Part shown: positions 1 through 36,687 of the stretch, in pieces
Position numbering within the stretch: the stretch's first letter is position 1
Layout: each line of letters starts with the position of its first letter
NCBI RefSeq assembly: GCF_016786325.1
Contig: NZ_JADWYU010000191.1
Location: 1-36,687, forward strand
Length of the DNA stretch: 36,687 nucleotides
Reading direction: 5' to 3'
Origin: Frankia nepalensis
Lineage (GTDB): Bacteria; Actinomycetota; Actinomycetes; Frankiales; Frankiaceae
Program-made: the position numbers and the translations under genes
The notes under the pieces: generated by a model
Told to the model about the DNA's origin: nothing
The model's database searches: none
The model's input: the letters and a program-made list of their open reading frames with translations, nothing else

Positions 1-63
1 CCACACCCCCCAAACCCCCATTTCTGCCTGTCTCGGGGGCGCGGAGATGTGTATCAGAGCCAG
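1..63 (+). other. Illumina Nextera adapter and i7 index (artefact)
   Basis: Positions 30-63 match the 34-base Nextera read-2 adapter (GTCTCGTGGGCTCGG followed by the mosaic end AGATGTGTATAAGAGACAG) at 30 of 34 bases; the four differences are T to G at 36 and 41 and A to C at 55 and 60. Positions 22-29 read TTCTGCCT, which is the i7 sequence of Nextera index N703 in the library orientation. Positions 1-21 sit where the P7 flow-cell sequence would be, but match it poorly and are C-rich, as expected of low-quality read ends. This is residual library sequence at a contig end; genomic DNA starts at about 64. The adapter match is seen directly; the index identity is from memory of the kit. Confidence 0.93.
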
Positions 64-98
64 GGGACGGGCCCGCCGCCCTTGCCGCCCCCGCCGGG

Positions 99-2651
99 TC
101 AGGACCGGGTACGCCCGCCGCGCGGCACGTCGCGGAACGCGACGCCGTGGTCGGGCGCCGGTTCCCTGGGCATCCCCAGCAGGCGCTCGCTGATCACGTT
201 CCGGGCGATCTCCGTGGTACCGCCGGCGATCTCGGCGATCTGCCGGATCAGGTAGTCCAGGCCCTTGCCGCCGCCCGCGCCGTCGTCCTCGGTCCATGCC
301 ACGCCGGCGGCACCGGCGATCTCATAGGCGGCGGTGTCGCGCCGCACGCCGGCGAAGCCGGCCAGCAGCCGGGCGACCGCCGAGGACTGCGGGTGCATCC
401 TGCCCGACGCGATCCCCTGGGCGATCCGCTGGCCCAGGTGGTTCTTCACCACGCTGAGGATCCGCACCTCGCCGATCAGGTCGCGCACCCGCGGGTCGTC
501 GAGCCTGCCCTGGCTCTCGGCGACCGCCACGAGCGGGACGGCGAAGGCGTCGCCGGACTGCTGGGTCTGGCGGGGGGTGGTGGTCAGCGGCGAGTTGTGT
601 GCCATCCGCTCGTGCATCATCCACCGGGTACCGACGGTCCAGCCGCCGTCGACGTCGCCGAGCCGCTCGCTGTCCGGCACCCGGACGTCCGTCATGAACT
701 CCTGGCAGAACTCCTTAGAGCCGTTGAGCATCTCGATCCGGCTGATCTCGATGCCCTCCTGGTGCACCGGGAACATGAAGACGGTGAGCCCGCGGTGCTT
801 CGGCACGTCCCAGTTGGTGCGGGCCAGGCACAGCGCCCAGTCGGACCACCAGGCGCCGGTGCTCCAGACCTTGGAGCCGGTCAGCAGCCAGTCGTCGCCC
901 TCCCGCACCGCGTTGGTCAGCGCGCCGGCAACGTCGGAGCCGCTCGACGGCTCGGACAGGAACTGGATCCAGATCTCCTCGCCGCGCAGGATCGCCGGCA
1001 GGTGGCGCAGCTTCTGCTCGTGGGTGCCGAACTCCAGGATGACCGCGGCGCACGGGACGAGCGTCGGCACCTGGAACCGGTGCGGGTACTCGTAGCCGCT
1101 GATCTCGGCGTCGAACGCCTCCTGGTGCGCCGGGGTGAGCCCCTGCCCGCCGTACTCCCGGGGGAAGCAGATGCCGGCGAGGCCCGCGTCGAACAGCATC
1201 CGCTGCAGCTCCCGGTCGCGGGCGACCCCGGCCAGCTCCTCCTCGTCGGTCGGCGTCACCCGCAGCGAGCGGAACCCGTGGTTCGGCTTCAGGTTGGCCC
1301 GGATCCACTGGCGCGCCCGCAGCCGGAAGCTCTCCACGTCCTCCAGCTCGCCACCGGCCGGGACGGCGACCGGCCGCTCGGCGCTCTCGGCGGCCCGTGC
1401 CCCTGGCTCCGCCCCGGTCGAGACCTCGGGCTCGGCCTCAGGCTCGGGCAGCGAGGTGGCCTGGGCCCTGGCCTGGGCGACGACGACGTCGCTGACGAGG
1501 CGGCGGTGCTCCTCGGGCGCGCCGAACAGGGAGCGGTTGACGGTATGCCGCCGCAGGTAGAGGTGCAGGTCGTGCTCGGAGGTGACGCCGATGCCGCCGT
1601 GGATCTGCACGCAGTCCTGCATCAGGTCGCCGCCGCGCTCGCCGGTGAGCGCCTTGGCGACGCTGACCAGCTCATCGGCCTCCGGCGAGCGGGCCTCGAC
1701 GGCGGCCGCGGCCGCGTCGGCGGCCGCGTGGCCGGCCTCGAGCCAGAGCTTCATGTCCGCGAACCGGTGCTTGAGCTCCTGGTAGGAGGCCAGCGGCCGG
1801 CCGAACGCGTAGCGGTCGAAGGCCCAGTCGACGGTCAGGTCGAACGCCCGCTGCATCGCGCCGACCGACTCGGCGGCGAGCAGGACGAGCGCGAGCTGGC
1901 GCTGGCGGCGCACGTCCTCGTCGGCGCCGCCGAGCGCGCCGACGAGGGCCGCCCTGGGCAGCCGGACGCCGTCGAAGGTGGCGACCGAGAACCGCCGGGT
2001 CAGGTCCAGCCCGCGCATCGGGGTGAGCGTCAGGCCCGGGGTGTCGACGGGCACCAGCACCTGGGTGAGCCCGGCGTCGGTGCGCCCGGTCACCAGCAGG
2101 TGGGCGGCGGTCCCCGCGTCCTCGACGGGGCGCTTCACGCCGTCGAGGACGACCTCGTCGCCGTCGGGCCGGACCGTCAGCGTCACGGCGCCGAACCGGT
2201 CGTTCGGCGGCGGCTCGGCGAACGCCCACGCGGCGGTCGCCTCGCCGGCGAGCAGCGCGTCCAGCGCGCCGGAGTGCGCCGCGCCCGCGTCGCCGGCGGT
2301 CAGCGCGGCGGACAGCGCCGCGGCGACGAGGTTGGTCGGGACGAGCGGGCCGGGGGCGGCCCGGGTGCCGAACTCGTAGGCGAGCAGGCTCAGGTCGACC
2401 AGCGGCTGACCGCTCACGCTCCCGCCGCCGAGCTCCTCGCCGACGAGCAGCGAGGTCCAGCCGAGTTCCGCGCCGGCACGCCAGTAGTCGCGGGAGAACC
2501 CGGCATCGTCGTCCTGCAGGCGGCGCAGCGCGTCAGGGGGTGCCTCACGCTCCAGGTAGCGCGCGGTCGTGTCCCGGAGGATCTCCTGTTCGGGAGTCAG
2601 GTGGATCAGCATGCTGTCGACATTCCAGCTCGTGGGCGCCGGCCCGGCCAT
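99..2651 (-). CDS. Two-domain fused acyl-CoA dehydrogenase (FadE-like)
   Basis: An 850-residue protein with two complete acyl-CoA dehydrogenase (ACAD) units in tandem. Unit 1 (about residues 14-390) starts with the usual LTPEQEILRDT and carries QIHGGIGVTSEHDLHLYLRR near its end. An Ala/Glu/Pro-rich linker (about 392-430) leads to unit 2 (about 435-840), which has FLSEPSSGSDVAG and ends with IAGGTTEIARNVISERLLGM, the FAD-domain signature. The family makes alpha,beta-trans double bonds in acyl-CoAs with FAD. Single ACADs have about 380-400 residues; fused pairs such as mycobacterial FadE34 act on sterol side chains, where one unit can be catalytically silent. The substrate here is unknown. ATG 2651 has no Shine-Dalgarno sequence and could be leaderless; ATG 2612 gives the more usual N-terminus. 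The gene is complete despite adjoining the adapter. Its neighbour is a divergent GntR regulator. Confidence 0.88.
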   Translation of the reverse strand: MAGPAPTSWNVDSMLIHLTPEQEILRDTTARYLEREAPPDALRRLQDDDAGFSRDYWRAGAELGWTSLLVGEELGGGSVSGQPLVDLSLLAYEFGTRAAPGPLVPTNLVAAALSAALTAGDAGAAHSGALDALLAGEATAAWAFAEPPPNDRFGAVTLTVRPDGDEVVLDGVKRPVEDAGTAAHLLVTGRTDAGLTQVLVPVDTPGLTLTPMRGLDLTRRFSVATFDGVRLPRAALVGALGGADEDVRRQRQLALVLLAAESVGAMQRAFDLTVDWAFDRYAFGRPLASYQELKHRFADMKLWLEAGHAAADAAAAAVEARSPEADELVSVAKALTGERGGDLMQDCVQIHGGIGVTSEHDLHLYLRRHTVNRSLFGAPEEHRRLVSDVVVAQARAQATSLPEPEAEPEVSTGAEPGARAAESAERPVAVPAGGELEDVESFRLRARQWIRANLKPNHGFRSLRVTPTDEEELAGVARDRELQRMLFDAGLAGICFPREYGGQGLTPAHQEAFDAEISGYEYPHRFQVPTLVPCAAVILEFGTHEQKLRHLPAILRGEEIWIQFLSEPSSGSDVAGALTNAVREGDDWLLTGSKVWSTGAWWSDWALCLARTNWDVPKHRGLTVFMFPVHQEGIEISRIEMLNGSKEFCQEFMTDVRVPDSERLGDVDGGWTVGTRWMMHERMAHNSPLTTTPRQTQQSGDAFAVPLVAVAESQGRLDDPRVRDLIGEVRILSVVKNHLGQRIAQGIASGRMHPQSSAVARLLAGFAGVRRDTAAYEIAGAAGVAWTEDDGAGGGKGLDYLIRQIAEIAGGTTEIARNVISERLLGMPREPAPDHGVAFRDVPRGGRTRS

Positions 2652-2847
2652 TTTGATTCATAATCCACGTACGCAATCTACGGTCGTCCGAGGCGACGCG
2701 CCATGGTCCCGCGCCCGCCCACCCGAAGCCGACGATCGCCGTATACAGGGAAGAGCCTGATACGGCGCCGAAGCCCGGCGCCTGTAGAAACAAGGATCAC
2801 ACCAGCGTCGAGCCGCTCGACCCGACCGTCACCCGAGGACCGCCGCC

Positions 2848-3504
2848 GTGCCGCCCACTCGAACCGTCAAGCTCGCGAAGGCGAGCAACGCCGTCGTCGA
2901 CTACATCCTGGAGGAGATCTTCGAAGGTCGGCTGCGCGGCGGCCAGCGCGTCGACCTCGTCGAGGTCGGCGACACCCTGGGCCTGTCCCGCAGCCCGGTC
3001 CGGGAGGGCCTGGTCATGCTGGAGCGGGACGGGATCGTCTCGATCCGCCCGCACCGGGGCGTGTTCGTCGAGCCGTTCGACGCCGAGTCCGTGCTCGACG
3101 ACTTCGAGGTCATCGGCCTGCTGTCCGGCGTCGCGGTGTCGCGGCTCGCCAGCCGGCGTGACCCCGCGGTCGTCGCCGAGCTCGAGCACCTCATCGCCGA
3201 GCTGAAGGCCGCGGGCTCGACCGCGCGGATCGGCGAGCTCGTGCAGCAGATCTTCCGCACCCAGCACCGCGCGGGCGGCTCCCGGCGGCTGCGCGCCGAG
3301 CTGCGCGCCTTCGCCGGCTTCGTGCCGTGGGTCTTCCGCTTCGAGAGTGGCATGACCAGCGAGGAGATCATCCGCGAGCAGGAGGAGGTCCTCGCCGCGA
3401 TCGTCGCCGGCGACAGCGAGGCCGCCGCCCGCCACCGCGCCGCCCACTTCCGTGCCGCCGGCGAGCGCGTCGTCGCCGCCCTCGGCGCCCGCGGCATCCT
3501 CTGA
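2848..3504 (+). CDS. GntR-family (FadR/FCD-like) transcriptional regulator
   Basis: A 218-residue one-component regulator. Residues about 10-75 form the GntR winged helix (DYILEEIFEGRLRGGQRVDL, then LGLSRSPVREGLVMLERDGI and the wing VSIRPHRGVFVEPF). The rest is a helical FCD-type ligand domain ending at IREQEEVLAAIVAGDSEAAA, which is a typical FCD closing segment. FCD regulators usually sense organic acids or acyl-CoAs. The start is GTG, with GAGGA 8 bases upstream. It is divergent from the fused acyl-CoA dehydrogenase across a 196-bp gap and convergent with the next SDR, so it is probably the regulator of the 99-2651 gene; this is inferred from position. I saw no clean operator palindrome in the gap. 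Confidence 0.88.
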   Translation: MPPTRTVKLAKASNAVVDYILEEIFEGRLRGGQRVDLVEVGDTLGLSRSPVREGLVMLERDGIVSIRPHRGVFVEPFDAESVLDDFEVIGLLSGVAVSRLASRRDPAVVAELEHLIAELKAAGSTARIGELVQQIFRTQHRAGGSRRLRAELRAFAGFVPWVFRFESGMTSEEIIREQEEVLAAIVAGDSEAAARHRAAHFRAAGERVVAALGARGIL

Positions 3505-3526
3505 TCCCGGGGCCGGGCCGGCGGGG

Positions 3527-4309
3527 TCAGGTCTCGGCCAGGCCGCCCATCTGGTGGCCGCCGTCGACGGAGAGCACCTGGCCGGAGATGTACGAGGCGG
3601 CGTCACTCGCGAGGAAGACGATCGCCTGGGCCACCTCGTCGGGCCGGCCGACCCGGCCGAGCGGGGTGCCGGCGGCGATGTCGCCCGGGTCGATGCCGGC
3701 GACGTCCCACGCCGCCGCCGCCCGCTCGGAGGCGATCCCACCCACCGCCACGCAGTTGGACCGGATGCCGTAGGGCCCCCACTCGGCCGCGGTCACCTTG
3801 GTGAACATCTGCAGCGCGGCCTTGGCCGAGGCGTAGTGCGCCCCGCCCCGCACGCCGTAGACCCCGGCGTCGGAGGAGACGTTGACGATCGCGCCGGAGC
3901 GCTGCTCGAGGAAGTGCCTGCCGGCCTCACGGGCGCAGAGGTAGGCCGCGCGCACGTTGAGGTCGAAGCTCGCGTCCCAGCCCTTGGTCGGCAGGGTCCG
4001 CAGCGGTCCCATCCGGGTTCCGCCGGCGTTGTTGACGAGGATGTCGACCCGGCCGAGCTCGGCGACGGCGCGCTCGACGAGCGCGGCGACCTGCTCCTCG
4101 TCCTTGATGTTCGTCGGCACCGGCAGGCAGCGGCGGCCGGTGGCGTCGCGGACGGCGGCCGAGGTGCGTTCCAGGTCGGCGACGGTGCGGGCGGCGATCG
4201 CGACGTCGGCGCCGTGGGCCGCGAGCAGCCGGGCGGTGGCCGCGCCGATCCCGGTCCCGCCACCGGTCACGATCGCGACGCGGCCGGTCAGGTCGTAGGG
4301 GGCGTCCAT
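3527..4309 (-). CDS. SDR-family oxidoreductase (FabG-like)
   Basis: A 260-residue classical short-chain dehydrogenase/reductase. It shows the cofactor glycine motif TGGGTGIG (about residues 16-23), NNAG (about 92-95), a Ser in IVNVSSDAG and the catalytic YASAK (Tyr about 159, Lys about 163), and ends with a normal ISGQVLSVDGGHQMGG tail. The arginine after the second strand (AARTVADL) suggests NADP(H), but this is not certain. Such enzymes reduce or oxidise hydroxy/keto groups, often on acyl-CoAs in degradation clusters. ATG 4309 has GAGG 9 bases upstream. It lies 123 bp downstream of the isomerase-like gene on the same strand and may be cotranscribed with it. Confidence 0.9.
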   Translation of the reverse strand: MDAPYDLTGRVAIVTGGGTGIGAATARLLAAHGADVAIAARTVADLERTSAAVRDATGRRCLPVPTNIKDEEQVAALVERAVAELGRVDILVNNAGGTRMGPLRTLPTKGWDASFDLNVRAAYLCAREAGRHFLEQRSGAIVNVSSDAGVYGVRGGAHYASAKAALQMFTKVTAAEWGPYGIRSNCVAVGGIASERAAAAWDVAGIDPGDIAAGTPLGRVGRPDEVAQAIVFLASDAASYISGQVLSVDGGHQMGGLAET

Positions 4310-4432
4310 ATGCGAGAACCTCGATCTCCCGGGTCGGCTGTTTCCAGGTGAGCTGGCATTCCAGGCGGCTAGGCGGCGGTTCGCCAGTCGACGGCTGGCC
4401 GGTCCGCGACCGGCTGCTCGGCGCCGGGACCG

Positions 4433-5191
4433 TCAGCGCCAGTAGCGGGCGGTGGACGCGTGGGCCAGCCGGCAGAACTCGGGAACCGGGAGCTGGCGCA
4501 GCTCGGCGGACAGCACCTCGACGCTCACCAGACCGTCGAAGCCACGCTCCAGCAGCGTCGAGGCGAACCGTTCCAGGTCGAACTCGCCGTCGCCCGGCAT
4601 GACGCGGCGGTGCAGCGTCTCGGAGAACCCACTGCCGACGGGCGGCGGGGCGTCGTCGAACTGGATGTAGGCAATCTCGTCCAGTGGGATCGCCGAGAGC
4701 TCGGCCCAGGTGCTCTTCCCTCGGAAGAAATGCCACGTGTCGATCAGCACCCCGGACCGCTCGGCGCCCGCCGCGGCCACCACCTCCCGGGCCGCGGAGA
4801 TCGTCCCGACGGGGCCCAGCGGGCTGAACTCCACCGCGAGGCCGGCACCGGCCTCGGCGAGCATCTCGGCGCACCGGCGGATGACCGGCGCGGTCTCGGC
4901 GGACAGGCCCGCCCGGAACCCGGCCAGCACCCAGCGCGCGCCGACGGTGGCCGCGGCCTCGGCGAGCTGGCCGGCCTGCGCCAGCGTCGCCTCCGCGTCG
5001 TCGCCGACCAGCAGCGCCAGCAGCTCGTGGCAGCGCGTCCCGGCCGCCGCGAGCGTCTTCGCGCCGGCCGCGTCGGCGCGCCCGGCGGCCAGGCCCACCG
5101 CGGTGAACCCGGCGCCGGCCGCGGCCCCGACGAGGCCGGGAACGTCGATCTCCCGCCGGGAGTCGGGAGTCAACGCGATCTCGACCGCCAT
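4433..5191 (-). CDS. Sugar phosphate isomerase/epimerase-like TIM-barrel protein
   Basis: A 252-residue protein of the xylose-isomerase-like/AP-endonuclease-2 TIM-barrel superfamily. Visible landmarks are AVEFSPLG (a Glu at the usual metal-ligand position, about 120), VLIDTWHFFRG (Asp and His ligands), YIQFDDAP and the terminal GLVSVEVLS with its conserved Glu. This fits a metal-dependent aldose-ketose isomerase or epimerase acting on a small hydroxy acid or sugar; many family members of this type are uncharacterised and the substrate cannot be assigned. ATG 5191 is preceded by GAGGAG at 6-base spacing. It sits between two SDR genes on the same strand. Confidence 0.8.
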   Translation of the reverse strand: MAVEIALTPDSRREIDVPGLVGAAAGAGFTAVGLAAGRADAAGAKTLAAAGTRCHELLALLVGDDAEATLAQAGQLAEAAATVGARWVLAGFRAGLSAETAPVIRRCAEMLAEAGAGLAVEFSPLGPVGTISAAREVVAAAGAERSGVLIDTWHFFRGKSTWAELSAIPLDEIAYIQFDDAPPPVGSGFSETLHRRVMPGDGEFDLERFASTLLERGFDGLVSVEVLSAELRQLPVPEFCRLAHASTARYWR

Positions 5192-5321
5192 GAGCGCTCC
5201 TCACTGCCGACCGTGTGACACGACCGGTGTGGCAAGACCCGCGCGGACACGGCCCCGCGTCACACCGACGCCCCCAGAATCGCGGCAGCAGCCTGCCAGA
5301 AGCGACCGATACGACGGTCCG

Positions 5322-6062
5322 TCAGGCGGGCTGGCGGGGCATGACGGTTACGGAGGGGACGGTGCCGCGGCAGCGCAGCACGCTGTCGACGACACGCGCC
5401 AGCTCGGCCACGTCGAGGAGGGCCCCGGTCGCGTAGCCGAGGCGGTGCCAGATGGGGTGGTACTTGGCGGCGTAGGCGAGGTCCCAGTCATTGGCGAACT
5501 CGGTGCGCCCATAGCCGTCGCCGCCGGCGCAGTCGCCGACGACGACGCGGGTGAAGCCGACTTCCGGGTGCTCGGTCCGGTACGCCTCGACGAGCTTGTC
5601 GAGCGCGGCCTTGCTCACCGCGTAGGCGGCGAACCCGGGCCAGACCGGGGTGTGCGAGGCACTGATCGACGACAGATAGGCGGCCACGCCGCCGGCGGCC
5701 TTCAGATGCGGCAGCGCGGCGGCGGTGACGAGGGCCGCGCCGGTGACGTTGGTGTCGAAGGCGCGGCGCCAGGTGGCCGCGTCGACCTTCTCGACCGGAG
5801 ACAACGGGCCGATGCCGGCGCAGTAGACGAGGGCGTCGAGGCCGCCGAGGCCGGCGACGGCCTCCTCGACCGCCGCCGCGGCGGACGCCTCGTCGGTGAC
5901 ATCGCAGGCGATGGCGAGCGTGCCGGGGCCCGCTTCCTTCGCCGCGTCCACCAACCGCTCGCGCCGGCGGGCAAGTAAGGCGACCTGGTCGCCCCTTTGG
6001 CCGAGATCGACGCCGATACACCGACCGAGCCCGCTGGACGCACCGACCACCGCAACCTTCAC
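5322..6062 (-). CDS. SDR-family oxidoreductase
   Basis: A 246-residue short-chain dehydrogenase with GASSGLG near the N-terminus (about residues 7-13), VYCAGIG in the NNAG position, SSIS and YAVSK (catalytic Tyr/Lys, about 145-149). It closely resembles the SDR at 10356-11135 over its whole length (same GASSGLGR start, same DTNV, YAVSKAALDKLIEAYR-like and HPIW segments), so the two are paralogues. The start is GTG 6062, with AAGGAG 6 bases upstream. The 330-bp upstream gap holds a large inverted repeat and the terminator of the next gene. Substrate unknown; an alcohol/ketone step of the same pathway is likely. Confidence 0.88.
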   Translation of the reverse strand: MKVAVVGASSGLGRCIGVDLGQRGDQVALLARRRERLVDAAKEAGPGTLAIACDVTDEASAAAAVEEAVAGLGGLDALVYCAGIGPLSPVEKVDAATWRRAFDTNVTGAALVTAAALPHLKAAGGVAAYLSSISASHTPVWPGFAAYAVSKAALDKLVEAYRTEHPEVGFTRVVVGDCAGGDGYGRTEFANDWDLAYAAKYHPIWHRLGYATGALLDVAELARVVDSVLRCRGTVPSVTVMPRQPA

Positions 6063-6248
6063 CTGGCACTCCTTCTAAATGGGGACGGGTAACTTCTCGT
6101 GGCCGCGGCCGGCGCTGGTGCGCGGGCGGACGGCGCTCGCGTGGTTGGCGTGCCAGGCGGGAATCGGCGCGGCGCCTCCTGGGCGGAGACCCGCCACCCG
6201 GCAGCACGACGGTAGGCCGCGACTTCGACCAAGACAAGTGAACGCACA

Positions 6249-6281
6249 CTTCACGAGCGGTCCACTGGACCGCCCGTGAAG
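6249..6281. promoter_or_regulatory. 33-bp near-perfect inverted repeat, possible operator
   Basis: Two 16-base arms, CTTCACGAGCGGTCCA at 6249-6264 and TGGACCGCCCGTGAAG at 6266-6281, are inverted with a single central base and one mismatch. A smaller inverted pair, AAGTG/CACTT (6236-6251), overlaps its left edge. It lies 187 bp upstream of the SDR that starts at 6062 and 112 bp beyond the stop of the 6393 gene, outside any credible gene. The one-base spacer argues against a simple RNA hairpin and for a dimeric protein site, but a terminator cannot be excluded. Confidence 0.5.
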
Positions 6282-6324
6282 CCGGGCATCGCCACTCCCC
6301 GTTGCCGCTGCCGTCGCCGCCCCC

Positions 6325-6367
6325 GGTTCCCGGTACCCGACCCGGGAGAGCTCGGCCACCGGGAACC
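6325..6367 (-). terminator. Stem-loop after the DapB-like gene
   Basis: GGTTCCCGGT (6325-6334) and ACCGGGAACC (6358-6367) form a perfect 10-bp stem that continues, after one mismatch, with CCC/GGG pairs outside. The 23-base loop contains a second CCCGGG. It begins 25 bases past the TGA of the gene at 6393 and has no U-tract, as is common in high-GC actinobacteria. It probably ends the 9091-6393 operon. Confidence 0.5.
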
Positions 6368-6392
6368 TGGGGCTCAGGCGAGAAGCGGGGTC

Positions 6393-7454
6393 TCAGGCCA
6401 GGGACAGGCCGATGATCGGGGGCAGGTCGAGCGTGGTGCGGATGCCGGGAGCGGCGGCGACGACGGCCGCGATCGCGTTGACGGGCCGGTTGGCGGTGTA
6501 GCTGGGGGTCGTCGCGGCCATCTGCTCGAGCGTGAGCGGGAAGCGCAGGGAGATGTCCAGCGGGGCGTCGCCCTCGACGATCACCCGCCAGCCGGTGTCC
6601 TGGAGCTCCCAGTCGACGTCGAGGTCGGTCGTGCAGTACCAGTTGGCCCGGAACTGCAGGAACGGCGTGCCGGCGTGCCGGCCCGTGACCGTGATGCGCT
6701 GCGCGGCCACGGTCCCGGCGCGGATGGTCCCGGCGGCGATCTCGAGGTCGTTCTTGGCGACGGCGAGCTCGCCGGAGCCGGTGATCTCGTCCAGCGGCTT
6801 GCCGACCGCGTCGGCCACCAGGGCCAGCGACGGGCCGAAGGCCTCGCACAGGTGAGCCGCGCGGCGCTCGTCGAACTCCGTCAGTGGCCGGCCGTAGCCC
6901 ATCAGGTTGAACAGCATGTCCGGCGAGTCGCGCCGCGACATGTCCGCGTACTCGTTGATGACCAGTCGGTCGAGCCGGCGCTGGATCGAGGAGATCACCA
7001 GGGGCAGCGCCTCGGAGATGAAGCCGGGGCTGGAGCCGGTCGAGTGGATCGAGGTGCCGCCGGCCGCGCAGGCCTTCTCGACCCGGCCGCGCAGCGCCGG
7101 ATCGATGCTGGCCGGCCGGTGGAACTCGCCGCGGGTGGTGACGATGTTCGCCCCGGACTCGAGCAGCCGGCACACCTCGTCGACGTCCAGGCGGGCCGGC
7201 ATGTAGAGGACGCAGTCCGCGCCGAGCGCGACGACGTCGTCGATGCTGGTGGTCGCCGCGACACCGGTGACCGTGTCGAGGCCGGCGAGCTCGCCGGCGT
7301 CCTTGCCGGCCTTGTCCGCGCTGTAGACGTAGAGGCCGACGAGCTCGAGCGCCGGGTGCTCGATGACGGCCCGCAGCGACCGGGTGCCGATGTTCCCGGT
7401 CGCCCACTGGACGACGCGTAACGGGGCCTGGGCGATGTCCTGGGTCGTGCTCAA
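6393..7454 (-). CDS. Dihydrodipicolinate reductase-like NAD(P)-dependent oxidoreductase
   Basis: A 353-residue protein with an N-terminal Rossmann fold (LRVVQWATGNIGTRSLRAVI, about residues 12-31) followed by YVYSADKAGKDAGEL and ANIVTTRGEFHRPA, the layout of the DapB-like/2,4-diaminopentanoate-dehydrogenase-like group common in mycobacteria and Frankia. It is not a lysine-pathway DapB: it is longer and sits in a catabolic cluster. The exact reaction is unknown. The start is TTG 7454, which overlaps the TGA of the upstream DUF35-thiolase gene by 4 bases, indicating translational coupling and a shared function. Confidence 0.8.
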   Translation of the reverse strand: MSTTQDIAQAPLRVVQWATGNIGTRSLRAVIEHPALELVGLYVYSADKAGKDAGELAGLDTVTGVAATTSIDDVVALGADCVLYMPARLDVDEVCRLLESGANIVTTRGEFHRPASIDPALRGRVEKACAAGGTSIHSTGSSPGFISEALPLVISSIQRRLDRLVINEYADMSRRDSPDMLFNLMGYGRPLTEFDERRAAHLCEAFGPSLALVADAVGKPLDEITGSGELAVAKNDLEIAAGTIRAGTVAAQRITVTGRHAGTPFLQFRANWYCTTDLDVDWELQDTGWRVIVEGDAPLDISLRFPLTLEQMAATTPSYTANRPVNAIAAVVAAAPGIRTTLDLPPIIGLSLA

Positions 7455-9091
7455 GCGTCTGCCCTCCGCAGTAGGAACGCGCCGCCGGGTGCGCCACCGC
7501 CGGTGGAGACGACCGCGGTGCGGGCGTCGGCGACCTGGCGAGGGCCCGCCTCGCGGCGCAGCTGGGTGATTGCCTCGTAGAAGAAGCCGAAGCCGTGCAG
7601 CCGGCCCTCGGAGAGCTGGCCGCCGTGCGGGTTGAGGGGGAGGTCGCCGTCGAGCGCGATGCGGCGGCCCTTGTCCAGCCAGTCCTTCGCCTCACCGATT
7701 CCGCAGAACCCGAGGCTCTCCAGCCAGGAGATCGCGTTGAAGGTGAAGCCGTCGTACAGGCACGCGAGGTCGATGTCGGCGGGACGCAGGTCGGTCCTCG
7801 TCCACAGATGCGTCGCCGGGCCCATCACGAGCGGCTCATGGGTGATCGTGCCCTGGTCCCAGCTGATCCGCTCGTTGACCTGGGTACCGACCGCCTCGAC
7901 CCGGATCGCGGGCTTGGGCAGGTCGGCGGCCGTGTCGGCGGCCGAGACGATGACCGCCACGGAGCCGTCGCAGGGCACGTCGCAGTCGTAGAGCCCGAAC
8001 GGCGTCGAGATCATCCGCGCGTTCATGTAGTCGTCGAGGGTCATCGGGGCGCGATAGATCGCGTCCGGGTTGCGCCCCGCGTTCGCCCGGCCGTTGAGCG
8101 CGATGGCCGCGAGCATCTCCCGGTCGGCGCCGTAGCGGTGGAAGTACTGGCTCGCGCACAGCGCGATCCAGCCCGCCGCGGACATCGCGCCGAACGGCGC
8201 GCGCCACTCCTGCCAGCCGGAGACCCGGCCGCCCCCGCCCGCGCCACCCGCGTGCCGGAACGACGACTCCCAGACGGTCCGGAAGCACAGCACGTGCCGG
8301 CACAGGCCGGCCGACACCGCCAGCATCGCCTGGAGGATCGCCCCGCCCTGGCCGGGCAGGTCCATGCCGCCGTTGATCCAGGTGGGCCGGATCCGCAGCG
8401 CCTCCTCGACGGCGGTGACCCCGCCCTCGCTCATGCCCATGCCCGCCGGGCCGGGGTAGGTCGACAGGCCGTCGATGTCCTCGACCCGCAGGCCGGCGTC
8501 CGCGATGGCGGCGAGGCTCGCGTCGACGGTGAGCGACAGCGGCTCGATCCCCAGCCGGCGCCCGACCTTCGAGCGGCCGATGCCGGAGAGGACCACCCGG
8601 TGCTCGAACCGGTCGTCGGACAGCGGCCGGCGCACGGGCGGCAGGCTCGGCTCGGCGATCGGGTTGGTCTCGGTCGCCGGGTCGACGGTCGCCGGGTCGG
8701 CGAGCGGCTCGAACAGCGGCAGGTAGACGTCCTCGGACTGCTCGAAGGAGACGCGGACCCGCTGGCCGACGTGGACCTCACCCGGTGCGCAGCCGACGAC
8801 GTTCGTGGTGAGCCGGACGTCCGGGCTCTCGTCGAGCGCGACGATCGCGATCACATAGGGCGGCGTGAAGTCGGGGTGCCACTGCTGGACGTTCACGGTG
8901 ACGCCGACGACGGTCGCCAGCCCCGACACCTCGGTCGGGGCGTGGGCGCGGCTCCGGCACGACGGGCAGATCGGCACCGGCGGGTGGACAAGCGTGCCGC
9001 AGTCCTGGCAGCCCTGGATCCGCAGCTTGCCGTCGGCTCCCGACGTCCAGAACCACTCGTTCGCCGGCGTCAGCGCGGGGAGAGGCCGCAT
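7451..9091 (-). CDS. Fused DUF35 (zinc ribbon/OB-fold)-thiolase protein, Ltp2-aldolase-like
   Basis: A 546-residue fusion. Residues about 20-140 are a DUF35 module: a zinc ribbon with Cys28, Cys31, Cys42 and Cys45 (GCQDCG and ICPSC), then an OB-fold. Residues about 165-545 are a thiolase-like domain of the lipid-transfer-protein type, with FGLYDCDVPCDG, DLACLYDGFTFNAI and NPHGGQLSEGRLHGFG. In steroid catabolism, Ltp2 pairs with the DUF35 domain of ChsH2 and performs a retro-aldol cleavage of a beta-hydroxyacyl-CoA; the standard thiolase Cys and GHP motifs are also not evident here, so aldolase activity is a reasonable inference. ATG 9091 was chosen because AAGGAG lies 5 bases upstream. An upstream TTG (9163) would start inside a probable operator. 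It overlaps the downstream DapB-like gene. Confidence 0.85.
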   Translation of the reverse strand: MRPLPALTPANEWFWTSGADGKLRIQGCQDCGTLVHPPVPICPSCRSRAHAPTEVSGLATVVGVTVNVQQWHPDFTPPYVIAIVALDESPDVRLTTNVVGCAPGEVHVGQRVRVSFEQSEDVYLPLFEPLADPATVDPATETNPIAEPSLPPVRRPLSDDRFEHRVVLSGIGRSKVGRRLGIEPLSLTVDASLAAIADAGLRVEDIDGLSTYPGPAGMGMSEGGVTAVEEALRIRPTWINGGMDLPGQGGAILQAMLAVSAGLCRHVLCFRTVWESSFRHAGGAGGGGRVSGWQEWRAPFGAMSAAGWIALCASQYFHRYGADREMLAAIALNGRANAGRNPDAIYRAPMTLDDYMNARMISTPFGLYDCDVPCDGSVAVIVSAADTAADLPKPAIRVEAVGTQVNERISWDQGTITHEPLVMGPATHLWTRTDLRPADIDLACLYDGFTFNAISWLESLGFCGIGEAKDWLDKGRRIALDGDLPLNPHGGQLSEGRLHGFGFFYEAITQLRREAGPRQVADARTAVVSTGGGAPGGAFLLRRADA

Positions 9092-9157
9092 CGCAGCTCC
9101 TTGTCGCCTCATGGTCAGGTCGCCTCGGGACGTGTCGCACCGTGAGTGGTACCACGT

Positions 9158-9177
9158 TTTCAACGTCGACGTCGAAA
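9158..9177. promoter_or_regulatory. Palindromic operator candidate, site A
   Basis: TTTCAACGTCGACGTCGAAA is symmetric except for one base pair. Its core ACGTCGACGT matches the palindrome repeated at 10070, 17028, 18846 and 24057. It lies between the divergent DUF35-thiolase gene (start 9091) and the TetR gene (start 9322), so it could give autorepression and control of the operon. Confidence 0.65.
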
Positions 9178-9321
9178 CAAGAGTGATCGGCTACGCGCCG
9201 AAGCGGATACACTGCGTGGCGCCATCGGGTCATCGACGTACGCACTACACTGTTGACGGCTGGGGTAATGACTGGGGTGACAGCTGGCCTGGTTCGTTCA
9301 GCCGCGGCGGAGCCGACCAGG

Positions 9322-10017
9322 ATGGCGGCGGAACAGGAGCGGGCATTGACGACGGCGGTGCCGGTTGACCGCGAGAAGCCGGGCGGACCGCGCTCTCGGA
9401 AGGGCGTGGCGACCCGCGCGCGGCTCCTGGAAGCGGCCAAGGCCGTATTCGAGGAAGACGGTTTCCTCGAGGCCCGGATCTCCGACATCGCCGACCGCGC
9501 GGGGCTGTCGCACGGCTCCTTCTACCACTACTTCGACTCCAAGGAACAGATCTTCCGCGAGGTCGCGAACGAGCTCTCGGACCTGTTGCACGCCCCGCTG
9601 AGCACCGCGATCTTCGACCACACCTCCACCGCGTCCCCGCAGGAGCGGATCCGGGCCGGCAACCGCCGTTTCCTGGAGGACTACCGGCGGGAAGCCCGGA
9701 TCATCGGCGTCATCGAGCAGGTCTCCCGCTACGACGAGCACCTGAACACGGTTCGGTTCGAGCACCAGAAGCGCGACCGTGAGCGCATCGCCAACTCCAT
9801 CGCGCAGTTGCAGCGGCGCGGCTGGGTCGACCCCAGCCTCAACCCGCTGATCGCCGCGTCGGCGCTCGGCGCGATGGTCACGAGGTTCGCCGAGATGTGG
9901 CTCGTCCAGGGGCTGTTCGACACCGATTTCGACGAGGGCGCCGAGCAGTTGACCCGACTCTTCCTGAACGCGCTGCACCTGCGCGACAAGCCGACGCGCG
10001 CCGACGTCCCGGAGTAG
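9322..10017 (+). CDS. TetR/AcrR-family transcriptional regulator
   Basis: A 231-residue TetR repressor. After a basic N-terminal tail (GGPRSRKG) comes the DNA-binding domain at about residues 32-78: ARLLEAAKAVFEEDGF, ISDIADRAGLSHGSFYHYF (helix-turn-helix) and DSKEQIFREVA. The remainder is a helical ligand/dimer domain containing FLEDYRREARIIGVIEQVSR. Close relatives regulate lipid or acyl-CoA metabolism, but the ligand is not readable. ATG 9322 was chosen because GGAG lies 9 bases upstream; the frame stays open back to 9253. It is divergent from the DUF35-thiolase operon with operator candidate A between them, and is my leading candidate for the protein that binds the five shared palindromes (inference). 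Confidence 0.88.
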   Translation: MAAEQERALTTAVPVDREKPGGPRSRKGVATRARLLEAAKAVFEEDGFLEARISDIADRAGLSHGSFYHYFDSKEQIFREVANELSDLLHAPLSTAIFDHTSTASPQERIRAGNRRFLEDYRREARIIGVIEQVSRYDEHLNTVRFEHQKRDRERIANSIAQLQRRGWVDPSLNPLIAASALGAMVTRFAEMWLVQGLFDTDFDEGAEQLTRLFLNALHLRDKPTRADVPE

Positions 10018-10069
10018 GCCGGCGCCGGCTCGTGCCGGTCGCCGTCGGCCTGTCGCAACAATTCCGACT

Positions 10070-10085
10070 CTGACGTCAACGTCGT
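10070..10085. promoter_or_regulatory. Palindromic operator candidate, site B
   Basis: CTGACGTCAACGTCGT matches 12 of 16 positions of the consensus TTGACRTCGAYGTCAA; the core GACGTC-ACGTC is intact and the outer right arm is degenerate. It lies 270 bp upstream of the SDR start at 10356 and 53 bp after the TetR stop, so its gene is presumably the SDR. Confidence 0.5.
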
Positions 10086-10302
10086 ACACTGACCCTGCTC
10101 CGGGACCTCTCGGCCATGTCGGGAAGGGTTCGGTGGCGGTCCCAGGACGGTGCTCGCGGCGTCGTACCGACCCGGTCCGCCACGAGGCCCGGCGGAACGC
10201 GCGCCCGCCCTCCCGGCGGCGCGCGGCCGGGCGAACGCGCTCCGCCAGGCCAGGAGCCTCCCGTCGCCGACTGTCCCCACGTCCCCATCACCATCGCCAA
10301 CC

Positions 10303-10344
10303 GACGTCGACGCCACCAGCGAAGACGTCAACACCACCAGCGAA
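10303..10344 (+). repeat. Tandem 21-bp duplication upstream of the SDR
   Basis: Two adjacent 21-base copies (10303-10323 and 10324-10344) differ at only two positions, both G to A. Each begins with GACGTC (GACGTCGACG and GACGTCAACA), the core of the shared operator candidate, and ends ACCACCAGCGAA. The second copy ends 11 bases before the SDR ATG, so protein bound here could block translation initiation or early transcription. The rest of the 338-bp gap (10018-10355) holds operator site B and otherwise GC-rich sequence in which I see no gene. Confidence 0.7.
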
Positions 10345-10355
10345 AGTGAGCGCAC

Positions 10356-11135
10356 ATGCGAACGGTTGTGGTCGGCGCCTCCAGCGGGTTAGGACGTGCC
10401 ATCGGGGTCGCGCTCGGCCAGCGCGGCGGGCAGGTCGCGCTGCTCGCCCGGCGCAAGGACCGGCTCGACGACGCGGTCGCCGAGGCGGGCTCCGGCGCGG
10501 TCGCGGTCGCGTGCGACGTCACCGACCAGCCGTCCGTCAAGGCCGCGATCGACGAGGCCGCGACCGCGATGGGCGGGATCGACTCGGTCGTCTACGCCAC
10601 CGGGGTCGGCGTGCTCAAGCGGCTGGTCGACCTCGACACCGCGACCTGGCACCACGTCTTCGACACCAACGTCATCGGCGCCTCGCACGTCACGGCCGCG
10701 GCGATTCCCTACCTGACCGAGAACAAGGGTGTCGTGGCCTTCCTGTCGTCGATCACCGGCTCGGTCACCGAGCCGTGGCCGGGGCTCGGCTCGTACGCGG
10801 TCAGCAAGGCCGCGCTCGACAAGCTGATCGAGGCCTACCGGGTCGAGTACCCGACGGTCGGCTTCACCCGGGTGACGGTCGGCAACTGCGTCGGCGGCGA
10901 GGGCGGCTCCGGCACCGAGTTCCCGTTCAGCTGGGACCCGGAGCTGGCCGCCGCGGTGCACCCGATCTGGTTCCAGCGTGACTACGTCAACTCGGACTTC
11001 GTCCAGATCGAGGACCTGATCAACGTCGTGCACGCCGTCATCACCAGCGGCGCGGCGCTGAAGTACGTGGTCGTCGACGCGCGCCGCTCGGTCCCCCTCC
11101 CGCTCGGCGTCCCCACCCAGAACACCCCGGCCTGA
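10356..11135 (+). CDS. SDR-family oxidoreductase (paralogue of the 5322 gene)
   Basis: A 259-residue short-chain dehydrogenase with GASSGLGRAIG at residues about 6-16, YATGVG in the NNAG position, SSITGS and YAVSKAALDKLIEAYR (catalytic Tyr/Lys about 147-151). It parallels the SDR at 5322-6062 along its full length, including FDTNV and a HPIWF/HPIWH segment near residue 205, so both probably act on similar substrates. ATG 10356 lacks a strong Shine-Dalgarno sequence; GTGAG lies about 9 bases upstream. Operator site B and a tandem 21-bp repeat occupy its leader. It is convergent with the ABC transporter operon, with a shared terminator. Confidence 0.88.
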   Translation: MRTVVVGASSGLGRAIGVALGQRGGQVALLARRKDRLDDAVAEAGSGAVAVACDVTDQPSVKAAIDEAATAMGGIDSVVYATGVGVLKRLVDLDTATWHHVFDTNVIGASHVTAAAIPYLTENKGVVAFLSSITGSVTEPWPGLGSYAVSKAALDKLIEAYRVEYPTVGFTRVTVGNCVGGEGGSGTEFPFSWDPELAAAVHPIWFQRDYVNSDFVQIEDLINVVHAVITSGAALKYVVVDARRSVPLPLGVPTQNTPA

Positions 11136-11157
11136 GCGGGCCGGCCCACCGCCTCCC

Positions 11158-11197
11158 ACGGAAACGGCCGCCAGGATCTCCTGGCGGCCGTTTCCGT
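11158..11197. terminator. Bidirectional terminator between SDR and ABC operon
   Basis: Two perfect 19-base inverted arms, ACGGAAACGGCCGCCAGGA and TCCTGGCGGCCGTTTCCGT, are separated by TC. The site sits in the 127-bp gap between convergent genes, 22 bases after the SDR stop and 65 bases past the LivF stop. The outer AAAC/GTTT part supplies a short U-rich end on both strands. Strong candidate for a two-way terminator. Confidence 0.85.
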
Positions 11198-11262
11198 CGT
11201 CTTCCGTCGTCCGCGCCGTCGATAGCCGTCGGCCGCGTCGAGGCGGCTTTCCGGGGACCCGC

Positions 11263-12027
11263 TCAGCCGGCCGGGGCGAAGGCCCGCGTGACGATGCCGG
11301 TGGCCTCGGCGGCGGGGCCCGACCAGGTGACGTGGCCGTGGCCGAGCACCGCGACCCGGTCGCACAGCCGCAGCGCGTGGCCGACGTGCTGCTCGACGAT
11401 GAGCAGCGAGACGCCCTCGGCGCGCAGCCGGGCGAGGCTCGCGTACAGCTCCCCCACGATCTTGGGGGCCAGCCCGAGGGAGAGCTCGTCGGCGACGAGC
11501 ACCTTGGGCTTCTCGACCAGGACCCGGGCCATCGACAGCATCCGCTGCTCGCCACCCGACATGGTCCCGGCGAGCTGCTTGCGGCGCCGGCCGAGCACCG
11601 GGAACGCCTCGTAGGCGAGCTCCAGGCCGCCGCGCACCCCGCCGCGGCCGCGGGCCCGGCGGAACGACAGCGTCAGGTTCTCCTCGACCGACAGCGTCGC
11701 GAAGACCGACCGTCCCTCGGTCGCGTGCGCGATGCCGGCGCGCGCGAAGTGGTACGGCTTGGCCCTCGCCGCGGTCAGGTCCGCCCCGTCGACGAGGACC
11801 CTGCCCGCCGAGGGCGTCACCAGGCCCGACACGACCCGGGCGACCGTGGTCTTGCCCGCGCCGTTGGAGCCCACCAGCGCCAGCGCCTCGCCCCTGGCCA
11901 GGGTCAGCGAGACGTCGAAGAGCGCGCGGAACGGCCCGTAGGCGGCCGACACGGAGGCCAGCTCGAGAACGGGGGCCTCGCCCCGCGCGGGACGGCCCGC
12001 CGCCGCCCGGGTCACCGCCGCGGTCAC
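11263..12027 (-). CDS. livF: ABC transporter ATP-binding protein, LivF type
   Basis: A 254-residue ATPase of the branched-chain amino acid/hydrophobic acid uptake (HAAT) family. It has Walker A GSNGAGKTT (about residues 53-61), Q-loop region ATEGRSVFATLSVEENL, signature MSGGEQRML (about 160-168), Walker B VLVADELSLGLAP and the switch His in IVEQHVGHAL. The EGRxVF segment is typical of LivF. It is the last gene of a three-gene operon and overlaps livG by 4 bases. Catabolic clusters often reuse this transporter type for aromatic, cyclic or short fatty acids, so the name does not prove an amino acid substrate. Confidence 0.92.
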   Translation of the reverse strand: MTAAVTRAAAGRPARGEAPVLELASVSAAYGPFRALFDVSLTLARGEALALVGSNGAGKTTVARVVSGLVTPSAGRVLVDGADLTAARAKPYHFARAGIAHATEGRSVFATLSVEENLTLSFRRARGRGGVRGGLELAYEAFPVLGRRRKQLAGTMSGGEQRMLSMARVLVEKPKVLVADELSLGLAPKIVGELYASLARLRAEGVSLLIVEQHVGHALRLCDRVAVLGHGHVTWSGPAAEATGIVTRAFAPAG

Positions 12028-12932
12028 TTCGCCACCTCCACGTCAGCGTCGCCGGCGTCCACCTCGAGGTCGTGGAGCTCGGCCAGCTCGGACTCGTCGA
12101 GCTCCGACTCGGCGACCTCGAAGTCGCCGAGGTAGGCCGCGCGGACCACGTCGCTCGCGAGGATCTCACGGGTCGGGCCCTCGGCGATCAGCCGGCCGAA
12201 GTCGAGCACGTAGGACCGGGTGGTGAAGTTGCTGACCAGCTCGACGTCGTGCTCGACGAGCAGGATCGAGAAGCCCTGCTCGGCCTGGACGTCCTCGAGG
12301 GTCTTGGCCAGCGCCGCCACCTCGGGCCGGTCGAGGCCCGAGGAGGGCTCGTCGAGCAGCAGCAGCTTCGGCTCGGTCATCAGCGCCCGGCCGACCTCGA
12401 CGAGCCGGCCCTGCCCGAGGCTGAGCCGCTCGATCGGCTCCTCGGCGAGGCCGCCGAGGCCGAGCAGCTCGAGGACCTCGTCGCAGCGGGCGAGCTCCTC
12501 CTTGCTGGGGCCGCCTCGGCCAATGACGTCCTTCCACAGCCGCCCGCTCCCTCGCCGCACCCGTTCCGCGATGAACAGGTGGTCGCGCACGGTGCAGTCC
12601 GGGAACAGCTCGATGCGCTGGAACGTGCGCCCCAGTCCCAGCTTGGCGCGCTTGTGCAGGGGCAGCCGGGTGGCGTCGGTACCGGCGATCTCCACCGTGC
12701 CGCCGTTGGTCGGGATCACTCCGAGCAGGCAGTTGAAGAACGTCGTCTTGCCGGCGCCGTTCGGGCCGATCAGACCGACCCGCTCGCCCTCGTTGATCTG
12801 CATGCTCACGTCATGCAGCGCGGTGATGCCGGCGAACTTCTTGGTGATGCCGCTCGCGCGCAGCACCGGGGCCCCAGTCGACACCGGGGATCCTGTCGAC
12901 ACGGGGCCTCCAGTGGCCACAGTCGGGGTCAT
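12024..12932 (-). CDS. livG: ABC transporter ATP-binding protein, LivG type
   Basis: A 302-residue ATPase with Walker A GPNGAGKTTFFNCL (about residues 57-70), GLGRTFQRIELFP (Q-loop, characteristic of LivG), signature LSLGQGRLVEVGRAL, Walker B LLLLDEPSSGLDRP and VEHDVELV (switch His). Two features are unusual: an N-terminal low-complexity tract with a duplicated PVSTG unit, encoded by imperfect 18-bp repeats near 12874-12909, and a C-terminal acidic tail of about 35 residues (FEVAESELDESELAEL onwards) beyond the normal LivG end. It overlaps both neighbours by 4 bases, indicating a tightly coupled operon. Confidence 0.92.
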   Translation of the reverse strand: MTPTVATGGPVSTGSPVSTGAPVLRASGITKKFAGITALHDVSMQINEGERVGLIGPNGAGKTTFFNCLLGVIPTNGGTVEIAGTDATRLPLHKRAKLGLGRTFQRIELFPDCTVRDHLFIAERVRRGSGRLWKDVIGRGGPSKEELARCDEVLELLGLGGLAEEPIERLSLGQGRLVEVGRALMTEPKLLLLDEPSSGLDRPEVAALAKTLEDVQAEQGFSILLVEHDVELVSNFTTRSYVLDFGRLIAEGPTREILASDVVRAAYLGDFEVAESELDESELAELHDLEVDAGDADVEVAK

Positions 12933-15181
12933 CGGCCCTTGCCCTCCGTCCGCGCCGCCGGGGCGTCGTTCGGCGCGGCGTCGGCCGCGGCGCGGTTCGC
13001 GCCTATGGTGACCGGTTCAGGCACGGCGGTCGCCGTCGATCTGCCGGCGCCGCCCCGGGGCCCGCCGCCGGTGGCCGCGACCGCGGCCGGCGCGGAGCCT
13101 CCGCCGGCGTCGGGAGCGACGGGCAGCGGACGGAAGCGGGTGAACAGCTTCTCCACCAGCGAGGGCTTGGACGAGCTCCGCTCCGCCAGGCCCTCCGGGT
13201 GGCGGGCGAACTGGATCGCCGCCAGGCCGAACAGCACGTACATCCACTTGCTGGGGAACGGCCACAGCGAGATCGGGCCGAGGTGGTCGGGCAGGTTGTC
13301 CGTGCCGCCGATGAACCAGCCGAACAGCGAGCCGACGAAGACCAGCTCGGCGAACAGCGAGAACGCCGCGGCCGCGGTCAGCGCTCCCTTGATGGAGCGC
13401 GCGCCGAGGACGACGACGAGGACCACCCAGAACATCGCCGCGAACGGCTTGAAGTTGTTGTCGTAGTCGACGCCCTCGTTCAGCATCGCGAGTACCGAGC
13501 CACCGAGGCCGGCGATGAACGCCGACACGGCGAACGCCACGAGCCGGGCCCTGGCCGCGGAGATGCCGATCGAGCCGGACGCCAGCTCGCTGCCGCGCAG
13601 CGCCACCAGGGTCCGGCCGAAGGTGCCGCGTGAGAGGGCGGAGACGGCGAGCGCGGCGACGACGAGCACGAGCACCGCGAACACCAGGAAGTACTTGTCG
13701 TTCGCCAGGTCCCACGGGCCGAGCAGCGGCCGGGGCACGTCCGTGCCCTGGAGCGCGGCGGCGTCGCCGCCGCCGATCCAGGACAGCTTCACGCCGACGG
13801 CGTCGAAGGCGTAGGCGAACGCCATCGTCGCGATCGCCACCCAGATGCCGCCGAGACGCCGGACCGGAAGCGCGAGGACGGCGGCCACGGCGGCCGCGAT
13901 CAGCGCGCCGACCAGCGCCGCCACTATCACCGACAGGTTGTAGCGCTCGACCAGCTGGTAGACCGTGAATGCGCCGATCGCCGCGAACGTGCCTTGGCAC
14001 AGCGAGATCTGCCCGGCCATGCCGGTGATGACCACGATGGACAGGAAGATGATCGCGATCGCGACCGCCTGGGTCACCAGGTAGACCCACAGCTCGTTGC
14101 CCGCCGCGAGCACGATGATCGCGACGACGAGCAGCGCGGCCAGCGAGACGAGCTTCCCGGTCAGCACGGCCCGCGGGTCCCGGACGCGGCGGTACACGGA
14201 CGCGGGCGGCGGCTCGACGCCGGAGAGCGGGTCGGCCGACTCCCGGGCCTTGCGGATGCTCGGGACCAGCACGACCACGCCGAACAGCACCACGAACGGC
14301 ACGGATGGCGTCAGGTTGTCCTGCACCATCTTCATCACGCCGCCGTCGCCGGCCCAGCGGGGCAGGAACGTGTTGAGCAGCGCGATCACGATGCCAAGGC
14401 TGAGGCCACCGGCCAGGGCCCGCGGCAGGCTGACGAGCAGGCCCACGGCGGCCGCGGCGATCGCGACGACCATGAGGCTGAAGAAGTCGGCGTTCGACAG
14501 CGTGTTGAACCGAGGCGCGATGAGCACCCCGGCGAGGCCGGCGAACAGCGACGACAGCGCCCAGGAGAACGCCGAGACCCGGTCGGCGGCGATACCGTTG
14601 AGCTCGGTCATCTTCGGGCTCTCGACCACGGCGCGCATCCGCAGGCCCAGGTCACCGAAGCGGAACAGCGCGCCGAGCGCGAGCACCGCGACGACGGCGA
14701 CGCCCATCTGGACGAGCTCGTCACGGCTGAACGAGTAGATCCCGAACGGGTCGTAGAAGACGTTCGCCCCGTCGGGGACGATGCCCTCGGGAGTCGCCCC
14801 CGACTTGGGCTCGAACCTGAAGACGATGTCGAAGAGGCTGGGGATCGCGACCGCGAGCCCGATGGACACCACCAGCTTCGACACCGCCGACGCCGACCGG
14901 AGCGGTCGGAAGATCAGCCGCTCCAGTACCAGCCCCAGAACGGGCGCCAGGACGAAGACGGCCAGGATGACAGCGGGGACCGTCGGCCAGTCCCAGTCCT
15001 CCCGCGCCTTGAAGTACATCGCGGCCGACACGTACGCCTGCGCACCGAACGCGAGGTTGAAGACGCCCGAGGTCTTGTAGGTCAGGACGAAGCCCACCGC
15101 CACAAGGGCATACACGGCGCCGGGCGGAGTGCCCTGCAATATCGCTTTGAAAAGATCGTGGGCCAAGGACGTGTCGGCCAT
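12929..15181 (-). CDS. Fused ABC permease, LivH-LivM type
   Basis: A 750-residue integral membrane protein joining two permeases normally encoded separately. Residues 1 to about 305 are LivH-like (GTPPGAVYALVAVGFVLTYK at the start, VSIGLAVAIPSLFD, MRAVVESPKMTELNGI in the cytoplasmic EAA-like loop). Residues about 330-680 are LivM-like (MAGQISLCQGTFAAIGAF, VRRLGGIWVAIATMAFAYAF, RTLVALRGSELASGSIGISA). A 60-residue Ala/Gly/Pro-rich cytoplasmic tail follows. Each half has about eight predicted hydrophobic segments. With LivF and LivG it forms a complete translocator, but no periplasmic-type binding protein is encoded in the window. ATG 15181 is the first gene of the operon; its Shine-Dalgarno sequence is weak. 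Confidence 0.9.
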   Translation of the reverse strand: MADTSLAHDLFKAILQGTPPGAVYALVAVGFVLTYKTSGVFNLAFGAQAYVSAAMYFKAREDWDWPTVPAVILAVFVLAPVLGLVLERLIFRPLRSASAVSKLVVSIGLAVAIPSLFDIVFRFEPKSGATPEGIVPDGANVFYDPFGIYSFSRDELVQMGVAVVAVLALGALFRFGDLGLRMRAVVESPKMTELNGIAADRVSAFSWALSSLFAGLAGVLIAPRFNTLSNADFFSLMVVAIAAAAVGLLVSLPRALAGGLSLGIVIALLNTFLPRWAGDGGVMKMVQDNLTPSVPFVVLFGVVVLVPSIRKARESADPLSGVEPPPASVYRRVRDPRAVLTGKLVSLAALLVVAIIVLAAGNELWVYLVTQAVAIAIIFLSIVVITGMAGQISLCQGTFAAIGAFTVYQLVERYNLSVIVAALVGALIAAAVAAVLALPVRRLGGIWVAIATMAFAYAFDAVGVKLSWIGGGDAAALQGTDVPRPLLGPWDLANDKYFLVFAVLVLVVAALAVSALSRGTFGRTLVALRGSELASGSIGISAARARLVAFAVSAFIAGLGGSVLAMLNEGVDYDNNFKPFAAMFWVVLVVVLGARSIKGALTAAAAFSLFAELVFVGSLFGWFIGGTDNLPDHLGPISLWPFPSKWMYVLFGLAAIQFARHPEGLAERSSSKPSLVEKLFTRFRPLPVAPDAGGGSAPAAVAATGGGPRGGAGRSTATAVPEPVTIGANRAAADAAPNDAPAARTEGKGR

Positions 15182-15756
15182 GACGTGGTTGCCGTCCCGG
15201 TTATGTGTTGAAGATGGTCATGAGAAGTCGACCGCGGTCGGCCTGCCGTAGTGCCGATTCGCGTTCGACCAGCAGGTGAACGGCTTGTCGGCCGTGTATC
15301 AGCGGCGATCCAACCGTACTCGGCGGTATCCGACAGCTCTGTGTCGGTCTCCCCATCCACTCCGCGAACAGCCCGCCCACGTCTTTCATGGCGTCGTTAC
15401 CTGTAGACAACCGCTTGACCGGTCTTGTCCTTGCAGAGACCGATCGTCGTCTCGGTGGAGTTCGTACCGTCCTTCGAACTCCACGGGACCGCGCTCCGCG
15501 GGACGATGGAGCCCAGTCCGGTGATTTTCTTCACACCAACAATCTCGGCGCGACACCGGTGGTCTCTAACCGAACTAACCCGGAGCGCAGCTTCATCAAG
15601 TTGCCCTCTTCATGGCTTGGGATCATCCGGGCTCCGTCAGGCGGCACTGGCCGTACACGACGTACGCGCCAGGCCGCTGACGGAAAACTTTCCGGCTCCT
15701 CGTGGTTGGCTGGTGCCGGAACATCCGGCGCCCAGCCAGGCGAGCTCGGCCGGAAA
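15182..15756. other. 575-bp intergenic region with no visible gene
   Basis: This gap between the ABC permease start and the thiolase stop is visibly richer in A/T than its surroundings. Open frames crossing it have no recognisable domain, no Shine-Dalgarno sequence and poor codon bias. It should contain the ABC operon promoter (minus strand, just above 15181) and holds the thiolase terminator at its right end (15707-15738). Otherwise I see nothing specific; a decayed gene is possible but not supported. Confidence 0.6.
15707..15738 (-). terminator. Terminator of the thiolase gene
   Basis: TGGCTGG (15707-15713) pairs with CCAGCCA (15732-15738), and inside it GCCGGA (15715-15720) pairs with TCCGGC (15724-15729) around a three-base loop; only a small internal bulge separates the two stems. 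It lies 19 bases beyond the thiolase stop codon on the minus strand. Confidence 0.6.
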
Positions 15757-16938
15757 TCAGCTCACGGCAGGCACCTCGAACACGACGGCGCTCGCCATGC
15801 CGCCACCGGCGCACATCGACGACACGGCCACGCCGCCACCGCGGCGACGCAACTCGTGGGTCAACGTGACGATCTGTCGGGTGCCGGTCATGGCGATCGG
15901 GTGGCCGAGGCTGCAGCCGCTGCCGAGGATGTTGACGATCTCGTCGTCGATCCCCAGCAGCTTGCAGGCGGCCGCGGGCACCGAGGCGAACGCCTCGTTG
16001 ATCTCCCAGAGCGTCACGTCCGCGATGCCGAGGCCGGCGCGCTCCAGCGCCTTCGGGATCGCCCTGACCGGGGCGAGGCCGGTCTCCGCCGGCGGGACGC
16101 CGACCGACGCCCAGGACCGGATCACCGCGAGCGGCTCGAGCCCGTTCGCCTCGGCGAACGCGCGGGAGGTGAGCACCACGGCGCCCGCGCCGTCGTTGGT
16201 GCCCGAGGCGTTGCCCGCGGTGATGCTGAAGCCCTCGATCTCGGGGTGCAGCACCTTGAGCGCGCCCAGCCTCTCCAGGCTGGTGTCGCGACGTGGGTGC
16301 TCGTCGGTGTCGAAGGAGAAGGTGGTCCCGTCACGGCGGGTCACCTCGACCGGGACGATCTCCTCCTTGAAGCTGCCCGCGTCGATGCCGGCCACCGCGC
16401 GCTGGTGCGAGCGCAGCGCCCAGGCGTCCAGGTCGTGGCGGGACAGCCCGGCCTTCACGGCGGCGTTCCAGCCGACCGTGATGGACATGTCGTAGTTGGG
16501 GGCCTCGGGTGTGTTGCGGTGGGTGGGCGAGTACCAGTCGACGACGTCGTCGGTGCCGGGCGCGCGACGCTTGGCCCGCGGCGAGGTGGACGACGAGTTC
16601 GTGCCGCCGGCGACGACGACCTTGTCCATCCCGGTCATGATCGAGGCCGCGGCCGTCTGGATCGCCGCCATGCCGGAGGCGCAGTGCCGGTTGTGGGCGA
16701 CGCCGGGGGCGTTGATGAGGCCGGCCTCGATGGCCGCGTACCTGGCGATGTCCCCACCGCCGTACAGCGCCTCGCCGAGGACGACGTCGTCGACCAGTTC
16801 CGGGTCGACGCCGGCCCGGCGGACCGCCTCGCCGACGACCAGGGTCGCCAGCTCGAACGCGTCGACGTCGTTCAGGGATCCCTTACGGGCTGTGCCCACC
16901 GGCGTGCGCGCGGTCGAGACGATCACCGCTTCATGCAT
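15757..16938 (-). CDS. Thiolase (acetyl-CoA C-acyltransferase, FadA-like)
   Basis: A 393-residue thiolase with all catalytic residues: nucleophile Cys86 in NRHCASGMAAIQ, His346 in GSGCSLGHPIAMTGTRQI and Cys376 in SSMCAGGGMASA, plus NEAFAS. It should cleave 3-ketoacyl-CoA with CoA to acetyl-CoA and a shortened acyl-CoA, the last step of a beta-oxidation turn, in the cytoplasm. The length is normal for degradative thiolases. ATG 16938 has GAGGAG about 10 bases upstream. It is a single-gene unit: operator candidate C lies 90 bp upstream, the terminator of the next operon lies between, and its own terminator follows. Confidence 0.93.
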   Translation of the reverse strand: MHEAVIVSTARTPVGTARKGSLNDVDAFELATLVVGEAVRRAGVDPELVDDVVLGEALYGGGDIARYAAIEAGLINAPGVAHNRHCASGMAAIQTAAASIMTGMDKVVVAGGTNSSSTSPRAKRRAPGTDDVVDWYSPTHRNTPEAPNYDMSITVGWNAAVKAGLSRHDLDAWALRSHQRAVAGIDAGSFKEEIVPVEVTRRDGTTFSFDTDEHPRRDTSLERLGALKVLHPEIEGFSITAGNASGTNDGAGAVVLTSRAFAEANGLEPLAVIRSWASVGVPPAETGLAPVRAIPKALERAGLGIADVTLWEINEAFASVPAAACKLLGIDDEIVNILGSGCSLGHPIAMTGTRQIVTLTHELRRRGGGVAVSSMCAGGGMASAVVFEVPAVS

Positions 16939-17027
16939 GTCTACAGCACTCCTCTACTGGCCTGGTGGGACCAGGGCCCCCGCGTGCCGGGTCAGGCATC
17001 GAGGGTGCGGGCCCAAGCATAGAAATA

Positions 17028-17043
17028 TTGACGTCGATGTCAA
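17028..17043. promoter_or_regulatory. Palindromic operator candidate, site C
   Basis: TTGACGTCGATGTCAA is palindromic except for one base pair and is the best example of the five-site motif. It lies 90 bp upstream of the thiolase ATG (minus strand) within a locally AT-rich stretch (AGAAATATTG), as expected of a promoter region. Confidence 0.7.
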
Positions 17044-17089
17044 GACAGGCCCACCTCGGACCGCGCGACATCGGTCCTCACAGCAGTGG

Positions 17090-17125
17090 GCCGCCGGCGC
17101 CGTCGACGTTGACGGCGCCGGCGGC
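17090..17125 (-). terminator. Terminator of the SDR-thioesterase operon
   Basis: Perfect 15-base inverted arms (17090-17104 and 17111-17125) flank the loop GACGTT. It begins 19 bases beyond the TesB stop on the minus strand and upstream of the thiolase promoter, the right place for a terminator separating the two units. The loop region GTCGACGTTGAC also resembles the operator core, so a regulatory role is not excluded. Confidence 0.7.
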
Positions 17126-17143
17126 GGCACTGTTCCGCCGGAG

Positions 17144-18022
17144 TTACAGGCGGTGGGTGCCGGCGGACGCCGGCGCCATCGGACGGATCATGCTGTCCTG
17201 GACGAAGGAAGCCACCAGGCCGCCATCGGCCCGGAAGACGTCGCCATGGCCGTATCCCCGGCCTCTGCCGGCGTAGGGGCTGCGGTGCGCGAGCAGCAGC
17301 CAGTCACCCGCCGGGATGGGCTCGTGGAAGGTGATCGTGTGCGAAAGCACACCGGTGGAGATGGTGCGGTGGGCCTGCGCCTGCCCGACGCCGGCGTGCG
17401 GCCGCATGGCCGTCCCGATGAGGAAGCCGTCCGTGCCGAACGCCAGCAGCGCCTGGGCGCTGCCCGCGTCGTCTGGCGCGCCCGGCCAGCGCGTCCACAC
17501 GTCGAGCTCGGCCGGGCCGACGGCCTCCGGGTCGGAGATGTCGACCCCGCCGACGACGCTGACCTGCCAGGTCCCGGGCGGGTCGTCGGCGCCCTGGCCG
17601 CCGTGCCCGCCGAGCCCGGCGGTGTCCTCGGCCCCCGGCTTCGGCGGCTCCAGGCCCGGCCGGGTGTCGCCGTGCCGGATGAAGTCCGGATCGTCGGCGG
17701 ACAGCAGCACGGTCGACTGGGAGATGACCTTGCCGCCCTGGCTGATCGTGACCGCGCTGCTGGCCATGCTGCGGCCGGAGTGCAGCCGCGTCACCGCGAT
17801 GTCGAGCGGCGTGTCGGGCCGGCCAGGCCGGGCGAAGACGGTGTGCAGGGTCTTGACCGTCTTGCCGTTCTGGCCGGCCAGAGCCGCGGCGATCGACTGG
17901 GCGAGCAGTTGGCCGCCGAAGACCACCACCGGGTTGGGCGAGGGGATGCTGTTCGCGCGGTAGAGGTCCTCGCCGACCGGTTCTAAGACCAGTGAGCCGA
18001 GAACCGCGTCAACGGTGAACAC
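17144..18022 (-). CDS. tesB: Acyl-CoA thioesterase II (TesB family)
   Basis: A 292-residue double-hotdog thioesterase. The N-terminal hotdog has VVFGGQLLAQSIAAAL, HTVFARPGRPDTPLDI and HSGRSMASSAVTISQGGKV. The C-terminal hotdog has TDGFLIGTAMRPH, SHTITFHEPIPAGDWLLLAH, the RGRGYGHGDVFRADG segment and a VASFVQDSMIR end with the expected Gln. It hydrolyses acyl-CoA to acid and CoA, and in catabolic clusters it probably frees CoA from stalled intermediates. A Gly/Pro-rich insertion (about residues 118-150) separates the halves. GTG 18022 starts 7 bases after the stop of the upstream SDR, so the two form an operon controlled by site D. Confidence 0.92.
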   Translation of the reverse strand: MFTVDAVLGSLVLEPVGEDLYRANSIPSPNPVVVFGGQLLAQSIAAALAGQNGKTVKTLHTVFARPGRPDTPLDIAVTRLHSGRSMASSAVTISQGGKVISQSTVLLSADDPDFIRHGDTRPGLEPPKPGAEDTAGLGGHGGQGADDPPGTWQVSVVGGVDISDPEAVGPAELDVWTRWPGAPDDAGSAQALLAFGTDGFLIGTAMRPHAGVGQAQAHRTISTGVLSHTITFHEPIPAGDWLLLAHRSPYAGRGRGYGHGDVFRADGGLVASFVQDSMIRPMAPASAGTHRL

Positions 18023-18029
18023 GGCCGGG

Positions 18030-18806
18030 CTACTTGGCCGGGAAGCGCAGAGCGCCGTCGAGGCGAATGTTCTCGCCGTTGAGGTACGGGTTGCGGGCGA
18101 TCGACTCGACCAGCAGCGCGAACTCCTCCGGCCGGCCCAGCCGCTTCGGGAAGACGATGTCCTTGGTGAGGGCCGCCAGCATCTCCGGGCGGACGCTCTC
18201 CATCTTCGGGGTGCCCATCGTGCCGGGGGCGATGCCGCATACCCGGACGCCCAGCGGCGCGAGGTCGCGGGCCATCGGCAGCGTCATGCCCAGGACCGCG
18301 GCCTTGGCCGCGCCGTAGGCGATCTGGCCGGTCTGGCCCTCGAGGCCGGCGAGCGAGCCGACGTTGACGATGACGCCACGCTGGCCGAACTCGTCCGGCT
18401 CGTTGTCGGCGAAGGCGCCGGCGGCGACGAGGCGGCTCACGTTGAAGGTGCCGGTCGCGTTCATCGCCAGCGTGTCCACGAACACGTTCTTGTCGTGCGG
18501 GGTGTTGCCCTTGCCGACGGTCCGGCCGCCGCCGGTCGCGCCGCCGGCGACGTTGACCAGCAGCGAGATCGTGCCGAGCGCCTTGCCAGCCGCGATGGCG
18601 GCCGCCACGTCGTCGTCGATCGTCGTGTCGCCGCCGACCGCCGTGACCTGGCTGTCGTCGAACTCCTTGGCGACCGCCTCCGCGGCGTCCGGGAACTTGT
18701 CGACGATCACGACCTTCATGCCGAGGCCGACGAGGTGGCGCACCGTCGCCGCGCCGAGCCCGCCGCCGCCGCCGGTCACGATCGCTACGCGTCCGTTCAG
18801 GTCCAA
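18030..18806 (-). CDS. SDR-family oxidoreductase (3-hydroxyacyl-CoA dehydrogenase-like)
   Basis: A 258-residue SDR of the type-10 17-beta-hydroxysteroid dehydrogenase style: TGGGGGLGAATVRHL for the cofactor, VDKFPDAA (Asp after strand 2, indicating NAD), NVAGG in place of NNAG, VGSLAG and YGAAKAAVLGMTLPMARDL (Tyr/Lys), and the closing IARNPYLNGENIRLDGALRF, characteristic of this subgroup. It probably oxidises 3-hydroxyacyl-CoA or a steroid-like hydroxyl with NAD. The start is TTG 18806, supported by GAAGGG 8 bases upstream. It is the first gene of a two-gene operon with tesB and is divergent from the LLM gene across operator candidate D. Confidence 0.88.
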   Translation of the reverse strand: MDLNGRVAIVTGGGGGLGAATVRHLVGLGMKVVIVDKFPDAAEAVAKEFDDSQVTAVGGDTTIDDDVAAAIAAGKALGTISLLVNVAGGATGGGRTVGKGNTPHDKNVFVDTLAMNATGTFNVSRLVAAGAFADNEPDEFGQRGVIVNVGSLAGLEGQTGQIAYGAAKAAVLGMTLPMARDLAPLGVRVCGIAPGTMGTPKMESVRPEMLAALTKDIVFPKRLGRPEEFALLVESIARNPYLNGENIRLDGALRFPAK

Positions 18807-18845
18807 CGTCCCAACCCTTCTACGTGTGTACGGGCCTCGACCGTA

Positions 18846-18861
18846 CTGACACCGACGTCAA
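18846..18861. promoter_or_regulatory. Palindromic operator candidate, site D
   Basis: CTGACACCGACGTCAA matches the shared consensus at most positions (right arm CGACGTCAA intact). It sits in the 120-bp divergent gap between the SDR-tesB operon (start 18806) and the LLM gene (start 18927), so one bound repressor could silence both directions. Confidence 0.6.
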
Positions 18862-18926
18862 TGTTGGTACACTCACGCCCCGTGACGGTCGCCGAATGTG
18901 ATGGCCGCCACGGAGGGAGTAGCCAG

Positions 18927-19952
18927 GTGGCGATCTTCACGATGCGGTTCGATTTCCGCAACCCGCCGATAGCTGGAACCAGCATGGCCGAGCGCTACCA
19001 GGCGGCGCTCGAGATGGCCGAGTGGGCCGACCGGCTGGGCTTCTACAGCGTCGCGGTGTCGGAGCACCACACCTCGGACGACGGGTACCTGCCGAGCCCG
19101 CTGACCATGTCGGCCGCGCTCGCGGCCCGGACCAGGAACGTCCGGATCATGGTCGCCGCCCTGATCGCGCCGTTCTACGACCCGCTGCGGCTCGCCGAGG
19201 ACACCGCCGTCCTCGACCATCTGTCCGCGGGCCGCTTCGACCTGGTACTGGCCGGAGGCTACGTGCCGGCCGAGTTCGAGATGCTGGGTGTTCCGTCCAA
19301 GGAGCGCGCCAGGCGAGTGACCGAGGTCATCCAGACGCTGCGCCAGGCCTGGACCGGGGAGCCGTTCGAGTACCGAGGGCGCACCGTGCGGGTCACCCCG
19401 GCGGCGTACTCCCCCAAGGGACCCGGCATCACCATGGGCGGCAGCTCCGAGGCCGCCGCCCGGCGCGCGGCGCGCCTGGAGATCGGGTTCACCCCGACCG
19501 ACGGCGGTTGCTGGGAGCACTACCGCGACGAGACCATCAAGCTGGGACGGCCCGATCCCGGGCCGCACTTCGGCCGTTCCGGCACCTTCACCCACGTCGC
19601 CAGAGACGTCGACGCGGGCTGGGAGCAGATCGCGCCATACGCGATGCACGAGACCAACGCCTACGGGGCCTGGATCGCCGCCGGCGGGCCCGGTGCCGCG
19701 ACCACCGTCTTCAGGCCCTGCGAGTCGGCGGACGAGCTGCGCGCGACCGGCCAGTACCGGGTGCTGACTCCGGAGCAGTTCACCGAGGAACTGCGCGCCC
19801 AGGGCCCGTTCGCCCTGGGCATCCTGACCCCGATGATGGGCGGCATCCCGCCCGCTATCGCCTGGGAGAGCCTGAAGCTGATCGAGAACGAGGTCATCCC
19901 CAACCTGACCGAGCCGGCCGAGGCGAAGGTCCACCCCGCCGCCGGCCGCTAG
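18927..19952 (+). CDS. LLM-class flavin-dependent oxidoreductase
   Basis: A 341-residue luciferase-like monooxygenase-family protein. It has the family hallmarks AEWADRLGFYSVAVSEHHTSDD (the EHH after strand 2), RIMVAALIAPFYDPLRLAEDTAVLDHLSAGRFDLVLAGGY and a GGSSEAAARRAARL segment. Members use reduced FMN or F420 to oxygenate or reduce substrates; the cofactor cannot be decided from sequence alone. The start is GTG 18927, set by GGAGGGAG 7 bases upstream; the frame is open much further upstream, but that part lies across the operator and the divergent gene. Probably controlled with the SDR-tesB operon from site D. Confidence 0.87.
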   Translation: MAIFTMRFDFRNPPIAGTSMAERYQAALEMAEWADRLGFYSVAVSEHHTSDDGYLPSPLTMSAALAARTRNVRIMVAALIAPFYDPLRLAEDTAVLDHLSAGRFDLVLAGGYVPAEFEMLGVPSKERARRVTEVIQTLRQAWTGEPFEYRGRTVRVTPAAYSPKGPGITMGGSSEAAARRAARLEIGFTPTDGGCWEHYRDETIKLGRPDPGPHFGRSGTFTHVARDVDAGWEQIAPYAMHETNAYGAWIAAGGPGAATTVFRPCESADELRATGQYRVLTPEQFTEELRAQGPFALGILTPMMGGIPPAIAWESLKLIENEVIPNLTEPAEAKVHPAAGR

Positions 19953-19983
19953 TCGTCCTCTTTGGCACTCGCTTGATTTGCCC

Positions 19984-20008
19984 GAGACGGGAATGTAGTT
20001 TTCGTCTC
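19984..20008. promoter_or_regulatory. Inverted repeat upstream of the P450 gene
   Basis: GAGACGGGAA (19984-19993) and TTTTCGTCTC (19999-20008) are inverted arms with two mismatches and five bases between. They lie in the only AT-richer part of the 344-bp gap (19953-20296) that separates the LLM gene from the P450 gene. It may be an operator or promoter element for the P450; the rest of the gap is GC-rich and shows no gene. Confidence 0.4.
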
Positions 20009-20296
20009 AGTAGGGGGCATAACGGGTCGTCGACGACGGAGGCTGCATCACAAGCTGGCATCGTCGGGTTTCCATACCTGTCGGCCTATGGCCTGGCTCG
20101 TCAGGAGTAATCACAATCAACTGGGGCCCGCTTGCGGCCCCGGTTGGCGGGGCGTTGCGCACGCCCCATGCCGCCCGCGCGGGGGTGCCCCACACCCCGC
20201 GGCGGCGCGGACCGGTTGGAGCGCCACGGCCATGCCGAGCGGGCGCGTCCAGCCGGCGGATCTTATCGTTTCTGCCCTGGAGTGAAGGTCGCGACC

Positions 20297-21481
20297 GTGA
20301 CGGAACTGTACTGGGACCCGTACGACAAGGTGATCGACGTCAACCCGTATCCGGTGTGGCACCGGATGCGTGACGAGTCGCCGGTGTACTTCAACGAGAA
20401 GTTCGGCTTCTACGCGTTCTCCCGGCACGCCGACGTCGACGACGCGAGCCTCGACCCGGAGACCTACAGCTCGGCCTACGGCACGGTGCTGGAGATCATG
20501 GGCGACCAGCCGTACGACAACGGCATGATCATCTTCACCGACCCGCCGTCGCACACGATGATGCGCGTGCTGGTGTCCCGCGGCTTCACCCCGCGGCGGA
20601 TCGCGAAGCTCGAGGAGCACATCCGCGCGCTGTCCGCCCAGCTGCTCGACCCGTTCGTCGGCACCAGCGGGTTCGACTTCGTCCAGGACTTCTCCGCGAT
20701 CCTGCCGTCGATGGTCATCTCCGAGCTGATCGGCGTCGACCCGGCGGACCGCGAGGAGGTCCGCAAGCTGATCGACACGACGTTCCACATCGACCCGGAG
20801 AAGGGGATGCTCAACGACATCTCCTTCGGGGCCCAGATCAAGCTGCACGAGTACTTCGGCGCGCAGATCGAAGAACGGCGCAAGAACCCGCGCGAGGACG
20901 TGATGACCGCGCTCACCGAGGCCGAGATCGGCACGGCCGAGGGCACCCGCCGGCTCACCACCAAGGAGGCCTCGGACTTCACCAACCTCCTGGTCAGCGC
21001 CGGCACCGAGACCGTCGCCCGGCTGCTCGGCTGGGCCTGCGCGCTGCTGGCCAAGCACCCCGAGCAGCGCGCCGCGCTGGCCGCGGACTCGTCGCTGCTC
21101 CCGGGCGCCGTCGAGGAGACGCTGCGCTTCGAGGCGCCGTCCCCCGTGCAGGGCCGCACCACCACCAAGGAGGTGGAGCTGCACGGCGTGACCATCCCGG
21201 AGCACTCCAAGGTGCTGCTGCTGACCGCCTCGGCCAACCGGGACGAGCGCAAGTACCCCGGCGCCGACACGTACGACATCCGGCGCAAGTTCGACAGCCA
21301 CACCAGCTTCGGCCACGGCCCGCACTTCTGCCTGGGTGCCTCGCTCGCCCGCATGGAGGGCCGGGTCGCGCTGGAGGAGGTTCTCAAGCGGTTCCCGACC
21401 TGGGAGATCGACCACGACAACGTGCACCGGCTGCACACCAGCACGGTCCGCGGCTACGAGAAGCTGCCCGTTCTGATCTGA
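20297..21481 (+). CDS. Cytochrome P450
   Basis: A 394-residue soluble bacterial P450. It shows the I-helix oxygen-binding stretch LLVSAGTETVARLLGWA, the K-helix ExxR (EETLRFEAP), and the haem loop FGHGPHFCLGASLARMEG with Cys345 as the iron ligand. It inserts oxygen into a C-H or C=C bond using electrons from a ferredoxin; no ferredoxin or reductase gene is in the window, so partners must come from elsewhere. The start is GTG 20297, with AAGG 8 bases upstream; GTG 20282 in the same frame is possible. The longer frame back to 20132 is unlike any P450 N-terminus. The CYP family is not assigned. Followed by a strong terminator, so monocistronic. Confidence 0.92.
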   Translation: MTELYWDPYDKVIDVNPYPVWHRMRDESPVYFNEKFGFYAFSRHADVDDASLDPETYSSAYGTVLEIMGDQPYDNGMIIFTDPPSHTMMRVLVSRGFTPRRIAKLEEHIRALSAQLLDPFVGTSGFDFVQDFSAILPSMVISELIGVDPADREEVRKLIDTTFHIDPEKGMLNDISFGAQIKLHEYFGAQIEERRKNPREDVMTALTEAEIGTAEGTRRLTTKEASDFTNLLVSAGTETVARLLGWACALLAKHPEQRAALAADSSLLPGAVEETLRFEAPSPVQGRTTTKEVELHGVTIPEHSKVLLLTASANRDERKYPGADTYDIRRKFDSHTSFGHGPHFCLGASLARMEGRVALEEVLKRFPTWEIDHDNVHRLHTSTVRGYEKLPVLI

Positions 21482-21498
21482 CGCCGCGCCGCGACCAT

Positions 21499-21535
21499 GG
21501 CCGCCGGTTCGCCCGCCCCGGGCGAGCCGGCGGCC
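21499..21535 (+). terminator. Terminator of the P450 gene
   Basis: GGCCGCCGG and CCGGCGGCC (21499-21507, 21527-21535) form a 9-bp stem that continues, after one T-G pair, with TCGCCC/GGGCGA around a five-base loop. It starts 18 bases after the P450 stop and is followed by TTCGT. Confidence 0.8.
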
Positions 21536-21611
21536 TTCGTCTGAGTGAGGCCGACATCCGTCCCGAGCTCGCCGCCTTCCCGCGGTAGCCAGCTCGGCTA
21601 GATTGCCGGGC

Positions 21612-22169
21612 GTGGGACGGTTCGTGGCCCTGCTCCGGGGGATCAACGTCGGTGGCAAGAACCTGATCCGGATGCCGGACCTGGCTGCCTGCTTCACCGA
21701 GGCGGGATACGCCGACGTGCGTACTTACATCCAGAGCGGCAACGTGCTCTTCGGCGCTGACCGCGACGAGCGCCCGGTCAGCGGCCAGGCGCTCGAGCGC
21801 GCGATCGAGGATGCCCTGACCGCCACCTTCGACCTGCGGCTGCGGGTCGTCGTCCGCTCCCACACGGAGCTGACCGCCACGGTCGCGTCGGCGCCCGACG
21901 GCTTCGGCTGGCCCGACCGCCGCTGCGACGTGCTCTTCCTCAAGCACCCGGCGACCGCCGACGAGGCCCTCGCCGCGCTGCCCGACCTCGCTGAGGGAGT
22001 CGACCGGGTCTGGCCCGGCCCGGACGCGCTCTACTTCGCCCGGCTGACCGCGAAGGCCACCCGGAGCCGGCTGAACCGTGTCATCGGCGCGCCGATCTAC
22101 CAGCAGATGACCATCCGCAACTGGAACACCACGTCCAAGCTGCTCGCCCTCCTCGACGGGCAGCCCTGA
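21612..22169 (+). CDS. DUF1697 family protein
   Basis: A 185-residue protein opening with FVALLRGINVGGKNLIRMPD and continuing with TYIQSGNVLF, the two defining blocks of DUF1697, and ending with MTIRNWNTTSKLLALL, its usual C-terminal block. The biochemical role of the family is unknown. It is an ordinary soluble chromosomal protein in many actinobacteria and is probably unrelated to the catabolic genes around it. GTG 21612 was chosen because it gives the usual N-terminus; a TTG at 21603 is also possible, and neither has a good Shine-Dalgarno sequence. Confidence 0.88.
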   Translation: MGRFVALLRGINVGGKNLIRMPDLAACFTEAGYADVRTYIQSGNVLFGADRDERPVSGQALERAIEDALTATFDLRLRVVVRSHTELTATVASAPDGFGWPDRRCDVLFLKHPATADEALAALPDLAEGVDRVWPGPDALYFARLTAKATRSRLNRVIGAPIYQQMTIRNWNTTSKLLALLDGQP

Positions 22170-22376
22170 CCCGGGCCGGCGTTCCGCGCCCGGACCGCGC
22201 CCGGCGGCGCCGGGCACACCCACAGCCAGCCTCGGACGACGGTGCCGGTCTCCGCACGGCCGCGCACTCGTCCTGTCCGACATGACGGGCGTTCCTGTCC
22301 GACGTCAGCGGGCCGGCGAACGCCGTTGCGTGCCCCTCACGCCTGACAGGACACGCGCGAGACGGGGCTGAGGCCA

Positions 22377-22400
22377 GGCGGCCCCGGCTGGCGGGCCGCC
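22377..22400. terminator. Stem-loop between convergent genes
   Basis: GGCGGCCC (22377-22384) and GGGCCGCC (22393-22400) pair perfectly over 8 bp with an 8-base loop, in the 270-bp gap between the DUF1697 gene and the convergent thiolase-like gene. It could end either transcript. The rest of the gap holds a short imperfect direct repeat of CCTGTCCGAC near 22272-22305 and no gene. Confidence 0.5.
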
Positions 22401-22439
22401 CGGCCCAGGAGGTGGACCGGGCGGGCGCCCGCTCTGAGG

Positions 22440-23585
22440 TCAGGTGGAGAGGATGGCGACGCCGGCGGTGCCGGGGGCGCCGTAGAGCTGGCCGTAGCCG
22501 ACGCGCGGGGTGCCGGGGACCTGGCGGTCGCCGGCGGTGCCGCGCAACTGCTGGGTGAGCTCGTAGACCTGGCGCAGGCCGGAGGCGCCGATCGGCTCGC
22601 CGTTCGCGATGAGGCCGCCGTCGGTGTTCACCGGGATGCTGCCGCCGATCTCGGTGGCCCCCTCGGCGTACAGGCGCTCCTGCTCGCCGTCCTTGCACAG
22701 GCCGTTCTCGGCGAGGTGGATCACCTCCGCGCCGGCGTCGGTGTCCTGTAGCTGGGCGACGTCGACGTCGTCGGGCCCGAGGCCCGCCATCTCGTAGGCG
22801 GCCCGGGAGGCGAAGACGGTCGGCGCGTCGGCCCGCTGAAGCGGCAGCCATGGGCTGTGGACCTCGAAGGCGCCGAGCTTGCGGGTCCGCACGACCGACG
22901 CCTTCAGGTAGATCGGCTTGCTGGTGTACCTGTGCGCGACGCTCGCCCTGCACAGGATCACGGCCGCCGCGCCCTCATCGGGCGAACAGAACATGTACTG
23001 CGTCAGCGGGTCGTTCACCATCCGCGAGGTGAGGATCTTCTCCTCGCTCATCGGGGTGCGCCGGAACGCCAACGGGCTGATCGACCCGTTGCGGTAGTTC
23101 TTCGCCGCGACCTTCGCCAGCGTCCGCGGAGAGATCCCGTGGTCGTACATGTACCGCTGGATCTTCATGGCGAAGAACTTGGGGGTGAGGAACAGGCCGG
23201 TCTCGCCGTACCAGGCCGGCAGGCCGTACTCCTCCGAGTAGGAGGCGAAGGCGCCGGTCGGGTGCTTGTCCATGCCGACCGCGATGCCGAGGTCGTACTC
23301 GCCGAGGCGGATCGTGTTCGCCGCCTGGGTCAGCGCGCTCGCCGCGGTGGCGCAGCCGTTGTAGACGTCGGTGATCGGGATCCCGGTAAGGCCGAGGAAG
23401 TTGATGACCGCGTCCGGGTTGTCCACCTCGAAGCTGCCCGCGAACCCGAACTGGATCTGCTTCCACTCCAGGCCCGCGTCGGTCAGCGCCGCGCGCACCG
23501 CCTGGGCGCCGAGCTGGATGGCTGTCTGCCCGGGGAAACGGCCGAAGGGCGTCCTGCCGACGCCGATGATCGCAACATCGTCCAT
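22440..23585 (-). CDS. Thiolase-superfamily lipid-transfer protein (DUF35 partner)
   Basis: A 381-residue thiolase-like protein of the lipid-transfer-protein group. The nucleophile position is kept (Cys78 in VYNGCATAASAL), but the usual GHP histidine motif reads NGEPIGASGLRQVYE, with Glu330 in place of His, and the terminal Cys-Gly motif is replaced by YGAPGTAGVAIL. That makes ordinary thiolysis doubtful and favours another C-C cleavage or a carrier role, as for Ltp-type aldolases that need a DUF35 partner. That partner is the upstream gene, 10 bases away, in the same operon. ATG 23585 has GAGG 8 bases upstream. The operon is preceded by operator candidate E. Confidence 0.88.
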   Translation of the reverse strand: MDDVAIIGVGRTPFGRFPGQTAIQLGAQAVRAALTDAGLEWKQIQFGFAGSFEVDNPDAVINFLGLTGIPITDVYNGCATAASALTQAANTIRLGEYDLGIAVGMDKHPTGAFASYSEEYGLPAWYGETGLFLTPKFFAMKIQRYMYDHGISPRTLAKVAAKNYRNGSISPLAFRRTPMSEEKILTSRMVNDPLTQYMFCSPDEGAAAVILCRASVAHRYTSKPIYLKASVVRTRKLGAFEVHSPWLPLQRADAPTVFASRAAYEMAGLGPDDVDVAQLQDTDAGAEVIHLAENGLCKDGEQERLYAEGATEIGGSIPVNTDGGLIANGEPIGASGLRQVYELTQQLRGTAGDRQVPGTPRVGYGQLYGAPGTAGVAILST

Positions 23586-23595
23586 GGCGGCCGCC

Positions 23596-24036
23596 TCAGT
23601 TCTTTCCGGCAGAGTTCTCGACGGGACGGAAGGCGTAGGTCAGCACCTCGGTGCCGTCGGCGTCCGTGGCGAAGGGGACGACGGTCAGCTCCATCTCCTG
23701 GCCGATCTCGAGCGGCTCGTCGACGCCGCCCGTGAGCCGGGCCTCGACCCGGGCCTCCGGAAGTTCGATGTACCCGACGCCGTAACCGACGAAGTCCGCC
23801 GCGGCCTCGGTACCGAGGTAGGGCGGGTTCTTCGGCTGGAACCGCTGCCGGGTCCACGTCCACAGCGTGCCCCGCGTGGACAGCCGGGTCTCGGCGACGT
23901 CCAGGGACCCGCAGTTCGGGCAGTTCGGGTACGCGGGGAACGCGACCAGGTCACAGACCTGGCACTTCGACCCGATGAGCCGGGGCTCGTCCGACGGCCA
24001 GTCGAACAGGCCCTCCGCGACGACGCGCTGAGCCAA
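23596..24036 (-). CDS. DUF35 zinc-ribbon/OB-fold protein
   Basis: A 146-residue DUF35 protein with a rubredoxin-like zinc ribbon of four cysteines (Cys25, Cys28, Cys39, Cys42 in KCQVCD and NCPNC), then an OB-fold (RGTLWTWTRQRF onwards) and a closing VLTYAFRP. Such proteins bind acyl-CoA and form complexes with thiolase-like partners, here the downstream gene. I place the start at TTG 24036 because GGAGGAGGGGG lies just upstream. An ATG at 24063 is in frame but would put that Shine-Dalgarno sequence inside the gene and would overlap the operator palindrome at 24057-24072. Confidence 0.86.
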   Translation of the reverse strand: MAQRVVAEGLFDWPSDEPRLIGSKCQVCDLVAFPAYPNCPNCGSLDVAETRLSTRGTLWTWTRQRFQPKNPPYLGTEAAADFVGYGVGYIELPEARVEARLTGGVDEPLEIGQEMELTVVPFATDADGTEVLTYAFRPVENSAGKN

Positions 24037-24056
24037 GGCTGCCCCCTCCTCCGATA

Positions 24057-24072
24057 TTGACATCGGCGTCAG
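24057..24072. promoter_or_regulatory. Palindromic operator candidate, site E
   Basis: TTGACATCGGCGTCAG matches 14 of 16 positions of the consensus TTGACRTCGAYGTCAA and has the same ATAT flank as site C. It lies 21 bp upstream of the proposed TTG start of the DUF35 gene, a repressor-compatible position, and 275 bp upstream of the second TetR gene. Confidence 0.68.
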
Positions 24073-24124
24073 TGTACGAAGGGGGCGTCCCGCCCACCAC
24101 CGTTGTGACGGCCGTCGTCGTGAT

Positions 24125-24153
24125 CAGACGCGTGATCCGGCAGACGCGTGATC
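24125..24153 (+). repeat. Tandem direct repeat upstream of the second TetR gene
   Basis: CAGACGCGTGATC occurs at 24125-24137 and again at 24141-24153, a 16-bp period. A GATCA precedes and follows the pair. Further right, nested inverted segments (GCCGGCGA 24161-24168 with TCGCCGGC 24228-24235, and ATCTCCGG with CCGGAGAT inside) could fold in the 5-prime leader of the TetR gene. Function unknown; a regulator site is plausible. Confidence 0.45.
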
Positions 24154-24346
24154 AGACCCAGCCGGCGAGATGCCGAGCATGCCTGCTCCCCCATCTCCGG
24201 CTGGGCTGCCACGGATGCTCCGGAGATCGCCGGCGCCATACGCGGGGTAGGAAAGGACCCGCGACCCCCCGCGGGGCCGTGGGGGTGAGAGGCTCGGAGA
24301 ACCGCTCACGGCGGGGCAGGGCGGGCCCGGCAGACAGGGGATCTTT

Positions 24347-24982
24347 GTGTCGACCACTGGTGCGCCGCTCGGCCGGCCGGTGGGCGCGAGGGGCGAGGAC
24401 ACGCGGCGGCGCATCATCGCCGCCACGATGCGCTGCGTGGCTGAGGTCGGTTACGCGCGGGCCACCATCCGCGAGATCGCCCGGGTGGCCCAGATGACCA
24501 GCGGCAGCCTCTACCACTACTTCCCCAACAAGTCCGAGCTGGTCGGCGCCGCGTTCCGCGAGCTGGCCGACGTCGTGGTGCCCCGGTTCGCGTCCGCCGT
24601 CGAGAAGGCCGACGGCGTCCTGGACAAGCTGACGGCCGTGTTCGACGAGGGCGACCGGATCAAGACCGACTACCCGTTCGCGGTGGCGTTCGACCGCGCG
24701 ATCCGGGTGGAGAGCCCGACGCACCTGCACCTGGCCGAGGACAGCGACACGATCTTCGCCGCGCTGCGCTCGGTGGTCGTCGACATCGTCGAGCAGGCGC
24801 ACCGGCAGGGGGCGCTGGGCGCCCACGTCGGCGTCGAGAGCGCCGCGAACGCCATCTACGCCCTGATGCTGGGGATGTACGACCACGCCGTCACGGCGTC
24901 CCCGGAGGACTACCACGCCACCGTGGGCGCCCTGAAGCTGCTCATCCGCGGCTCACTGTTCGACTACGCCAGGCTGTCGTAG
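24347..24982 (+). CDS. TetR/AcrR-family transcriptional regulator
   Basis: A 211-residue TetR repressor. The DNA-binding domain spans about residues 18-65: DTRRRIIAATMRCVAEVGY, ATIREIARVAQMTSGSLYHY (helix-turn-helix) and FPNKSELVGAAFRELAD. The C-terminal helical domain is typical in length but its ligand is not recognisable. The start is GTG 24347 with GGGGA about 7 bases upstream. It reads in the same direction as the Rieske oxygenase 289 bp downstream, and a perfect 16-bp palindrome lies between, so it may regulate that gene (inference). It shares little sequence with the other TetR beyond the domain. Confidence 0.87.
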   Translation: MSTTGAPLGRPVGARGEDTRRRIIAATMRCVAEVGYARATIREIARVAQMTSGSLYHYFPNKSELVGAAFRELADVVVPRFASAVEKADGVLDKLTAVFDEGDRIKTDYPFAVAFDRAIRVESPTHLHLAEDSDTIFAALRSVVVDIVEQAHRQGALGAHVGVESAANAIYALMLGMYDHAVTASPEDYHATVGALKLLIRGSLFDYARLS

Positions 24983-25049
24983 CCCGCGGCCAGGAGCCAA
25001 GGCGACGTCCCCTTGACGGGAACCTGGCGCGCCACGCATCATGCAAACC

Positions 25050-25065
25050 AATCAATCGATTGATT
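25050..25065. promoter_or_regulatory. Perfect 16-bp palindrome, operator candidate for the Rieske gene
   Basis: AATCAATCGATTGATT is a perfect palindrome in an AT-rich island of otherwise GC-rich DNA, 68 bp after the TetR stop and 206 bp upstream of the Rieske oxygenase. It is unlike the other operator candidates in the window and is a good site for the adjacent TetR protein. The 288-bp gap contains no gene. Confidence 0.65.
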
Positions 25066-25270
25066 AATCGGGTGGCACACCGGCGGGTGCGCGGTCGAGG
25101 CGACCGACGGCCACCGGCCGGGAGCCGCTCGCACGGTGGCCGGCACCGCCCTGCCCTGGGGCGCCGCCAGGCGGAGCGCGCGACGAGACGAGCGCCCCAC
25201 CGCCCGACGACTCCCATCCGTACGCACACGCCTGCTCGCTGGCCGTCGCCACCTACTGGAGGGCTGAACC

Positions 25271-26650
25271 ATGACGACGATCGACGCATTACGACCGGCA
25301 AAGCCCGGAGAATGGATCAACAACAAGGAGCTGGGCTACTCGGGCGTCGATTTCGACGGCTCCGCGTTCGGCTGGGAGATCCCCACCGACCGGTACACGT
25401 CCGTCGATTTCCAGGAGCGCGAGCGGAAGCTGGTCTGGGACAAGAGCTGGCAGATCGTCGGCCGGGTCGACGAGCTTCCGAAGGCCGGGGACTGGAAGAC
25501 CTACCAGCTGTTCGACCAGGCCTTCATCATCGTCCGCGGGCGTGACGGCGTCATCCGCGGCTTCGTGAACGCCTGCCGTCACCGGGGAAACCTGCTGTGC
25601 GCCGAGCGAAAGGGCAACGCACGGCAGTTCCTCTGCCAGTACCACCTGTGGTCGTACGACCTGGAGGGAAACTGCCGGGGCATCCTGCGGGAGGACAACT
25701 CCCAGGTCGACAGGGCGGGCGTGGGGCTGCTCCCCGTGCCGGTCGACACCTTCGGCGGCTTCATCTTCCTCACCCCGGACCCGGGCGCCGCGCCGCTCGC
25801 GGACTACCTGGGACCGGAGGCGAGGGAGCTGCTCGCGCCCTACCAGCTGGAGCGGTTCGTCACCGTGATGGACGTCGAGGAGGCGCTGGAATGCAACTGG
25901 AAGGTCGTCATGGACGCCTTCCAGGAGGGCTACCACGTCTGGGGTGTCCACCCGCAACTGCTCAGCGCGATCGGCCTCGACCCGACGAAGAGCCGCCACC
26001 GATTCCTCGGTGAGCACAGCGTGTCCAGCTCCCCGTTCGACGTGCCCCTGCGGGAGGGTTTCGGCCCCGAGGAGCACGTCGCGGGCATCCGCAAGCTCCC
26101 CGAGACCTTTCCCGCCGTACCGCTGATGCTGCCCCGGTTCGAGGAACTCGTCGCCACCTATCGCGGCGCGGACGGGACGCTGACCTTCCCGGAGGGCGTC
26201 ACCGCCCGCACGCTGCTACAGGAGGCCACCCGCGACACGCTGGCCGGGATGGGCCTGGACGTCAGCGGGCTGACGCTGGACCAGATGACCGACAACCACG
26301 GCTGGCTGCTGTTCCCGAACTTCTTCATGACGATCCGCGCCGGCGAGTGCCACACGGTGATGGCCCGGCCGCACCCGTCCGGTGACCCGAACAGGTGTGT
26401 CTGGCGCGTCGCCAGCTACATGTACCTGCCGGCCGAACTCGCCGAGGTGGCCAAGGTGGAGCTGACCGAGGTCACCGAGCCCGGCAGCCACACCTACTTC
26501 GAGGCCCTGCAGCAGGACTACCAGCAGATGCAGCGCCAGCAGAACGGCCTGCGCAACAACCGGCTGAAGCACCTGGCCCTGTCCCGCGAGGAAATCGTCG
26601 TGGCGAATTTCCATCGCGTTCTCGACCGGCGGCTCGGGGCCGGCGGCTAG
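25271..26650 (+). CDS. Rieske non-haem iron oxygenase, alpha subunit
   Basis: A 459-residue aromatic-ring-hydroxylating oxygenase alpha subunit. The Rieske [2Fe-2S] ligands are Cys102, His104, Cys122 and His125 (CRHRGN and CQYHLW). The mononuclear iron site has EGYHVWGVHP with His222 and His227, preceded by the conserved Asp/Gln region (MDAFQEGY); a third acidic ligand should lie near TDNHGWLLFPNFF. The enzyme activates O2 to hydroxylate a ring or demethylate a substrate and needs electrons from a ferredoxin/reductase. No beta subunit or electron-transfer gene is adjacent, so it resembles the alpha-only type. ATG 25271 has GGAGGG 8 bases upstream. Followed by a palindromic terminator overlapping its stop. 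Confidence 0.92.
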   Translation: MTTIDALRPAKPGEWINNKELGYSGVDFDGSAFGWEIPTDRYTSVDFQERERKLVWDKSWQIVGRVDELPKAGDWKTYQLFDQAFIIVRGRDGVIRGFVNACRHRGNLLCAERKGNARQFLCQYHLWSYDLEGNCRGILREDNSQVDRAGVGLLPVPVDTFGGFIFLTPDPGAAPLADYLGPEARELLAPYQLERFVTVMDVEEALECNWKVVMDAFQEGYHVWGVHPQLLSAIGLDPTKSRHRFLGEHSVSSSPFDVPLREGFGPEEHVAGIRKLPETFPAVPLMLPRFEELVATYRGADGTLTFPEGVTARTLLQEATRDTLAGMGLDVSGLTLDQMTDNHGWLLFPNFFMTIRAGECHTVMARPHPSGDPNRCVWRVASYMYLPAELAEVAKVELTEVTEPGSHTYFEALQQDYQQMQRQQNGLRNNRLKHLALSREEIVVANFHRVLDRRLGAGG

Positions 26651-26660
26651 CCGCCGGCCC
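26637..26660. terminator. 24-bp perfect palindrome over the Rieske stop codon
   Basis: The 24 bases centred at 26648/26649 are a perfect palindrome (half: GGGCCGGCGGCT), with the TAG stop at its centre. It would form a very stable hairpin at the end of the Rieske mRNA. Just to the right, CCGCTGGCCCTGG is repeated in tandem. It could also serve the convergent acyl-CoA ligase gene ending at 26746. Confidence 0.6.
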
Positions 26661-26745
26661 TTGGCTCCAGCCGCTGGCCCTGGCCGCTGGCCCTGGCCGG
26701 GGATCGTCCGGCGGCCCGCCCGGCCGCTCTCGTCGCCGCCCGCGC

Positions 26746-28317
26746 TCAGCCCCCGCGGGCGGCGACCAGGGCACCTCGGTTGATCTTGGTGGCCTCGCTG
26801 CGCGGGATCCGGTCGAGGAACTCGACGGTCTTGGGGACCTTGTACGCCGCCAGCCGGTTCTTCGCGTAGGCGATGACCTCGGCGGGCGTCGGCGGGTTGG
26901 CGTGGTCGGCCGGCTCGACGAGGGCGTGCACCCGCCGGCCCCACTCCTCGTCGCGCAGGCCGATGACGACGACGTCGGCGATGCCCGGATGGTCGATGAG
27001 CGCGGCCTCGACCTCGGCGGGGAACACGTTCGCGCCGCCAGTGATGATCATGTCAATGCGCCGGTCGGCGAGGTACAGGTAGCCGTCCGCGTCGACGTGG
27101 CCCATGTCGCCGGCGGTGATGAAGCCGTCCTCGGTGGCCCGCAGCCGGGGCGCCGTGCCCAGGTAGCGGTAGCCGCCCATATGGCCGCAGCGCAGGTAGA
27201 CGTCGCCGATCTGCCCGGTGGGAAGCTCCTGTCCCGCCGGGTCGAGAACGCGGATCTCGGTGCCGCGGATGCCGCGCCCGACGCTGCCCTGGTGGCCCAT
27301 CCACTCGTCGCCGGTCAGCGCCGTCCAGCCGAGGCCCTCGGTCATCCCGTAGATCATGAAGATCTTCTCGGGGCCGATCAGCTTCGCCCACCGGTGCACC
27401 AGCGACGGCGGCATCGGCGCCGCCCCCTGCATGATCCACTCAAGGCTCGCGAAGTCGCGCTCGTCGACGCCGGGAAGGTCGGCGATGCGCTGCAGCATCG
27501 TCGGAGCGCCCGTGAAGTGCGTGATCCGATGCCGCTCGACCGCGTCCACCGCGCGGGCGGCGTCGAACTTCGCCAGCACGACCAGCTGGTCGCCGGCGAG
27601 CAGGTTGTAGAGCGTCGTGAACCCGTTGGCGTGGTACATCGGCGCCAGCACCAGGATGACCTGCGGCTGGGTCACCTTCCCCCAGCCGGCGAACATCGGG
27701 GTGGCCATCCGGTAGTCGTAGAGGGCGGGCCGCTCGGCGACGATCACCTTCGGCAGGCCCGTCGAGCCGCTGCTGCAGATGCCCTGCAGGTGCGGCGCCG
27801 TCACGTCCGGCAGGTCGGGCGTCTCGCCCGCGGCGGTGGCGTCGATCCAGGGCAGGTCGGCGGCGCTCAGGTGGACCTTGGGCCCGATGACCTCCAGCAC
27901 CCGGGCCAGCTCCCAGTCGGGCACGTCCCAGCGCACCGGGACCGGCACCGCGCCCAGCTTCCAGGCCGCGAACGCGGCGAACACGAACTGCGGCGAGTTG
28001 CGCAGCCCGAGGCCGACCCGGTCCCCCACTCCCACGCCCCGGGCCGCGAGGGCCCCGGCCAGCTGGCTGGAGCGCCGGTCGATCTCGGCCCAGCCGTGCG
28101 CCGACTCGGTCCCGTCGAGATCGATGTGCCGCAGCGCCACGTGGTCCGGCCGTTCGGCGCCGAGCAGGCGGACGCGGGCGCCGATGCTGACGGGGGTCAC
28201 CTCGGCGCCCGCGGCCGCGGTGTCCGCGACGCCCCGCGAGGCCTCGTCCGTCGACGAGGCCCTGTCCGTCAGCGAGGCCTTGTCCGTCAGTGAGGGCTTG
28301 TCTGGGGTCTGCTCCAC
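26746..28317 (-). CDS. AMP-dependent acyl-CoA ligase (FadD-like)
   Basis: A 523-residue ANL-superfamily ligase. The order is P-loop GICSSGSTGLPKVIV (about residues 178-192), YGMTEGLGW, the hinge YLYLADRRIDMIITGG and the C-terminal PRSEATKINRGAL with the catalytic Lys. It adenylates a carboxylic acid with ATP and transfers it to CoA, and so feeds the degradation enzymes here. The start is GTG 28317, well supported by GGAGGG 7 bases upstream, so a 6-residue repeat (TDKASL, TDRASS, TDEASR) at residues about 11-28 is translated; it lies outside the catalytic fold. It diverges from the CoA-transferase operon across a 477-bp gap. Confidence 0.92.
   Translation of the reverse strand: MEQTPDKPSLTDKASLTDRASSTDEASRGVADTAAAGAEVTPVSIGARVRLLGAERPDHVALRHIDLDGTESAHGWAEIDRRSSQLAGALAARGVGVGDRVGLGLRNSPQFVFAAFAAWKLGAVPVPVRWDVPDWELARVLEVIGPKVHLSAADLPWIDATAAGETPDLPDVTAPHLQGICSSGSTGLPKVIVAERPALYDYRMATPMFAGWGKVTQPQVILVLAPMYHANGFTTLYNLLAGDQLVVLAKFDAARAVDAVERHRITHFTGAPTMLQRIADLPGVDERDFASLEWIMQGAAPMPPSLVHRWAKLIGPEKIFMIYGMTEGLGWTALTGDEWMGHQGSVGRGIRGTEIRVLDPAGQELPTGQIGDVYLRCGHMGGYRYLGTAPRLRATEDGFITAGDMGHVDADGYLYLADRRIDMIITGGANVFPAEVEAALIDHPGIADVVVIGLRDEEWGRRVHALVEPADHANPPTPAEVIAYAKNRLAAYKVPKTVEFLDRIPRSEATKINRGALVAARGG
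28238..28309 (-). repeat. 18-bp tandem repeat in the ligase N-terminus
   Basis: Three near-identical 18-bp units (28238-28255, 28256-28273, 28274-28291; pattern GAGGCC-TGTCCGTCAGC with a few changes) and a diverged fourth (28292-28309) encode the hexapeptide repeats at the ligase N-terminus. The in-frame period suggests copy-number variation by slippage. Similar imperfect 18-bp units occur at the LivG N-terminus. Confidence 0.8.
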
Positions 28318-28413
28318 GCCACTTCCCTCCAGCGACCTCGGGCGGGACGTGACGCGACAGGCACGAGCGGTGCCTCGCGTCGCGTCCTCTATGACTTGCG
28401 TCGCACCCTCTAT

Positions 28414-28427
28414 GAAGTGAATGCTTC
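28414..28427. promoter_or_regulatory. Operator-like inverted repeat near the ligase gene
   Basis: GAAGTGAATGCTTC has GAAG/CTTC ends and shares the 9-mer AAGTGAATG with the reverse complement of the larger inverted repeat at 28632-28653. It lies 97 bp upstream of the ligase GTG. The pair would place one site near each divergent gene. Confidence 0.5.
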
Positions 28428-28631
28428 CAAGGTCAGCGCGACCCGGTCAACCGATTGCCCGCCGACCTCGCCGCCCCGCCAGCACGGCTCGCCCCACCGA
28501 CGCTGCCCGCCGCGGCGGCGCGGCGGCTCCCGGCGGCGCGTCCGCGGCCGGCTCCTCACCCGGTGGCACCGCCGGCTCCCGGCCTGGCACGTTACGTGCC
28601 CAGGCCGCGGCCGGCGGAAGTCACCAGAGCT

Positions 28632-28653
28632 AATAAACGAACATTCACTTATT
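28632..28653. promoter_or_regulatory. 22-bp AT-rich imperfect palindrome in the divergent promoter
   Basis: Arms AATAAACGAAC and ATTCACTTATT are inverted with three mismatches, in an AT-rich island 142 bp upstream of the CoA-transferase gene. The form (AATAA outer, GAAC/ATTC inner) is typical of TetR-type operators of fatty-acid genes. Except for this and the 28414 site, the 477-bp gap (28318-28794) is GC-rich and shows no gene. Confidence 0.55.
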
Positions 28654-28794
28654 GCTAGGCTCGCCGAACGGGCGACGACGGCCGTGACCTCGGTTCTCTT
28701 GCCCGCGGGCGGGTCGGGTCGCGTCAATGAGACGGCGAGGTCGAATCGGCCGGGGCCAGGTGGCCGGGGGCCGACACCAGGTTGGAGGAACCGA

Positions 28795-30009
28795 ATGACC
28801 GCCGTGATGCAGGGCGTCCGCGTCCTGGAGGTGGCCGAGCATACGTTCGTGCCCGCCGCGTCGGCGCTGCTGGCCGACTGGGGCGCCGACGTCATCAAGA
28901 TCGAGCACGTCGAGCGCGGCGACGCGATGCGGGGCCTGGCGTCCTCGGGGACGGTGCCCGTGACTGGCGGAGTCAACGTGCTGTTCGAGCATTCGAACCG
29001 CGGCAAGCGCAGTCTGGCGCTCGACCTCACCACCGCCGACGGGTTAGAGCTTCTCTACCGGCTCACCAAGACCGCGGACGTCTTCCTGACGAACAAGCTG
29101 CCCAGCGTCCGCGAGAAGCTGAAGATCACCGTGGACGACATCCGCGCCCACAACCCAAAGATCATCTATGTGCGCGGCACCGGCCAGGGCGAGCGCGGCC
29201 CGGAGGCCGACCGCGGCTCCTACGACTTCCTCGCGTTCTGGTCCCGGGCCGCGATGGCGCACACCGTCAGCCGGCCGGAGTACGGCCACGTGGTCGGCCC
29301 GCCGGCGCCCGGCTACGGCGACTCGATCGGCGCGATGACGATCGCCGGCGGGATCATGGGCGCGCTGTTCCACCGGGAGCGGACCGGCGAGACGCCCGTC
29401 GTCGACGTGTCGCTGTTCGGCACCGGGCTGTGGGCGGTCGGCCAGGCCCTGTCACTGTCGCTGCAGATGGGCGTCCCGATGGAGCCCGCGCCGCTGGAGC
29501 GGCTCAACCCGCTCGTGCAGAACTACCTGACCAAGGACGGCCGCTGGCTCGCGTTCTCCTGCCTGCAGGCCGGCAAGTACTGGCCGCTGCTGGCGGCGAC
29601 CCTCGAGCGGCCCGACCTGGCGAGCGACCCGCGCTTCGCCGACCACAACACCCTGATGGCGCACAGCGCCGAGGCGGCCGCGGTCCTGCGCGAGATCTTC
29701 GCCTCCGCGCCGCTGGCCGAGTGGCGGGAGCGGCTCGCCGGCTTCAGCGGCCAGTGGACGGTGGTCCAGCACACGCTGGACGCCGCCGCCGACCCGCAGG
29801 CCGTCGCCAACGGCTACGTCCAGGAGTGCGAGACCGCCGCCGGCGTCGCCTTCAGGCTCGCCGCGTCCCCGGTCCAGTTCGACGACGCGCCGTCGACGCC
29901 CACGCGCGGCCCGGAGTTCAACGAGCACGGCGACGACATCCTCGCCACCGAGCTCGGCCTCGACTGGGACACCATCATGGACCTCAAGGTCCGCGGGGTC
30001 GTGGCGTGA
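28795..30009 (+). CDS. CaiB/BaiF-type CoA-transferase (class III)
   Basis: A 404-residue class III CoA-transferase of normal length. It begins GVRVLEVAEHTFVPAASALLADWGADVIKIE, has the NRGKRSLALDL segment, and the catalytic aspartate is Asp176 in GYGDSIGAMTIAGG, followed by MGALFHRERTGE. It moves CoA between carboxylic acids through an aspartyl-CoA anhydride/thioester, activating an acid without ATP. ATG 28795 has GGAGGA 6 bases upstream; the longer upstream frame lacks any domain. The stop overlaps the GTG of the next gene by 4 bases, so the two are cotranslated. Divergent from the acyl-CoA ligase. Confidence 0.92.
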   Translation: MTAVMQGVRVLEVAEHTFVPAASALLADWGADVIKIEHVERGDAMRGLASSGTVPVTGGVNVLFEHSNRGKRSLALDLTTADGLELLYRLTKTADVFLTNKLPSVREKLKITVDDIRAHNPKIIYVRGTGQGERGPEADRGSYDFLAFWSRAAMAHTVSRPEYGHVVGPPAPGYGDSIGAMTIAGGIMGALFHRERTGETPVVDVSLFGTGLWAVGQALSLSLQMGVPMEPAPLERLNPLVQNYLTKDGRWLAFSCLQAGKYWPLLAATLERPDLASDPRFADHNTLMAHSAEAAAVLREIFASAPLAEWRERLAGFSGQWTVVQHTLDAAADPQAVANGYVQECETAAGVAFRLAASPVQFDDAPSTPTRGPEFNEHGDDILATELGLDWDTIMDLKVRGVVA

Positions 30010-32405
30010 CGGCGCCTGCCCCCTCCGCCACCGACGCGACCGGGCCCGGCGAGCCGCTCGCCGGGCTGCGCGTCGTCGAGGTGGCGTTCGGGATCAGCGC
30101 GGTCGGCGCCGGGCTGGCGGCGAGCCTGCCCGGCGCGCTGCTGCGCGACTTCGGCGCCAAGGTGCGCCGGGTCTGCTCCGCGAGGCGTTCGGCACTGGAC
30201 GCCGGGGTCGAGTTCGGCCGGGTCTGGGACCGCGGCAAGGAGATCGTCGAGGTCGACGAGACCGGTGACGACGCGCCGGCCACCGTCGCGACGCTCGCCC
30301 ACGCGGCGGACGTGGTGTTCCTGGCCGGGCCCGAGGAGTCGATCGAGCGGCGCGGGATCGGCTGCGCGGACCTCCTGCGCGCCAACCCGCGGCTGGTCGC
30401 CGTCCGGATCCGCCCGAGTGTCACGGCGCTCGGCGACCTGCCCGACCTGGAACTGCTGCTCGCGGCCCGCGTCGGCCTGCTGACCCAGATCCGCGGCCAC
30501 CGGACGGGCCCGAAGTTCGCCGACCTGACGGTGGCGGCCGCCGGCGCCGGGCTCGCCGCGACGGCCGGAGCGCTGGCCCTGCTCTACGAGCGGGCGGCGA
30601 CCGGGCGCGGCGGCTGGGCGGAGACGTCGCTCGCCGACGGCCTGCAGGCCATCCTTCCGATGATCATCGGTCGGGTGGAGAACATGTCGCCGTCGACGAC
30701 CCTGCTCTGGAAGGAGCAGGGCCCCTCGGAGAGCCTGGCCTACCGGTGCGCCGACGGCGAGTACGTGCAGCTGTGGTTCGGCGCCAAGGGCGCCTACGAG
30801 GCGTTTCTCGAGCGCATGGGCGACCCGCCGAGCCCAAAGGGCTACAACGACGACATGTTCACCGGTGCCATGGCCGAGCGCAGCGCCCGGTGGGCGGCGC
30901 GGTTCGCGACCCAGGACCGTGCCCACTGGCTCGCCGAGCTCGCCGGCGCGCCGTTTCGCTGCGAACCGGTGCTGCGGCCCGGGGAGGCGTTGCTGGACGA
31001 CCACGTCCGCCAGACGGGCCTGTCCGTCGAGTACGACGACCCTCGGTACGGCCGGGTCACGGCGCTCGGCCGGATCGGCGTGGTCACCCCCGTGCCGGAC
31101 CCGGCACCGAACTCCGCGCCGAACCCCGCGCTGACGGCGGAACCGCCGACGACGACCGCGCCGCGAGGACCGGGCGGGCCGGCCACGCCGGGCCGCCTGC
31201 TGACCGGGGTCCGGGTGCTCGACCTGTCGGCCTACCTCGCCGGGCCGATCACCCCGCTCGTGCTGGCCGAACTCGGCGCCGACGTGGTCAAGGTCGAGCC
31301 ACGCTCCGGCGACGTGCACCGGTCGATGGAGCCGATGTTCGCCGCCGGCCAGCGCGGCAAGCGCGCGGTCGCCGTCGACCTGAAGGCGCCCGGCGCGGCG
31401 CGGGTGCTGGACGCCCTGTTCCGCTGGAGCGACGTCGTCCACCACAACTCCCGGGTGGGGCTGGCCGAGCGGCTCGGCTACGGCGAGCCGACCGTGCGCG
31501 CCGCCAACCCGCGGGTCGTCTACAGCCACGCCAGCGGCTTCGGCGCCACCGGTCCGCGCGCGAAGCTCGCCGCCAACGACCACCTCATGCAGGCGCTGTC
31601 CGGCGTCGAGGCCGCCCAGGGCGGCGCACGGCGACCGCCGACGTTCCTGGTGTGGGGGGCGATCGACGTCGCCAGCGGCTGGGTGTCGGCCTGCGCGGTG
31701 CTCGCCGGCCTGTACGCGAGGCGCGTCGCCGGCGGCGCCGGCCAGTCGGTCGCCACCTCGCTGCTCGGTACGGCGCTGCTGCTGAAGTCCGGCGCGTTCG
31801 TCGCCGGGGACACACTGGTCGCGGGCCCCGTGCTCGACGACGAGCAGACCGGCTACGGGGCGGCCTACCGGATCTACCAGGCCGGCGACGGTGCCTGGTT
31901 CGCGCTCGCCGTTCCCGACGCGGTGGCCTGGGACCGGCTGCGGGCGGTCGTCGACGCGCCTGGCCTTCCGGAGGCGCCGCCCCCGCCGCGCACCGACCGC
32001 TCCGGCGCCCACCAGCCGGCCGAGGACCTGCTCTCGGCCGCGTTCCGGACCGACGACGCCGACTCGTGGGTGACCCGGCTGCGGGCGGCCGGGGTGCCGG
32101 TCGAGCCCGTCGCCGAGGTCGACCGGACCGGCTTCGTGGCCCGGCTCGTCGACGATCCGGTGAGCCGCCAGCTCGGCCGCGTCGCCTCCTACGACTGGGG
32201 CGCGCGCGGCCGGCTCGACCAGCCGGGCTTCCCCCTCCGGTTCGGGCCGGAACCCGCCCCGGGCGCGCGGCGCGCGATCCCAGGCCTCGGCGAGCACACC
32301 GCCGAGGTCCTGGCCGCCCTCGGGTTCGACGACCGTGCGCGGGCGTCGCTGGCCGCTGACGGCGCCATCCCGGCCGAACCCCAACCGGCGACGGCCACCG
32401 TCTGA
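30006..32405 (+). CDS. Tandem-domain CaiB/BaiF CoA-transferase (double domain)
   Basis: A 799-residue protein with two CaiB-type domains. Domain 1 (about residues 17-360) begins LAGLRVVEVAFGISAVGAGL and has Asp173 in FADLTVAAAGAG, but is less typical, with a short RRVCSARRSAL in place of the usual KVE block. A Pro/Ala/Asn/Thr-rich linker covers about 362-398. Domain 2 (about 400-775) is canonical: GVRVLDLSAYLAGPITPLVL, GADVVKVEPRSGDVHR, GQRGKRAVAVDLK and Asp554 in GAIDVASGW. Class III enzymes are interlocked dimers, so a fused pair may form its own pseudo-dimer. GTG 30006 overlaps the previous stop (GTGA). Confidence 0.9.
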   Translation: MTAPAPSATDATGPGEPLAGLRVVEVAFGISAVGAGLAASLPGALLRDFGAKVRRVCSARRSALDAGVEFGRVWDRGKEIVEVDETGDDAPATVATLAHAADVVFLAGPEESIERRGIGCADLLRANPRLVAVRIRPSVTALGDLPDLELLLAARVGLLTQIRGHRTGPKFADLTVAAAGAGLAATAGALALLYERAATGRGGWAETSLADGLQAILPMIIGRVENMSPSTTLLWKEQGPSESLAYRCADGEYVQLWFGAKGAYEAFLERMGDPPSPKGYNDDMFTGAMAERSARWAARFATQDRAHWLAELAGAPFRCEPVLRPGEALLDDHVRQTGLSVEYDDPRYGRVTALGRIGVVTPVPDPAPNSAPNPALTAEPPTTTAPRGPGGPATPGRLLTGVRVLDLSAYLAGPITPLVLAELGADVVKVEPRSGDVHRSMEPMFAAGQRGKRAVAVDLKAPGAARVLDALFRWSDVVHHNSRVGLAERLGYGEPTVRAANPRVVYSHASGFGATGPRAKLAANDHLMQALSGVEAAQGGARRPPTFLVWGAIDVASGWVSACAVLAGLYARRVAGGAGQSVATSLLGTALLLKSGAFVAGDTLVAGPVLDDEQTGYGAAYRIYQAGDGAWFALAVPDAVAWDRLRAVVDAPGLPEAPPPPRTDRSGAHQPAEDLLSAAFRTDDADSWVTRLRAAGVPVEPVAEVDRTGFVARLVDDPVSRQLGRVASYDWGARGRLDQPGFPLRFGPEPAPGARRAIPGLGEHTAEVLAALGFDDRARASLAADGAIPAEPQPATATV

Positions 32406-32452
32406 GGCGTTGCGCCCGGCGCGCGGGGCACTCGTACCTGAAGGAGGGCCGC

Positions 32453-32562
32453 ATGGCGCGGGCGAAGGTCAACGGGCTGACCGTCGCGGCATCTTCGTCC
32501 GCTGGCCCCTCCTGGCGCCGCTCCTGACCGCCTGGGCCGACGAGGTGCTCGGCCCCGCCTGA
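32453..32562 (+). pseudogene. Probable remnant of an alpha/beta-hydrolase gene (internal deletion)
   Basis: A strong Shine-Dalgarno AAGGAGG (32441-32447) precedes ATG 32453, but the frame encodes only MARAKVNGLTVA and then runs to a stop at 32527. From about 32484 the +1 frame reads RGIFVRWPLLAPLLTAWADE and ends at TGA 32562. MARAKVNGLTVA resembles the N-terminus, and the FVRWPLLAPLL segment the C-terminus, of a group of actinobacterial alpha/beta-hydrolases, as I remember them; about 250 codons would be missing. The intact start signals next to a nonsense frame are seen directly; the family identity is an unverified inference. A short regulatory peptide is the alternative. Confidence 0.42.
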
Positions 32563-32688
32563 GTGGCCGCGCCGGCCGGCGCGCGCGGGAGGCCATCGCT
32601 GGCGGCTCGCGGGCAGCCGAATCTAGTATTCACGTCGCGAGACTGCCGCGAAATCGGCGAGGCCGAGCCGAAGGGTGGGTCGATCGAG

Positions 32689-35217
32689 GTGGAGCCCGAC
32701 TTAGCGTCTACCGGGCGGTTCACGCCCGGCGCGCAGTCCGCCGCGGCCGGGGGCGGCCCATCTGCGCGGGCCCTCGACGGCATCCGCGTCCTGGACCTGA
32801 CCGGCGGGATCGCCGGGCCGCTCGGCGTGCTGCAGCTCGCCGAGCACGGTGCCGACGTGATCAAGGTCGAGCCGCCGGGCGGCCGGCCGGGTCGGGCCCT
32901 GCCCGCGTCGGTCGTCTACGACCGCAGCCGGCGCTCGGTCACCCTCGACCTGAAGGACCCCGACGGCGCGCGCCGGTTCCGCGAGCTCCTGGCCACGGCG
33001 GACGTACTGGTCGAGGCGTTCGCCGCGGGCACGATGACCCGGCTCGGCCTCGACCACGCGGCGCTGCGCGACGAGTTCCCCCGGCTCGTCTACTGCTCGG
33101 TGCCCGCCTGGCCGACCGGCAGCCGGTTCGCGGGCCGCGCCGGCTACGACGCGCTGGTCTCGGCGCGCGCCGGGCTGCACTGGGAGGTCCCGAGCTGGCG
33201 GCCGGGGCCGGTGTTCCAGCACAGCCCGGTGGCGAGCCTCGGCGCCGCGTACCTGGTCCCCGTCGCGATCATGGGGGCCATCGTGGCCCGGGAGCGCACC
33301 GGCCGGGGCCAGCGGGTCGAGGTGTCCCTGCTGCAGGGGGCGATGACGCTGACCACCCAGAACTGGAACTGGACCGACACCGGCCAGCACGGCCTGCCGA
33401 ACACGTTTCCCTCCATCCACCAGGCCGGGATCTACGAGTGCGCGAACGGCGAGTGGATCCACGCCGCGATGGTGACCGGCGGGAAGCCCACCCGGACCGA
33501 GGGCGAAATCCTCGGCATCGAGGACGTCGCTCCGGCCGTCCTCTTCACGATGCCGCCCGCGCAACGGGCCGCGCACGAGGCCAAGAAGGCGGCGGCGTTC
33601 GCTACCCGCGACCGCGCCGAGCTGATCGACGAGCTGCACGCCGCCGGCCGCAACGCGGAGCCGATCTGGCCGCCTCACGAGCGGTTCGGCCATCCTCAGC
33701 TACAGGCGACCGGTTCCGTCGTCGAGGTGGTCGACCCGGAGGCAGGTCCCACGACCCAGATCGGCCCGGTCGTCTTCCTGGAGAAGACGCCGGCCGCGGT
33801 CGCCGGGCCGCGCCCGGTCGCCGGCGCGCACACCGACGAGGTGCTCGGCGCCCTCGGCCGGGACACCCCTGGTGAGGACGCCCACGGTCAGGACACCGTC
33901 GTCCGTGCCGCCCTCGGCCGCGCCGAGCTCGACCAAAGGGATCTCGGCCCCGATGCCGGCCGGACCTCCTGGTCCGCGCACGGCGGGGGCTCGCCGGCCG
34001 GGTCCGGCGGGCCGCTCGCGGGCCTGCGCGTCATCGACTTCGGCCAGTTCCTGGCCGGCCCGTTCGGTCCCATGCTGCTCGCCGACCTCGGCGCCGAGGT
34101 CATCAAGGTCGAGTCGATCCACGCCGACGGCATGCGTCACCAAAACGTCGGCCCGTTCCTCGGCTGCCAGCGTGGCAAGCGCGACATCGCCCTCGACCTG
34201 AAGACGCCCGAAGGGCTGGAGATCGCCCTGCGACTGGTGGCGACCGCCGACATCGTGCACCACAACATGCAGAAGGGCATCGCCGACCGGCTCGGCATCG
34301 GCTACGAGCACTGCAAAGCAGCGCGTCCCGACATCCTCTACTGCAACACGTACATGTACGGGCCGGTGGGGCCGTACTCCCACCTCGGCGGGCTCGACCC
34401 GCTCGGCCAGGCGGCCAACGGCATCGAATGGGAGCAAGGCCCGGTGCCAGCGGCCAACCCGCCGCTGTGGTACCGCTACGGTCACGGTGACATCTCCGCC
34501 GCCATCCCGTCGGTTCTCGGCCTGCTGGTCGCGCTGTTCCACCGCGGCCGCACCGGCGAGGGCCAGTCGGTGTGGACGTCGATCCTGCACGGCAGCATGC
34601 TGCACACGGCCGACTCCTGGGTCGCCGCCGACGGCACCCCTTCACCCCGGCCGGCGCTCGACCGCGAGCAGCTCGGCCTCGGCGCGCTCTACCGGCTCTA
34701 CGAGACCCGCGACGGCTGGCTGCAGCTCGCCGCGGCGCGCCCCGAGCACTGGACGGCGCTGTGCGGGGCGCTCGGCCGCGACGACCTGGCGGCCGACCCA
34801 CGGTTCGCGACGGCGGCGGCGCGGGCCGAGAGCCGCGCCGAGCTCACCACCCTGCTCGCCGAGGCGTTCCGCGCCGACGCGGCGCTGGCCTGGCGACGCC
34901 GGCTCGACGCGGCCGGCGTGCCGGCCGAGATCTCCGCGGACACCAGGAACGGCGAGACCCTGCTGTTCGACGAGGACCTCGTCCGCCTCGGCCTCGTCAC
35001 CGAGTACGCCCACCCGATCCACGGCCGCGTCCGCCAGTTCGGCAACCTCATGACCTTCGACGGCACCCCGACCCGCCAGGACCGCCCCGTCCCCCTCTAC
35101 GGCCAGCACACCCGCGAGATCCTCACCGAGCTCGGCTATGACGCCGCCACGATCGACGCGCTCCACGCCCGCCGCGTCGTCAGCTCACCACCCGACGACT
35201 ACCCCCACCCGGTCTGA
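32689..35217 (+). CDS. Tandem-domain CaiB/BaiF CoA-transferase (double domain)
   Basis: An 842-residue protein with two CaiB domains. Domain 1 (about residues 27-395) has GIRVLDLTGGIAGPLGVLQL, GADVIKVEPPGGRPG and MGAIVARERTGRGQR, but aligning on the MGA block puts Ser183 where the catalytic Asp should be. Domain 2 (about 445-820) is complete, with GLRVIDFGQFLAGPFGPMLL, GCQRGKRDIALDLK and Asp601 in YGHGDISAA. The linker (about 398-443) is Gly/Asp-rich. Domain 1 may therefore be structural or regulatory. The start is taken as GTG 32689 behind AAGGGTGGG; GTG 32563, directly after the upstream remnant, is in frame but adds a tail with no domain. Probably in the same transcript as the two genes before it. 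Confidence 0.88.
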   Translation: MEPDLASTGRFTPGAQSAAAGGGPSARALDGIRVLDLTGGIAGPLGVLQLAEHGADVIKVEPPGGRPGRALPASVVYDRSRRSVTLDLKDPDGARRFRELLATADVLVEAFAAGTMTRLGLDHAALRDEFPRLVYCSVPAWPTGSRFAGRAGYDALVSARAGLHWEVPSWRPGPVFQHSPVASLGAAYLVPVAIMGAIVARERTGRGQRVEVSLLQGAMTLTTQNWNWTDTGQHGLPNTFPSIHQAGIYECANGEWIHAAMVTGGKPTRTEGEILGIEDVAPAVLFTMPPAQRAAHEAKKAAAFATRDRAELIDELHAAGRNAEPIWPPHERFGHPQLQATGSVVEVVDPEAGPTTQIGPVVFLEKTPAAVAGPRPVAGAHTDEVLGALGRDTPGEDAHGQDTVVRAALGRAELDQRDLGPDAGRTSWSAHGGGSPAGSGGPLAGLRVIDFGQFLAGPFGPMLLADLGAEVIKVESIHADGMRHQNVGPFLGCQRGKRDIALDLKTPEGLEIALRLVATADIVHHNMQKGIADRLGIGYEHCKAARPDILYCNTYMYGPVGPYSHLGGLDPLGQAANGIEWEQGPVPAANPPLWYRYGHGDISAAIPSVLGLLVALFHRGRTGEGQSVWTSILHGSMLHTADSWVAADGTPSPRPALDREQLGLGALYRLYETRDGWLQLAAARPEHWTALCGALGRDDLAADPRFATAAARAESRAELTTLLAEAFRADAALAWRRRLDAAGVPAEISADTRNGETLLFDEDLVRLGLVTEYAHPIHGRVRQFGNLMTFDGTPTRQDRPVPLYGQHTREILTELGYDAATIDALHARRVVSSPPDDYPHPV

Positions 35218-35224
35218 ACCCGGC

Positions 35225-35257
35225 GGTGGCGGCCGGGGAGGGGGTTCCTCCGCCACC
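35225..35257 (+). terminator. Possible terminator after the CoA-transferase operon
   Basis: GGTGGCGG (35225-35232) and CCGCCACC (35250-35257) pair over 8 bp with a 17-base loop, 8 bases past the stop; outer CGG/CCG pairs extend it. The large loop and lack of a U-tract make it a moderate candidate. Confidence 0.4.
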
Positions 35258-35470
35258 TCGACCCGCCGGTGACGAGCGCCCGGTCCGGGCCAGGGCTCCC
35301 GACCTGAACTTCCATATCGGGCCATATGCCGCTCTTGGTTTTCCCCCCCGTCGGGATCAGCCCGGGAACGGGCGACGCGCGAACGCCGAATGACTGAAAC
35401 CGATCATCCCCTGGCCGGCCGCGACACCGGGCACAGGCCGGGCGGCGAGCCGCGGGCGCTTTCCTACTCA

Positions 35471-35539
35471 GGACCTTCCGCCCGGGACCTTTCGCCTTGA
35501 ACGTAATTATCGCGCCCCGATTGGTCGCGCCCTCATTGG
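35471..35539 (+). repeat. Short direct repeats in an intergenic region
   Basis: Two pairs of direct repeats adjoin each other: GGACCTTCCGCC (35471-35482) with GGACCTTTCGCC (35485-35496), and CGCGCCCCGATTGG (35511-35524) with CGCGCCCTCATTGG (35526-35539). Periods are 14-15 bp. They lie in the 648-bp region 35218-35865, which has lower GC than the genes and shows no coding gene. Confidence 0.6.
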
Positions 35540-35675
35540 AATGTGACGCCGGACACAACCCAAGCGGCAGACGGGCCAGAAAGGCCGGATCCGATCAATC
35601 GGCAGACCACCTGCCTGCATAGTTGTGCATCAGTTTGAAATCCACCGCACAGCCAACGGCGATCATTTGTCCGGA

Positions 35676-35720
35676 GCCTCTCCGGAGAGGCGTGGGCCGA
35701 GTGTGGCATTGCATATGCAA
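35676..35720. promoter_or_regulatory. Two perfect palindromes upstream of the small membrane gene
   Basis: GCCTCTCCGGAGAGGC (35676-35691) and TTGCATATGCAA (35709-35720) are both perfect palindromes and lie 17 bp apart. An inverted GTCTGC/GCAGAC pair follows at 35725-35751. They sit 146-190 bp upstream of the small gene at 35866 and probably belong to its promoter; function is not known. Confidence 0.45.
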
Positions 35721-35816
35721 AGGCGTCTGCACAGGCGTACTGTCCGCAGACAGATCACTACAACGGAGTGGCGATCAGGCCCGCCGAAGCTTTCGGCGCG
35801 CACGACGGGTCCGGGC

Positions 35817-35846
35817 GAAGGCGGGGGGACACGATCCCCCGCCTTC
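35817..35846 (+). other. Leader hairpin just before the small gene's ribosome site
   Basis: GAAGGCGGGGG (35817-35827) and CCCCCGCCTTC (35836-35846) form a perfect 11-bp stem with an 8-base loop. It ends 7 bases before AAGGAGG (35854-35860), the Shine-Dalgarno sequence of the 35866 gene. It could be an attenuator or a terminator of an upstream transcript, or an element limiting ribosome access. No U-tract follows. Confidence 0.55.
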
Positions 35847-35865
35847 CCTGTCCAAGGAGGCACGC

Positions 35866-36108
35866 ATGCTGGCCGCCGTCATCCTCGCGCTGGCCGCCCT
35901 GGCCCTGGCCACCGCGGCCGCGGCCAGTTCGATGACCACCGCGCACCGACTCCAGCAGACCGCCGTGATGGCCCGTGTCCTGACGGTCATCCCTCGACGC
36001 TGTCCCGACTGTGGTCACGGCTGGGACGACGGCCGCGACCCGCGCGGTCCGTGCGCCCCGACGCACCGGGCCGTGGCCTCCCTCCTACTCCCCCTCGACA
36101 TCGCCTGA
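35866..36108 (+). CDS. Small membrane-anchored protein with a zinc-ribbon-like Cys pair
   Basis: An 80-residue protein that I do not recognise. Residues 1-21 (MLAAVILALAALALATAAAA) are one hydrophobic segment, without a charged n-region, that looks like a membrane anchor or signal sequence. Residues about 45-60 contain CPDCGHGWDD and a third Cys (RGPC), a possible metal site. The start is well defined: AAGGAGG 5 bases before ATG 35866, with the frame entering from noncoding DNA upstream. A leader hairpin precedes it and a large inverted repeat follows. An XRE-like gene begins 442 bp downstream on the same strand, so the two may form a regulatory unit. Confidence 0.65.
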   Translation: MLAAVILALAALALATAAAASSMTTAHRLQQTAVMARVLTVIPRRCPDCGHGWDDGRDPRGPCAPTHRAVASLLLPLDIA

Positions 36109-36271
36109 CGGCCGTTCCACGTCCGTCGCGCGCCCTGACCACGGATACAGCTCCTCGGCCGAGGAACGCCAATGCTCCGTCTCCGGAGCCGACGGTCCAG
36201 GCGCATCCATTCTTTCGATACATCGCGCCCAAACATCGCCCAACGCGCCGCATCTTTCCGGCGCGAGTTTC

Positions 36272-36317
36272 CCGGATGTATCCGGCTCCCCACCGCGTGG
36301 AAGCCGGATACATCCGG
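36272..36317. repeat. Perfect 16-bp inverted repeat with 14-base loop
   Basis: CCGGATGTATCCGGCT (36272-36287) and AGCCGGATACATCCGG (36302-36317) are exact inverse complements. Each arm is itself nearly palindromic (CCGGATRTATCCGG), so the site offers two copies of one dimeric binding site as well as one hairpin or cruciform. It is in the 442-bp gap 36109-36550 between the small membrane gene and the HTH gene; the rest of the gap shows no gene on either strand. Confidence 0.75.
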
Positions 36318-36550
36318 AAATTCGACACCGGGAGATCGCCCGTTGTTGCCCGGTGCCGGCGCGTGGCGGTCGCCACCACGATTGGCCGCGCCCGGCGGGC
36401 CGGCGTCCGGCGCGACAAGCGGGGACAACGCCGCGACCAGCGAAACGGCCAAACCGGTCGAGCCCGCGGCCACACGATGGCCGAATCGCCCGGCGGACGG
36501 CCAGGCAGATCCGATCCATACACCTTGCTCGCGCCCCGAGGAGGACCGCG

Positions 36551-36687
36551 ATGACAGAGAACGCCCAAGCCTGCGCGCATCCACTGACTCTCGTCCGTGC
36601 CCAGCGGGGCTGGTCGTACCAGAAGCTCGCCAGAGTGGTCGCGAAGCGGGCTCGCGACCTGGGCGTGGCGAACATGGCCGCCGAGCG
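36551..36687 (+). CDS. Helix-turn-helix (XRE-like) protein, truncated at window end
   Basis: Only the first 45 codons are present. They read HPLTLVRAQRGWSYQKLARV followed by VAKRARDLGVANMAAER, the N-terminal helix-turn-helix pattern of actinobacterial XRE-like regulators with a long spacer between helices 2 and 3. Such proteins usually carry a large C-terminal domain (often tetratricopeptide repeats) that is beyond the window. ATG 36551 has GAGGA 5 bases upstream. Its role is not known; it could bind the inverted repeat at 36272-36317. Reverse-strand frames over this segment are shadows. Confidence 0.65.
   Translation, partial: MTENAQACAHPLTLVRAQRGWSYQKLARVVAKRARDLGVANMAAE

Follow-up and report, generated by a model that had tools for sequence, protein, structure and literature searches.

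A fused DUF35-thiolase-fold protein of Frankia nepalensis with a conserved cysteine-free site and a linked oxidoreductase gene

Which reaction might be catalyzed by a protein that carries a DUF35 module and an Ltp2-like thiolase domain in a single chain, and is the oxidoreductase gene that overlaps its end involved in that reaction? These questions are raised by a locus of the soil actinobacterium Frankia nepalensis on contig NZ_JADWYU010000191.1 (GCF_016786325.1), of which positions 1 to 36,687, hereafter the window, were analyzed. The fused gene lies at 7451-9091, from an ATG at 9091 to a stop codon at 7451-7453, and encodes 546 amino acids; AAGGAG (9097-9102, minus strand), five bases before the ATG, is its likely ribosome-binding site as judged from the sequence. 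The first-pass annotation described both modules in one 546-residue chain, and this was confirmed by the translated reading frame, which is on the minus strand, by Pfam and by the matching of both chains of 6ok1, the Ltp2-ChsH2(DUF35) entry. All Pfam domains exceeded their cut-offs, and together with conservation they place a zinc ribbon (zf-ChsH2, residues 15-50) and an OB fold (OB_ChsH2_C, 54-117) in the DUF35 module (8741-9049, minus strand), with Thiolase_C_1 at 432-534. The thiolase-fold domain, nearest to Ltp2 (6ok1), spans residues 160-546 (7454-8614, minus strand). Chain A of 6ok1 matched residues 167-541 (E 4.9e-57) and chain B matched another part of the same chain, residues 5-131 (E 1e-18). 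The zinc-ribbon cysteines were retained across 85 aligned fused proteins (Cys28, Cys31 and Cys45 in 84/85, Cys42 in 85/85).

The structure of the fusion was predicted with a pLDDT of 89.4 and a pTM of 0.90. Ltp2 was the top match of the thiolase domain by sequence, profile and structure, the last with Z 48.6, rmsd 2.0 and 371 aligned residues in the VIA comparison. The VIA list covers residues 160-545 only, and the fold assignment of the DUF35 module is therefore based on Pfam and the chain B match. A sequencing or frame artefact was rejected as the source of the fusion, as the frame is open in 80 of 80 loci fetched from records other than this one, as well as in the four further copies of the Frankia nepalensis genome. 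With five copies in this genome, at least 571 confirmed relatives in the scan and a mention in print of DUF35 fused to thiolase-superfamily domains in 2010 (Krishna et al., PMC2954200), the fusion is a common architecture and not a singular one. The accessible part of that paper states this architecture but does not name a clade, an active site, a reaction or a partner gene for it. The scan patterns, V[LV]CFRTVW and [TS]PFGLYDC, select for two motifs and not for positions 446 or 497, and the loci fetched were the best 80 of the at least 571 relatives, many of the stretches ending at contig ends.

The active site of the fused proteins differs from that of thiolases. At the column of the thiolase nucleophile, occupied by Leu245 in the fusion, none of the 85 proteins carries cysteine (L 35, T 26, V 13, I 9, F 2); in five of them a Cys lies outside this column, at 240 or 251. 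A Cys-His-Cys thiolase site (EC 2.3.1.9/16) was looked for in the fusion by alignment; no nucleophile-column Cys, no GHP motif and no C-terminal catalytic Cys were found. The first-pass annotation had counted a structure with a full site of this kind as evidence against its reading. The description of an Ltp2-like domain without the nucleophilic cysteine is upheld. Two motifs, YDGF and Gly-Arg-x-His, were present in 85/85 aligned proteins, where TcLtp2 has YDHF and Tyr344. Tyr446-Asp447-Gly448 of YDGF (7748-7756, minus strand) corresponds to Tyr294-Asp-His296 of TcLtp2 and Tyr302-Asp-Cys304 of CtSal. Tyr446, the equivalent of the TcLtp2 catalytic base Tyr294, is found in all 85, as is Gly448, such that both His296 of the TcLtp2 motif and Cys304 of the CtSal motif, YDCY, are missing. 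Furthermore, Arg497 (7601-7603, minus strand), at the position of TcLtp2 Tyr344, is Arg in every fused protein. Arginine is an unusual acid. Residue roles in the TcLtp2 and CtSal motifs were taken from PMC12329534, in which mutation of His296 in TcLtp2 led to a 14-fold loss of activity and mutation of Cys304 in CtSal to a total loss, suggesting that glycine at this position may mean other chemistry.

Identity with Ltp2 thus holds for the fold, the DUF35 module, the tyrosine base and the absent cysteine, but does not extend to Ltp2 proper. Compared to TcLtp2-ChsH2(DUF35), the C3 side-chain steroid aldolase, the fusion shares these features as well as an NxHGGQL...HG stretch, and differs in carrying DUF35 in cis, in Gly448 for His296 and Arg497 for Tyr344, and in belonging to a separate clade. 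The C5 bile-acid side-chain aldolase CtSal-Shy(DUF35) (9myr; PMC12329534) likewise has the fold, the equivalent tyrosine Tyr302 and DUF35, and lacks the nucleophilic Cys; relative to CtSal, the fusion has Gly448 for Cys304 and Arg497 for Gln352, and CtSal is more distant in the tree. Both known systems borrow DUF35 from a hydratase that is a protein of its own (ChsH2, Shy), whereas in the fusion it is supplied by the enzyme's own N-terminus.

A tree of 44 rows was consistent with this separation. The 29 fused rows, taken from the 85, formed one clade (98/97) within a 33-row YDGF clade (99/94), which joined the Ltp2-like rows as their sister (100/98); the rows with TcLtp2 were supported at 100/96. 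The fusion does not fall inside the Ltp2 clade of this tree, which held one characterized Ltp2, and long-branch warnings were raised for C119 with C384a and for P0003 with 7yvy. Split relatives occur in the same genome, the nearest being C160 (52% identity) and C111 (50%), and Ltp2-type pairs are also present elsewhere in it. In one split copy the DUF35 and thiolase genes follow each other in the order of the fusion, overlap by 14 bases and encode the fusion's motifs. The separate pair reported earlier at 22440-24036 does exist on the minus strand, as a thiolase gene (22440-23585) and a DUF35 gene (23596-24063), although the latter ends at 24063. It was discarded as the unfused counterpart of the fusion, since its thiolase aligns a Cys with the thiolase nucleophile and, among solved structures, is matched best by SCP2-thiolases.

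The fusion, its fold, the missing cysteine, the altered conserved motif, the clade and the gene linkage are observed. From these, we slightly favor a self-contained beta-hydroxyacyl-CoA retro-aldolase, in a sister clade of Ltp2, acting in one pathway with the oxidoreductase. DUF35, joined to the N-terminus of the enzyme by a 24-34-residue linker, is predicted to shape the pocket for acyl-CoA. Tyr446 would serve as the base toward the beta-hydroxyl group of the substrate, a beta-hydroxyacyl-CoA, and cleavage of the C-C bond would release acetyl- or propionyl-CoA together with an aldehyde or a ketone, with the invariant Arg497 (together with His499), at the position of the proposed TcLtp2 acid Tyr344, presumably holding or protonating the enolate. 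This reading is based on Ltp2 as top match, the lack of a nucleophile Cys, the conserved Tyr446, the sister clade and the catabolic neighbors; it is weakened because the proposed acids of TcLtp2 (Tyr344) and CtSal (Cys304) are both missing and because the DapB-like gene is missing in two of eight genomes. Ltp2 and Sal are desired tools for steroid building blocks, and both require a second protein for DUF35; a large clade with DUF35 in cis and a different conserved site would offer one-gene enzymes and would show the move of the fold from thiolysis to aldol chemistry.

Other chemistries were weighed against a retro-aldolase. A cysteine-free acyl-CoA reaction of another kind (such as a condensation, a decarboxylation or a C-acyl transfer), in which Arg497 would bind a substrate carboxylate, is unlikely but deserves weight, as the motif is unlike those of both known aldolases in 85 of 85 sequences and an invariant arginine, typical of carboxylate binding, fits such a role. 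Other DUF35-bound members of the fold with different chemistry, namely PhlC, benzoylsuccinyl-CoA thiolase and acetoacetyl-CoA thiolase, were among the structure matches. However, the PhlC-type and thiolase-type enzymes among these rely on cysteine (PhlC and BbsB both use it), the nearest clade is that of Ltp2, and the catalytic tyrosine is kept. It is quite improbable that the fusion lacks catalytic activity and only binds acyl-CoA or transfers lipids. The top NCBIfam model for it is named a lipid-transfer protein, although under cut-off, but the same name is borne by the aldolase Ltp2 (6ok1 molecule name), and strict conservation of the active-site motifs across the 85 proteins, which are 56-80% identical to the query, weighs against a silent protein.

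The downstream gene (6393-7454, minus strand) encodes a DapB-like oxidoreductase of 353 residues that belongs by its fold to the DAPDH/native amine dehydrogenase family. The DapB-like gene described in the first-pass annotation was supported, but its label required revision, the protein being nearer to native amine dehydrogenases than to DapB: it scored 21.6 bits against the curated dapB model (NCBIfam cut-off 122), and its best structural matches were native amine dehydrogenases, 7xdu (Z 32.3, 325 aligned) and 6g1m (Z 31.2), so DapB itself was rejected. DAP_DH_C was recognized by Pfam, with DapB_N under cut-off. The protein thus shares a whole-length fold and DAP_DH_C with AmDH4 (6g1m) and TtherAmDH (7xdu), native amine and 2,4-diaminopentanoate dehydrogenases, but it misses the NCBIfam Ord cut-off (90.7 bits of 400) and has Gly109 in place of their catalytic Glu (E102 of AmDH4), an assignment made from a profile alignment without gaps and from the residue numbers of 6g1h/6g1m in the PDB. 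This column reads G 19, A 2, S 1 and E 1 in 23 aligned proteins, the one Glu belonging to an unlinked relative at 50%. A working amine dehydrogenase performing reductive amination of the aldolase's aldehyde or ketone is accordingly very improbable in spite of the structural matches; according to the accessible part of PMC11164908, members of the family that lack this Glu showed no activity on the substrates tried. In the preferred retro-aldolase reading, the co-translated NAD(P)-type protein would instead take as its substrate the carbonyl product or a neighboring intermediate of the catabolic cluster.

The claimed four-base coupling of the two genes was verified as a TTGA stop/start overlap (7451-7454, minus strand), with a TTG start at 7454 and a likely ribosome-binding site, GGAGGG (7462-7467, minus strand), which lies within the fusion gene near its end and is kept in relatives. 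In the five other genomes of the genus where the two genes adjoin, ATGA occupies this position, preceded by the same GGAGGG, so the overlap is not a chance feature of one sequence. Overall, the overlap was present in 6/8 sampled genomes of the genus; in the other two, which encode a fused protein at 72-76% identity, no DapB-like orthologue was found. (The 72% identity line between fused subgroups was set after the data were seen.) Across 35 Frankiaceae genomes, 21 contain the fused protein and 14 the DapB-like orthologue, all within those 21, with Fisher values for the association that ignore relatedness among genomes. Conservation of the overlap, which the first-pass annotation had made a test, gave a mixed outcome: the overlap was seen in a single genus, while looser linkage reaches beyond it. 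In some outside lineages the DapB-like gene is upstream of the fusion, divergent, kilobases away or not found, where absence at a contig-cut locus is weak evidence, and counts from the phylum-wide searches, which scored the best 3-5 candidates per genome, are lower bounds. No report of the partnership was found in a literature search.

Whether the linkage reflects joint catalysis is evenly balanced against ordinary operon packing, in which the two proteins serve one catabolic pathway with no shared products or contact. Overlaps of the ATGA type are common in actinobacteria, the overlap was seen only in the genus, and of the 27 DapB-like matches in this genome not one adjoins any of its four further fused copies; furthermore, P450, CaiB and SDR genes adjoin the fusion as frequently as the DapB-like gene. 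The aldol product may be immediately reduced or oxidized, as the first-pass annotation suggested, but in four loci the DapB-like gene also adjoins an HpcH/HpaI lyase, a second kind of C-C lyase, which the DapB-like protein may serve. Set against packing is the continued association of the two genes in distant lineages despite changes in order and strand. More tentatively, and doubtful at present, the fused clade may constitute a third kind of CoA-dependent thiolase-fold aldolase that requires no partner protein and has a Tyr-Arg site as opposed to Tyr-Tyr (Ltp2) and Tyr-Cys (Sal), one subclade of which forms a working unit with a glutamate-less amine-dehydrogenase-fold oxidoreductase that gained another carbonyl reaction. 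The partner gene is a first handle on the function of a glutamate-free member of that fold.

Gene neighborhoods of the fusion contain CoA-transferases, acyl-CoA dehydrogenases, SDRs and P450s, as called from the GC content of codon positions, by which some genes were missed (e.g. both Ltp2-type genes of L020). On the minus strand of the window, an SDR (5322-6062), a xylose-isomerase-like TIM barrel (4433-5191) and another SDR (3527-4309) form a cluster also present in genus relatives. A TetR regulator (9253-10017, plus strand) is divergent from the fusion gene, an arrangement kept in L030, L031 and L032, and an SDR (10356-11135, plus strand) is in the cluster of L030 and L031 too. Genes for a thiolase, an acyl-CoA thioesterase and an SDR (15757-18806, minus strand), beside the fusion in L030 and L031, are further off here. 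Relatives of the family III CoA-transferase (28396-30009, plus strand), 68-72% identical, are located near the fusion in L033, L035, L036 and L062, and one in the same identity range is near the fused C15 copy of the Frankia nepalensis genome.

The fusion gene lies on the minus strand of the window, with its ATG at 9091, AAGGAG 5 bases ahead of it and the stop at 7451-7453, and encodes 546 residues. Pfam matches above cut-off were zf-ChsH2 (residues 15-50), OB_ChsH2_C (54-117) and Thiolase_C_1 (432-534). The two chains of 6ok1, the characterised aldolase TcLtp2 with the DUF35 of ChsH2, matched different halves of the protein by phmmer (chain B, ChsH2 DUF35, residues 5-131, E 1e-18; chain A, Ltp2, residues 167-541, E 4.9e-57), bearing out the first-pass annotation, which had described both modules in one chain. 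Linkers of 24-34 residues were found in an alignment of 85 fused proteins. The F. nepalensis genome carries five fused copies, namely that of the window, C15 and C316 (74%), C5 (60%) and C327 (56%). A scan of named genomes confirmed at least 571 relatives, and in every one of the best 80 of these the query was matched from residue 1-3 to 538-546. The fused protein was present in 21 of 35 Frankiaceae genomes (E <= 1e-150) and, as a lower bound, in at least 14 of 396 genomes of the phylum sample. The architecture is therefore already known and not new, given these relatives, the five copies in one genome and the fusion of DUF35 proteins to thiolase superfamily members already stated by Krishna et al. 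2010 (PMC2954200).

A structure model built from 85 sequences (pLDDT 89.4, pTM 0.90) had Ltp2 as its top match by Foldseek (E 2.7e-34) and by VIA (Z 48.6, rmsd 2.0, 371 aligned, 32% identity), ahead of 4u4e (Z 45.6), the archaeal acetoacetyl-CoA thiolase 6esq (44.0) and the characterised aldolase CtSal (9myr, 43.9), in line with the domain having been called Ltp2-like. According to PMC12329534, the base in TcLtp2 is Tyr294 of YDHF and the acid is Tyr344, while CtSal relies on Tyr302 and Cys304 of YDCY and has Gly at the position of the SCP2-thiolase nucleophilic Cys. Leu245 of the fusion occupies the nucleophile column (L 35, T 26, V 13, I 9 and F 2 among the 85 fused proteins), and 5 of the 85 carry a stray Cys at residue 240 or 251. 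Four other positions were invariant in the 85: Tyr446 at the place of TcLtp2 Tyr294 and CtSal Tyr302, Gly448 at that of His296 (TcLtp2) or Cys304 (CtSal), Arg497 at that of Tyr344 (TcLtp2) or Gln352 (CtSal), and His499 after it. Thus, a Cys-His-Cys thiolase site was absent from the 85 aligned proteins and the aldolase tyrosine is kept, but the acid of both aldolases is missing. The fusion probably works like Ltp2, although it differs from Ltp2 in its clade and at two residues, Tyr344 and His296. In the likely mechanism, a retro-aldol cleavage, a beta-hydroxyacyl-CoA would sit between the thiolase dimer and DUF35, Tyr446 would take the hydroxyl proton, the C-C bond would be cleaved, and Arg497 and His499 would hold or protonate the enolate; the aldehyde or ketone product would be passed on inside the pathway, with the DapB-like enzyme as a possible recipient.

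The tree comprised 44 thiolase domains: 29 from the 85 fused proteins, 11 from split copies of the same genome and 4 of solved structure, with long-branch warnings on several split rows. The 29 fused rows formed a single clade (98/97), nested with four split copies of the same genome in a 33-row clade carrying YDGF and Gly-Arg-x-His (99/94). The sister group of this larger clade held TcLtp2, C31 and C327b (joint support 100/98), so that the fused rows stand outside the Ltp2 clade. At the split copy C111 the gene order is P450, 161-aa DUF35 and 386-aa thiolase, the last two sharing a 14-base overlap, and the thiolase carries YDGF and GGRMHG; this is likely the pre-fusion state. Since split copies fall within the YDGF clade and C111 has these motifs, the altered active site arose earlier than the fusion. 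In 4u4e, an uncharacterised "putative thiolase", the motif is YDSF and the nucleophilic Cys is missing; it groups with copies C6 and C384b of the F. nepalensis genome near CtSal and is a possible further aldolase type.

The separate pair that the first-pass annotation had placed at 22440-24036 does exist, but it does not serve as an unfused counterpart: its thiolase P0003 (22440-23585, minus strand) has a cysteine (NGCATAAS) aligned at the nucleophile column, has SCP2-thiolases as top matches with Thiolase_N above cut-off in Pfam, and is distant from the fusion in the tree. Where HDCF and GHP would stand, P0003 reads QDTD and GEP, and its chemistry may be altered as well. Ltp2-type pairs occur elsewhere in the genome: C327 has an Ltp2-type thiolase ORF overlapped by that of a 311-aa ChsH2-sized protein whose DUF35 is C-terminal, and a similar pair at C31 has a DUF35 ORF of 135 aa.

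The DapB-like gene P0002 (6393-7454, minus strand) begins with a TTG inside TTGA, the four-base overlap with the fusion gene that the first-pass annotation had described. It lies directly behind the fusion in six of eight genus genomes (G000, G028, G029, G030, G032 and G033); the overlap is ATGA in the other five, with GGAGGG ahead of it. The coupling suggested earlier is kept in these six genomes, with looser linkage beyond the genus, where the overlap itself was not seen. Genomes G031 and G034 have the fused protein and no DapB-like orthologue at E <= 1e-100. The orthologue occurred in 14 of 35 Frankiaceae genomes, all within the 21 with the fused protein and within the 16 with it at >=72%; the two genes were 4.6-4.8 kb apart on opposite strands in four genomes of one other genus, and on separate contigs in four genomes. 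In the phylum sample it was found in at least 4 of 396 (E <= 1e-115), all within the 14: the window's own, G416 (69 bases upstream, same strand), G057 (8.8 kb, opposite strand) and G084 (77 kb). Among the best 80 of at least 571 loci, a DapB-like gene >=59% identical was in the fetched stretch of 11, six of them within 100 bases (L030, L031 and L032 downstream; L042, L046 and L062 upstream), and one of 31-34% in four more; the remaining 65 showed none, many of these stretches ending early. Loci L030, L031 and L032, whose records are labelled Pseudofrankia or Frankia, are the same DNA as G028, G032 and G033. By record title L038, L042 and L060 are Acidimicrobiaceae, L046 an Actinomycetes bacterium and L062 an Actinomycetota bacterium. 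All 11 linked fusions in the tree, the window's included, shared a single subclade of 16 rows (100/99); the five others in it were unlinked or had only a distant DapB-like gene. Against a special tie count the other four fused copies of the genome, none of which adjoins any of 27 DapB-like matches, and the overlap itself, which has so far been seen in this genus only. No paper naming the active site of the fused clade or the DapB-like partner was found in the open-access literature searched.

P0002 matched DAP_DH_C above and DapB_N below cut-off in Pfam and was far under the cut-offs of the curated Ord and dapB models. Its model (pLDDT 86.9) was structurally much nearer the native amine dehydrogenases 7xdu (Z 32.3) and 6g1m (31.2) than DapB (<= 19.4). 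Unlike native amine dehydrogenases, P0002 is without the catalytic glutamate, E102 in AmDH4 (PMC9325545), which aligns with Gly109 (G 19, A 2, S 1, E 1 among 23 aligned relatives); the adjacent Glu110 is conserved in 20 of 23, with Gly replacing it in two linked loci, L038 and L060. Because this Glu is absent, and members without it were inactive on the substrates tested in a family survey (PMC11164908), P0002 is likelier an oxidoreductase of carbonyls or alcohols that does no ammonia chemistry than an amine dehydrogenase.

The genes around the fusion are the kind that accompany an acyl-CoA breakdown pathway. In both L030 and L031, GntR, SDR, P450, TetR, thiolase and thioesterase genes surround the fusion and its partner, and most of these genes are 76-93% identical to window genes (P450 65%). 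The order CoA-transferase III, HpcH/HpaI lyase, DapB-like was kept beside the fusion in L038, L042, L046 and L060 (4 of the best 80 of at least 571 loci), with 69-84% identity between these cassettes, and CoA-transferases akin to window 28396-30009 (68-72%) were found by the fusion in L033, L035, L036, L062 and C15. The gene after the DapB-like one in L030 (8993-10174), L031 and L032 encodes a P450; the window has a short gap at that place (6063-6392), and the window P450 at 20132-21481 is only 65% identical to this one. A branched-chain-type ABC transporter set at 11263-15181, with two ATPases and a 750-aa protein of two permease domains, separates the SDR (10356) from the thiolase (15757), two genes that lie close together in L030 and L031. 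Two doubled chains are encoded in the window, one of 850 aa with two acyl-CoA dehydrogenase halves (99-2651) and one of 884 aa with two CoA-transferase III domains (32563-35217).
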